A stretch of 64,000 nucleotides of DNA, taken from Rhizophagus irregularis. Lineage: Eukaryota > Glomeromycota > Glomeromycetes > Glomerales > Glomeraceae. The stretch covers positions 4,082,501 to 4,146,500 of the forward strand of contig NC_089444.1 in NCBI RefSeq assembly GCF_026210795.1, given 5' to 3'. The notes below the pieces were generated by a model. It ran no database searches. It was not told the DNA's origin and saw only the letters and a program-made list of their open reading frames with translations. A program made the translations under genes and the position numbers. Shown piece after piece: positions 1 through 64,000 of this stretch. How positions within the stretch are numbered: the stretch's first letter is position 1; each line of letters begins with the position of its first letter.

Positions 1-334
1 TACTCCATGATTCTCTTATCTTCCCCATCTTTAACAATTGTTCAATTTCTTTCTTTATAAACTTTCCTTTTTCATCAGTTTCTTTATATCTCTTTTGTGC
101 TATTGGTCCTTGATTTTCTTCAATTATTATTTCATGTTTAACTGTATTTATCCTTCCCAGTTTCTCTTCGTCATATTCGAATATATCTTCATATTCCCTT
201 ATCAATTTTTTAAATGCTATTCTCTCCTCATCGCTCATTTCTCCCAGATGTGTTTTCTTTTCAAATTTTTCTTCTTTGCTCTCATTTAGCATCTTTACCG
301 TCTCTCCTTCATTCAGAAAGCCAAGACCATTCAT
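1..334 (-). CDS. Reverse transcriptase N-terminus of Ty3 pol (partial)
   Basis: Translation from the ATG at 334-332 stays open for about 111 codons to the window edge. It shows the usual start of Ty3/gypsy reverse transcriptase: an acidic segment with FEYDEEKLGR, the INTVKHEIIIEE strand, a run of basic residues, then KEIEQLLKMGKIRESWS, which matches the family pattern of EI..ll..G.I..S.SP before the fingers domain. Its ATG overlaps the protease stop codon in an ATGA tetranucleotide, so RT lies in the -1 frame relative to Gag-PR. The RT frame is closed 9 nt upstream of this ATG, so a frameshift could only occur in the last three codons of PR. Reinitiation at ATGA is the simpler reading, but this is inference. 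The catalytic YxDD motif lies outside the window. Confidence 0.8.
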   Translation of the reverse strand, partial: MNGLGFLNEGETVKMLNESKEEKFEKKTHLGEMSDEERIAFKKLIREYEDIFEYDEEKLGRINTVKHEIIIEENQGPIAQKRYKETDEKGKFIKKEIEQLLKMGKIRESWS

Positions 335-936
335 TTTTCCTCATCCCTCTTTTCTCTATCAGTTTTTACAGTCGATAACAACTCTTCTTTTTCCATCTTC
401 TCATATTCATCTTCACCCTCTGACTCTTCACTAGAATTGCCATCTATATCATCTATATTCTTTGGATCTCCATTAAATTCACCCTTATTCCCTGACTCCT
501 CAAATTCAACATTTTTCTTTCCTCTAAAATCAATTGGTATTTCATATATTCCATTATCCCATTCTATTGTTAACAAACCTTCTTTCATATTTATTATCCC
601 ATATCTTAATAAATCAGTTCCTAATATTAAATCTTTTCTTCTCGAGTCGATTACTTCGAACTCCAAAGGTATTTCTAAATTTTCGTCAATTTCTATTCTA
701 ATTTCCACTCTTCCTAATGAAGCTATGTTATTTCCATCCGCTATTGTCAATACAACATCACTTTTCTTCATTATTGGTATATTTAATTCCTTTCTCAATT
801 CATTCGTTATTACTGAAGGTCCTGCTCCTGTATCAACTAATGCTCTGATCATTTTTCCCTCAATTATTATATTACATCTTGTTGCTTGTAATTTTTCTTC
901 TTTCTGATTAATATTCTTTAATTCCCCCGAGTGTAG
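331..936 (-). CDS. Retropepsin-like aspartic protease, continuation of gag
   Basis: The frame is continuous with gag and separated from it only by the TGA at 937-939. The first ATG is at 852, but the open frame extends up to the gag stop, so readthrough would give a Gag-PR fusion. The active-site motif is ALVDTGAGPSVI, followed by the beta-rich retropepsin body and the second conserved segment DLILGTDLL about 70 residues later. The C-terminal 60 or so residues are a low-complexity acidic tail. The domain is about 100 residues long, normal for a retropepsin that works as a homodimer. Its role would be to cleave the Gag-Pol precursor. The ORF is intact. Confidence 0.85.
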   Translation of the reverse strand, partial: LHSGELKNINQKEEKLQATRCNIIIEGKMIRALVDTGAGPSVITNELRKELNIPIMKKSDVVLTIADGNNIASLGRVEIRIEIDENLEIPLEFEVIDSRRKDLILGTDLLRYGIINMKEGLLTIEWDNGIYEIPIDFRGKKNVEFEESGNKGEFNGDPKNIDDIDGNSSEESEGEDEYEKMEKEELLSTVKTDREKRDEEK

Positions 937-939
937 TCA
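934..939 (-). promoter_or_regulatory. UGA-CUA leaky stop between gag and protease
   Basis: On the minus strand the gag frame ends TAT-TGA-CTA-CAC and continues without another stop into the protease. UGA followed by CUA is the established readthrough context of several RNA viruses and some cellular genes. The sequence shows the context and the open downstream frame; use as a recoding signal here is inferred. Confidence 0.6.
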
Positions 940-3900
940 ATATCTCAAACCATTTAATAATTTCTTCCTTACTTCTGGTCTTTCATTCATCATTTGTCCC
1001 CAATTAATTGGTACGCTTGAATTTACAAATTGCTCAAATGGATCAAAATCTCCAACATTTGGTATATTTCGATTTAACTTCACTTTCTCGTTTGTACATT
1101 CTCTAGCAAAATGTCCTTGTTGTCCACAATTGTGACACCTATTATTATTCTTTCTAGTTTCATATCCTTTCTGTAATTGTTCTTTTGTAAAACCCCTCTT
1201 ATTATTCCCCTGTGCTTTTTGCTGTTGTCCTTGCCATTGTGCATTTCTTCTTCTATCTCTTTCATCATTCATAACCTTGTCTTTATTTCTTTCACTCTTT
1301 CTAGGTGGTACTGGGAACATATCGTATCTCTCCTCATCTTCATAGTTATTCACTTCGTATCCATCGAATCCATTATTATAGTTATCATCTCCATTACCCT
1401 CATTATATCCATCATATTCATCATTATATTCCATATTATACACATTATATCCTTCACCATAATATTCTTCATCAAGGTAATTAACTTGATTATTTTGGCT
1501 ATATGACCCTTTATTATTTCCTCCATATGATCTTCTTTGACCTTCCCTACAAACTCTAGAAGTATGTCCTTTTCTTCCACATGTATAGCAAGTCATTCTA
1601 TCCCAGTTCATATTATTTCTTTGGACATTATTATTTCCGATCGGTCTCCTATCATTCCTATTCCTTTGCATTACATATGCTTCATTTCTTTGCATTACAT
1701 GTGCTTCCAACCTTTTCATTCCATTAATTAACTCATCCCATTCATCACTTTTAACTTCTTTATTTTGTAATTTTTTCGCAATTGGATTCATTCCTTTATA
1801 TTTATTTGTCTCTTCTTTCAAAATTTCTTCCATGTTTTTCTCTTGTCCTACTCGTTTCATATCTAACCCCGTTGTTTTCATTAACAACTCATCTTTCGCT
1901 TCCTCTTCTCTTTTTGCTTCGTTAACTGCATCATTCAGATTCGTCGGATTACTTCTCCTAACATGATAACCTAGCATGGCATCTAACCCTTGAATAAAAT
2001 AATTCACTTGATATAAATCATCTAACGCATGACCTCTAGTTGCAACTCTTAATATTGACCTAAATCTTCTAGTATATTCTTCAACACTTTCATTTATTCC
2101 CTGTTTAATTCTTGTTAATTCTAACATTTTTCTTCTTTGAACATCATTCCTAGTAAATCTGTCGATTAATCTTCTTTTCAAATTTCTGTCCTCATTATGA
2201 TCACACCAATTCACTAAATTAGCTGCTATCTTTTCTTTTTCTTCATTATACCATTGTAATGCGATTCCTCTCAAACAAGTTATGGCTATATTTGCCTTAT
2301 TCTGTCTACATACACCTCCTCCAACATTTCCTTCTGGTCGTCCGCTTACTGTAAATGCTATCTCAAATTGTCTAATCCAATCATTAATATCTTCATCTTC
2401 TTTTCCACTAAAAGTTGGCATACCTACTATTCCTCCCATTCCTGCGGTCTGAATCCTATCCGCCAAAGTCTGTCCTGCTCCTAACGCATTATCTAATGCA
2501 TTTGGTGCCAATCCCATAGCATTTTCCATTATTCTTCTTATTTGTGCTTCATTTGCCATATTTACTATATTCTCTTGAAATAATTCTTGTAAATTGTAAT
2601 CAGATATTTCACTTTCTGTGTCAGAATTTTTAAAATTTAATGAACTATTCGAATCTGAATTTTGATTCAGACCAAAACCTCCTGTATTTATAACATTTTC
2701 GATTTCATTTTCAGATTCTTCTTCTTCAAAATCTTCATCACTTCCGTCCCATATTTCATATTCTTCTGGACTTAATATTTCTCCAATCTTTTCTGAATCA
2801 TCTGTATTTTCTTCTTCTGATTCTTCATTATCACTCTTTTCACCACTTTCTTCACTATCTATCACTCCTGCTTGTTCTTTCAACAACTTATCTAACTTCT
2901 TCTTTAGTTCTTTTTCTGACTCATTTTTATTTTCTTGAAAGATTTCAATAAATTCTTTATCCAAAATTTCTCCATCTGTATATCCCATACTAGTTAATCT
3001 TAACAATTCCTCTTCAATTATCATTATTCCAATATCCTCAAAAATCTTCTGTAATCTTTTTACCCGATCATCAATTTCATTAATATCTTCTTCTTCACAA
3101 TCTCTGCATACAGTTCCTCCTAATCTAAACATATCATTCATCCATCTTATTTCGCATCTTTCACACCAAGTTGTATTCTCATTTAACCACTTATGAATCT
3201 CTTTTCTTAATTCTTTATCTTCCAAATTTATCATTTCCATATATTCTTCCACAAATTCTTTAGTTATTATTATTCGATTATTTACTCCAAAACTTTTTAT
3301 CCTTTGAATTTCTGATACATCTATTTCGTATCCCAATTTTTCTAAATCATCTTTTAATTCTGCTAACTCATCTTGTTCATCTTTCTGCATTTCTTTAATA
3401 CATTCCTTACATTCATTATCTGTTCTGTCCATTTCGAATCTCCTAATACCACATCTTTTACATATTACTGTTTCTTTTTCTAACCATTCTCTCATCTCCA
3501 ATTCTTTTTCCCTTTCATCCATTTCCTCTACCTCTTGGACTTTATCTATAAATATTTTCGTTACCAATATATCCATTTCTATCATCAACTTTATTCCTAT
3601 CTTCCAAATGTATCTCAATTGATCTTCATCTATAGAACTTGTCCTTCTCTTTAATTCACTAAATTTCCATGATTTGTCTCCTATTATTATCTCTAATTCT
3701 TCCTCAGAACTATTTTCTAATTCGTAACTCGCTGGACTACCTTCACTCTCTGAATCCTCTGGTTCTTTTGTAAAGCCCCTAGTGTCTATAAATATTCTTA
3801 TTATCTTTTGTATCATATTCTTATGATGTTCTTGAACATTATCTATTTCTATATTTTTATATATTATTCCTTGCATTAATTCCTTCACTTTTTCTTCACT

Positions 3901-4494
3901 TTCCGCTATCTTTTCTTCTTCATATAATAATTCTTTGAACTTCTCTATTGCTCCTACTTCTGCTTTTACAGCTCTAATTTCTCCTAATGCGACTCTATAC
4001 CATTGCCAAAATTTCTCAAATCTTCTTTCGACATCCCAACCTTCCAAGATATATTTATGTTCTACTAATTCAGGATTCCCAATTAATCTGTCAAATACTT
4101 CATTCTCTAAATTTCTTTCGATATAATCCCTTACAATTACTAGTATAATTGTCTGTAATCCTTTTTCTTTCATTTTCGGTTGTATCCTATATCTTATTGA
4201 TTCCGTTATTCTATCCATTATGTCTCTACATTTTCCCTTGTGTATTGTATCTTCTCTTTCTGAATTATCCATACTTAATAAATCTATTACTCCCTTGATC
4301 GTTACATTATTATATATTATTATTGTATCTTCGAACTTAAATAATGCATCCCAAAATTTCTTGAATACCATTGGTTCATTTCCTATCGGATGACATAATT
4401 CACAATTTAAACATTCATCTAATTCTCCCGTTCTTAACTCATGTTCTTCTTTATGTGTCCTATATTCACTTTCCCATTGATGGTACCATTCCAT
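937..4494 (-). CDS. Giant Gag protein with duplicated Cys modules and two CCHC knuckles
   Basis: About 1185 residues starting at the ATG at 4494; an in-frame TTG at 4506 is not a plausible eukaryotic start. Residues from about 690 to 860 match the retrotransposon gag core (ALQWYNEE, and the LTRIKQG...VEEYTRRFR segment). Two CCHC knuckles follow: CYTCGRKGHTSRVC near residue 970 and CHNCGQQGHFAREC near residue 1120. The first 690 residues are unlike a standard Gag. They are acidic and contain two copies of a roughly 100-residue module with a tryptophan helix, a CxxC-(15-17)-CxxC pair (about residues 345-365 and 445-468) and an EFxE helix. A third copy lacks the cysteines. An early CxxCxxC lies near residue 35. 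The ORF is uninterrupted, suggesting recent activity. It would form the virus-like particle and bind RNA. Confidence 0.85.
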   Translation of the reverse strand: MEWYHQWESEYRTHKEEHELRTGELDECLNCELCHPIGNEPMVFKKFWDALFKFEDTIIIYNNVTIKGVIDLLSMDNSEREDTIHKGKCRDIMDRITESIRYRIQPKMKEKGLQTIILVIVRDYIERNLENEVFDRLIGNPELVEHKYILEGWDVERRFEKFWQWYRVALGEIRAVKAEVGAIEKFKELLYEEEKIAESEEKVKELMQGIIYKNIEIDNVQEHHKNMIQKIIRIFIDTRGFTKEPEDSESEGSPASYELENSSEEELEIIIGDKSWKFSELKRRTSSIDEDQLRYIWKIGIKLMIEMDILVTKIFIDKVQEVEEMDEREKELEMREWLEKETVICKRCGIRRFEMDRTDNECKECIKEMQKDEQDELAELKDDLEKLGYEIDVSEIQRIKSFGVNNRIIITKEFVEEYMEMINLEDKELRKEIHKWLNENTTWCERCEIRWMNDMFRLGGTVCRDCEEEDINEIDDRVKRLQKIFEDIGIMIIEEELLRLTSMGYTDGEILDKEFIEIFQENKNESEKELKKKLDKLLKEQAGVIDSEESGEKSDNEESEEENTDDSEKIGEILSPEEYEIWDGSDEDFEEEESENEIENVINTGGFGLNQNSDSNSSLNFKNSDTESEISDYNLQELFQENIVNMANEAQIRRIMENAMGLAPNALDNALGAGQTLADRIQTAGMGGIVGMPTFSGKEDEDINDWIRQFEIAFTVSGRPEGNVGGGVCRQNKANIAITCLRGIALQWYNEEKEKIAANLVNWCDHNEDRNLKRRLIDRFTRNDVQRRKMLELTRIKQGINESVEEYTRRFRSILRVATRGHALDDLYQVNYFIQGLDAMLGYHVRRSNPTNLNDAVNEAKREEEAKDELLMKTTGLDMKRVGQEKNMEEILKEETNKYKGMNPIAKKLQNKEVKSDEWDELINGMKRLEAHVMQRNEAYVMQRNRNDRRPIGNNNVQRNNMNWDRMTCYTCGRKGHTSRVCREGQRRSYGGNNKGSYSQNNQVNYLDEEYYGEGYNVYNMEYNDEYDGYNEGNGDDNYNNGFDGYEVNNYEDEERYDMFPVPPRKSERNKDKVMNDERDRRRNAQWQGQQQKAQGNNKRGFTKEQLQKGYETRKNNNRCHNCGQQGHFARECTNEKVKLNRNIPNVGDFDPFEQFVNSSVPINWGQMMNERPEVRKKLLNGLRY

Positions 4495-4803
4495 CGTATA
4501 CTCCAATTAAATTATTATAAATATTCATCCAGAATTCAAATTGAAATTCCACTCTCTTATATATCATTTTTATCGCTTCTATTTTGATCTTCTAACCATC
4601 CTTTACTATATTGTCCTTTCCTATTACCTATATTGAATGTATAATCTTTCTTTCATTATGAATATTCATTTAACAACTTATTTTTTTTTTAAATCTTTTA
4701 CTTATTCATAATATTCTTATATTAATCTTTCAATCTTTAAATCCTCTTTTTTTTGATTTTCACAAGTTTCTTCTGCTATTCTTATCTTTCATAATTTCAT
4801 GTA

Positions 4804-6092
4804 CAGTCACGTCCGAAAGTGACGCCCGATTTAAAATTAATGCCAAAAATGGCAAAACTTTATTGATTTTCATTAAAATTCACATAAAAAATAATTACTA
4901 AAAATGGTTAATAATGTGTTGGCCCTCCCCTTGCTTCTAGTACTGCATTTATTCTTTGTGGCATTGAAGCAACAACCTCTTCAAAAATGGAGCAATCCAA
5001 ATTTTCCCATTCTTCACTTAGTGCAACTTTAAGTTCATCCACAGTTCTTGGAAAGACTTTACAACTCTGGATATTGTCCTTTAACTGCTTCCAGATGTTT
5101 TCTATTGGATTTAGATCGGGAGAATTTGCCGGCCAATCAATAACCACAATTTTATTCTTCTTCAACCAATCCTTGGTTATTTTCGCGGTATGTATGGGTG
5201 CATTATCCTGTTGAAAAATTGCAGCCCTTCCTGTTAACTCATGAACTGTATGCTGAAATGGATACAGATATGAATTTAGGATTCTAATGTAAGTATTTGA
5301 ATTGATTTTTTCATTTCCTTCTTTATTTTCATCACAAAAAATTAATGGCCCTTTTATCCCTCCTGCAAAACATCCCCAAACCATGACTGATTTTCGACCA
5401 CTTTTAAAGATAGGTGTCAAGCATTCAGTGTTAAACCTTTCCCCTGTGTGTCTCCAAACTCTTATTTGTCGTGACTGCTTGCCAATCTCAACACTTGATT
5501 CATCTGAGAAAATAACTTGTGCCCAATCATAAGCTGTTTTTTCTTTATATTTTTCACACCAACTAATACGAGCTAATGCATGCTTTTCTGAGATAAAGGG
5601 TTTTTTTGCAGCAACATGGGAATAAATTCCAACACTATGTAATGCTCTTTTAGCAGTTGTAAGGCTGCAATTTAAATCTAATGTATTAATGACTTCATGT
5701 AAAGGTTCGCGTCGATCTTGTGTAACTTTGTTTATGAGTGCATTTTTCTCATTATTATTGAGAGCAGGTGGACGCCCCGATCTAGGTAAATTTTCAGTTT
5801 TCCCTGTCTTCTTGTATCTGTCAATAATTCTTCTTATTGTGGTGGGGTCACGACCAATTTTTCTTGCTATTTGTGCAGGGTTAAAATTCTCCATATATGC
5901 TAGTATTTTTCCTTTATCTTGAGAAGTTAACTCAGTTCTATGTGACATTATTTTTTTAACTTTGCAACGCGTTTATTAGGTTATGAAATTGTGAGAAAAA
6001 CATTTAAAAATAAAAAAAAGGGGGTATAAATAATGTAAATTTTGTGTATCGTAACACCGTACAAAATCGGGCGTCACTTTCGGACCCGACTG
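4804..6092 (-). mobile_element. Tc1-family transposon with TIRs and TA duplication
   Basis: TA dinucleotides at 4802-4803 and 6093-6094 flank terminal inverted repeats beginning CAGTC..GTCCGAAAGTGA. The two arms (4804-4832 and 6064-6092) differ at two positions near the outer end. The element is 1289 bp, normal for Tc1, and holds one intact transposase ORF. It was inserted into the leader of the Ty3 element. Confidence 0.93.
4908..5948 (-). CDS. Tc1-like DD34E transposase, apparently intact
   Basis: 346 residues from ATG 5948 to the stop at 4908, the usual length for Tc1. The N-terminus holds a paired helix-turn-helix (QDKGKILAYMENFNPAQIAR, then TTIRRIIDRYKKTG) and the GRPP basic linker. The catalytic DDE domain shows the first Asp in VIFSDESSVEIG, the second in FQQDNAPIHTA and the Glu in SPDLNPIENIWKQLK. 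Exactly 34 residues separate the last two, so DD34E. No frameshift or stop is present. It would act in the nucleus, binding the TIRs and moving the element into TA sites by cut and paste. An intact ORF with near-identical TIRs suggests a young, possibly mobile copy. Confidence 0.93.
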   Translation of the reverse strand: MSHRTELTSQDKGKILAYMENFNPAQIARKIGRDPTTIRRIIDRYKKTGKTENLPRSGRPPALNNNEKNALINKVTQDRREPLHEVINTLDLNCSLTTAKRALHSVGIYSHVAAKKPFISEKHALARISWCEKYKEKTAYDWAQVIFSDESSVEIGKQSRQIRVWRHTGERFNTECLTPIFKSGRKSVMVWGCFAGGIKGPLIFCDENKEGNEKINSNTYIRILNSYLYPFQHTVHELTGRAAIFQQDNAPIHTAKITKDWLKKNKIVVIDWPANSPDLNPIENIWKQLKDNIQSCKVFPRTVDELKVALSEEWENLDCSIFEEVVASMPQRINAVLEARGGPTHY

Positions 6093-6425
6093 TATATATT
6101 TTACTGCGCCATTAATTCAAAAATTATTCTAAGTCCACAATCTCCTCAGACTGCGGAGGTTTTTATTGCGCATTCTAAAAATTTCAAAAATTTTCTAAGT
6201 TTTTACTGCGCCTCAAAATTTTCTTTTATCATCAAAATTTATAATTTTCACATTTCACGAACTTCAAAATTCTCATAACTTCTAAAGTTTGTGAATTTTT
6301 AGTTCTTTTTCATTATATATGTAATCTTTACATCTATATATTCAATATTACGCAAAATATCTTCTTTGTTTAATCTTGTACTAATTCTTATTATAACCAT
6401 TATGTCAACACACAACATATTATAC

Positions 6426-6500
6426 TTTATGCGACACACGCATTTACACTTATGCGACACACGCATTTACACTTATACGACACACGCATTTATACTTATT
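6426..6500 (+). repeat. Three tandem copies of a 23-bp unit
   Basis: The unit begins ATGCGACACACGCATTTACA and starts at 6429, 6452 and 6475; the third copy has ATACG. It contains the small palindrome-like TGCG...CGCA. It lies in the Ty3 leader. Confidence 0.85.
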
Positions 6501-6860
6501 TAACGGTGTTTCTTCTTATTTATTATCTTTTACAATTTAATAACCTATACTCGGCTTGCCTTTACCTTCACAATGAAGTATAGTAGTTTCGAGGTTTGCT
6601 ATTCACATTTTATCATTTGACCAGCAAATATTCCTAAATTTCGCATTATTCCATAATATTCATCTTCTTTTCGTGAGTTCAGTTGCGCATTTTCCTAAAT
6701 GCTTTCAGTTTTATCTGAAGTAGTTATACTCACGATGGTTTCTCTTTTTGCCTTGTGAATTCAATTACGCATTTTCAAAATGCTTTCAGTAGGGAGATGT
6801 TCCACTCACGTCTGAGTCCAGTTATTTCGATTCCCATCTGAAGAAGTTATATTCACAGCC

Positions 6861-6960
6861 GGTGTTTTTGTAATAGGTCCCCACGTAACCCTTGTGTTTT
6901 AAATAGGTTCCCACGCAACCCTTGTGTTTTGGTAATAGGTTCCCACGTAATCCTTGAGTT
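6861..6960 (+). repeat. Three tandem copies of a unit of about 31 bp
   Basis: The core AATAGGTYCCCACGYAAYCC is repeated at about 6872, 6902 and 6934, each followed by TTGWGTTTT. It lies in the Ty3 leader close to the primer binding site. Confidence 0.8.
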
Positions 6961-7506
6961 TATAGCTTACTCGTCAACTTTTCGTTACAACATTGTATCC
7001 CCAGGAACTTCTGGCATCTGCAAATTACAATGGTGCCCCTCCCAGAATACCACATCTTACGAGGGCTTCCTTAATTTCTCGGTTTTACAATTATTAGCGC
7101 GAAAACTTCAAAGACGACAACTTTTGTGACTTACTACAATACTTTCCGGATTTTCCTGTAATAAATCTATTATTTTGAAACGAGTTCATTATATTCCATC
7201 ATATCACCGCATCCTTCTTTTTATAATTCCTAAGGTAGGTGTACAATATCGCTATTTTGCCCGTTTCCATTTTAAAGTTTTTCAGGTACTTACAACCTTT
7301 TTCCCCAATATTATATTTTAATTCTAACACCACTTTTTCTGAGTTCAGATTCTTCAGAATACCACGTCGGTACCATGATCGGAACGATCCTTCCCTTCGC
7401 GAGTGATCAATTCACTTAGTTGTTAACCGTTTCCTTCTTAATACCGCATAGGTACTTGACTATAAGAAGATAGTCAAAATGTCGACGCAAAGTCAACATT
7501 TCCTTT

Positions 7507-7522
7507 CTCGGAGCATGCACCA
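7507..7522 (-). other. Primer binding site of the Ty3 element
   Basis: The minus strand reads TGGTGCATGCTCCGAG, starting 3 nt inside the LTR end. A TGG start complementary to the CCA end of a tRNA, immediately next to an LTR, is the standard minus-strand primer site. The implied tRNA 3' end is CTCGGAGCATGCACCA. I cannot name the tRNA. Confidence 0.75.
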
Positions 7523-7525
7523 AAT

Positions 7526-8770
7526 TGTCACCCCCGTCTGCCACCCGGTGATAAACAAGCTTTTCTGCTTTAATGTATATTCGTTCTCCACGAAACATTA
7601 ATATTCTTGCTTGGTTTAGTTTTATTACTACTTAACTTTCAAATTGCGATAGCTCTCGCCACGATATTTCATCTATTATCTTCTTTCAAAATACGATAGT
7701 TCTCTTTACAAAAGTTTATATTTTATTCATTTCATAATTCTTGTTATGACATTAAATTCACCATGAATTTGTCCAATTAAAATTAATTAAGCGAACATTA
7801 CAGTAAAGTTTAGGGCGAACCTATTACCTTTAAAATAACATTACGCTTTACTAACAATTAATTAAACAAAATTACTTTTTCATCATAAGAAAATAGTAAC
7901 AAAAACAATCGAAACAATTAATTTTCATATAAAGGGTATTTTATTTATTCTTCATAAAATTCACAATTAACTAATTTACTTAAAGTTTTACATCGTATCT
8001 GACGACTGTGGAATTCACTTCCCATTCCGCTTTTATTTAAACCAACTTTCTTATTCTTTCTTTTCCTACTTCTTATTTCTTTCTAATATTTTATATGTTA
8101 TCTTTTATGCGCTATCTTATATGCTATTTTATATGTTATCTTTTCTAATATGTTATACTATTTTAATATGCTATCTTTTCTTTAAAATAATCTTTCGCAT
8201 ATTATGTCGTAAAGATATAATCCATCTTTTGTGGCTGTGCTATCTTTTCTTTAAAATAAAATAATCTTTCAAATATTATGTCGTAAAGATATAATCCATC
8301 TTTTGTGGCTGTGCTATCTTTTCTCTAAAATAAAATAATCTTTCAAATATTATATTGTAAAGATCCATCTTTTGTGGCTGTGCTATCTTTTCTACTGCGT
8401 CTCGTTAGCTATTCTTCTACTGCGGCTGCAGTTCATCAATATTTTACATGTTCCTATTTTTTTGTTCCTTTAATTCGCTATCCTTCCTTTTTATATGATT
8501 TATCATTTGTGGCTTATGATTACTCCTCCTAATTGTTCCTATTGTTGAACTTGATAAACTGGTTGCTAAGCCACATCGATCAACTCCCCACTTGATCTAT
8601 TGGTTCTCCGTTAATCATTTAATAAACATTACATCATGTAGATCATTTCTTCTCCTAAAAGTTTATCCTTTCCGGTTAATTTTATCCAATCATGTGACTT
8701 TCTATCGTTTGATCTTTTATTCCATATTATTCCTCCATATTATGCGATTACTTCAGTATCTATGGCTACA
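7526..8770 (-). repeat. 5' LTR of the Ty3 element
   Basis: The plus strand begins TGTCACCCCCGTCTGCCAC and ends GGCTACA, giving TG...CA ends. It aligns over its whole length with the copy at 54170-55495, for example in the shared blocks CATCATAAGAAAA and ACTCACTTCCCATTCC. It carries the promoter of the element by family knowledge; I cannot place a TATA box with confidence. ACGT follows at 8771-8774 and is the expected right half of the target duplication. Confidence 0.88.
8190..8395 (+). repeat. Tandem repeat inside the LTR
   Basis: Three copies of a 69-74 bp unit carrying GTGGCTGTGCTATCTTTTCT at 8231, 8305 and 8374, each preceded by a diverged TCGTAAAGATATAATCCATC. The solo LTR keeps only about two copies, so the number varies within the family. 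Confidence 0.8.
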
Positions 8771-9613
8771 ACGTAAGAAACTTTCACTTCATTTATTAAT
8801 TTTAGTTTCTATTTAAAAAAAGAAAATTACTTTCAATAAGTATATTTTTTAATTTTTTTTGTATAATAAATATAATAAATTATTTTTATTAAGAGTGAAT
8901 TTATTTACCGCACCCTGCGTTACAAAGCATCCTTCCTTTTTTGTAAATTATTTATGTCAATCTTTAGTTTATACGCCGCACCCCCCTTAAAATGGCAAAT
9001 GATAAACATAAAAATATATATAAATTTGTAACGCAGGGTGCGGTAAATACATTATTTCTTTTATTAAATTAACAAAATTTTGACAATAATTTTAAAAAAA
9101 TTTAATAGAAGATTTTTAATATTTTTTTTTTTTCGTAAATTGAAATTTTTAATGATCTACGTAAAAATGTCACTTGATTTATTAATTTGGGGGTTTTTTA
9201 TTTAAAAAGAAAATTATTTTCAATAGATATATTTTTTAATTTTTTTGTACAATAGATATAATAAATTATTTTTATTAAATTAACATAAAATTTTAAATGA
9301 TTTTAAAAAAAATTTAAATAAATGATCTTTAAATTTTATTTTTTTCGTAAGTAAATTGAAATGATGATCTACGTAAGAAATTTTTAAAATGTCACTTGAT
9401 TTATCAATTTTGTGGGTTTTTTTTAAAAAAAAATTACTTTACCGAATAAAGTATTTTTATTTTTTGTTATACAATATACAATAAATTATTATTAAATATT
9501 TACCATAGTATCAATAAACTATTATTAAATATTTACCATAGAATAACAACTATTTTAAATTAACCAATTAAAATTTAGATTTTTACGGCAATAAATTGAA
9601 TTTGATGATTTAC
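8771..9613 (+). repeat. Three diverged tandem units ending in TGATCTACGTAA
   Basis: Each unit contains CACTTGATTTAT-like sequence, an A-rich block, TTTTCAATA..TATATTTTTTAAT, ATAATAAATTATTTTTATTAA and a final TGATcTACGTAA (boundaries near 8771, 9149, 9370 and 9613). The first unit is interrupted by the MITE at 8904-9047. The Ty3 LTR was inserted at the ACGT of the unit boundary. No gene is visible here. Confidence 0.65.
8904..9047 (+). mobile_element. 144-bp MITE with 23-bp perfect TIRs and TA duplication
   Basis: The left arm TTTACCGCACCCTGCGTTAC at 8904 is matched exactly by the reverse complement at the right end (to 9047), flanked by TA on both sides. The interior repeats a CGCACCC motif. 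There is no coding capacity, so it depends on a transposase elsewhere, likely Tc1/mariner given the TA. Confidence 0.88.
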
Positions 9614-10083
9614 GTAAACAAAAGTTTCAATCTTATTCAATTATTATTTATCTATCAATTTTTTTGTTAATCTTTATGAAAAAACGTATCATACAGTATT
9701 ATTCAATATTTTTTTATTTTTTATTTAATAAAAAAAAATTATTTTATTTTATTTTATTTTTATTTATATAATAATTAAATGATGAAAAATTTACAAATAT
9801 TTTTTGTCATTTGAAAATTCATTAGCTAATCAACAAAATCCCAAAACAATTACTAATAAATTTATTATATATTTGTCTAATTTAACTTTTAAACAATTAA
9901 ACAAAATTTTATTATACATAAACATTTCACATATTAAAAAAATTCCCAAAAAAATTTCTCATAAAATTTAAATATTTTTACGTACAATAAAATAAAATTT
10001 CCCAACTATTTCAATAAAAAAAAACTTATATAAAGGCTATAAAAAAAAACGTTTGTGTTAATTTTTTTTTATCTATAACAAAA
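9614..10083 (+). other. AT-rich spacer upstream of the Helitron gene pair
   Basis: About 470 bases of A/T homopolymer-rich sequence with no gene or clear repeat. The 5' end of the Helitron and the promoter of the gene at 10084 must lie here or just upstream, but I cannot fix a terminus. Confidence 0.5.
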
Positions 10084-11177
10084 ATGCCAGCTCAACTTTC
10101 CACAATCTTATATATTTCAAATTATAAAGAATCTACTGCACCAAATTTCTTTATTGGTTCTGCAACTGGCATAACAAGATTAAATGAAAATGATTCAATA
10201 CAAACGTTTAACATAACTATTTTTTATCCAATTGATCCTTCAATACCATGTTATATTCCAAAACTAACAAATGGCCAAGTTCTATCAGTAAATAATTGTA
10301 AATTTTCATTGGGAAATAATAATGAAATTGATGTAAATATTTTTTCTTTTTTTTTAATCCACTTTTTATTTATTAAAAAACTAAATATTTAAAATATTTG
10401 TTATACATAAAAATAAATAGCTCATTATAACTGCAGCAAGAATTCTTGATATAAAACCAACTGATTTACCTGTTCATCCTATCTATATTACAGCAGTTGG
10501 GTTAGCAGCTGATGTTCCTATAATTTCTAACCATGGAGTAAAAATTGATTGTCTTATTAGTGATTATTTATCTAAGGATAAAATTGTTGAAATACCTATT
10601 ACAATTTTTCATCCCCTTGAATCCCGTCTTAAAAATCAAACCACAAACATAAGACGTGGATCTAGTCTATTTTTTTCAGGGGAAATAACTTTAGTTGACA
10701 ATAAATTATATCTTGAATTACATAATTTTTCTTTTTTAAAAGGTCAATCTCAAGTACCTTCTAATAAATCAACGTCTTTACCATGGTTAAATACTACAAC
10801 ATCTGAATTCTCAACAACACAAACAAACAATGCACACCTTATTCATCAAGAACAGAGAATACCAGAATTAACTAAACGTAATATTCAAAAGCCATTTGAA
10901 CCAAATAAAGTAATGAAATTAGCAGATATTGCTACTAATATACTTGATGATCAAAATGAAAATATTGAAAAAACTAATGATCATGATGATGACAGATCAT
11001 CTGAAAATGATAGTGATGTTACTAATGTTACACATGATGACAAAACGGTAATAAAAAATTTTAACTTTATTTAACATATATTTCAAAATTAATTACTAAT
11101 GATTATACCATTTTCAGCCAACTCGAGGAAAAAAAAGAGGCAGAAAACCTTCCCATTCAAAATGTAAATCCAAATAA
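10084..11177 (+). CDS. Three-exon gene of unknown function next to the Helitron, with AT-hook-like tail
   Basis: Exon 1 is 10084-10332, exon 2 10421-11047 and exon 3 11118-11177. The introns (88 and 70 nt) have GTAAAT...AATAG and GTAATA...TTTCAG borders and are both phase 0, giving about 311 residues. I do not recognise the family. The first 200 residues look beta-rich and globular (for example GEITLVDNKLYLELHNFSFL), compatible with an OB-fold single-strand-binding protein, but this is only a guess. An acidic Asp/Glu/Asn linker follows. The C-terminus is PTRGKKRGRKPSHSK, which resembles an AT-hook. It sits 620 bp upstream of the Helitron Rep ORF on the same strand, so it may be a Helitron-carried accessory gene. 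Exon 2 has no ATG near its start, which supports splicing. Confidence 0.6.
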
Positions 11178-11797
11178 AAATAATTTAATAATATATTATA
11201 ACATTTTAAAAAACATTATATTACTTTATATTCTATTATTTTTTATTCATCTATTCATAAAGAAATTTACTATTTTTCTATTAACTATAATACTTTTTTT
11301 TAATATTTTGTATATCTCTTATTATTGTTTTACGTTCAAATAAATAAAATTTCTATTTTATATAATAATTGTTAAATCATCTATTATTTACTATGTGTAC
11401 GACAATCATTAAATCATTTATTTTTTATGTGTGACAATCATTAAATCATTTATTATGTAACACTGATTAACAATATACATCTGTTACTTTATACAAATTA
11501 TAACACTAACCTATTTTAGTTAATATATTTGATAAACCAAAATTTGAAAAATATTATCACGAGATTATTAAAAAAATGTAGTCATAATAAAAGTGATAAA
11601 TTATAAAACAATCAATTATTATTAAATTGTATAAAGAATTATCAAAAATACGTAGCAGTATGGAAAAAAATTAGTCAAAATAAAGTAAATAAATAAAATG
11701 TTATAAATATTTAAATAAATCACTTTTTCATAAATTTTCTTTTACGAACAATTTATCATTATTTTACAATAAAAAAATAAAAAACCAACTTTTAATT
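11178..11797 (+). other. AT-rich intergenic stretch
   Basis: Nothing beyond A/T-rich sequence and a weak repeat of GACAATCATTAAATCATTTA near 11399-11455. It presumably holds the promoter of the Helitron ORF. Confidence 0.5.
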
Positions 11798-14700
11798 ATG
11801 TCTTATCATATTTTTCAACATTATATTTTTGATATTAATCTATCATCTCAACCACAATTAAATTATCAAGATGATTCTGAGAATATGCTAAGACAATTAC
11901 AAAATCAATTACAAGCTCTTCAAAATGGTAATATATTAAATACTTCATACACTTCAAGATTTTCTACCATTGATAACCAAAGGTACATACCAACCAATCC
12001 TTGGATACCAAGTCAAAAGTTTAATAAACTATTAAATACATTTGAAACAAATATATTAAATCAATTTATTTGTGCTCCTTGTGCATTTTGTGGACGCCTC
12101 ATGTATCCTGAAAAATGTGAATGGCTCCCTTATAATGAAAATTTTCCTTATCCCCTTTTACAAGCATATCCTGAAAAACCATTTGATTCACTATTAACAT
12201 TTCATTCTAGACCTCCAAATCGTATTGCTGTATGTTTATCTTGTAAAAAACCTTCAACTAGATATGCATTTCCTTTCCTTTACCCTGTTCCTAATGAAAT
12301 AAAAGCTGTACCTTTAGGCAGAAGAATGTATTTATCTCCAGTATTTATGCATTGTTCTTTAGGCAGAAATTCTGCAAACAGTGCTATATATTCAGAATAT
12401 AGAACCTTAACTGGTACAATGAATTTTTCAAAAAATACACGTTCTTTAATATTATATTCTGGAATGGTTGGCCCATATCTTGAAGATAACATGGATTTAA
12501 ATTCAAATAATACTTGGTTAGATAACACATTAGTTACAGCAGCAAACTGGTTAAAATTGCATAACCCCTTTTTAAGACCTTATTCACGTCTCTTAGATTT
12601 ACCTGGCACAGATATGGCAAATCCTTTCCCTAGAGCATTTCACATACCAAATGATAATTCAGCTCCACCATTTTTACATAATGATATTATAGTCCCAAAT
12701 ACTAATTTTAATAATGAAGTTCATAATGAGGACTTTCATTATACACATTTAATGGCAGGTTTTGTAAGAACACCTGAAAATACATTACTTCCTCTATCTG
12801 TGAATGATTCAAATTTAGAACCATTGTTATTTCCTGACCTTTTTCCTGATGGCAAAGGACATTATCATGATATTATATCTAATAACAATACAGTACGTGA
12901 AGAAACATATTCTAAGTACATTAAACAAAGAGTACTTAATATTGATTCCCGATTCAGACTTCATCATAAATGGTTAGCTTGGTCATACTTACAACTTGAA
13001 AAGATTCGAAATCACCAAAATAACCAAAGACTATGGAAACAAAAACAAACTGATAGAATACATCGCCCACCAACTGCTGCTGAACTTATTCAAAGATCCT
13101 CCTATACAAATGGACATATCATTAATGAATCTATAACTACAACATTACCTACTTTCATTCGTACTGGTGACACATACTTTCATGAAAAAGAATTACATGT
13201 AAATACAATGATATCAGAATATGGATTACCATCGCTATTTGTTACTCTTACCATGGCAGAAAGCCATTGGACGCACTTACATAAAATCCTAAGAGTAACA
13301 GACAATCATGATACAATTCCAACCAACAGACCATTGCACACTACATTACATTTTATTCATTGTTTACAACAATTAAAAAAACATGTTTGGAAAAGTCCTG
13401 AACATTCAAGATGGGCTGAATTGATTCACTTTTTTGAAAGAATTGAATTCCAAAATCGGGGTGCTGCACATATGCATGGCATATATTGGGTTTCAAAAAC
13501 TATACAACAAATGATTTCTGAAAATCTCATAAGATCTGATTTGCCAGATCCAAATACTGAATTTGATTTATATACAAAAGTAAAAAAACATCAAATCCAT
13601 GTCTGTAGTGCAAAATGTGGAGGTCAAGCTGCGCCTGGACATACTTGTAAAAAGGGATTTCCCCGCCCTTTCTCTTTGACTACATATTATGATGAAAATA
13701 CTCACAGGTATATATATAAATGTATTAAGCCTGAAGATCAATGGGTTGTTCCATATCATCCTGAAACTTTAATGATATGGGATGCCCATATGAACATTCA
13801 GTATGTAAGTTCACGTGGATTAGCTAGATATTTATCAAAATATATATCTAAATCTGAGCCAACTCACGTTTTTAATATAAAAGAAGGTGATAAATTCAGG
13901 GAACATATAATAGCTAGAAGGCTAGGTTCAATGGAATTAATGTTTCTGATATTAGGTGAAGTGATATGTAATTCTTCATGTGCTGTTGAATATCTCACAA
14001 CTGATCCACCTACAAGTAGGCAAAAAGCAATTCGTCCAATTTATTTAATTGATAATAATGATGATCCTTATTGGAAGGATCATATAGAAAAATATTTTAA
14101 TCGACCATTGGGAGATGAATTTAATAATTTAACATATCCAAATTATTTTAAACATTATGAAATAACAAAATCCCGACCAAAGACAACAATACGTCAAATT
14201 CACTCAGATTTATTAAATAATTTTGTTGTTAAAAGAACTACTCCCAGATTAGTTAGATTTCGTTATTTAAAATTACAAGATGGTGAATACTATTTTTATC
14301 AAAAATTATTGCTTGAACTTTCTTGTAGAAGTGAGGAAGAATTACTTAGCACATTTCAAACATATAGAGAACATTGGTTATTTCTCCATCCTGAATTACA
14401 TGAAACAATTCAAGAAATCACACAAGAGTATTTACGAACACAACAATTAAAATTAGATGCTCAATTCAGTCAAACATTAGACACATTATTAAATAATTTA
14501 CAAGATATCATTCCACCTTCAACTTCAGAACTAATTAATATACAACTTACTTCTTTACGAATCAATCCACCAATTCTTCCACAATGCTCTACTCTTAATC
14601 TTCCTAATGATCAACTACATGTACTTTCTACTATTAAAAACATTCTAGGTCCTAAAACACAAAGAAATAAATACCCATACTTTTTTATTACAGGACCTGG

Positions 14701-15911
14701 TGGAACAGGAAAGTCTTTTATTATTAATTTAATTGTTAATGATCTTAAAAATAAAAGATCAAAATACTTATTATTAGCCCCAACTGGTGTGGCGTCACAG
14801 AATATTGGAGGTCAGACAATCCATTCAGCATTGAGAATTCGTGAAATGCAAAATGGATTTCAAACCTTAGCATTTCATGATTATGAATTTTTCAAAAATT
14901 TGCAACAGATTGACACTTTAATCATAGATGAAATTTCAATGGTATCTGCCGCACTTCTTAGTTTTATTTCAGAAATGTTTTCTGTTATACAACAAACAAC
15001 AATTGCATTTGGAGGATTAAATGTAATTATAGTTGGAGATTTGGCACAATTACCTCCAGTAACTGGATTGCCTGTATACAAGTCATCAGAATGGAAATTG
15101 TTCTATCCATTATTCTTGAAAGAGCCACAACGTCAAGGTCAAGATCCACGATATTTCAATGCATTACAAGAGATTAGAATGGACAAAATGACTCTAAACA
15201 CTTGGAATTTCTTATATCAAAAAGCTGCAGAGTTTGACCAGAAATCACTTCACACAACACTTGATATAACAAATATTGTAGGATACAAAGAAACAGCAAA
15301 CCGAATTAATAATATGATTTGCAACATGCTTCCAATTAACCAAAATAAGTTTTTAATTAATTCCGCAGTTGACTTTATTAATGGTGAATCATATAATCCT
15401 GATGAATCAAAAAAATTATTTAAAACAAAACCAATTATCCTAATTATGTACGTTTACAACAAGGAATTCGAGTAATGTACCTCAAAAATGATTTAGCAGA
15501 GCATAAAATTTGTAATGGTACAATAGGTATAATAACTGATGTTGACTTGGAAAATTAGAAGTTAGAGTAGCATTTAGTGTAGTAGGTGGTATTGTGGATA
15601 TAATCATTAAAAGAGATACTGCAACATTTTTTGTTGATGGTAAACCTTCAAGTAGATGCCAATTTCCCCTACAAAATTCATATGCTCTTACCGTTCACAA
15701 AACACAGGGTTTAACCTTATATAAAGTATCCTTATTCTTAGATAATCAAATATTCTCAGCAGGTCAAGCATATGTCGCATTAAGTAGGTGTCCAAACTGG
15801 TCAAATGTTTATATTGCAGCTTTAAATCCTTCTGCATTTATTACAGATCAATCAATGATTGAAGAATATGAGCGACTAGAACAAATAGCATCAACTCCAT
15901 TACCTTTGTAA
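11798..15911 (+). pseudogene. Helitron Rep/PIF1-helicase with two frameshifts
   Basis: The first ORF (11798-15475, 1225 codons) has a CxxCxxC zinc motif near residue 91. The Rep HUH motif FQNRGAAHMHGIYW lies near residues 550-560. A Cys-rich stretch near 600 is followed by the two-tyrosine motif ARYLSKYISK near 676-682. A PIF1 helicase follows: Walker A GPGGTGKS near 966, Walker B IIDEIS near 1045 and GDLAQLPPV. The frame is then lost near 15440. A middle frame (QQGIRVMYLKNDLAEHK) runs to a stop near 15558, and a third frame to 15911 carries helicase motifs V (YALTVHKTQGLTL) and VI (GQAYVALSR). Two indels of net -1 each explain this. The protein would nick and roll the element by rolling-circle replication; this copy should be inactive unless the shifts are assembly errors. 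Confidence 0.9.
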
Positions 15912-16076
15912 ATGAATTCAATCATTGTTTTAATAAAAATTGATAACACCAAATTAAAACTAATATATAATTAATGCCCCATGTTATTTTTGTACCAAAA
16001 TATATACAAATCCTATCTCTCAAAAATTCCTCTTTTATAAAGGTTAAAATCGCTAAAAATACATAAAAAATTTTTT

Positions 16077-16103
16077 TCTGGGGGTGACCGAGTCACCCCC
16101 AGA
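16077..16103 (+). repeat. 12-bp stem hairpin, GTGAC-CGA-GTCAC type
   Basis: TCTGGGGGTGAC and its exact complement are separated by CGA. It is followed by ACCCCCTTCTTAG. It lies 170 bp after the Helitron ORF and may be an older or alternative Helitron end. Confidence 0.8.
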
Positions 16104-16296
16104 CCCCCTTCTTAGCCTTTTTTTTTTTTTTTTTATCATTTTTTATTTTTCACTTTTTATTTTATTTATTTCATTTTTATTTAATTTTCTTTCACTTCAC
16201 TTTTGATTTTATTATCATTATATCATATTTCAATTAAACAAATGATAATTGCACATTAAATTATCAGTAGATTATCAGCATTACTGGCAAGGTTGT

Positions 16297-16333
16297 CCAG
16301 GGACAGAGTCCCTGGTGTTAGACGCATTTCTAG
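16297..16333 (+). repeat. Hairpin plus CTAG, candidate Helitron 3' terminus
   Basis: The stem CCAGGGAC-AGA-GTCCCTGG (16297-16315) is followed by TGTTAGACGCATTT and CTAG at 16330-16333, then T. Position, strand and spacing fit a Helitron 3' end downstream of the Rep/helicase gene. Confidence 0.6.
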
Positions 16334-16355
16334 TTATTAATTATTATATATTTAA

Positions 16356-17127
16356 CTGTCATATCCGCCGATCTGTGAAATTAACAAAATTCGTCTAAAT
16401 TAAGGAATTTGACAATAATTTAATAAAAATTAGGTAAATTAAGTTTTGCAAAAATGATCACACTTGTGCTACATGATCATATGACAGATATTAAGAAATT
16501 ACTTCAACAAAAAGTAGCGTTAAAAAAATTTTTTTCTTTCGTAAACTTCCTATTAAACTCCCCATCAACTCCCCCATCAACTTTTCAAACAGTTTTTACA
16601 TCAAGTAAGTTGAGAATTTTTGCAAGTATATTTGTAATTATTTTATATTAGATACAACTTGGAGTTGTTTTTTTATTTTTTTTTTTATAAAATTTATTTA
16701 GAAAGCAAAATTATTCAAAAAAAATCTTTTCAATAAATAAATAACTCTAAATATTTATAACGATGTTTTAGCGAATTTAGATTATGTATTGATTAGTTGT
16801 TTAATTAAAATCTATTTGATATTTATTATTACAGTATTAATTATTTTTCAGTTAATTTTTTTTCGTTAAATCATTAAATATTCTGAATTTTGTAAAGTTT
16901 TCTTTTGTTTTTTCTAATAAACTAACTTTATAATATTTTTTTCCTTTTTTTTCTAGAAACTCCTTCTACTGGTTTTGGGTTAAAGAGGTAAATATTTTGG
17001 GAGAGGTCTTAAAAGTTTTTTTATATATTTTTTGACATTTTTTCTTATGTAGGAACGGGTTTTGATCGATTTTAATCGGTACTGCGCCACATAACTGATG
17101 AGCAAATTCTGCAAATCGGCGGATATG
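16356..17127 (+). mobile_element. Non-autonomous TIR element flanked by TTAA
   Basis: CATATCCGCCGAT at 16360-16372 is matched by its exact reverse complement at 17115-17127, and similarity continues for about 10 more bases. TTAA occurs just outside both ends (16352-16355 and 17128-17131), with four extra bases on the left. TTAA duplication is typical of the piggyBac superfamily. The interior has no credible transposase; a 65-codon ORF at 16454 looks like chance. Confidence 0.6.
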
Positions 17128-17320
17128 TTAATAGAATAAAACTCCTTTAAAGAGATCTTCTATCAAAATGAATCACCCATTAAAGAAACCTGTGAATTAT
17201 CAATTGCAATCACTTAATGACAATGGGATCAGCTATAAAAATAGATCATCCATTAAAGAGACTCATTCTTGAGACCAGTCTTCATGGTCTTCAGTTTGAG
17301 ATTTGAGGACCAGTTCAGAA

Positions 17321-17839
17321 TAGAGGCCTGCATTGACCCTATTTTACAACCCGACCTGGACTTAATATATTAAAAACCTGATCCAGACATGACTAAAGAT
17401 GGCAATGGTTGGTTATGGTCAGTTATGGTCAGTTATAATTGGTTGTAATAATTTAAATGATCAGTTATGGTCAGTTGAAAATTGTCGGTTAAATGGTTGG
17501 TCAAATGGTCAGTTAAATGGCAGTTAAACGAGTTAATTAAACAGTCAGTTAAATGTTTATGATCATAACCGTTGCCATCCCTAGACCGGATCCAGACTAT
17601 TATTATATCATTTTGTTGTAAAAACAAAAAAATTGGCCAACTTTATTTTGGCCAGTTTAATTTCGGCCAGAATTAAGACGATTTTGGCTAGAATTATGAA
17701 AATCCAGGTTTAACGAAAATCATGTGCTGGCCCGGACCCAGCCTGGGTGAATTTTAAAGAAATTTTGTTGGCCCAAATCAGGATCCAGGTCCAGGCCAGG
17801 TTAGGGTTTCCAGGTTCTGGTCCCACTTGCAGACCTCTA
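17321..17839 (+). mobile_element. Degenerate hAT-like MITE
   Basis: The left end TAGAGGCCTGCATTGACCC and the reverse complement of the right end TAGAGGTCTGCAAGTGGGAC are similar. The 8-bp flanks GTTCAGAA and GTCCAGAC match at 6 of 8 positions. It contains another TIR element at 17394-17583. Confidence 0.45.
17394..17583 (+). mobile_element. MITE built on TGGTCAGTTA repeats
   Basis: The ends TAAAGATGGCAATGG and (reverse complement) TAGGGATGGCAACGG form TIRs. The interior is a short-period array of (A/T)GGTCAGTTA units, about ten diverged copies. No coding potential. Confidence 0.5.
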
Positions 17840-19032
17840 GTCCAGACTGCAGGACTGGGACCAATTATATAATATTATTATCTAATATAAAAATGATAAA
17901 TTATATATTATTAATAAAGTTTTCATTTTGAAATACAAATATTTCAAATTTTGGTATTTTGTAATCAATATCATTTAATTTCTCATTGATGCTTTAAAAA
18001 TGTTGAAGTATAAGAATAAAAATTTTTCATATATGCAATTATTATGTGTTATATGATTATTTTTATTTTTTTATTTTCATTACAATTTTTTTTTTCATAT
18101 TTCAACAGTTGTATAAGGATTTAAAATTCTATCCAGTATTTTTACTCTTAAACTTCATTTTAGATTTTATTTGGGCTATACTTAATTTATAATGAAAACA
18201 ATGATAATAAATAATAAATTAATGTCATAATTTTTAGTGCAACCTGCATTTCATTATCAATCCAAGAATACCACTGTTATACTGTAAATAAGATAATTTA
18301 AAAACTTTAAGGTTGGTCAAAAGACTGGACTGGTCTGGACCTAGCTGAAAGACCAGTCTTTTTGGGACCAGACCAGACCAGACTAATCCAACCCTATCTA
18401 CTGAATCATTCAATGACAAGAGACCTGTTATAGAAATAGTTCATCAGAATCACCTATTATAATTGATTAATTAAACAAGTCTTTGCAGAAACTACTGAAG
18501 AAAATAATTCATGAATTCGTTATTCAATAAGACTGTGCCGAAATTTGAGAATTGTTAGAACTAAGATCATTAAAATAACTAATGTAACCAAATATACAAT
18601 TGCATCAAGGCATTTATTTGGCTGTTTAAATAATCGTGATTAGATAACTCACTTTATTTTACATGTCAGGTTAAATGATGTTTAGTATAATCATTTACAA
18701 TTAACATTTATGCATCTTAAAAATATCAAGAAATTGCTCAATTACAAACTGATTTATTTATGTAAATAAAAATTACAAATACTCCATAATCAGTGTTAAA
18801 CAATAACTAACTATAATTAAATATGATTCCTATATATTTATATATTCCAAAAAATTATCAATAATATTGCAAGTATAATTATGAAGAAAAAAGGCTGATT
18901 ACTTATAGAATATTAAAGGGCAAGCATAAATGCATGTTATTATTAAATAAACTTTGTGGAAGACAAAAAAAATATTAAAGTTACTAGTTAAACTTCTGAC
19001 GGTATTTTAAGTTTCATCATGGTAAGATATCA
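17840..19032 (+). other. Intergenic AT-rich stretch with an inverted repeat
   Basis: Mostly featureless A/T-rich sequence downstream of the kinase gene. At 18311-18392 a GACTGG/CCAGTC-rich inverted repeat (AAAGACTGGACTGGTCTGG against CCAGACCAGACCAGAC) marks a decayed MITE-like sequence. No gene seen. Confidence 0.5.
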
Positions 19033-19911
19033 TCAATCAGCAATAATTGCACAACTTAAACATTCAGAATTATTATTATCATACTTAGGAAGATCTTTTG
19101 TAAAAGGGTTAAGTAATCGAGATGTATAAATAGCTCCTGGATGTTGTTTGTTTTCCTTAAAAGAAGAGAGATGTAATTTTCTGTAAGCTTCTGCTTCTTT
19201 AAATTGCTTTCTAATTTCAGTTGCATTTAAATTGCCTTTTTTATATGAGCTATAAAAATCATAAAATGACTTAATCTCAATATTTAATTCAGTAGCATTT
19301 GGTCTATTATCTGGATTTGAATCCCAACATCTTTTCATTAAGTCAATATAACATTTTGGTACTTCCAGCTCATTTATTTCAGGTCTAATTCCATTGCATA
19401 TCTCTAATGTTAAATGATGGTCATGTGCACAATCGTCAAAAGGTTGCTTTCCAGTTGCTGTAAAATACATAATCATACCAAAGCTATATATATCTGCTGC
19501 TTGACTATAAGGTTTTCTTCTTAATACTTCAGGCGCTATATAAGGGATAACTCCATAAGTTTTTATATCACTTGTGCTATTCACATCTTCACATAATCCC
19601 ATATCTGATATAAATAATGATTTCCTATTAAGATTATTTAAGTTTTTTGTTAAAAACAATATGTTCCCTGTATGAAAATCATGATGAACCTTCTGTTTTT
19701 TATGAATTCCTTTGAGACCTTCAATGATACTAAGTAGTGTTTGTATTTTATTTCTCCAATTAAAATCTTTGTAATTTATGCTTATCCAATTATTATAACT
19801 TCCGCCATCTGCATATTCAACAACTATAATATAATCTTTTGTATTTGGATTCTGAGATATTCCATATACATTAAGAATATCATCTATTTTACTAATTGAA
19901 TATGCTCTAAC
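19033..19911 (-). CDS. Kinase exon 9: C-lobe and tail
   Basis: 292 residues. It starts VRAYSISKIDD (end of helix C), then GISQNP...VVEYADGGSYNNW (beta4, beta5, hinge). The catalytic loop is VHHDFHTGNIL: HRD is HHD, but the catalytic Asp and metal-binding Asn are kept. The DFG position is DMG in FISDMGLCE, and APE is intact in YIAPEVLRR. The subdomain IX motif DIYSFGMIMYF and the RCWDSNPDNRP motif follow, then a tail of about 75 residues. The pattern is TKL-like. The changes in HRD and DFG are conservative enough that activity is possible, but not certain. Confidence 0.88.
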   Translation of the reverse strand, partial: VRAYSISKIDDILNVYGISQNPNTKDYIIVVEYADGGSYNNWISINYKDFNWRNKIQTLLSIIEGLKGIHKKQKVHHDFHTGNILFLTKNLNNLNRKSLFISDMGLCEDVNSTSDIKTYGVIPYIAPEVLRRKPYSQAADIYSFGMIMYFTATGKQPFDDCAHDHHLTLEICNGIRPEINELEVPKCYIDLMKRCWDSNPDNRPNATELNIEIKSFYDFYSSYKKGNLNATEIRKQFKEAEAYRKLHLSSFKENKQHPGAIYTSRLLNPFTKDLPKYDNNNSECLSCAIIAD

Positions 19912-22900
19912 CTATTATAATAAAAATTATTAATTAAAAAAAAGCATTCCGATTAATTAAAATTAACTTATTGAGAAATTTCATACCTCATTGAAAAATT
20001 CATCAATCATATTTTGTGAATTATTTAAACACTTTAAAGCAACTTTTTTATTTGTAATTCTAGTACACATTTCTTTATTAACATCATACTTTAATGGACC
20101 ATCTTTCCATATTGTTGAATAAACTGTAGCAAATCCACCTTTACCTATTTCTTTAATGTAATTAAATTGATTATATGGTATCCATTCAAATATTATATTA
20201 AAATGAGAATTGATCTTTAATCGCATTTCTTCAATTAAATCATCAATTTTTTCATTTCCACTATTAATGGAAGTTGCAGTTACTAGACATTGTTTACACC
20301 ATGTATGATCAATATGACCATATTTTCCACCACAATTTTTGCAATATGTTTTACCATATTCTGTACAATATTCATTTTGAAGAACCAAAATGAAATCCCC
20401 TTTATCCGGGTTTTGAGATATCCCATATATTTCAAAATTATTATCAGATTCTTTGACCTGTAAATTATAGAAATATATCACTAAATTAAAAGAAAATTTA
20501 AATTTAAATTAAAAATATTTCATACCTTATTTAGAAATTTTTGTGAATCATTAAAACATACTAAAGCAATTTCATATTCCCATGTCGCTGAATATACTGT
20601 AACAAAATGGCTCTTGTCTATATTTCTAATTTTACTAAACTGATTGTATGGTATCCATTCAAGTCTTATATCATTTGGTTCATTAATTTTTAATTGAATT
20701 AAACTATCAATTTTATCATTTCCGCTTTTCCAGCCTATAAAATTACACGACTTACACCATTTATACTGGATGTCCATGTATATTTTATCACATAAGCTAC
20801 AATATGTTTCAAAACTTTGACTGCTAAAAATCAAAATATAGTCCTTGGTATCTGGATTTTGAGATATTCCATACAATTGAAAAAAATAGCTATTTATTGA
20901 ATATTTTTTAGCCTAAGACAATAAATTAGAAATTAATATATTAAAAAAAAAAATGTAATAATAAATAAATGCAATGATATAATATGTAGAAATTTATACC
21001 TCATTTATTAGAGAATCAACAGGATTTTGCAAGTTATGCAAACATTTTAAAACAACTTCTTTATTTAAATCTCTTGTATATTTAAGATAATCATAATTAT
21101 AATGTATTGGGCCATTTTTCCATATTGCTGAATATATAGTTATAGCATTTTTGCCTGTTTCTTTAATTTCATTAAACTGATTGTATGGTATCCATTCAAA
21201 TACTACTTCATTATAGGAATAAATATTTAATTGCCTTTCTTGAATGAAATTATCAATTTTTTCATTTCCACTAATCCAATTTACTAAGTTTATAGAATTA
21301 TTTTGAACTAAAATATAATCACTTGTATCTGGATTTTGAGATATTCCAATCAATACAAAAAAGTTGTCATTTTTTGTTGAATATTTTTTAGCCTGAAACC
21401 AACCATCATTAACAGGAAATTAACATCATATTAAAAAATGTAATAAGAAATGTAATAATATTTATAGAAATATATACCTCATTTATTAGAGAATCAACAG
21501 GATTTTGCAAGGTATGAAAAGTATGAAAACATTTTAAAGCAACTACTTTATTTGAATCTCTTGTATAGTAGTTTGAACCCTGCTGAGATTTTTTATATAA
21601 TGGGCCATTTTTCCATATTGCTGAATATACAGTTATTGAACCATTTTTGCTTGTTTCTTCAATTTCATTAAACTGATTGTATGGTATCCATTCAAATACT
21701 ATGTTATTGTAAGAATTAATATTTAATTGCCTTTCTTGAATGAAGTTATCAATTTTTTCATTTCCACTAGTCCAAGTAAGAACTAAAATATAATCACTTG
21801 TATCTGGATTTTGTGATATTCCAAACGATACAAGTAACTTGTCATTTTTTGTTGAATTTTTTTTAGCCTAAAACCAACCATAATTAACAGGAAATTAATA
21901 TCATATAGGGCGTATGCTAGGAAAATTACCAAATAAACAATGAAATTCCATTGTCTAATTGGTCTTAGACACTCATTTTCCTAGAAAACGCCTTATATTA
22001 AAAATGTAATAAGAAATGTAATAATATTTATAGAAATTTATACCTCATTTATTAGAGAATCAACAGGATTTTTCAAGTTATGCAAACATTTTAAAGCAAC
22101 TTCTTTATTTGAATCTCTTGTATAGTAGTATGAACCCTGCTGAGATTTTTTGTATAATGGGCCATTTTTCCATATTGCTGAATATACAGTTATAGAACCA
22201 TTTTTGCTTGTTTCTTCAATTTCATTAAACTGATTGTATGGTATCCATTCAAATACTACATTGTTATAGGAATCAATATTTAATTGCCTATCTTGAATGA
22301 AATTATCAATTTTTTCATTTCCACTAATCCAGGTAAGATATTTTTGAACTAAAATATAATCACTTGTATCTGGATTTTGAGATATTCCAAACAATACAAG
22401 AAACTTGTCATTTTTTGTTGAGTATTTTTTAGCCTAAAACCAACCATTATTAACAGAAAATTAACATCATATTAAAAAATGTAATAAGAAATGTAATAAT
22501 ATTAATAATATTTATAGAAATTTATACCTCGTTTATTAGAGAATCAACAGGATTTTGCAAGTTATGCAAACATTTTAAAGCAACTTCTTTATTTGAATCT
22601 CTTGTATAGTAGTATGGACCGTACTCATACTTTTTGTATAATGGGCCATTTTTCCATATTGCTGAATATACAGTTATAGCATTTTTGCCTGTTTCTTCAA
22701 TTTCATTAAACTGATTGTATGGTATCCATTCAAATACTACATCGTTATAGGAATCAATATTTAATTGCCTTTCTTGAATGAAATTATCAATTTTTTCATT
22801 TCCACTAATCCAGGTAAGATATTTTTGAACTAAAATATAATCACTTGTATCTGGATTTTGAGATATTCCAAACAATACAAGAAACTTGTCATTTTTTGTT

Positions 22901-23817
22901 GAGTATTTTTTAGCCTAAACCAACCATCATTAACAGAAAATTAATATTATATTAAAAGTGTAATAAGAAATGTAATAATATTTATAGAAATTTATACCTC
23001 ATTTATTAGAGAATCAACAGGATTTTTCAAGTTATGTAAACATTTTAAAGCAACTTTTTTATTTGAATCTCTTGTATAGTAGTATGAACCCTGCTGAGAT
23101 TTTTTGTATAATGGGCCATTTTTCCATATTGCTGAATATACAGTTATAGAACCATTTTTGCTTGTTTCTTCAATTTCATTAAACTGATTGTATGGTATCC
23201 ATTCAAATACTATGTCATTATAAGAATTAATATTTAATTGCCTTTCTTGAATGAAGTTATCAATTTTTTCATTTCCACTAGTCCAAGTAAGAACTAAAAT
23301 ATAATCACTTGTATCTGGATTTTGTGATATTCCAAACGATACAAGTAACTTGTCACTTTTTGTTGAATATTTTTTAGCCTAAAACCAACCATCATTAACA
23401 GAAAATTAGCATCATATTAAAAAATGTAATAATAAATGCAATAATATATGTAGAAATTTATACCTCATTTATTAGAGAATCAACAGGATTTTGCAAGGTA
23501 TGAAAACATTTTAAAGCAACTTCTTTATTTGAATATCTTCTATAATATAAACTATGCTGATACTCCTTACGTATTGGGCCATTCCTCCATGTTGCTAAAT
23601 ATACAGTTATAGAACCATTTTTGTATGTTTTTTCAATATGATCAAACTGATTGTATGGTATCCATTCAAATACTACGTCATTATAAGAATTGATATTTAA
23701 TTGCCTTTCTTGAATGAATTTATCAATTTTTTCATTTCCGCTGGTCGAATATATAAAACTACTTTTTAAATATTTTGAAATTTCTGAATGTTCAATAGCT
23801 TTATTTTGGGAAGACAT
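19033..23817 (-). CDS. Protein kinase with eight tandem N-lobe exons and one C-lobe exon
   Basis: Exons in order of reading are E1 23817-23464 (ATG start), E2 23378-22998, E3 22914-22528, E4 22433-22044, E5 21867-21478, E6 21392-21000, E7 20912-20526, E8 20457-19987 and E9 19911-19033 (stop). Introns are 68-94 nt except E4/E5 (176 nt, holds a MITE). Donors read (A/G)AG-GTAT and acceptors end in AG. All exons are multiples of three and all junctions phase 0. Full inclusion would give about 1340 residues with no stop. Each repeated exon encodes beta4-beta5 (GISQNPDTSDYIL), a linker (SGNEKIDNFIQ, EWIPYNQF), then beta1-beta3 with the VALK lysine. E9 supplies the rest of the kinase. E8+E9 is the only pair with a proper glycine loop. 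The family is the expanded kinase group of Glomeromycotina, with a presumed cytoplasmic signalling role. The splice model is read from sequence only. Confidence 0.75.
19987..20457 (-). CDS. Kinase exon 8: zinc-ribbon plus canonical N-lobe
   Basis: 157 residues, the longest of the repeated exons. It holds a CxxC pair set (YCKNCGGKYGHIDHTWCKQC), the SGNEKID signature, EWIPYNQF, the only canonical glycine loop of the array (GKGGFATVYS) and the beta3 lysine in VALKCL. Joined to exon 9 it gives a complete kinase domain, so I regard E8+E9 as the ancestral core and E1-E7 as later copies. Confidence 0.85.
20526..23817 (-). repeat. Tandem array of seven duplicated kinase N-lobe exons (E1-E7)
   Basis: The period is about 475 bp for E2-E6 (560 bp where the intron MITE lies). 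E2 and E5 share a lost KYL segment and the SQQGS linker; E4 also has SQQGS but differs elsewhere, so the copies form a mosaic, which suggests gene conversion or unequal crossing over. The glycine loops are degraded (TGKNAITVY, TSKNGSITVY). E7 has lost the beta3 lysine (ALVCF) but keeps a zinc-ribbon-like CSLC...CKSC. Introns are as similar as exons, so duplication was genomic. Confidence 0.9.
21904..21998 (+). mobile_element. Short MITE in the intron between kinase exons 4 and 5
   Basis: The left arm GGGCGTATGCTAGGAAAAT and the reverse complement of the right arm AGGCGTTTTCTAGGAAAAT form a TIR, flanked by TATA on both sides. It accounts for the extra 90 nt of this intron. None of the other introns has it, so it came after the duplications. 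Confidence 0.75.
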
Positions 23818-25465
23818 TTTTCAAAGGTCAAAAAATGTTTGTATGAAAAAATATAGTATTTATAAATATATTAATATAATGATTATCATGATCATTGTAC
23901 AAGCAATTCATGCATAATAATGCGTAGCAACTGAATATGAATGCAACGCTATGGTTTAACAAACTATTTTTATGGTTTAACAAACTATTTTTATGCACGA
24001 GGGCGGGCATAGGTTTTACGCATAACAATATGAATGTGAAAATCATTGTTTCAACAGTTGTTTCTTTTGTTAGGCCACTCCTGCCGTCCTGCGTATTTCA
24101 CATGACAAAAACTGTTGAGTAATATTTTCAAGGGTAACACAAATAATAAAAGTGCGCAAAAAATTAATAAATGTAATAAATGTATGCAATTTTTTTGTAA
24201 AGCGAATTACCTAAGCAGCTATTGTAGCTTAGTATATTTTATAAACAAATATATAAAATTTATTTATTATTCATAAATTATTTTAGTTTAGGTAATATTA
24301 AAATTAATAGAATAAAAATCCGAGAAAAATAATATTAAGCTTTAAGCTATCTGATATAATTCATTAATGTATTTGATGTTATATGCTTCAAAATATACAT
24401 GTATGTTATACTCATTTTTTCCCCACTCGTCAAGAAGCCGTTTATTGTTTCTTGTTTTTAAAAAATAAATTAAAGCGTTAATTAAAACAAACCAAAATAT
24501 AGCAATCCAAAATAACTATCCACACGACGAAATTTCATAACTAAACCGTTCTTTTTTTGAAAATGTGACACGTAATCTATTTACGTTATTGAAAAACTGT
24601 TAATGAATATCATTGTAAATTTGTATATCAATGATTTAGCTGAACATACTATAACAAATCAGGAAATGAGATTGTATTGATAGTATCATGCATCAGTGTA
24701 ACAAATATAATACAGTATTCTCGTATTACACAAACGTAATTTATGTGCTGTCTTCTATTGAGTTCTTATTTTAAAGATTAAAGTTGGAAGAATTTTATTT
24801 GACTTTGATACAGTTGTATAGTAACGATAAATATACATATATTTATGCCAACTTCCATTTTTGTTTTAATTAAAATTTCTTTGGTAAAGCACAATTCATG
24901 CTCCCTTTTAATAATCTCGATGTTAAATAGTTAAAAGCGTTCTCTTGATAAGTGGAATTGATAAATTCAACAGAGAAAATCCAACAAAAATTCTCGATAT
25001 TTAAACAATTAGTATATGAAATTTATCCGACAAAAGAAGCGAATTCGTAAAAAAAAAAATTATTACATATGAGGAGCACATAATGATTACAACATAGTAG
25101 AATTTTTCGTATCCAAATGTTGGGCGTTTTTCTTGTTTCACAATTTTAGTTTCACAATTTTGGTTCACAATTTAGTTTCATGTTGGGTTTCACAATTTTG
25201 ACGCAGAAATTTCTATACATTTTTTTTTTATTATTTTATTTTTAATAAAAACAATATACATTTTTTTATCAAAGAAAATAAAAAAAACTACGTACAAGAA
25301 TTTTATTTTATTTTTTCTTTTTTAGATTGAAAAAACTAATAAAAAAAAATTTGTAAATTACAATAAGAATTTGACGGTAGAGCCCTAATTAATTTTTTTT
25401 CCTTGCCGATTAAAAAATATATAGGATAAAATATGAAATGAAATAAAATATAATATATATATATA
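23818..25465. other. Upstream region of the kinase gene
   Basis: No gene found. Two copies of a 21-bp unit ATGGTTTAACAAACTATTTT lie at 23951-23993. The first 100 bases left of the repeat presumably contain the kinase promoter (minus strand), with a TATTTATAAATA stretch about 40 nt upstream of the ATG. The rest is AT-rich sequence. Confidence 0.5.
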
Positions 25466-26370
25466 CAGTTCTCGAAAAAAGTAATCGGAATAACAAAAAG
25501 TGCAAAAAATAAAAATCCAATGATAAAAATTGCTTCAAAATTTCAAAATTTATTGTTAAATGTATAAATATTATGTATATAAAATTTCAGCCCTTTATCT
25601 CTTTTCCTCGTCTCTCAATCAATTTTTTAATTGAGAAAAAAAAAGTCGTTAAAAATTTAAGCTATAAATCCTAAAACTTCTGGTACAGCATTCAAATAGT
25701 AGTTTATTAAGGATTGGATGATTAATAAAATAAAGCTTACATAATGTTGATTCTAATAAAAAAAATTTCACACTTTATCCTGTTGAAAAATTTGAAATCA
25801 AAGTTTATTTTCCGTATTGATCGGCAACCGGCCCTAACCCTTAATATTAGTTGAAAGGCAAAATTGGATTTAAAATATAATAATTATAAAGGATTATAAT
25901 AAAATCTAATTAATATTAGATAAATAATATTTAATTTATTTGAAAAAATATCAATCCAAATAAGCTTAATGCTTTTAAAATTGAGTTTTATTAATGATTT
26001 TTGAGTCAACTTTAATCCAAATTTACTGAAAAACTGATTAATTAAATGGCAAAAAAAAATTTTAATAAATTAATAAAAGATATTCTTTTATGTTTATAAT
26101 ATTTTATTACAAATATACATGCTGATTATTAAATGTCTGAGAACACTATCAAATCTTTATAAAATTTACACCCTGCTTAAATTTTTAACGATATTTTTTT
26201 TCAAATTAAAAAATCGATTGTGAAACAAAGAAATAAGAAATAAGGCTGAAATTTTATATTTATAACCATTACACATTTAGCAACAAATCTACGAAATTTG
26301 AAGTTATTATAATCACTGGTTTTTATTTTTTTGCATTTTTTGCAATTCCGATTACTTTTTTCGAGAACTG
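25466..26370 (+). mobile_element. Fold-back Tc1/mariner-type non-autonomous element
   Basis: The outer ends read CAGTTCTCGAAAAAAGTAAT on both strands, flanked by TA (25464-25465 and 26371-26372). Similarity between the arms continues inward, imperfectly, for roughly 190 bp (for example TATAAAATTTCAGCC and CGTTAAAAATTTAAGC in both arms), so each arm is far longer than a normal Tc1 TIR. The 905-bp element has no transposase ORF. Confidence 0.85.
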
Positions 26371-27908
26371 TATATTGTATGTATATATAATATATGATAT
26401 AAAAACATTAAAAAAAAAATTAAACGCACTTAAATTAAAAATTAAATTTTTATATAAAAACTTGGAATATTATATGTGTATTAAACCATAATTTAACCTT
26501 CCCTTCCGATAATAAAAGGTAGGGAAAATATAAAGGAAAGGAAAGGGAAAAAAAAAAAAAAACTGACGAAAACTAGGGGAAATTGGTGAAAATTGGAAAG
26601 GCAAAAATGTAAATGTAATATATTTAATTGCCAATATATTTTTCGTACTGTATTTCTCTATTAGTTTCTCTCGTTAGTTCGTTATTAAAAAGGATATTCT
26701 AATTTAAATTTGGAGTCAGAAAAGAATCTTTCATATCGGTCGTGGATTTATCATTATTTCTCTCGTGATCGTTCAAATGTGACTTTAATTTGGATTTGCT
26801 TTCTAATTTAGTTGTTTTGCTGACAGGAGGAACACTTGAAAGAATCCTTATCAAAGTATTTGCCTCAACTATTGCATTAGCACCCAAGGGAGTCATCAAA
26901 ACATCATTACTAGTTATAATATTTTGGGTGAAGCGATAACGGAACCAACACTCCTCCTTTTGGTTTATGTTAATTGTTGCTCTTAGAGTATATTATACTT
27001 TTTCAAATTGTGTATATAATTGATTGACCAATAATTTTTTCCGCACGAATTTTTTTTAGATCAACAATGAAATTCAATGTGATATTTTTAGTAGTAATCG
27101 CGTATAGAAATCTTATATGAAGTGTACCAAATATTATTGTTATTTCTATTCCTAAATATCCTCTTTGAAATGAAATGTTTTCCAGATATGAAAAAAGCAT
27201 TAGTATTATTTAAGTTAATTTATTGGTAAAGGTGATGAAGCCGCAAATGCTGATATCATTTTTTGCCATGGTTATGATTTAGAGAAAAGAAATAATGGAA
27301 AATAATGAATTTTTTTCCTAAAAGTGTAAATTATTTTTGTTGTTTATAGTTTTTTTTGAGATGAAATTTTTGTAATAAACTTAAAGGGGAAATATTTTCA
27401 CCTTGAAAGACAAGAAATGAACAAACGGTATAATGAACAACTATAATGAACGGATAATTTTGTCATTTCTTATTATATTTTTTAAATAATATAAAAAAGA
27501 ATAGTACAGTCTTTTAAAATGAAAATATTTCCTTTACGACAGTTATTAATTCCTTGATCTATGCGTCCTCAAACCATTCCAATCATAGAATTTGTACCTT
27601 GTCTTTATGCGTAAATTTTGTTAGGGGACATAGTTTTTGATTTTTTTCATTAAACATCCCAAATTGTAAAATTTAAAAAATGCTCTATTTTAAATCTCGA
27701 TTTAGTTAATTTTTCTACTGAAATAATCGCTTTTGTCTAACGAAAAGAACACTTAGAATGAGAGAAAAAAAGTATAAAAAATTTTATTTATCTTATGACG
27801 TATGAATTTGAGAGCAACTTAATGTAAAAAAATATATTTTAATGTTATTACTAAGCAATTATTACTTATATATATCACTACAAATAGTATCATACATATC
27901 ACACTTAA
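26371..27908. other. AT-rich stretch with two small unidentified minus-strand ORFs
   Basis: On the minus strand, an open frame from about 26960 to 26699 contains QKEECWFRYRFTQN and DVLMTPLGANAIVEANTLI and ends in a polar Ser/Lys/Asp tail. Another 65-codon frame runs 27200-27003 (ENISFQRGYLGIEI). I recognise neither. They could be remnants or exons of one gene, but I see no convincing splice pair. Nothing else is apparent. Confidence 0.25.
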
Positions 27909-28251
27909 AGATGCTCAACAGTCTTTTCGGTCTTGCCGGTCTTTGGGAAAATATCAGTGATCTGCGCCTGAAATTTTTGTGACGCAGCTAAGACCGATAA
28001 ATAGAAAATTTTGGCTTCTGTCCTACTTTTCTAAGGCCAGCATAGCTAAAAGACCGAAAAAATGCAGTTTTTAGTCAAATAGGCCTATAAAATCCTATTT
28101 ATTTCAAAATTGCTGATTGGATTAGTACAAAATTTTGCCATTTACCAGTCTGCTGCGCCACAAATTTTGAGTGCGCAACCTTGTTACTTTTCCGAAAATT
28201 TTCCAAAGACCGGTCAGGATTGGGTAAGACCGAAAAGACCGTTGAGCATCC
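27909..28251 (+). mobile_element. 343-bp MITE with TTAA duplication
   Basis: The left end AGATGCTCAACAGTCTTTTC and the reverse complement of the right end GGATGCTCAACGGTCTTTTC are nearly identical, with TTAA on both outer sides (27905-27908 and 28252-28255). A piggyBac-type target is implied. The immediate flanks also share ATATCACTRCAAATAG (27872-27887 and 28256-28270 region), so the locus carries an additional duplication. Confidence 0.75.
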
Positions 28252-28255
28252 TTAA

Positions 28256-28955
28256 TATCACTGCAAATAGACATATTATATGAATTTATTATTAGATCTA
28301 GAAACTCTCTTACACAAAATATAGAAATCATTTATTTTTTCTTAAAGTATTAAATTAACTTAATCGTTGTCACAATATTTAATATCTTGAATATACTGTT
28401 TTTAAATAATTCATATTGATAATCTGTTTTATCACAGTTGTATTAAAATAAGTAATTGAAGCCAAAAATTATTGGTTTGGATTGTTTTCAATCAAAAAGG
28501 AATGAAAATTTATAATTAATTCCTAAAGATTAAGCTCGCTGTCAGCATACGTTACGATTTTGTATTTAAAAGGGGAAGAAAAGAATAAGTATAAGAGATG
28601 TCAAAATCAAGATAAGAAATACATGGACCATCGTGGATAAAATTTGAATTAGTCCATTGTATCAATGCAGTATATTGTCTGATGCAACTGCTCGGAAGTT
28701 CAAAAATGGCTTTGAGTACCGAGTACGACCAAATTTTTTGTCATTATATATATGATCCCATGATGAAGGTTGAAGCATTTTGATTTATGGCGAATTTACA
28801 GAGGCGTTTATAATAACAAAAGGAACTTTGGGATCTGTGTTTCTTTCCATTCTTTGAATTGAAATGTAAGTTGTAAATAAAGGGCAAGAAGAGGGCACTG
28901 GTGAAGTTATATGGCAAGAAATAGACAAAATAATTGACCTTACTATCATATAGAG
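28256..28955. other. Unassigned stretch left of the large hAT-like element
   Basis: About 700 bases with no gene, repeat or RNA that I can support. Confidence 0.5.
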
Positions 28956-29538
28956 TAGTGCTTCGATCCATGCATGGATAAAACCGTGGTATCCGGATAT
29001 CCGAAAAAAATAGCTATCCAGATACCGCGGTTTTATCCAGATAAATATCAGAAAATATCCGGTTTGACCCGTTATCTGGATAAAAAAAATTATAAAAAAT
29101 TTTTTTTAATCATTTAAATTACTTATTTATTAAAATTATTATCTATTAAATTACCATTTATTAAAATCATAATCTATCTTACTAAAATTACTAGTAGTAG
29201 AACATTCAATGGTCGGAAGTAATTCAAGCCATCTATAATGCCAGCCCGAATTTTGCGAAATTGCTTGATATTTGTCAAGAGACAGCAGTATCCGGCCCAC
29301 CTAAACAAAATTTGGGATTTTTGTAATTTTGGCCGCCATTATATGTTTGGCCCAAATTACTGTCGATCCATGATTTAAAAAAAATATTTTTTCTAATAGA
29401 TAGGTTGAATTGATTAATTTTAAGTTATACAATAGTATATAAATATAATAAAAATAATTAATTTATGCCTAATCTTCCATTATTTTACGATTTTAGTGTG
29501 TTTTTTATTTTTATAATAACTAGAATATGCAATTTGCC

Positions 29539-29555
29539 GGGGGACTTCATCCCCC
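29539..29555 (+). repeat. GGGGGA-CTTCA-TCCCCC hairpin
   Basis: A 6-bp GC stem in an AT-rich setting, followed by AAATATAACATTT. It is similar to the hairpins at 32280 and 16297, so it may be a decayed Helitron-type end. Confidence 0.65.
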
Positions 29556-29983
29556 AAATATAACATTTATAATTAAAAAAATTCTTTGATATAAATAAAT
29601 TGAATTGTATGTAAAATCACTAAAATATTACTGAATAATAAAATTTATTATAATTAGATCCTATAAAAATCATGTTTTTAATAAGGTTTTATACAATTTT
29701 TTCTTAAAAATAATATTTCTAATCTATATAGGAATACAGAAAATGCACAATTCCATATTACAAAATGCATCATTTGCATGATTTGACCATAATTTATGCT
29801 GAATTTATATTGATTTGATCACAGAAATTACATACTTTAAGCATAGAATTTACATGATTTGGTTAATGAATTTACTACTTAAATTACAATTATTAATATT
29901 AGTTGCATTTATATGAATTTGATTTTAATAATATTTTATTAAATTGTTAAATCAAATATAAAAATAAAAAAAAATCCTTAGTA

Positions 29984-30945
29984 TGGTCCGGTGCAAAAAT
30001 GTTGATACACGAATATCATTACCTAAATTGGTAGTATTACACAAAAATCGTCAATCAAGTCATAGGAGCATAACAATTATATAATAGGTAAGAAACGTTC
30101 CCACCTTCAACTTTATCAACAAAAACACACCTTTTTTACTCCATGGATAACACAGAACACGACTAAATCTTTTTAACTAGTAATGAAAAAAAAGTGATTA
30201 TTCACGCCCACCAATAATTTTTAGATATTTGACAATGCCAGAGACAACATCAAGACTTATCACTACGCAAGGAGGTTGCTACAGTTCTTGTTATTAGGGA
30301 GGCAACAATTGCGCGCATGGTTGCTGAATATAATAAAAATGAGATCTTATCACAAAAAAACCATGGCCAACCAAAAAAAGAGCTTAAACTGCGATGTTGT
30401 TGAGCTTATACGCGGCCTTGTTATTTCTGCAAATATTTCCGATGCCCACTTTCAACACATGTATTATGACAAAAACTTGAAGAAAATGGCCATATATTTC
30501 ACAATAGACATTAGTACTTCATATATCCCACCTTACCATTGTGAACTACAACCAATCAAGAGAGTTTAGTCTACTGTAAAAGGTGTAGTTGCTAGAGCCA
30601 GTCCTCATCCTAATCTTCTCGCTATTAGAGACAAATTATTGTATGCTTTTAAGAAAAAAGTTACCATTAAAGTTACAATTGGGTTTTGGAAAATGTGTCT
30701 TAATAAGGCGAAAAAATATAAATATTTATGTGATGATATGAAAATGAAAATGAAGATTCCGAAGTTGAAGAATTTGATGAATAATAAAAAATTTTATTTA
30801 AATTGAAAACTTTAATGAATTTACATTTAAATATGTCTTAAAACTGAAGTTATAAATAAAATAATTTAAAAAATTTACTTTAATTTTAAGAAAAAATTTT
30901 TTTATTAATAGCATATTGGTGTATCAACTTTTTTGCACCAGACCA
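29984..30945 (+). pseudogene. Mariner-like element with deleted transposase
   Basis: TIRs TGGTCCGGTGCAAAAATGTT on the left and TGGTCTGGTGCAAAAAAGTT on the right (reverse complement) are flanked by TA. The plus strand keeps a helix-turn-helix remnant (TIARMVAEYNKNEIL, GQPKKEL). After a jump it keeps the end of a DDE domain, PYHCELQPIKRV then a stop and STVKGVVARA. In Tc1/mariner proteins this region reads NPIE.vW...K, so the catalytic Glu is Lys and the Trp is a stop. The central domain is missing. An inactive deletion copy. Confidence 0.7.
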
Positions 30946-31061
30946 TATCAATGTGATTATAAGTAGCCAATAATATAAATTAATTCTTATGATTTAAAAT
31001 AATGATGTAAGTTGTAATAAGTGTTTTAAAGTTAATACAGCTACAAAAAAAATGAAATCTT

Positions 31062-31855
31062 ATAAAAATTAATATTCAAGTAGAATCAACCCACCTGAAC
31101 AACTTTCAATTAATAAATGAAGTTGATTTCATTTGTCCAAAGTGGAGATATTACGCTCTAAATTAAAAAAAACAGAAAAGAGAGTTAATATCATCAAGAA
31201 AAATGCAATCTTCTCTAAGCACTACACCTATATTCATGAAAATTAATATTCAAGTAGAATCAACCCGCCTGAACAACTTTCAATTAATAAATGAAGTTGA
31301 TTTCATTTGTCCAAAGTGGAGATATTACGCTCTAAATTAAAAAAAACAGAAAAGAGAGTTAATATCATCAAGAAAAATGCAATCTTCTCTAAGCACTACA
31401 CCTATATTCATGAAAATTAATATTCAAGTAGAATCAACCCGCCTGAACAACTTTCAATTAATAAATGAAGTTGATTTCATTTGTCCAAAGTGGAGATATT
31501 ACGCTCTAAATTAAAAAAAACAGAAAAGAGAGTTAATATCATCAAGAAAAATGCAATCTTCTCTAAGCACTACACCTATATTCATGAAAATTAATATTCA
31601 AGTAGAATCAACCCGCCTGAACAACTTTCAATTAATAAATGAAGTTGATTTCATTTGTCCAAAGTGGAGATATTACGCTCTAAATTAAAAAAAAACAGAA
31701 AAGAGAGTTAATATCATCAAGAAAAATGCAATCTTCTCTAAGCACTACATCTACATTCATGAAAATTAATATTCAAGTGCTTTTAACCCGCCTGAACAAC
31801 TTTCAATTAATAAATAAAGTTGATTTCATTTGTCCAAAGTGGAGATTATAGTGTG
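31062..31855 (+). repeat. Satellite-like array, 174-bp unit, 4.5 copies
   Basis: The marker AATATTCAAG begins at 31071, 31245, 31419, 31593 and 31768, giving periods of 174, 174, 174 and 175 (one extra A in an A-run). The copies are nearly identical; the last stops after about 90 bp at GGAGATTA. Units contain GAAGTTGATTTCATTTGTCC. No coding frame. Confidence 0.95.
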
Positions 31856-32775
31856 TTTGGAAAAAGAAGTTTAATTTAAAAAAATTTTATATAAAAAAAA
31901 TGTAATATAAAAATTAAGAACTGAGTTGACAAAAATTTGAAATAACATGAATTTTAAATTAATTCTTTCATTAATTATAAATTCAAGTAGTTTAAAAATA
32001 AAAATAGTAAAAAAAAATATTTTTTATGAAATATCACAGTATTTTTTAAAAGAAATACACTTATAATTTTAATTTGTAATTATGTAATATCCAAATATTT
32101 AATCTTACAAATAGAAAAAAATGTAAAAAAAATTTTATGATGTTTTTATAAAAAAAGAAAAAATTTTTAAATTTTTGAAAAAAAATTTCGTCTAACACTT
32201 TTTTAATTGATTATCACAAGATCTGCATGATCATCTATACATTTTTAATTTTTTTAACTTTATTTATTTCTTAAATAAGGGGGACTTCGTCCCCTAAGCA
32301 TATCATTTGTTCATATATGCCAATTTTTGGAATTAGCACTTTTTGATTCTAAAAAACAAACTTTACCAAATTACCAGTTGCACAAAATAATAATCTATGA
32401 ATAAAATTGTTAATCATATTTTTTTTAATACACCATTATTAAAATTTAAATAATCATTATAAAATTCTTGGAACAAAATTGCAAATAACTTGATGTCTAT
32501 GTAAGATAAATGGATGAATTTATATTCATCCAAAAGAGAAAATTAAGACCTATCTAATGAATCCAAAAACAAATGAATTGATTCACTGGTTGCTGAGCAA
32601 ATGCATTCAATATATTTTTTTTTTAATTTTTAACTTTGATTGTTGATATCACCATGCCTAGTAATGCTAAAATAAAGTACATTCTTACCTTTCAAATGAG
32701 TTTAAAATTATTTGATTAGCATATGTGAATGCCAAAATATTAATGAACTTGTTAATTGCATAAACTGACATAAAC
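31856..32775 (+). other. AT-rich stretch with a GGGGAC-TTC-GTCCCC hairpin
   Basis: No gene. The perfect 6-bp stem hairpin at 32280-32294 is followed by TAAGCATATCATTTG, resembling the spacing at the Helitron end candidate near 16297. Confidence 0.6.
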
Positions 32776-33934
32776 TTTACAGAAACTTACCATTTTTAAT
32801 CAATATAGAATCGATATCGTTAAGTTTATCTTAACGGTATCATTTTGATATCATTTCAATATCATTTTAATATCAATTTAATATCGATACGATATCGAAA
32901 TAAAGTATTATCACTTCGATATTATTTCGATATTAAATCGATATTGAAATGATATCGAAATGATAATTAAAATGATATCGAAATGACATCTTTAAATTAA
33001 ACTTAATTGCCGATCCATGAATGAATCGGACCTAGTGATCGGCAAAATCAAATCTCCACTTCCAAAAAAAGTAAAGTCGGTCAATTTTTAGCTAAACCAA
33101 TTAAATTTTTTTTTTAAAGAAAACTTAGAGATTAAATCTATTTTGTAAAAATATAAATTTAAGTATTTCAAAACTCAAAATTTTGCAAATTGCTTTTAAA
33201 TATCATCAATTAGCAAAATTTTAGTAAAAATTATTTATCATTTTTTTATCTAATAAAAGTACTAGCAAGAAGTCTCAAAATTCACACATATATACTTTGG
33301 ACATATATTAATAGAATATTAAAAAGAAAAATGATATAATAAATGTAAAAATATTTCCTATTTTAAGGTTAACTAACAATAATCCATTTTCCCATTTTTA
33401 ATGCCTATATGAAACTTTTATAAATCAATCTTTAGGAATTTAAAAATGGTAATTTTATCTTAAAATATTAGTTCTAAACATATTTAAAGCATTTATTTTC
33501 AAATTATTAAGTGAAAAAATTTTCAGTTTTGTGTCGATGATTACACAAATTACGATTTGAAGAAATTTAAAGTTTATTGGTGAAAGTTTGACTTTTTTAA
33601 GAGTTATTTTTGATACTTTAATAAAATAAAGCAAATGTCAAAGTTTTTTCATTAAAAATTTCAATTTATTCGATTAAAAATTGGTGGATATTCCTATATT
33701 GGAAATGCAGATTTAAGGGGTGGTCCGATTGGTACATGGATTACGAATTAAAGATATTATTTTGATATCATTTTTATTATCATTTCGATATCATTTCAAT
33801 ATCGATTTAATATCGAAATGATATCGAAGTGATAATACTTTATTTTGATATCGTATCGATATTAAATCGATATTGAAATGATATTGAAATGATATCAAAA
33901 TGATATCACTTGAAAACTTAAAGTTTCTGTAAAG
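32776..33934 (+). mobile_element. TIR element with long GATATC-rich arms
   Basis: The left arm (about 32776-32998) and right arm (about 33745-33934) are reverse complements over roughly 180-220 bp. Shared blocks include CTTTACAGAAACTT at the outer ends and AAATAAAGTATTATCACTTC inside. Each arm is itself made of repeated ATTTCRATATC units, so it can also fold on itself. The 750-bp centre has no gene. I could not define a target duplication. Confidence 0.7.
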
Positions 33935-35433
33935 AAGTTATCATTTCTTATCAAAAAAAAAATTTTAGAATCTTAACTTAAAAAAAATAAAAAATCTTAT
34001 ATTATAGCTTATATTTTTAATATTTTATATAAAAAAAAGTAGGGAACTGAAGTTAAAACAAATAAAAAATAATTTTTTCTTATGAATAATAATTTTTTTT
34101 TACTTACTGTTTAAAATAACCACTTTATATATTTATTAATTTTTTTTAACAAAAAAGTAATTGAAAAGTGATTGAAAAAAAGAATTGGTTATTATCTTTG
34201 TTTTTGAATATAATAAAAAAAATTTTTTTATTTTCTGATAAATTTGGATTATCTGAATATATAACACATATTTAATTTAGGTTTATAAAAGTTAAATGGA
34301 TAAAATTTTATGAAAAATTTAATTTTGGGTTAACTTTACTAACTGAAAGTTTCTTGAAGTTAAATCAGATGACCTTTGATTAAATATGTATTAAATTTTT
34401 TGTGAAGTTTAAAAATTGATAAGTATTGAATAAAAAGTAAAATAATTCTACAAAAAATAATATAGCATTGAACAATACAATGAGCAATTCTTGAGTGAAT
34501 AATGTTCAGTAAATGTCAATAATCAGTACATAATATTATTTTGCGTATTGTTTAAAGCTCCTGGCCAAATGGTTCTAATTTTTATTTTTTTTGATAATGT
34601 GTCAAAATAACTCGCCATCTATCGATGCTAAAATGATGATTTTGGCATCATTTGAAAGCTCTCAATAAGAGGATTCTAATGAGCTCTTAATCGTCTTTCT
34701 ACGATCACTGGATGGTGAATTATTACGTGAAAACGATTCTGACCAATTAAAAAAGAATTGAAAATTGGAACTGTTTGGAGCTTTTTTATTATTCAATGTT
34801 TTGATCATTGAAATGATCAACGCACTAGTATTATTGGTTTAATTTTTAATATAAAAATTATATTGTAATGGATAAAATAATTAAAACAATATATTATTTT
34901 TATTTAATAAATTTTAGTAAAAACTTCATTATTTAATTAAATGTTAATTAAATTTAATTGTTTTTTCATTTTTTAATTTTTTTTTAATTTTTTTTTATTT
35001 ATCTCTTTGACGATGATCAAAGAAAAAAGATGATCAACAAAATTTTTTTTTTACAAAAGTTTATTATTTGATAATTAAACTTAACAAGCAATAAGAGTAT
35101 CACAGAAGTGCCCAATTTATGATTTTATTCTAATGATGTCAAAAGAAGCAATATTTGCATATAGCAATATTTTTTGAAATATTAGCATTAAATAATGTAT
35201 TACTATTGAAATTGCGAATATGCATATGCATATGCAATATGCAATATGCATATTTATATATATATAAATTTGAACTCTAAAGTTCACGTTGCACACTTCC
35301 AAATTTCTGAAAAAATACTTGAAGATCACACAACAAATACCAAATTAAGCGAAAAAGTACATTTATTTGGAAAGTGATCATCAATAACTATCACATTAAA
35401 AGTATACTATTGCGAATGTATTTATTGCAAAAT
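33935..35433 (+). other. AT-rich stretch with one weak MITE
   Basis: At 34554-34785 the ends AAAGCTCCTGGCCAAATGGT and (reverse complement) AAAAGCTCCAAACAGTTCCA form an imperfect TIR around 230 bp, a likely old MITE. Otherwise only AT-rich sequence and an ATATGCATATGCATATGCAA-like run near 35217. Confidence 0.4.
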
Positions 35434-38347
35434 ATGGAGAGCAGTGGGAATTATTTCAGAAGGATCTTAATAAATACATTTCAAATTCAGAAATTTTAAA
35501 ATTTAATTTTAACAATAAAAATAATATTAATCATATATGGGATAAGATCAAAAAAGGTCTTGTTTAAGCTAGTAAAAATTGTATTCCAATAGAAAAAATC
35601 AAATTAACTAAAAGTCGAGTCAACCCAATGAAAATATCTAATGCATATAAAGTAATGAAATTTTTAATAAATTTCAGACGTTCAATTAAAGATTCAAGAA
35701 AAAGAAATCATGTGATCAGAAATTGGATTACATATAGAAAAAAATTATTGGAAATTGGAAGAGAAAAAAGTGATTATTGTTGGAATAAAATTCCTAAGGA
35801 TGATAAAAGTGTCAAGGAAATTTTTGAAGAAATAAAAAATTATATCAAATTTATTTAATCCTATATAATCATAATCTTTTACAATTCAAAGAAGAAAAAA
35901 TCAAACTAGCAATTGACTAACGCTGTGAAGATTTATTAGAAAATCAAAAACGTATGATTAATAGTATAATGGAACGTGAAATTAAATCTATTGTATTAGA
36001 CAAAGTTCTAATTAAAGAAAATAATGAAGATAAATTAATCACTGATGAAGAAAAAATAAAAGATATTGTAAATGATCATTTTCAAAATATTGCAGGATCA
36101 ACAAACCAACGTAAGATTTTATCAGAATATTGGGCAAAATTTTATTTTCTGCAAGATGAAATTAATGATATAATTTATAAAGATTTGATGGTAGAGCCTA
36201 CAAATAATGAATTGAATGAAGCTTTAAATAAATTATCAAATAATAAAGCTTCTGGACCTACAGGTATTAGTAATGAAATGTTGAAACACGCATCTTCAGA
36301 ATTTAAAGAAATTATTAGAAAATTAATTATTTTAATTTTTAATAATCAAGAGATACCATTAGAATGGAAATATGCTAATGTTTATCCTATACCGAAACCA
36401 AAGTCATGGGTTGTCAATTAGTTAATACACGCCCAATAACTTTGTTGGAAACGGCTAGAAAATTAATGGTATCAATAATGAATGCAAGATTATCAACAAT
36501 TCTTCAGAAAAACAAAATTCTTAAAGGTTTACAATTTGCTGGATTGCCTTTCAGTTCAACTTTTGAACCATTAAGGATTATTAATGAAATAATTCAAGAT
36601 GCTAATGAGAATGATAAGGAACTGTGGATTTTATCATTAGACATGTCAAAAGCATATGATCGGGTTAATATTTTTATGTTAGAAAAAGCTATGCAATGTC
36701 TTAAAATACCAAGTTCTTTTATTAATTTAACAAAAGAGTTATTTTAGGACGGAAAAATAGTGTATTTACAGCAGGAGGATTAAGTAATCCATATGATGTA
36801 ATGGGAATCGATCAAGGGGAAATAATCTCACCACTTTTGTGGTGTATATATTATGATCCACTACTTACTGCCATATAGCAAGAACACTTTGGATATCGTG
36901 TAAAGGCAAAAAAGAAAATCAATTTATATGAAAATATAGAGGTAGAAGTAAACCAAAACATTACCAGCATGACATATATGGATGATACTAATATGTTAGC
37001 TGGCAATAAAGAAGAATTAGAAAAAATATTAAAAACAGCTGATGACTTCTATACTCTTAACGATATTCAAATAAATAAAGAAAAATCTGAATTGTTACTT
37101 AAGAAAAAGAATTTTAATTTTAATGAAAAAATAGAGTTAGAATTTGGCAATCAGAAAATCAAAATCAAACCTAAAGGAAAAACAGAAAGTCTTAGAATCT
37201 TGGGTGTTTGGTTCAATATATATAATGATAACAATTTTATCAAACAACAAGCCTTTGATGAAGTCAAAAATTTAAGTAATAACCTGCTGAAGAACAAATG
37301 CATAACAGACAAAATTAGTTCCTATATTTTTAATGCTGTAATATTACCACGTATTGAATATAGGACACAAACGATAATACTATCAGAAAAAGATTGTGAA
37401 AAAATCATGGTTCTTTATAGAAAAAATTTTAAAAATAAATTAAAGTTAGCTTCAACTGCACCAAATATAATTATGGAATTGAATTTATTATATAATATTT
37501 GTTCAATTTTTGATAATCAATTGCAAGCTAAGGTTAATAATTTTATAATTCAAATTAATGATCAAGGAATTCTAGGAAAAATAATGGAGATTCGTTTAGT
37601 AGATATTCAAAATAAACTACTTTTACCTCTCAATCCTTTAATTAATTTTCCTTTTTCTAATAAAGATTTAATCTTTATGGGTCAACATTTGCAAAATAAT
37701 TTTATTATTAATAATTTATTATTAATGAAAAGTTATAATTTTAGTATAGAATTTAATAAACACAATATTGGAAAAAATAGTACTGTATTAGGAAGGGGTC
37801 GTCATATTATGGAAATTGTTGGAACTGAAAGTTTTTTGAAAAATATAAAAATTTTACATATGAATAATTTATACTTTTTGGACCAATTTTTATCTCCTGA
37901 TAACAAAACTCTTCTGACATGGTGGAATATAAAAAATAAGATATTTGCTCTTAGTAATAATAGAAATAGTAATGTAGTTAATACGCCAAATATATATAAA
38001 AAAATTCAGTCTTTAGTTACAACTAATGGAAAAATTATAATGTTAAAGAGGAATATATAGATAATAATGTAGTCACAAATTTGGGTGGTTATGAATTTTT
38101 ACCAATTAATATTCATATTAATAATATTATAACATCTTTTAATATGTTTCATTTTGAAAATATTTATGGAAAAATAATTGAAGAAAAGCCCTTTACATAT
38201 ATTTTTGAACATTTTAAAAGAATATCGAACACAAGTGAAATTAATTTGTTTATTAAAGTATGTAATGGTTGTGAATATAATATTGGTCAAATAGAGGGTA
38301 AATGTATAATAGAATCAATGAAAACTGAAATATATGAAGTGAGATAT
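35434..38347 (+). pseudogene. LINE reverse transcriptase, disrupted
   Basis: In order: an Arg/Lys-rich segment (IKDSRKRNHVIRNWITYRKK); RT fingers (NNKASGPTGISNEMLKHA, WKYANVYPIPKPKSW); after a frameshift near 36415 RPITLLETARKL and catalytic motif A LSLDMSKAYDRVN; after a stop at 36747 motif B GIDQGEIISPLLW; and motif C MTYMDDTNMLAG with the YMDD Asp pair (about 36972). A thumb/connection region with DNQLQAKVNNFIIQIND runs to 38060 and, after a further stop, to the insertion point at 38347. At least three frame breaks make it inactive. It is homologous to the minus-strand copy at the right edge (TDFCIQLNDNGLLGKITEIR). Confidence 0.9.
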
Positions 38348-38540
38348 CACTGGTCAAAATTGAGGTTATCGGGTACATATCAGGTATCCGATATATACCT
38401 GATATATATATGATATGTGTACGATATTTAATACTTATTTAACAATCCTACACATATCGGGTACCCGATATCTGTAGTACAAATGTAGAAAATCGGATAC
38501 ATATATTATACATATCAGATATATATTGGGTACATATCGG

Positions 38541-38863
38541 TAGTGTTTGGATCCGAATCCGGTTTGACCCGGGTCAATCCGGATAAAGTGCGATTATCCG
38601 GGTAAAAACCGCGGTTTTATCCGGATTTCGTCGGATTTTATCCGGATTGCAGATTTCGGATAAACTGTTGTATTTCATGAACTAATGATCAGAACTTTAT
38701 GATTTATGGCTTGTTTGAAAGCTCTTAGTGTTACAAATACGATCATAGTACTCAAATTTGTTGATAATTGGATTTAATTCCACCATTTACAAAATTAAAG
38801 TTTTTATCCGGATTGAGTAATTATTTTATCCGGATAACGGTTTTTATCCGGATCCAAACACTA
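38541..38863 (+). mobile_element. 323-bp hAT-like MITE with 8-bp duplication
   Basis: The TIR is TAGTGTTTGGATCCG on the left and (reverse complement) TAGTGTTTGGATCCGG on the right, with CATATCGG perfectly duplicated (38533-38540 and 38864-38871). The interior repeats TTTTATCCGGAT. It shares end motifs with the 17.4-kb element. Confidence 0.9.
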
Positions 38864-40010
38864 CATATCGGGTAGTAAAATATCGGGTATATATAGTAAG
38901 CATATCTGATACCCGATAGATTTTAATAAATATCAGACAGATATCACACATTTATCAGACATACTGATAGGTATCCGATATGTGTCCAAAATTTTTATAA
39001 TTTAAGCTGAATTTATTTATTTTAAAATATGCTAATAAAATTATAATTTAAATTTAATTATAATATTAACAGTTAATTCATTTAATTGTATTAAAAGTTT
39101 TATTTTATTTTTATTAATTAATATTAAAGAATATTACAAAAAAATATAAAAACATTATTCTAGATATATAAACTCAATTAAAATTATGTGAAATGCATAT
39201 ATAAACCTCCTTTTATACGTTGGTAGGTTAAAAGCCATTTATCTGTTATCTACAAATAATGTGTTCACTCATTTGCTGCTTATTTTCATTTCATTATTTA
39301 TGTCTATTTAATTTGATATTTAAAAGAAAGAAATAGAAACATTAAAAGTATTTTAGTATTAGAAATATTAGTATGAATATTGTTAAAAAGAAAAGGAATA
39401 GTATTAAGAAATGTTAGTATAAATGGTAGTAGAAGTGTTAGTACTTGCCGTCAGAATTAATTACGGTATATGAAGCTTATATAAAAGAAAAGAAACATTA
39501 TAAAAATAGTTAGTAATAGAATATGTTAGTATGAACGTTATGTTAGTATGTATAATTGTTAATAAAAAATGTTTAGTACGAAGTAAAATATATTAGTAAA
39601 AACATACGTTAGTAGGAAGATACATATCTGATATTAGAAATAATATATTAGGAAAAGAAAAGAAGTGTTAAAAATATTAATAATATAATAAAGGAAGAAA
39701 AATATCAGTAAAAAATGTACCTTTGTATTTATTTTACATAAAACGATAAAATAAAAATTTTAAGAGAAAGGGTTTAAGAAAAAAAAAAATAAACGCGAAA
39801 GATAAATAAATAAAAAATCGCATTATCCCGTGATTAACAATAACTATTAATTTTTATTGGCTATTTAGGTAATTATTGATTTTAAATTGGCCAGTGTTTA
39901 ATATAAATGCATTTATACTAGAATTATTACACTCAATTGCACTCAATTGCAAGTTAAATTCTTTATTGCTTTAAATAATACAAAGTTATGCATTTCTACC
40001 TGTATATACC
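38864..40010 (+). other. AT-rich part of the 5.8-kb element
   Basis: After ATATCAGACAGATATCACAC-like repeats (to about 38990) there is AT-rich sequence with scattered short motifs such as AAATATTAGTATGAA and GTTAGTATGAACGTTA. No gene is visible. Confidence 0.5.
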
Positions 40011-40254
40011 TAAGGTTGCTTGTCTAAACCTCTTCAAAATCCTACGATTAGTTTCGTCAAAATTTTACTATAGATTTATTATAGTTTCGGCAGAGTTTTG
40101 GCAGTTTCGGCATTTATAATAAGTTTCGGCAGTTTCGCCTTTCTCCAAAGTTTCGCCAGTTTTTTAATATAACTTTAATATAGTTTCGGCAGAATTTCAC
40201 TTTTCGGCGAAACACCATCTTGCCTAAACCCCTAGGTTTCGGCAAGCAACCTTA
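40011..40254 (+). mobile_element. 244-bp hAT-like MITE, TAAGGTTGCTTG ends
   Basis: The left end TAAGGTTGCTTGTCTAAACC and the right end (reverse complement) TAAGGTTGCTTGCCGAAACC form TIRs. TATATACC is perfectly duplicated at 40003-40010 and 40255-40262. The interior holds about eight GTTTCGGCAG-type repeats. A 2.3-kb relative is at 55546-57853. Confidence 0.92.
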
Positions 40255-40325
40255 TATATACCTATTAGTCACCTATCAGTTACTTATCAGTCACCTATCA
40301 GTCACACATACCTGATACCCAATTC
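40255..40325 (+). repeat. CACCTATCAGT short tandem repeat
   Basis: About five units of (C)ACCTATCAGT / TACTTATCAGT with a period of 11 bp just right of the MITE. Confidence 0.7.
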
Positions 40326-40374
40326 ATTAAAAATTCATAATAAAAAGAAACATTATTTACGTTTCTTCAATATA

Positions 40375-43010
40375 TTAAAAAATTTCCCAAGCTTGCAATT
40401 TCAAGTCCGGGTTCATCCAAAAGTCTAGCAACCTAAAAAAAGAAGAAAGAAACGTTTAGTAACGTTTCTTAAAGAATAAATAAAAAAAATCCACTCCCGA
40501 CCTATTTTTTACCTAAATTCCAAAGTCCGGATTTATTTAAAAGTCTAGCAATCTAAAAAAAAGAAGAAAGAACGTTAGAAACGTTCTATAATTCACATGC
40601 CACCTCTATTTATCTATCCAATTCGTCCAAGATACTGGAGTTCTTACAAAAAGAAATCAAGAAATCTGGCGACCTATAGAAAAGAAAGAGAGCCAGCATA
40701 CTGCGAGGAAGACAGTTCTGACATTTTTCTTAAAAAATTCTGGAGTCCTACAGAAAAGAAAGCTCAGTCCCGGCATTCTATTAACGCTTGCCAAATAAAT
40801 TTAAAAAAAATAAAAAAATTTCGAAGGTCTACCTTCAAAATGGGAGTCCAGAACTTGTCTTTCAGCTTCCATAATCAAAAAAAAGGATGTTAGTAACGTT
40901 TCGCTAAAACTAAACAAAAAATAAAAAAATAAATAAAAAATTCAGTGTTACCTTGAGTCCGGAACTTATCTTTCGGCTTCCAGAACCTAAAAATAAAATT
41001 TAAAATGTTAGTAACGTTTCGCTAACACTGGTAAAAAAATGGTCTATTCTACACATATCTTACACATATCTTACATATATCGGGTACTCAAAATGTAGAA
41101 AATCATACACAAATAATACACATATCATACACATATCGGGTACTTATATATATAGTATACCTATCAGGTACCTGATATATGTATGATATATATATTAGTA
41201 CCCGATATGTGTATGATATGTGTATTATTTGTGTATGATTTTCTACATTTTGAGTACCCAATATGTGTAAGATATGTGTAGGATAAATCATTTTTTTACC
41301 AGTGTAAAATTAAACAAAAAAAAACAAAATAAAAAAATTTCCAAGTGTTACCTTTGAAATGGGAAGTCCAGAACTGTACCTTCAGCATACTGGCCTTAAA
41401 AAAAAAAAATAAAAGAAACGAACTTAAGTTAATGTTCGTTAAATAAAATTTAAAAAAAAAAAGTAATTAAGATAAATTACTTTGAAATGGGACTATGGGA
41501 GTCACTTCTGCCCAGACCTAAATAAAGAAAAATAAACATTAGTTAATGTTCATTAAATAAGATAATAGAAACAAGAGTTGTATTACAGAAAAAGGTCTGA
41601 TGTTCTACAAAAAAAAATTAAGTGATATTTATATTCTGAGATAAAATCTGCATGTTGCAGATTATGTGACGCAAGTAGAATGTACACAGATTAATATATA
41701 ATTAATTATTACAAGAAAATGTTAACCAATCAGGCACCTACCCGATTGGTAATTTTTTTTTGATCGGTCACCTGATTTATTTAATAATATTGATTGATAA
41801 CTATTATTTAGTTTAATTTACCGATTGATTTCTGGCTAGGAAGAACAATATTGTATAAACATAAATTTTAACCTTATATAGAATACTGATCTACCGATGA
41901 TTAATTCGCGATTAATATTTAATTATGCAGACTTCAATTTTTACAATAGTTTTACAATTAAAATAAATTATATGCAATTCTGTACGAAATATATTAACAT
42001 TGTTAAATAACAATCATTGGTATCATACCACACCGATAATCGGTGTTAGTTTGACTTTTTTTTATTTTATATTTCCAACTTTATCGTCGTCTTTTTATTC
42101 TTTTATTCCCCTTTAAATTTATTTTTCTAACTTCACTAATAAATTTACATATATTAAAAACATTATTATATTTATTTTATTGTTTTATTGTAATATTTTT
42201 ATTTTATCGAAATAACAATATTTTTGTTGAACATAAATTAAACCAGTGATAATATATCTAAGTTCGCGTCCTAAAAGTAAAAATATATATATATATGTTA
42301 ATGTATTTCTTTGAAGCAATTAAATAAAACTCCACCCATACATACTACCTTCAAGTCCAAAGTCCTATAACCTAAAAAATAAAGCAAAGAAAAATGGTAT
42401 TCATGTTGTTACGTAACACCCCTACATGACCCACCCACCCAAATAACACCCACTGAAATAACACCCACCACATATCCTGCTTCAAGAGAAAGTTAGGAAT
42501 CTAAATAAAAGAATGGTGTTAGTGTTGTTGCTTTGTAACATTATTATACAACCATACACCCATCCAAATAACACCTACCACTTATTCCACTTCAATAAAA
42601 AGCCGGAGATCTAAAAAATAAAAGAAAAATGGTGTTAGTGTTATTTTATAATGCCATTCATAATTATACACTCACCCAAGCTTCACTTAGCGCATATTTC
42701 ACTCTAGAAATCTAAAAAAATAAAAAAAAAATAGTGTTAATGTTGTTTCATAACGTCATTCATAACCATACATGATATACCCACCAAATGTTCGCTTAAC
42801 GCATATTTCACTTCAGAAATCTAATAAATAAAAGAAAATAGCGTTAGTGTTGTTTCATAATGCCATTATACAACCACCCACCCACTCAAACAACGCTTAC
42901 CGTATATTCCACTCCAAAAGAATTCCAGAAACTAAAAAATAAAAAAAAAATGGCGTTAGTATTATTTCATAATGCCATTTCATAACCATACATTCACCTA
43001 AGCTCATATT
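40375..43010 (+). repeat. Diverged tandem array carrying GTTAGTAACGTTTC-like inverted motifs
   Basis: About 20 diverged units of roughly 100-130 bp. Each has a CAAAGTCC(A/G)GA block, an A-rich run (CTAAAAAATAAAAGAAAA) and a variable palindrome-like core: AACGTTTAGTAACGTTTCTT at first, then GGTGTTAGTGTTRTTTYATAATGCCATT further right. Units drift gradually along the array. It is interrupted by the palindromic MITE at 41026-41304. An ORF of 98 codons at 40597 lies inside and is most likely chance. Confidence 0.7.
41026..41304 (+). mobile_element. 279-bp nearly perfect palindromic MITE
   Basis: Ends CACTGGTAAAAAAATG on both strands, flanked by TAA (41023-41025 and 41305-41307). The two halves are reverse complements for almost their entire length (for example CTCAAAATGTAGAAAATCAT against its complement), leaving only a short centre. 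It can form a 130-bp hairpin. Same family as the ends of its 5.8-kb host. Confidence 0.9.
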
Positions 43011-44177
43011 TCACTACTCTGAGGGGCCAAACCCTAAAAATATAAAAAAAAGGAACGTCAATAACGGTTGTGGATAAAAACAATAAAGAACAGATTCAGC
43101 TTACCTAATTTCGCTGAATTCAAAGTCCAGAAGGCCGTCTTTACTTCATTCTAACAGGAATCCATAACCAGAAGAATATCCTTAAGAAAAAAAAAGATCC
43201 TGGTTTTTACCAATGAGAACTTTTACTATAAATGTAAAAAATTAACCGTTTATTAAGTTTATTTTTCTAATTATTAGGAAACGTTGGCGGTTGTACATCT
43301 TTTAATATTAAAAAATAATTTTTTTTTAAAATTATTCAGTCTAAAATCTAAACCGTAAAAGAATAATTTAAAAAAAAAAAATTATCAAATTTATCAACCG
43401 ATCAGTAGATCAGTATCATAAATAGTAAATATGAAAATTATAATATCATATGATATACTACGCTGAAAACGCCGCAGTTTCAGTTTCAGCATTTCAGCAT
43501 TTTAGGCCGATTTTGCGAAACTAATTTCACACGCCATTCTGCCGAAATTCCCTAGTTTCAGCAAGCAATCTTAAGTGTAGAGAACAAGTATTTTTATTAA
43601 AAACATTAACTAATGTTCTTTTTTTGTTTTTTTTGGACATTTGCAAATGATAAAAATAACAAATTAATAGTAATTCAGCATCATAAATTATTATTTATTT
43701 TTAATTACATGTCAGTTTTTTAAGTGTTACGAACTTGTAGGCATAAAAATACATGTTATAATCATTTTTTTTTTATTAATATACATATTTGATAATAATA
43801 AAATAAATTAATAGTGTAAATATAAAATTATTTCAGGTTATACAGGTTGGATTAGGTCAAATGGGTTACCCGACCTGTCCTGACCCATTCAAAATATTAT
43901 GTGTGCCAGTCCATCTATGAACTCAAGAAAAATCACTTTAAAGTGTGACAAAAAAATCATACAGATATCGGTGCCCGATATTTATTAGATAACAGATCGG
44001 TGACTAATAGTATGGATATCGGGCACCTAGTAATTTATATTTTTTGAGATTTACGCATTAGGTGACAAATCGGATACCCGATATGTTATTGATATGTAAA
44101 AATGCCCGATATGTGCCTAATTAGTCACCGATATATAAGTACCCAATATGTGTAGGATAGATCATTTTTTGACCTGT
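43011..44177 (+). other. Right part of the 5.8-kb element
   Basis: Contains a remnant of the TAAGGTTGC hAT family (right end AGCAAGCAATCTTA near 43574, with GTTTCAGTTTCAGCA-type repeats from 43480) and, from 43960, the right arm rich in TATCGGGCACCCGATAT-like sequence. No gene. Confidence 0.5.
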
Positions 44178-45744
44178 ATATAAAAGACTTATTAAATGGA
44201 AGGGATATAAGGCATATCTTCTAAAGGAAGCACAACATAATTATATGGAAAATATTATAAGATATGATTAATTTTTTAAACGAAACCCTTTATATTACTC
44301 TTCATATGATAATTATCAATTACGTTTTGATGAAAATAGTTTAGATATTATTGAAAAATATATAGATTTATCATTAGATAAACAGAAATTATTTGATTCA
44401 AGAAAAATTTTATATGATTCAAATGTTAAAGATTTTGTTTACTATACAGATGGTTCAATTAAAGATATTACCAAAGAATATGTATCAGCTACTTTTGGAA
44501 CAACTTTTTATAATTTGTCCTTGCAAAAAATTTTGGAATTAATATCATCTTATAATAATTGGATTTCATCAACACGTGCAGAAATTTTTGCTTTATTAAT
44601 TACTTTGCTAATAGCACCTTCTAATAGTAATTTAACAGTTTATACAGATAGTGCTAGTGTTATTAGTAATTTTGAAAAATTTAAATTTTATAATTTTACT
44701 TTAGTTACTAGACAAATTTTTAAAATTAGTAATAACAACATTCTTTGGAAAATAATTATGGATATTATTAAAGAAAATAATTTATCTGTTAATATATTTA
44801 AAGTTAATGCTCATACAGATGATTCTTTAAATAATTATGTTGACAATATTGTTTTTTTGGCACATAATGATCAAAATTTAGGAATTAATTTAAATTATAA
44901 TAATTTTTATGATCTTCCTTGGATTCCCAAATGGAATGGCATATTTATAGAAAAATCTTTAAGAAAGTTAATTACATTAACAACCAATATGAAAAATTTG
45001 GAAAGGTTTTTAAATTTAAATAGAAATGATAAGTATAGAAAATGTGAAATAGATTGGTCAATTTTTTTTAATAATTTTTTGGGAGAAAAACAAAAATTAT
45101 ACACTGATTTCAAAGAATCAAAAATTAGAAGACGCAAAATTCAGTTGATGATTGAAGAACTTCCTTGCATTGAACAAATTAAAAGAACTTTATTTTCATT
45201 ATATAAAGAAAGGTTTTGTCCTATGTGTGAAGAGGATGAAGAAGATTTCAATCATATCTGATTTTGTGAAGAAAGACGAGAGGATATGGATGATTTAATT
45301 TCAGGAGTACAAAATTGGCTTCTTTTAGAAATTAATAAAATTTTAGATCCTATTAATCATATTACTCTTGAACATATTAAAAATCTCAATGATATTTGGA
45401 AACTTGAAGTATCAGAGGATCACATAACTTTCATAGATTTAATTAAAGGTTTCTTTCCTTGTTCGTTAATTAATTTTTTTAAACAATTATTATCTACAAA
45501 ATCAAAAGTTGAAATTTTGTCATATAATTTTAGGAATAAAATTTTGGATAAATCTATGATTTTTTGGAAAGTGAGGTGTAATAAACTTAATGAAATTGAT
45601 AAAGGTTTGGGAATTGATAAAAATGTTAAAAAACAACATTTTGGTAAAGAGCAGTTTATTGACAAAACGCGTAAATCAAAAAATACGAAATACTTTAATC
45701 TACAAAGTCTTCAAAGTCATATTTATTTTGGGGTAATACAATAG
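44178..45744 (+). pseudogene. LINE RNase H domain and C-terminal tail
   Basis: Continues the LINE ORF after the insertion (KRLIKWKGYKAYLLKEAQHN), with a stop near 44270 and then a long open stretch. The RNase H catalytic residues are in place: Asp in FVYYTDGSI, Glu in STRAEIFALL, Asp in VYTDSASV and the last Asp in NAHTDDSLNNYVDN. A CPMC...FNHI zinc-knuckle-like motif follows, typical of LINE C-termini, with a stop at 45259 where a Trp would fit. The tail runs to 45744. Similarity to the minus-strand copy at 59349-60656 is clear. Confidence 0.88.
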
Positions 45745-46075
45745 ATTACTATAATATTGTTGATTACGGTAGTGTTTCGTAGTATTATTTTTATTATCTT
45801 TGATGTTGTAGTAGTAATTAAAGGAGTTGTGGTGAGTTTTTATATAATATTACTGAAGTCCATACGAATAGTAGTAGTTATGCGGATAGTTTAGTGAACC
45901 TATTTGGGTGAGCAGGATGGTAGATAGTTCTTTTGAACATAAAATCTTAAATCCCTAATAATATTATAGTATTAGTTCGATCGTGTTCTTTGCTAAATGT
46001 TATATAATGTAGATCTTTTCCTTTTTTGTAATTTTTCTTATTTCTAAATAAAGTTGACTTCATTAAAAAAAAAAA
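45745..46075 (+). terminator. LINE 3' UTR, AATAAA signal and A-tail
   Basis: About 300 bases of noncoding 3' sequence, an AATAAA at 46047-46052 and an A11 run to 46075 next to the target duplication. Confidence 0.8.
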
Positions 46076-46388
46076 ATGTATTTATTGCAAAATTTTGCAT
46101 TTCTCAAATTTTCAAAAAATTGACATAATTCAGGCAAAATTCGTAGTGCCGGCCGAAATTAAAATTTTATTTAAAATTAATAAAATATCACTAATTTAGT
46201 TAAAAATATTAAGTCAAAATTTAATTAAGTTAATGCTACTGATATTATTTGTTAAAATTGATCAATGAAAAAAAATTTTTATAAATCTTATCCAGGTTTC
46301 AGTTTCTATCCGGATATATCTGAATTTATATCCGAACTTAATTTATCCAGATAATGGTTTCTATCCAGATCAAAGCACTAATATAGAG

Positions 46389-47643
46389 AGATGGATTATA
46401 ATTTGTATCTCGCATGATATTAAGATAGTGTTATAAAGTTTTGTCATGAAATGATGCAAAAATCTAAAATAGAGGTAATAAAAAACAAAGTTCTAATGAT
46501 TATTTTTTTGGAAACATTTTACTGATTAAAAAAAAGATATGGCAAATTGTAGAATTACCAATTTTATTTTTATATATTGAAAGCCCTATTTTGTGGCGCT
46601 CTAATAATCTTACGTATTTCATTGATTTATTTGTAAAGTTTGTCCTAAAAAAATACTTAAAAAGTAACGATAATTTAGCTTAGAACTAGTATTTCAGCAA
46701 GGAGTATACATATAAACTGTACTGTACGAAGTGAGAACTCACCAATCAGATTTTATTGTACGATAAATAAAAAAAATTTGAAAAGTATACAATGAGTTAT
46801 GATTAGCTAAAATATTTTCATACAGTACAGTTTAGCTGACCATACAGTACAGTTTATCTATTTACCTTTCAGCAAGTTGAACATTGACCATGGATTTCTC
46901 ACTATAGATTGATAAATTTCATTATAATTATCAAATAAATTTTATATGTGTGGTGTTCAACAAATTTACGCTAAAAGAAGAAAAAGAAGAACTATGTTTA
47001 GAATGGCCAGAAATGACGTCATTTAAATTTCAGAATTGTTGACTCGGGTCATCATCCATTTTAGGAAATGCAAAATTATAAGTATAATTCTGGCCAGAAT
47101 TATATTTTCTTATATAACATCATTATTGAAGCGCTGTACTAATCAAAAATCCTGGGTAGTTACCCTGGAGGCATCCCTAGTTTACCCTGGATTTATCCAG
47201 GGTAGTTGGTTAGTTTCTTGTTATATTTAATAATTGTATTTTCAAAAAATCTGCACTTAACATTAAAATAGATAATAAGTGTCAGGATAATAAATGTAAG
47301 GAATGTAGGGAATATGAATGTCGGGACTCGGGAATAATATAATTACGGGATTATGAGCGTCAGATTTGTGTTGTAGCGGGATTCTAATCCTAGTAAATCC
47401 GTAGAACTGCAAAAAAAATTAAAAATAAAATGAATTTTTTGAAATAATAGAAAAATTAAATTTTATGTTTATTATATTTATTAATTTACTTTTTGCGTAA
47501 TATTTTCTAAATGAAAAATGAATTTATTATTATACAATTATTATATTTATCACGTAGTAATTTATCTTTAATTGAGACAATTGTTTTTTTTTTAAACACA
47601 ATTTCACATATTAAACATATTAAACTAAAAAGAAAGAGCTGAT
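46389..47643 (+). other. Spacer with two small palindromic elements
   Basis: 46712-46857: ATAAACTGTACTGTA and its reverse complement bound a 146-bp MITE-like sequence, and TTTCAGCAAG occurs on both outer sides (46692 and 46867). 47147-47222: an inverted repeat around CCCTGGATTTATCCAGGG with CTAATC/GGTTAG ends. No gene seen. Confidence 0.5.
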
Positions 47644-50600
47644 TAGGGATGGGGTCAGTTCGATTATGTAATTTTGAGCGGTTTTTAGAACTGATCAAAA
47701 TCTCGTGAGTTTCGAACTTATATGAGCCAAAAATCTTATTGGAAATAGAGAAACACTAATATTTTAACACCCAGATAATCATTTGTCATGAATTTACAAC
47801 AATTGTGGATATTTTTTATGTTGATCATTTGTTGATCATTGTCAAAAATTTTAACTCCGGCAAGAAATTTTTGAATTTCAAGAAATTCTCTGTTGCCAAT
47901 CATTCCCTCATTTATTATTGATCTAGCCATTTTGGTAAAAAAAGGTCCATTTAATCTTTAAGTACTTAGTACTTAGTACAGTACAGTACATTGAACAATC
48001 ATTATGGAAACTTTTTGCGCTGAGTTCTTCTGTGGTACTAAAAATCATTATTGACTTGATAGATCATGAAGAAATTTACATTTCTTACTTTTATGTTGAT
48101 CATCAAAAAATTTTTTTACACGAACAAAAAAAATTTCTAATATTTTCTAGTGAAATTAATTAAATTATTTTATTAGAAAAAAAATCAAAAAAAAATGGGA
48201 ACTATTTAAATTTAAGCAAAGATATTATTTATTTTAGCAATAAATTAAAAAAAAATTTTTTTATTTTACGGAATAAAAAAATATGAACATTTTTAATTTT
48301 AATTTAATGTGGTGACACAGGCAATTAATTGATTTACGTTTTCGCATTTTTTTTTATGAAAATTATTAATAAAAAACGTTTTTACAACATTTTTGTTAAA
48401 ACAATTAAAAAACATTTACCTACTTTTTTTAAATAGGTCACTTTTTTATAATTTTTTAATAATAGAATAAATTGAGCAATTTTTATTAAAATAATAAAAA
48501 TTTTTTTAATTTAGAAAAAGAAATTGGCCAATTTTCTATTGAAAAATAAAAATTTTTTTTTTCAATTTTTATAAAAAAATTGCCCAATTTTTATCATAAA
48601 AAAACTAGCAGCTACTTACTGTTAATTTGCATTATATACCAATATATTATTATTAAAAAAAAATCACCAAAAAATTTTATCATATCTATTACCCTATAAA
48701 AAATTTTCTGGGTAATTCCAATAAATGATCATTTTTCTAGTTTTCATTTCAAAAAAACTCCAATATGTGATCAATTTTCTAAAAATTTTTTATAGGGTTG
48801 TTATTAAAAAAAAAAGAAACTTTTTTACAAATCTCATTAAATATAATCTATAGATATAAAAAATTTTTATTAATGGTAACTAAAAAGAATCTTACTGAAA
48901 CATTAATTATCTATTATTAATCTATCATTAATTAAATAGAAAAAAATCTTGGAAAATATTTTTCATAATGATCTATTACTAAAAAAAATCCAAAGATTTT
49001 TTTATATGCATCTATTAGCAATATCAATCAATTATTATTAAAAAAAATCTCAAATAAATTTATTATATCTGTCTATTATACTACCAATAAATTTGTCATT
49101 AAAAAAATCTCTAAATAATTAAAACAAATAAAAATATTAAATAAATTAGCATATTTTATATTATTTATATATAACTAAAAATAATAACAATTACTCCTTC
49201 TTTTAATTAATAGCATTATTTAACATTTTTCTATATGCAATTTTACTATTACTAGTATTTAAACAAAGGATATAAATTCATAATGATGGCATGTAAACAA
49301 TTTACTCTAATCTAGTATTTAAAATATCATCAACTATGTCAATAGGATTAAATTCTATATTTCTTTATAGTATTAGGTATATTTAGTTCTTCACACAATC
49401 CATTTTCTCCATCCTGAAAGATTGGATTTTGTAAATCTATAAATCTTAGTAGTAGTATATGGCGATATGTTAAATTTCGAATTTAAAAAATTTAAAAGCA
49501 GTTTTCAAATAAAAAAAAAAAGTTTATATTATTTATATTAATGTTAAGTATATTAAGTTTAAAAGTAGTTACAATTATATAAAGTCTAAAAAATATAAAA
49601 GTAATTACATAAAAAGTTCATGTAAAGTCTAAAAGTCTAAAAATTCCATATGACAAAAGTCATTTATAGCACCATACAACAATGTGACAAGATGGTCAGG
49701 ATGTTGAAAAAAATGACATAACTACCTAAGGTTCAAAAGTCTGCACCACTACTAAAAAACAATCATTAACTTAATAAGTTAATAATAGTCTATTACCAAT
49801 CTACTGTTATTAAAAAAGGGTCTCAAGAATTTTTATTATATCTATTTATTGTCTACTGGTATTAAAAAAAAATTACCAAAACTTTTATCATATCTATTGT
49901 TATTAAATAAAAAAAAATCACAGAAAATTCTATATCTATATATTGTACTATACTGATCTATTGTTATTAAAAAAAACCCCAGAAAATTTTTTTATATCTA
50001 TCTATTGTATTATACTGATCCATTGTTATTAAAAAATGATTCCAAAAATTTTTTATACTTATTGTTACAATATTGTTACTAAAAAAAATATCAGAACAAA
50101 GAATTTTCCATCTATTATATTCTGATAGAAAACTTATTTTACCAAACTATTTTTTTTTTACCAACCTATTATATTAAAAAATTCCAGAAAATTCTTTTTT
50201 ATACCATACTGATCTATTGTATAAAAAAAATCCCAGAAATTTTTTTTGTATCCATTATACTATATTGATCTATTGACTCTAGTCTACTCCAGAATTAATT
50301 GATTGGCATTTTGATCACTAAAAACTAACCAAAATTTGCAATTAAAGTTCAATTTTGAGCAGATGATTGATTGATCGTGATAAACTATTAACCAACCAAT
50401 TAATTAATAGTTTGTTGTTTTTGTTTATTTCTGTCAGTATTATCTACTTGATCAAAACGATCTATGTTTTTGGTGGTTCACGTTGAACGGTCAGTTGGTC
50501 ATTTTACAGTTAAATTTATTGGTCATAATTTTTAGTGTAACCGATCAAAATCACGATCAAAAGTAGAAAAAAAAATTCAGAAAATTTCTTTAATATATCT

Positions 50601-51663
50601 ATCTATTATATATACTATACTGATCTATTATTAAAAAAATCACAGGAAATTTTTTTATATCTATTTATTGTATTATCCTAATCTATTGTTATTAAGAAAA
50701 GATTCCAAAAATCATTTATACCTATCTATTCTACTATACTCATCTATTTTTACTAAAAAAAAACACAAAGAATTTTCTCTCTATTATGCTATACCAATCA
50801 ATTTGTCACAAATCTCAGAAATTATTTTTTTACCAACTTATTGTATTAAAAAAATTCCAGCAAACTTTTTATATCTATCCATTATTCTATTGACTCTATT
50901 GTTAAAAAAAATCTCAAAATATATTTATACCAATCTATTATTATTAAAAAAAAAATTCCAAAAAATTTTTTATATCTATTCATTATACTATACCAATCTA
51001 ATATAAAAAAATCCTAGAAAAATTTTTTTATATCTATCTATTGTATACACTGATCTATTCTTATTAAAAAATGATTTCAAAACTTTATCAGTAAGTTTCA
51101 AAGCAAAAAAGTGCTTTGAGCTTTTTTTAAAAAATTAAATTAATATTTTTTTTGTTGTTTATTTGAATTAATAAATACCACTTTCCTATACTAAACATAT
51201 GAGTAAAAAAATTTTAATATTTTTTTTTTTATATTAACTAAATTAATAAATCAGTTATGATCAGTAAGATTATTAATATTATTATTGAATCAACCTCTAA
51301 TTTTTAGCATAAATTTTATTTTCAGCATTAAAACTCACAGATCCAAATGTACACTAGTTTACAATAAATAAAAAAAAAGAAAATTTATAAGTCAAAACAA
51401 TTTTTAATAGCTTTTAAAAATTGAACCAAACCGGTTCCAAACTGGTTCTAAAAACCGGTTCAAAATATGATCAATATCAAAATTATGATGATCATAAACC
51501 AACTATTGATTGTTAACCAATCAAAATTTTTTTAATTCATAATCAATATATGTTTGACTTGTGTCTTTAATTTGACACATGTAGCTCATATTTTTCTTAA
51601 TGGGAACCGATGTGGAACCGACGGGAAACTGAAATGGAATCGAACGAACCGTCCCCATCCCTA
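47644..51663 (+). mobile_element. 4.0-kb hAT-like non-autonomous element
   Basis: The left end TAGGGATGGGGTCAGTTCG and the reverse complement of the right end TAGGGATGGGGACGGTTCG are flanked by the perfect 8-bp duplication GAGCTGAT (47636-47643 and 51664-51671). The ends and duplication fit hAT. There is no transposase. Beyond the ends it is largely AT-rich minisatellite sequence with a GGTTC-rich subterminal region near 51430-51460. Confidence 0.88.
48600..51085 (+). repeat. Diverged minisatellite of about 60-bp units
   Basis: Units are built on ATCTATTGTTATTAAAAAAA, then a CCCAGAAAATTTTTTTATAT-like block and CTATCTATTGTATTATACTG. Regular from about 49740 and looser from 48600; interrupted near 50275-50570 by unrelated sequence. 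It fills most of the hAT-like element. Small ORFs here are by-products. Confidence 0.75.
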
Positions 51664-51671
51664 GAGCTGAT

Positions 51672-52334
51672 GAAACAAAATAACAATTCATGATTATATT
51701 GTTTCATATTATTATCAATGAAAGGCGAAGTAAAGGAGGCGTAGACAAGTTTAATGTAAGAATGCGAGATTTTGATGTCAATAATTATTTTGAGCCACAA
51801 TCATCTGTAAAATTGTCATAGTTTGCCACGTTTTTTTACATTGCGCCTTCAAATCCAGGAAAAAGACCAACCGTTGAAGTGGAAGAATTGATTGTACTAT
51901 TAATTATTCATATTGTTATTTAGATGGAGATGAGGAAATTACAAAGCAATTTTATGGATCAGAAGAGTATAGGAAGAGCAAATCTTTTATCCACTGAAAT
52001 AACTAGTTAATTGCTTATCTAGAAGATTATTATATAACTCGATTATTGGACTTTACAAGGTATGATTATATTCATTTAAATTTTTTTTTTTTGGATTAGT
52101 AAGTTGCTTTAAATTAATGTAGTAATGAATAATGAAAAGGAAATTCTGATTTATGTTTAGAAATTTTAAGTATTATTCTTGTTCATAATTAGAAATTTAA
52201 AGGAATGTAAATAATAAAAATATAAAATATTAAAAACATTACTAACAATTGAATTTTAAAACATCATGCAATACAAAATATTTAGTAAATTATACTTACA
52301 ATATTAAATACTTTGAAATATTTCATTATATACA
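51672..52334 (+). other. Unassigned AT-rich stretch
   Basis: No gene or repeat that I can support. Confidence 0.5.
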
Positions 52335-52735
52335 ATGTTTAATTTAGTCTGAAAGTGATGCATATGCTAAAAGGTTGTTATAACCTCATATATTTTTGCG
52401 AAATGAATTTGCATCAGAACTTGATGAAATATACAAATTTAGTAAATATAATGGTGGCTTAAGTAAAGGTGGTAAACTGATTTTGCCACCAGTACAGCAT
52501 ACAGCAAAAGATGGTGAGGGTTTGCAACTATCACGATCTTTGTCTTCTATCCAAAACTTGGCATCACAATGGATACAGATCTGACCCATTCTACCAAATT
52601 CATGACGCTTTATGTAAATGATATTTAGTCTGGTTTTTTGTCTTTTTCTGTAATGGGTGGCTTGACATTCATTATTTAATCTTCTTTTTCCGTTGTTTAG
52701 GTGTTTCACTTTGAAAAGTTCTCTGAGAAGAAACT
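52335..52735 (-). pseudogene. Helitron replicase fragment (pre-Rep zinc region)
   Basis: The minus frame contains RKRQKTRLNIIYIKRHEFGR, MGQICIHCDAKFWIEDKDRD, FAVCCTGGKISLPPLLKPP, LYLLNLY and FRKNI, then a TGA, then GYNNLLAYASLSD. This is the established N-terminal order of Helitron replicases: a CxxC.A..W segment, FG.CC..GK..LPPL..PP, and FR.NIR.YN..LAF.S. The TGA replaces the Arg codon (CGA to TGA). The fragment is short, with no Rep or helicase part nearby, so it is a decayed piece unrelated to the copy at 11798. Confidence 0.85.
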
Positions 52736-53261
52736 ATATTAATTTCAGTATACTGTATATAAGTAGATGTGTTATATTGATGAAAATTTGATGCGAATCT
52801 TATTATTACACGAAGGTGGTGTTGCAGTATTGTAGAATTTATGATTTATTTATGTGTTTACAAATGCATTACAAAGGCAATTTTAATATTTTATTGATAT
52901 AATAACAAGAATATTATCATAGCGTTTTATTGTTAAAAAATCTTTATAATCTATAATATCTATAATAATCTATATAATTAAAAAAAATATATTGCAAAAA
53001 AAACACCCGTTATAGGGATCTATCATTATTGCTAAAGATAGTTAATTCTTAATTGTCTATCACTTATCAATATTAGAGAAATGCCAGTTACCGATCTATT
53101 ATTACAAAAAAATTTATTTATTATATAGATTATTCCTAAAATAATTTATCTATTATATAGATTATATTGATCTATTGTTATTCCTATAAAAGTTAATTAC
53201 CTATCACTTATAAATATTAGCGAAAGGGAAATTACTGAGAACCAAAACTATTAAGCATAGA
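52736..53261 (+). other. AT-rich spacer with weak duplications
   Basis: Phrases such as ATTTATCTATTATATAGATTAT and TTAATTACCTATCACTTATAAATATTAG are repeated with variation around 53030-53240. No gene. Confidence 0.45.
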
Positions 53262-54169
53262 TTAGGCATGAACACATTTTTATTTTTATTAATGGGTTCT
53301 AGTTAGAAACCTAACATGGACACGATTATAAGTAGAAAATTACATATAAGTCAAAATTGACAAAAATACTAACTAAACTACACGCAAAAATAATCTACTC
53401 AAACCGGTGGGCAATTAACAGGAAGAAGGTACAATGTGAAGATACTAAAATTAGACCCCACGACACAAAAACCCAGATAATGCCACTGCCTCCCATACTC
53501 TCGCTTAGGTGAACCTAAGTTTTGGTAAGTTTAAGCCCGTACCCTGCAGATTATCAGACCAAAACTGCCAGCCCCTGATTGATAAAAATCCCCCACACTG
53601 GTCGATAAAAATAAATTCTCCAAGTGACTATATTACCAGAGTTAATAAACTATGCAAACCTAAACTAATAGATATCATAACACAATCTCACCATCAAAGG
53701 AAGCCTAAACTAATAGATGAACTGCGAAACTTTGAGCTTAAGTAAAAAACCCATGATAGTCCAAACATGTGCCACCTTGATCTCACCTGACCAAAAACTG
53801 ATCACCAAGATCTGCACCCTTTAAATTACACCCAACTTTCTCAAAAGAAAAGATCTACAAACCACCTGATGTCGATCAATTTTGGGATACCCTCTACCCC
53901 CAGAAAAACTCCAAAAAGCAGAAGGCAAAAAAGAAAGATGAGAAAAATTCACCAAAAAAATAAGAAAAATTCATAACCCTAGAAAAACCAACCTGAAGGA
54001 GTAAAAACCTAGGTAAAGAAGGAAACTTCACCAAACTATCACCAGGAACAACACCTTATTATTAAGAAAATGAACTTTCACCACTGAGCGAAATGGAAAT
54101 TTCTTCCTTTCAGCTTGGAATCTTCAACCTTATAACCAAAGTCATTCAAACTATATGAATAAGTGCCGC

Positions 54170-55495
54170 TGTCACCCCCGTCTGCCACTTAGCGTTAAAC
54201 AAAGTTCCCTGCTTCTATTATATGTATTCTCAGCGAAACATTAATATTTTTGCTTGGTTTAGTTTTACATCTTTAACTTAATTTTCACCATTTTCTAAGT
54301 CACACATGGACTTCTTAATATACATTAGTCACACTTGGGCTCTAAAGTCACTGGTCTCAGACTTTCTTAATATACAAGCCACACTTGAGCTTCTCAATAA
54401 ACCACACTTGGGTTTCTCAAAATAATACGAGTCACACTTGGGACTCCTTAATTCTTTATATTCATATTCATTCCATCATTTTAATACTTATTTAACATTA
54501 ATTAAAACTTAGGCGAACCATAAGTATATTCGGAATAACTTTTAATAATTAACGTTTTTACAAACATTTATGAACCCTTCACCCATATGATTGTATACAT
54601 TCTGACTAACTGAACTATTATGTTAGTGTGTTTCTCATATATCAAATGGCAAAGGAATTTATTATTTAACGTACTTTTTCATCATAAGAAAACAGTATAA
54701 AGAGTTGATAATTATTAATTAATAGGTAAAAAGTACTTTATTTATATTTTGATCTTCATAAAATTCACAACTAACTAAATTTTCCTAAAATTCAAAATCC
54801 TCCCTGACGACTGTGAAACTCACTTCCCATTCCACTCCTATTTAAACAAACTTTGTTATTCTTTCTTTTTCTTACTTCTTATCTAATATTTTATGTTATG
54901 TGTTATCTTTTACGTACTATCTTTTATGTACTATCCTTTATATGCTATCTTTCTAATATACTATTTTCAATATGCTATATTTTTAATATACTATGTTTAA
55001 TATGCTATTTTATATACTATTATCTTTTCTATCTTTCAAATATTACATCGTAAAGAAATAATTTATAACCCATTTTTTGTGACTGTGCTATCTTTTCTTT
55101 AAAATAACATAATTTTTCAAATATTATATCATAAGAAAATAATCACTCTTTTGTGGCTGTGCTATCTTTTTGTATCATCTTTTCATATTTTCTTTTATAT
55201 TATCTTTTCATATTGTCCCATAATCTATCTTTTGTGGCTTATAGTTACTCCTCCTAATTATTCCTGTTGATGAACTTAATAAACTGGTTGCTAAGCCATA
55301 TCGATCGACCTCCTGATTGATCTATTGGTTCGTCATTAATCATTTAATAAACATTATATCATGTAGATTATTTCTTCTCCTAAACGTTTATCCTTTCCAG
55401 CTAATTATTTATCTGATCATGTGACTTTCCACCATGTAATCTTTTATTTGATATATTATTTATCTATTCCATTAAGTTCGATATCCATGGTTACA
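54170..55495 (-). mobile_element. Solo LTR of the left-edge Ty3 family
   Basis: Starts TGTCACCCCCGTCTGCCAC and ends GGTTACA, aligning along its length with the LTR at 7526-8770. CCGC(T) is duplicated on both sides (54166-54170 and 55496-55500). The paralogous unit at 58861-58890 reads GTGCCGCTAGACCCAATAGA without any insert, giving an empty-site control. No internal region remains, so LTR-LTR recombination removed it. Confidence 0.93.
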
Positions 55496-55995
55496 CCGCT
55501 GGACCCAATAGAGACAAGTAGCAGAAACAAAGTTGGTGTTTAACCTAAGGTTGCTGGGTGAAACTAAGTAGTTTAGACAATTGTTGAAATTGAAACTAGT
55601 TGAAACATTTTATTAAAAAATTAAAAATTTGCGAAACTGCGAAACTGACGAAACTGGTAAAACTGTAAAAGGTTTAGACATATTTTTACATAGTAATTAA
55701 TAAAGTTTACCATTTATTATAATAAATTATATGATTTAATATAAATTTAACCAGTTTTGCAATTATAAAATTTAATATACATTATATTAATTATTTAAAT
55801 CATTATATATAAATATTAAATTATATAGTAAGTTTAATTAATAATCAGTTTTATAATTTTACTTTTTATATATTATTATTAGTACAGTCAGATCTTTATA
55901 TAGTTATCTAATCGATTCTGCAAAAATTGGTAACTATATAGAGGCTTTTACTATGATGTAATTATATAAAGATTTGTTTATATATATAATAAGTA

Positions 55996-57541
55996 CAGTC
56001 AACTCCCTCTATAGTCACTCCCGTTATAGTCACATTCTACTATATAGTCACACCAGTTGAATGTTCAAAACACTTTATTATTAAAAACTATCCTATATAG
56101 TCACAATCTATCTATAGTCACTATCACACCTATCCTCAAAAATCTTATATTAAAAAGAACCGTTTATAATCACAGTTATATAAAGAATATATTAAATAAC
56201 TTGGCATCTAATAATCGTACAAAGATGTATCATAGCTTGTTAGAATCGTCTCACTGAGATGAATCGAATGGTGGTAGTTTTATCCTTTTGCGATCACTGG
56301 CTGATGAGTTATTCAACAAAATGTTAAGCATCGGCATTATTATATTTCTTGATTTACGTTTACTGCGCCATTTAACATTTTGCTAAATTTCTCAGTACCT
56401 AGTGATTGTAAAATGACGATTAATAACTCGTTGGAATCGCCTCATCAAGACGAATCGAATGGTGGTAAGCTCATCTCTCTGTGATCAATATTGACGGAGT
56501 TACTACTTAAAAACCATTTAATATTTTTTAATTTCGGAAAATGATCTAGTGATTGGATTTCGATGTATTTTATACCATTAGATTCGTCGCATTAAGACGA
56601 ATCAAATGGTAGTAAGATTGTCTCTCTAGGATCAATATTGGCAGAGTTATTACACAAAAACCATTAATATTTTTTAATTTCGGAAATTAATCTAGTGATT
56701 GGATTTCGATGTATTTTATGCCATTAGAACCGTCTCATCAAGACGAATCGAATGGCGGTAAGATCGTCTCTCTAGGATCAATATTGACAGAGTTATTACA
56801 CAAAAACCATTAATATTTTTTAATTTCGGAAATTAATCTAGTGATTGGATTTCGATGTATTTTATACCATTAGAACCGTCTCATCAAGACGAATCGAATG
56901 GCGGTAAGATCGTCTCTCTAGGATCAATATTGGCAGAGTTATTACACAAAAACCATTAATATTTTTTTAATTTCGGAAATTAATCTAGTGATTGGATTTC
57001 GATGTATTTTATACCATTAGATTCGTCGCATTAAGACGAATCGAATGGTAGTAAGATTGTCTCTCTAGGATCAATATTGGCAGAGTTATTACACAAAAAC
57101 CATTAATATTTTTTAATTTCGGAAATTAATCTAGTGATTGGATTTCGATGTATTTTATGCCATTAGAACCGTCTCATCAAGACGAATCGAATGGCGGTAA
57201 GATCGTCTCTCTAGGATCAATATTGACAGAGTTATTACACAAAAACCATTAATATTTTTTTAATTTCGGAAATTAATCTAGTGATTGGATTTCGATGTAT
57301 TTTATACCATTAGAACCGTCTCATCAAGACGAATCGAATGGCGGTAAGATCATCTCTCTACGATTAATATTGGCGGAGTTACGATACAATAAAGTTTTGA
57401 GTATAATTTTAGCTAAAATTATGTTAATTTTTGGCCGGAATTATGATATACTAATATAAGAAATTTTTTATATAGTCACATCTCTTTATAATCACCAAAT
57501 ATGGACTGTCCCAAATGTGTGACTATAAAGAGAGTTGACTG
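55996..57541 (+). mobile_element. Tc1-like non-autonomous element holding a 145-bp array
   Basis: The left end CAGTCAACTCCCTCTATAGT and the right end (reverse complement) CAGTCAACTCTCTTTATAGT are flanked by TA. There is no transposase; nearly the whole interior is the array at 56230-57375. Confidence 0.88.
56230..57375 (+). repeat. 145-bp tandem array with ABB-ABB higher-order pattern
   Basis: Two diverged copies (about 56230 and 56420) are followed by six close ones. Type A has GATTCGTCGCATTAAGACGA (56580 and 57019), type B has GAACCGTCTCATCAAGACGA (56725, 56872, 57166, 57312). The order is A-B-B-A-B-B, and finer variants (ATGCCATTAG and TTGACAGAG in the first B of each triplet) repeat with it. 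The higher-order period is therefore about 437-440 bp. Confidence 0.88.
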
Positions 57542-57958
57542 TATATAAATTAGTTTTTCCCAAAGGTATGATTATATAAAGAAATTTTATATAATGTAAC
57601 TATATGGAATGTTACTATATGGAAGTCTAATTATATTTATTAATAATTATTAATTAATATATAATATTTAATTTATTTAAATATATATAATAATGTATTA
57701 ATAATTATTTATTTTAAATTTTATTAATTAGAAAGTTTAGACATAGTTTAGGCATTTAGCTATTGTCGAAACCTTTTGTCATAGTTTAAACTATTACTAA
57801 TTAAAGTTTAGACTTTTGTCAAAAGTTAAAATGAGTTTAGCCAAGCAACCTTAGTTTAACTGAGTATTTATGGCAAACTTCTTTAAATACATTTATGAAA
57901 AAATGAGCAAAATATTATTTCAATAATGAAAAGTGAGAGAAAGGAGAGAGAGTTCATT

Positions 57959-59029
57959 TCAGGCACGAACACATTTTTTTATTTTTATTAATGGGTTCCA
58001 GTTAGAAATAAATCTAACATGAATGCGATTATAAGTAGAAAATTACATATAAGTCAAAATTGACAAAAATACTAACTAAACTACACGCAAAAATAATCTA
58101 CTCAAACCAGTGGGCAATTAACAGGAAGAAGGTACAATGTGAAGATACTAAAATTAGACCCCACAATACAAAAACCCAGATAACGCCACTGCCTCCTATA
58201 CTTTTGCTTAGGTAAACCTAAGTTTTGGTAAGTTAAAGCCTGTACCCGCAGATTATCAGACCAAAACCACCAGCCCCTGGTTGATAAAAATCTCCCACAC
58301 TGGTCGATAAAAATAAATTCTCCAAGTGACTATATTACCAGAGTTAATAAACTATGCAAACCTAAACTAATAGATATCATAACACAATCCCACCATTAAA
58401 GCCTAAACTAATAGACGAACTGCGAAACTTTGAGCCTAAGTAAAAAACCATGATAGTCCAAACATGTTCCACCTTGATCTCACCTGACCAAAAACTGATC
58501 ACCAAGATCTGCACCCCCTTAAATTACGCCCAACTCTCTCAAAAGAAAAGATCTACAAACCACCTGATGTCGATCAATTTTGGGATACCTCCTACCCCCC
58601 AGAAAAACTTCAAAAAGCAGAAGGCAAAAAAGAAAGACAAGAAAAATTCACCAAAAAAATAAAAAAAATTCATAACCCTAGGAAAACCAACCTGAAGGAG
58701 TAAAAACCTAGGTAAAGAGGGAAACTTCACCAAACTATCACCAGGAACAACACCTTATTATTAAGAAACGAACTTTCACTACTAAGCGAAATGGAAATTT
58801 CTTCCTTCCAGCTTGGAATCTTCAACCTTATAACCAAAGTCATTCAAACTATTTGAGTAAGTGCCGCTAGACCCAATAGAGACAAGTAGCGGAAACCAAG
58901 TTGGTATTTTAACCAGGTATTTAGGGCAACTTCTTTAAATTCGAGTATTTTAAAATGAGTGAAATATTATTTCCATTAAGAAAAGTGAGAGAAAGGGGAG
59001 AGAGTTCTATATATCAGATAAAATTCCTT
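57959..59029 (-). repeat. Retroposon-like unit, copy 2, uninterrupted
   Basis: Closely matches copy 1 through shared blocks such as CTACACGCAAAAATAATCTA, GGAAGAAGGTACAATGTGAA and CACCAGGAACAACACCTTAT. It ends in a 120-bp segment (GTGAGAGAAAGGGGAGAGAG) also present at 57860-57958. Its minus-strand 3' part shares GGGCAATTAA, CTGCCTCC-like and CATTTTTATTTTTATT sequence with the 3' region of the LINE at its right, so it may be a LINE-tail-derived (SINE-like) retroposon. No conserved ORF. Confidence 0.7.
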
Positions 59030-59348
59030 CAGGCACGAACACATTTTTATTTTTATTTTTATTTAACAGTAATAGTTAGTGGATACAAATTTTATAAACA
59101 TATCAAAAATGAAAAAGTAAAATAAAAAAAATGAACTAAACTATCAGAAGAATTTACTTTGACGGTGGGCAATTAAACACGAAACTATTAAAGATATAAC
59201 CAACTACACCTAAAAACCATTTCTTTAATTAACCCACTACCTCCCATACACTAGCCGAAACTTGGTAAGTTGAAGCCCGCCCTGCAGAAGAAAGTAAAAT
59301 TGATCCTATAAAATTATATAAATCAAACTACTAAAATCTACGATGGTG

Positions 59349-61337
59349 CTACGAAGTAAGATTAGTATAAAATTCTATTATATTTTTGCCAAAATAAATA
59401 TAATTCCTAACACTATCTAGAGAATCATAATGAATAATATTATTATTACTACTGTTATTATTAGGTAACGAACAAACGTTTTTGAATTCTAATTTTTTCT
59501 TTTTAGTCAATCCCAAAGAACGTTCAAATTCCTTCAAATGCAAACACCTTGGAATCCAAACCTCTTCAAATATTTCATTAAAAATAAACTGTCTCATTTG
59601 AATTAAAATATCAACAACATTTTTCTTTATAGTCCAAGAACTCAACAATTCTGAAAGTAACATAGGAATAATTCCTTTAATAAGATCGATAAAAGTAAAT
59701 ACGTCAGGATCATAAGATATATCCTATATATTAAGCGCCATGAGAGCATTAAAGTCTTGTATATTATCATTATAATCTAATATCCAAGTCAAGAGATGAT
59801 TAATAGTTTTATCTCTAATATTGTTAATGATATCATAATGACCACTGCACGTCCATACGTGATTAAAGGTTTCGTCTTGCAATCCACATATAAGGCACAT
59901 CCAACCATCATATAAGGCAAGCAATGACTTCTTCATCTGTTCAATTGTAGGAATTTCTTCAATTAATAAATGAACTTTTTGAGCTTTCATTTTAGAAGAA
60001 GAAACAGAAGTTTCATTGTTATTTATATCACAATTTAAACAACTAAATGTGGATGTCCAGTCAACTTCTAGCGTGCGATATTTAGAATTTCTAGTTAAAT
60101 TAATAAATTTCTCTAATCCTTTGTAATTGCAAATATTTTTCAAAAATGAGCGCAGCTTATTTTCAATAACAATCCCATTCCAACAAGGAAGAACTTTCAT
60201 CATACAAGCATTCTGTTGAAAAACTATATAGCGATCCTGATCAGTATGCGCAATTTTCGCCAAATTATCTACATAATTATTACCCATATCATCACCATGA
60301 GCAACAACCTTAAACATTTTCACATGTAAGTTCAATGTTAATATAATTCTACATAAAATAGCCCATAAGAAATTATTATTAGCCTTAAAGTATTCACGTG
60401 AGGTTTGAGAAAATCTTGATTTCTTTAATTTTTCAAATTGAGTAATCACGTTAAGCGAATCTGTGTTAATTCTAACTTTACTATTTTTTGGAATGACGCT
60501 TAATGCTAAAAGAACAGCTAATAATTCTCCTCTATATGCAGAAGGCCATTTATCAATAGTAGAATAAAATTCAACATGAGGTATATCAAACAAATCACTA
60601 ATCTGGGCGAAAGCGCAACTAATACTACATTGTTCAGTCCCTAATTCTATTAATTATCTGTCAGTGTAAAATTCAAAAATATAATAATTGTTGTTGTCAA
60701 AAGGAGCTAATGTTCGTTGTATGGTTAATAAGTCGTTTCTTGAAGTTGAAGAATCTAATAATTCCAAAATTATATCATCTTGTATTTGTGGAGAAATCAC
60801 GTGATTTTGCATTAACGCTCGATGTATAAGTTCATATTTCTTTTTCGCAAAATCAAAAATGTCAAAAATATTAAATTCTATTAAATTTGTAGGTTGAATA
60901 GACACAAATTGAGAATCTGTTAATAATGGTATTAAACATTCCCATTTAACAGAAAAAGTACAAGGTGATCGTGATGATAATGATGCATTAGCAGCACATC
61001 TATATTCCATACATTGATATACATAAGTATGTGTATCGGTACATTGAGACATATCAATATGAAAATGTTTAATAACAGGTCGTTGTGTTTCATCTATTCC
61101 TTGAATTTTTCCAATAACTACAGAGTTAAATTGTGAATTATAACATGCTATTAAGGATCTATTTTTTTTAGTAATATCATATGATCGAGTTTCTTTCACA
61201 TTATCAACAAGAGCGCCTAATAATTGTGTTATACTATAATTCAAATGAACACTATCAGAAGTAATTAAAGTTCTAATATCTGTATACCATTTAGCTACTT
61301 TTTGTCATGAAGAGATGGGAATATAAGCCTTAATAAG
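59349..61337 (-). pseudogene. LINE middle, RNase H and C-terminal regions
   Basis: One reading frame with a few nonsense codons. After a TGA near 61305 the segment from 61244 (NYSITQLLGALVDNV) runs to FEFYTDR and a TAA at 60654-60656, exactly where the first RNase H Asp loop (YTDGS) is expected. The frame continues: Glu in SAYRGELLAVLL, Asp in RINTDSLNVI and the last Asp in VAHGDDMGNNYVDN. Then come a CLIC...FNHVWTC zinc-knuckle-like motif and a TAG at 59724-59726. The tail (FTFIDLIKGIIPMLLSEL) ends at 59349, matching FIDLIKGFFPCSLINF of the other copy. Nonsense rather than indel damage suggests moderate age. Confidence 0.85.
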
Positions 61338-61339
61338 TA

Positions 61340-63405
61340 CACAGGCAATCTCAATAAATCGGATCAGTTGGTTCCAGTAAAAATATCCGATATATCAAGA
61401 CATCCGATATATCGAAAAAATCTTGCCAAACCGGATTTATATAAAAATATATGAAAAATCCGAAATACCAAGAAATCACGTGATTTTTCGTTCAAAATTT
61501 TCAAAATTTTATTCAAAAATGAATATAATTTTATTATTATAAAAGAACTATCTGTCATACATTAAAATCAAAATATTCATTTAGTTTACTTTGCTTTTTT
61601 TCATTTATATTATCAAAAAAGATCCTTTTTTTCAATTTAATTAAATTTTTCATTTCTAAATTACCAATTTCTAAATCTTTTTGTTGAATATATTTAATTA
61701 CATTTTCAATGCTATTTAACGCAACTATTGTAGAGATTTCATCTTGCTCCTCTTTCTCTTCAATTTCCCTTTTATTTGTTCTCTTTACAACGTCAACAAT
61801 TTCTTGTAATGATAATTCCTCTTCAGCAGATGCTCTATTATCAATATTAATATAGTCATTCACAGCTAAAGGATCTACGAATCCTAACTCATCAATTAAT
61901 GATTGTAATTCATGTCCAATATTATCTTCTTCATAATCGGAATTGTCTGAACATTCAGAATCTTCCATATTATTATTGGGAAGGATTCCAGCTCTAGCCC
62001 AACTGTTAAGAATTGTTTTTTTAGATACTTTTTTCCAGGCATCAGCAATTAAATTGATTGAATCAAAAATATCAATTGGGGGTGGAATGGGGTCTCCCTC
62101 TTCATAAAAATCATAAGCTTGAATACGATTTTGACATAGCAATTTGCGATATTGTGCTTTTAAACTATAAATAATGCCTTGATCTAATGGTTGAAAAAAT
62201 GATGTTGTATTTGGTGGTAAAAAATGAACCTTAACATTTGAAAGACTATTGATGTTCTCAGATTCATGACATCTAGCATTATCTATTAGTAAAATAATAT
62301 GCTGATTTTCTCTAAGCATTTTGGAATTTAATCTTTCAAGATAATGTTTGAAAATACTTCTTTGCATCCAAGCTTTAGAGTTCCAATAATACCAAACAGG
62401 GAGAGATCTTTTTTCAATTCCCTTTAATGCACGTGGTGTTTCATATTTATGAATAAAAACTAAAGGCAATCTTTCATCACCAGAAGCATTACAAGTTGCC
62501 AAAATACTAACACGTTCTTTAGGACATTTTTTACCAAGTACAGGATCATGTGCTATTGTTTTGGATGGTTCTAAACGCCAAAAAAGAGCAGTTTCATCAC
62601 AGTTCCAGATATCTTTTAGTTTATATGCTTGAAGAATTTCTCGTAATTCAGCTCTCATTTGTGGAAGTTCATCAATAGGAGCACTGCCAGCTTCTCCTTT
62701 TTTTTTATATGTATGCAAATTATTTCTCTGTTTAAAGTTGCTTAACCATCCTGCAGATGCTGAAAAGTTGGTGATATCAAGTAAGTTAGCACACTCTACT
62801 GCTTTTTGTTGGATAATAGGCCCATTTATAGTTAAATTTCTTGAAATTTGTTGATCAACCCAAATGCTCATTACTTCTTCTAGTTGTGGATAAACACTAG
62901 ATTTTTCACGAAAATTATTTGCATTTGGTAAAGTGGTATCAATGGAAAGCCAATGTTCTGATCTTTTTAAAATATCGGAAACTGTGCTAGTGGAAATTCC
63001 ATATTGTGCTGCTAATTGAACACCACTAAGTTTTTGATCTCTTTGTTTTTCGCAGAGTTCTTTCTTTTGAGCTAATGTTAAAGATTCTTCTTTTTATTAT
63101 TCGTATCTTTGTTTTCTCTCATGCTAAAGTATATTTTGAAAAAAAACAGTGAGAAAAATTGTTTGCCTAATTAATAAATGATTGACATAATTATTTCGGA
63201 CTCCGAAAAAATTAATACGTCATATCAAGATTTTTTAACTATAGTTGATCTAGAATAAAATCCAATTTATGAAATATCGAGATTTTACTAATAAAGTCTG
63301 ATATATCAAGACTGTTTTAATATAGATGATTTGGTTCCAGAAGAAAAATCTGAAATAGTGCCAAATCCGGTTTATCGAGGATCCAATTTATCGAGATTGC
63401 CTGTG
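61340..63405 (-). mobile_element. pogo/Tigger-type transposon
   Basis: Both ends read CACAGGCAATCTC(A/G)ATAAAT on opposite strands and are flanked by TA (61338-61339 and 63406-63407). Length 2066 bp. The subterminal regions repeat GGATC/TATCGAGA/CGATATATC motifs on both sides, probable transposase binding sites. It contains one transposase gene and lies inside the LINE ORF. Confidence 0.92.
61555..63122 (-). pseudogene. pogo/Tigger DDE transposase with an N-terminal frameshift
   Basis: The frame is open from 63093 to 61555. An N-terminal helix-turn-helix (KLSGVQLAAQYGISTSTVSD) is followed by a CENP-B/Tc5-type DNA-binding domain (QQKAVECANLL, SAGWLSNFKQRNN). The DDE_1 domain has Asp in IWNCDETALFW, Asp in ILLIDNARCHES and Asp in TTSFFQPLDQGII, with 32 residues between the last two. 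A C-terminal acidic region follows. The likely start ATG is at 63122, one base out of frame with the rest: the A5 run at 63091-63095 appears to have lost one base. A downstream ATG at 62871 would give 438 residues without the first helix-turn-helix. It may thus be only just inactivated. Confidence 0.88.
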
Positions 63406-63407
63406 TA

Positions 63408-64000
63408 TTTCTTTCCATAATAATAAACGAGATTTATCACCCAAAATAATTTGATCTAAAAATAAAATATTCTTTTCACGAAGTCTCTCCCTATGTTTAG
63501 AATAATATGCATTAACTACAACGTCTTCTAAAGGAATTTTACCTCCTTTAATTGATGGAAAAATATTATTATCTAAATTTTCTAATGAAATATTATTATC
63601 GTAACATAATAAAAGCATATTAAGGATATAATTATTTTTTCGTGTATGCAGAATACGATTATAAGGAAGTTTTTCTATCAATGGACGTGATGTCCATAAT
63701 TGATCCTGTAAGGATTTTAAACGAATTTCAGTAATTTTTCCCAATAGACCATTGTCGTTAAGTTGAATACAAAAATCAGTAATTTTGGCTTGAAGTTGAT
63801 TGTCGTAAAAATCTCGATATCCATATATATAAGGATTATCAAGTATAGCGTTAGGTGCTGAACGAGCAAATTTTAATGTGTTTTTAAACATCCTTCTAAA
63901 AGGAATAATTAAAGCTTCTGTTTGAATTTTTGATAAAGCCATAACTTGCGACCAGTATTCAACTCTAGGGATGATAATTCTATTAAATATATATAAAATA
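63408..64000 (-). pseudogene. LINE connection region upstream of the pogo insertion (partial)
   Basis: Open from the window edge to the insertion (FNRIIIPRVEYWSQV, then TDFCIQLNDNGLLGKITEIR and NILFLDQIILGDKSRLLLW). It matches the region after the RT of the plus-strand LINE (FNAVILPRIEYRTQ, FIIQINDQGILGKIMEIR). No stop is visible in this piece, so the parent LINE may have been intact before the pogo insertion. Confidence 0.85.

What the first reader, a model, noticed from the sequence alone, without database searches (positions are those of the whole stretch)
19033..23817. Kinase gene with eight phase-0 N-lobe exons feeding one C-lobe
The tandem exons each encode beta4-beta5 plus a new beta1-beta3, all junctions are phase 0 and none has a stop. 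This permits either a concatemer of partial N-lobes of about 1340 residues, or exon choice where one of eight N-lobes is joined to the single C-lobe. Only E8 has a proper glycine loop. Mutually exclusive or cassette exons on this scale would be a new way for a fungus to diversify a kinase.
Basis: partly seen in the sequence, partly recalled or inferred. Interest (0 to 1): 0.88.

Follow-up and report, generated by a model that had tools for sequence, protein, structure and literature searches.

The report
Kinase half-domain repeated as exon array
In a root-symbiotic fungus, one half of a protein kinase has been copied many times as a string of exons in front of a single complete kinase, most likely making one long chain of inactive half-kinases attached to one working enzyme rather than a choice of alternative exons.

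Summary
On the minus strand, nine phase-0 exons (19033-23817) encode 1343 residues: eight N-lobe units and one C-lobe.

It is one of many. The window plus 17 fetched arrays carry 3-35 called unit exons each, and chains occur in annotated R. clarus, R. diaphanus and Glomus cerebriforme proteins. The order is fixed: start exon, units without a full glycine loop, one Gly-loop unit, one C-lobe. Of 100 listed proteins with at least 3 units, a C-lobe motif and a strict-pattern loop, 99 have the loop only in the last unit. Eleven OCT59 models skip 0 of 84 units and use 61 of 66 neighbour junctions exactly.

This favours a concatemer over exon choice, which is also awkward because each N-lobe is split at the alphaC Glu and E1 begins the gene. 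No RNA reads were available; the window gene itself has only a partial, odd annotated model (P0149); the function of the chain is inferred.

The parts
23464..23817 (-). E1: start exon (MSSQN...), linker helix, N-lobe beta1-beta3 up to alphaC Glu; no Gly-loop
   Evidence: MSSQN/MFSQN/MFPQN-type N-termini recur in many first exons of other arrays
22998..23378 (-). E2: beta4-beta5 of unit 1 + linker + beta1-beta3/alphaC of unit 2, no Gly-loop
22528..22914 (-). E3: same unit type, no Gly-loop
22044..22433 (-). E4: same unit type, no Gly-loop
21478..21867 (-). E5: same unit type, no Gly-loop
21000..21392 (-). E6: same unit type, no Gly-loop
20526..20912 (-). E7: unit with Cys-rich (CxxC-like) linker; loop degenerate (DKSHF), VAIK Lys lost (ALVC)
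   Evidence: translation; 84 residues identical to annotated P0149
19987..20457 (-). E8: last unit, Cys-rich linker, Gly-loop GKGGF, VALK Lys, alphaC Glu
19033..19911 (-). E9: beta4-beta5, hinge, complete C-lobe (HHDFH, DMG, APE), stop at 19033-19035
   Evidence: the same segment in the close relative P0044 is covered by Pfam PF07714 and PF00069
21903..21998 (.). Palindromic, MITE-like insert inside the E4-E5 intron; one other copy found in the genome (99%, C11:3658561-3658656)

Best explanation
This is one fixed-order gene that encodes a long chain. Eight kinase N-lobe units (beta1-beta3, alphaC, then beta4-beta5) follow one another, and only the last is joined to a C-lobe. All exons are spliced in order (inferred from annotated models of sister genes and from sequence; no reads seen here). 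Units 1-7 should not be enzymes: they have no C-lobe of their own and no proper glycine loop. Unit 8 plus E9 forms one complete kinase domain whose key residues are kept. The exon-intron unit, cut at the same phase-0 point at the alphaC Glu, can be gained or lost in frame by unequal crossing-over or gene conversion, so unit number drifts between genes (3-35 called unit exons per array) and possibly between strains (not tested). Most likely function (inferred): the loop-less N-lobes act as a multivalent binding or regulatory arm that docks on or modulates the terminal kinase or partner kinases.
Against: No RNA read was examined. The window gene has no concatemer model among the 120 proteins listed by each of three searches; the only identical product is P0149 (386 aa, E7-E9, with three extra in-frame gaps that remove the loop, Lys and HxD). 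For 7 of the 18 arrays no OCT59 model was listed, and short models were less likely to be listed, so the 11 are not a random sample. Within the window, E6 against E2, E4 and E5 has dN above dS, so constraint at this locus alone is weak. Most OCT59 models examined add gaps inside units or C-lobes. Gene models are predictions even when RNA-guided. 41 of 141 qualifying proteins show no loop at all by the strict pattern, and one (P0120) has a second loop in unit 3.
Confidence: 0.77

Rival explanations
1. Exon choice: splicing joins one (or a few) of the eight N-lobe exons to the single C-lobe, giving a family of kinases from one gene.
For: All exons are symmetric phase 0-0, so any combination is in frame.
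Against: Only E8 has loop, Lys and Glu together. The loop is confined to the last unit in 99 of 100 proteins. Units are split at the alphaC Glu, so E1's N-lobe is always present if transcription starts at E1. 0 of 84 units are skipped in 11 models. No exact complement of 9 nt or more to words shared by at least 5 introns occurs in the gene. Introns of 68-176 nt leave no obvious steric block (inference).
Confidence: 0.08
2. Only the 3' end is a functional gene: a transcript starting in E7 or E8 makes an ordinary single kinase (about 370-450 aa) and E1-E6 are silent or decaying copies.
For: Annotated P0149 starts in E7. P0123 starts at a Met in the E8-type exon and is 372 aa; its C-lobe lies at the sister locus C16:4491487-4492362 at 99%. 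E6 comparisons show dN above dS.
Against: Frame and splice sites are kept across all units here and in most units of 18 arrays. MSSQN-type first exons recur. Sister genes are modelled with their units.
Confidence: 0.13
3. The concatemer is made but the extra N-lobes are a neutral by-product of runaway unequal crossing-over, tolerated rather than used (compatible with the concatemer, rival to its function).
For: Copy number is very variable (3-35 called unit exons). Some exons are identical within or between arrays. Constraint is only moderate (pN/pS about 0.58 against 0.8 neutral).
Against: Lys kept in 150 of 160 and alphaC Glu in 139 of 160 loop-less units, with a shared non-canonical loop (Asn at the second Gly position in 133 of 160), although shared ancestry explains part of this. 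The architecture recurs in entries of four species.
Confidence: 0.35

Closest known systems
Expanded protein-kinase repertoire (PF07714-type, tyrosine-kinase-like) of Rhizophagus irregularis (passages read: PMC10234402, PMC6123716, PMC8647823, PMC4219462)
   Same: Same genome and the same Pfam family for the terminal kinase (PF07714 in the relative P0044). 2,533 kinase genes are reported (passage).
   Different: The passages read speak of gene copies and of tandem arrays of duplicate genes, not of arrays of N-lobe exons inside one gene.
Mutually exclusive tandem exons (abstract read: PMC9013439; listing only: PMC6071210)
   Same: Tandemly duplicated, in-frame exons of one gene.
   Different: The units are not interchangeable (one carries the loop), they are split across the fold, they are used together in the annotated models examined, and no enforcing signal was found.
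Tandem kinase / pseudokinase-kinase proteins (wheat tandem kinases, listing only; JAK JH2-JH1, recalled)
   Same: Non-catalytic kinase-like units fused in cis to one kinase domain.
   Different: There each unit is a whole two-lobed domain (recalled); here the extra units are N-lobes only, up to dozens of them, with one C-lobe.
Repeat proteins grown by exon duplication (titin or nebulin type, recalled)
   Same: Phase-compatible repeat exons whose copy number can change by unequal recombination.
   Different: The repeat here is half of an enzyme domain, and each repeat is split between two exons.

Membership tests
Protein kinase, PF07714-like (terminal unit E8-E9) | Glycine loop, VAIK Lys, alphaC Glu | tested here: met
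   E8 has GKGGFATVY, VALK and FFNE.
Protein kinase, PF07714-like (terminal unit E8-E9) | HRD Asp, DFG Asp, APE | tested here: met
   E9 has HHDFH, SDMG and APE; the two Asp and the Glu are kept, but Arg is His and Phe is Met.
Protein kinase, PF07714-like (terminal unit E8-E9) | Curated Pfam score and fold | tested here: met
Protein kinase (units E1-E7) | Two-lobed domain with catalytic loop | tested here: not met
   No C-lobe motif between units; one C-lobe exon at the 3' end. Relatives of these units fold as N-lobe only.
Mutually exclusive exon cluster | Alternative exons are interchangeable functional versions | tested here: not met
   Full loop plus Lys only in E8; strict loop in 0 of 157 non-last called exons of 18 arrays.
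Mutually exclusive exon cluster | Signals that forbid joint inclusion (frame, steric, RNA docking) | tested here: inconclusive
   Joint inclusion keeps frame; introns 68-176 nt; no shared docking complement of at least 9 nt (exact matches only).
Mutually exclusive exon cluster | One and only one exon in each mRNA | not testable with these tools
   No RNA reads available.
Tandem kinase protein | Two or more whole kinase domains in one chain | tested here: not met
   The window gene has one C-lobe exon. Of the 120 proteins listed, 65 have one HxD-type motif and 55 none by the pattern used; none has two.
Repeat protein grown by exon duplication | Similar phase-compatible exon-intron units in tandem, variable number | tested here: met

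The most novel reading that the evidence does not exclude
A kinase N-lobe has been turned into a true protein repeat domain: recombining exon units build chains of up to dozens of loop-less N-lobes in front of one live kinase. The chain works as a length-tunable allosteric or docking arm that diversifies symbiotic signalling in AM fungi by copy number rather than by alternative splicing.
Probability: 0.35. Interest if true: 0.82.

Novelty: new variant of a known kind. Interest (0 to 1): 0.62.

Why it matters
Kinase N-lobes are not known to me as a stand-alone tandem repeat. If these chains are translated, part of the puzzling kinase expansion of AM fungi is not more kinases but longer kinases with dead half-domains. 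Gene counts, pseudokinase counts and strain comparisons for these fungi would need rechecking, and the split at a phase-0 intron gives a simple way to add or remove units without breaking the frame. It is directly testable with Nanopore cDNA already produced for isolate DAOM197198 (PRJNA885267 by the text of PMC10234402, passages read).

Tried and rejected
Exon choice was tested against unit anatomy, loop position, annotated junctions and docking complements and is disfavoured. A pseudogene array was tested by stops, frameshifts and pN/pS; it is rejected for the family, but the signal is weak for this gene alone. Two figures of mine are not used as independent evidence: exon length divisible by 3 in my array calls is forced by the caller, and the stop count of 5 in 175 called exons understates damage because the caller starts from open frames. 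One array, at C16:2.54 Mb, has a unit broken into two open pieces (L027 5680 and 5821). The best-scoring 150 units are also a favourable sample. I first took P0044 (862 aa, unnamed R. irregularis) as another strain's version of the window gene with fewer units; it matches the paralogue at C16:4.49 Mb slightly better (91.4% against 88.7% over the 3' part), so no strain copy-number claim is made. 'Ordinary' kinases in the tree (9 rows) include truncated models of array genes, two of them identical to last units, so the tree shows grouping, not origin. The tree used 104 units, with 70 of 145 internal units sampled, 68 columns, and two rows out of place (FIRST_L017, INT_3_8). Of 175 called exons, 169 entered the residue counts; those with stops or under 105 aa were dropped. 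The strict loop pattern leaves out E7-type units: 6 of 160 keep both loop Gly (GKGHF or GKGNF), none of them with the Lys in the called exon. Pfam hits to BCS1_N, YnaM, gp45 and the like in the repeats are probably chance matches amplified by repetition and were ignored. Foldseek ranked JAK structures first for the repeat model, but with rmsd 18.6 and 20.8, so only the VIA-align N-lobe match is used. Nine paper searches listed no paper that I recognised as describing N-lobe exon arrays. Kwon et al. 2019 on pseudokinases is not held and is known to me only from a reference list and recall.
Full report
WHERE IT IS. The window is G000:C16:4082501-4146500, and G000 has 146,748,485 bases in 32 contigs. 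Contigs C16 (4,919,323 bases) and C11 (5,223,174) have the same lengths as contigs behind OCT59 proteins of Rhizophagus irregularis; C24 (3,617,500) is about 1.4 kb shorter than the contig listed for OCT59_015874 (3,618,924). Many exons of fetched arrays are 100% identical to OCT59 proteins. PMC10234402 describes a DAOM197198 assembly of 146,773,001 bp in 32 scaffolds (passages). I take G000 to be that assembly; that the OCT59 tags belong to it is recalled, since the tag is not in the text.

WHAT THE SEQUENCE SHOWS. On the minus strand lie nine exons: E1 23817-23464, E2 23378-22998, E3 22914-22528, E4 22433-22044, E5 21867-21478, E6 21392-21000, E7 20912-20526, E8 20457-19987, E9 19911-19033. 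All have lengths divisible by three, all introns are GT..AG (68-176 nt), each intron holds in-frame stops, and the joined frame is 1343 aa. E1 starts with MSSQN and ends at the alphaC Glu (..LINE). E2-E8 each start with a beta4-beta5 segment (such as ..FGISQNPDTSDYILV..) and end at the position of the next alphaC Glu (Lys in E7). E9 holds beta4-beta5 and the whole C-lobe. Only E8 has GKGGF plus VALK plus Glu. E7 has a degenerate loop and has lost the Lys.

IT IS A GENOME-WIDE FORM. One internal unit as query gave 150 scored matches (cap reached, 4531 candidates) in 36 clusters, 27 with two or more units, on ten contigs. A degenerate motif of the linker has 577 hits against 1 for its reversed control (not all of these need lie in arrays). 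I fetched 20 regions and analysed 18 arrays: 17 of them there, plus the window. They show first exons without the loop, a run of units without the strict loop, and, in 15 of 18, a loop-bearing unit followed by an open C-lobe exon of at least 284 aa in the fetched stretch. The exceptions are C16:3.51 Mb (stop in the loop exon, C-lobe reduced), C9 (no loop exon or C-lobe found) and C11 (loop exon present, C-lobe not in the stretch). The longest, on C20, has 35 called unit exons. With the strict pattern G.G[GAS]F no called exon other than the last carried a loop (0 of 157). E7-type units are the near-exceptions: 6 of 160 non-loop units keep both loop glycines (GKGHF or GKGNF), all of this type, and none shows the Lys in the called exon.

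RESIDUES. In 160 units without the strict loop the second loop glycine is Asn in 133 and Gly in 7, the VALK Lys is kept in 150 and the alphaC Glu in 139. In the 9 loop units of that alignment both glycines, the Lys and the Glu are kept in all 9. Across the 322 proteins listed by three searches (120 listed per search of 431, 1767 and 592 hits), 141 have at least three N units and a C-lobe motif; 99 of these have the loop only in the last unit, 1 elsewhere as well (P0120, Glomus cerebriforme), and 41 show no loop by the strict pattern. Chains occur in R. irregularis, R. clarus, R. diaphanus and G. cerebriforme entries.

CONSTRAINT. 148 of the 150 scored units have no stop. Four frameshift splits were seen among 253 profile hits, whereas introns, about five times shorter, differ between neighbours by a non-multiple of three in 77 of 123 pairs. 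Both unit samples favour intact copies. Pooled pN/pS is 0.576 within arrays (998 pairs), 0.616 between arrays (11,691 pairs) and 0.52 for loop exons (35 pairs). A neutral simulation at 75% AT gives 0.80-0.84 (one parameter set). Within the window, E6 compared with E2, E4 and E5 has dN above dS, so the window gene alone is not a strong case for purifying selection.

CONCATEMER OR CHOICE. Eleven of the 18 arrays have an OCT59 model among the listed proteins. Mapped back to DNA, these models run through the units in order: of 84 units within their span, 68 are used over 90%, 16 in part (19-74%) and 0 are skipped (under 10%), and 61 of 66 neighbouring junctions are used exactly. The annotation described in PMC10234402 combined Illumina evidence with full-length Nanopore cDNA, but which junctions had reads is not known to me, and short models were less likely to reach the listed 120. 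Skipping from E1 can never give 'one N-lobe plus C-lobe' except E1-E9, because each internal exon ends one N-lobe and begins another; E1 has no loop. Words of 9 nt or more shared by at least five introns have no exact complement in the gene, so a docking scheme of the competing-structure kind is not apparent.

EVOLUTION. In a tree of 104 unit sequences the 9 loop units group with 9 single-unit kinases (18 rows, 98/86) and separately from all but two of the 86 sampled first and internal units (branch 99/82; the two are long rows). Identical or over 97% identical exons occur within arrays and between arrays at C16:3.36 and 3.57 Mb, 4.36 and 4.56 Mb, and 2.95 and 2.92 Mb. This points to unequal exchange, gene conversion or recent duplication in units (inference).

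THE WINDOW GENE'S OWN ANNOTATION. The only listed protein identical to the window is P0149 (386 aa, DAOM 181602). It starts inside E7, uses E7|E8 and E8|E9 as called here, and has three extra in-frame gaps (252, 114, 75 nt) with GT..AG ends that would remove the loop, the Lys and the HxD segment. Gaps inside units or C-lobes appear in most of the OCT59 models examined. I could not tell predictor habit from real splicing.

CONCLUSION. The best-supported reading is a fixed-order concatemer: N-lobe repeats without a working loop in front of one kinase. That all units are translated together, and what the chain does, are inferences. Exon choice is disfavoured by position-specific loss of the loop, by the split units and by annotated models, but only long-read RNA would settle it.

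Noticed in passing
window 21903-21998: Palindromic MITE-like insert in the E4-E5 intron, with one other 99% copy found at C11:3658561-3658656; it lengthens the intron to 176 nt without touching the exons.
   Followed up: partly
window 937-4506, 4908-5972, 11693-15475, 36879-38060, 44272-45261, 59724-60653, 61555-63093: The neighbourhood is rich in mobile elements: gag/zinc-knuckle ORF, DDE_3/Tc3-type transposase, Helitron/PIF1 ORF, reverse transcriptase and RNase H fragments, and a DDE_1/Tc5-type transposase.
   Followed up: no
C-lobe exons of other arrays, e.g. L024 6723-7119, L009 5535-5889, and window gene model P0149: OCT59 and DAOM181602 gene models often contain in-frame gaps inside the uninterrupted C-lobe frame that remove catalytic segments; some have GT..AG ends, others do not by a simple check that misses split codons. 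Predictor artefact, RT artefact or real in-frame introns.
   Followed up: partly
internal units, e.g. L014 4747-4870, L018 5370-5493, L011 3617-3740: A recurrent gap of about 123 nt in OCT59 models shortens single units; in P0028 it fuses ..NPDT to IFEW.., removing the beta5 end and linker helix.
   Followed up: partly
G000:C20:1705930-1721998: An array with 35 called unit exons; neighbouring units alternate between two length classes (378 and 396 nt) over part of it, suggesting a higher-order two-unit repeat. No annotated model of it was among the listed proteins at 97% or more.
   Followed up: no
E7-type exons (window 20526-20912; also C16 arrays at 3.36, 3.57, 4.49, 4.69, 2.95, 2.92 and 4.64 Mb, and C20): A penultimate unit of a distinct class with a Cys-rich linker: loop glycines often kept (GKGHF/GKGNF) but Lys lost (e.g. 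VALV in P0028 and P0005), the reverse of the other internal units.
   Followed up: partly
G000:C3:5530097-5533670 (L007, L008): Another array type with longer units (158-195 aa open frames), not analysed further.
   Followed up: no
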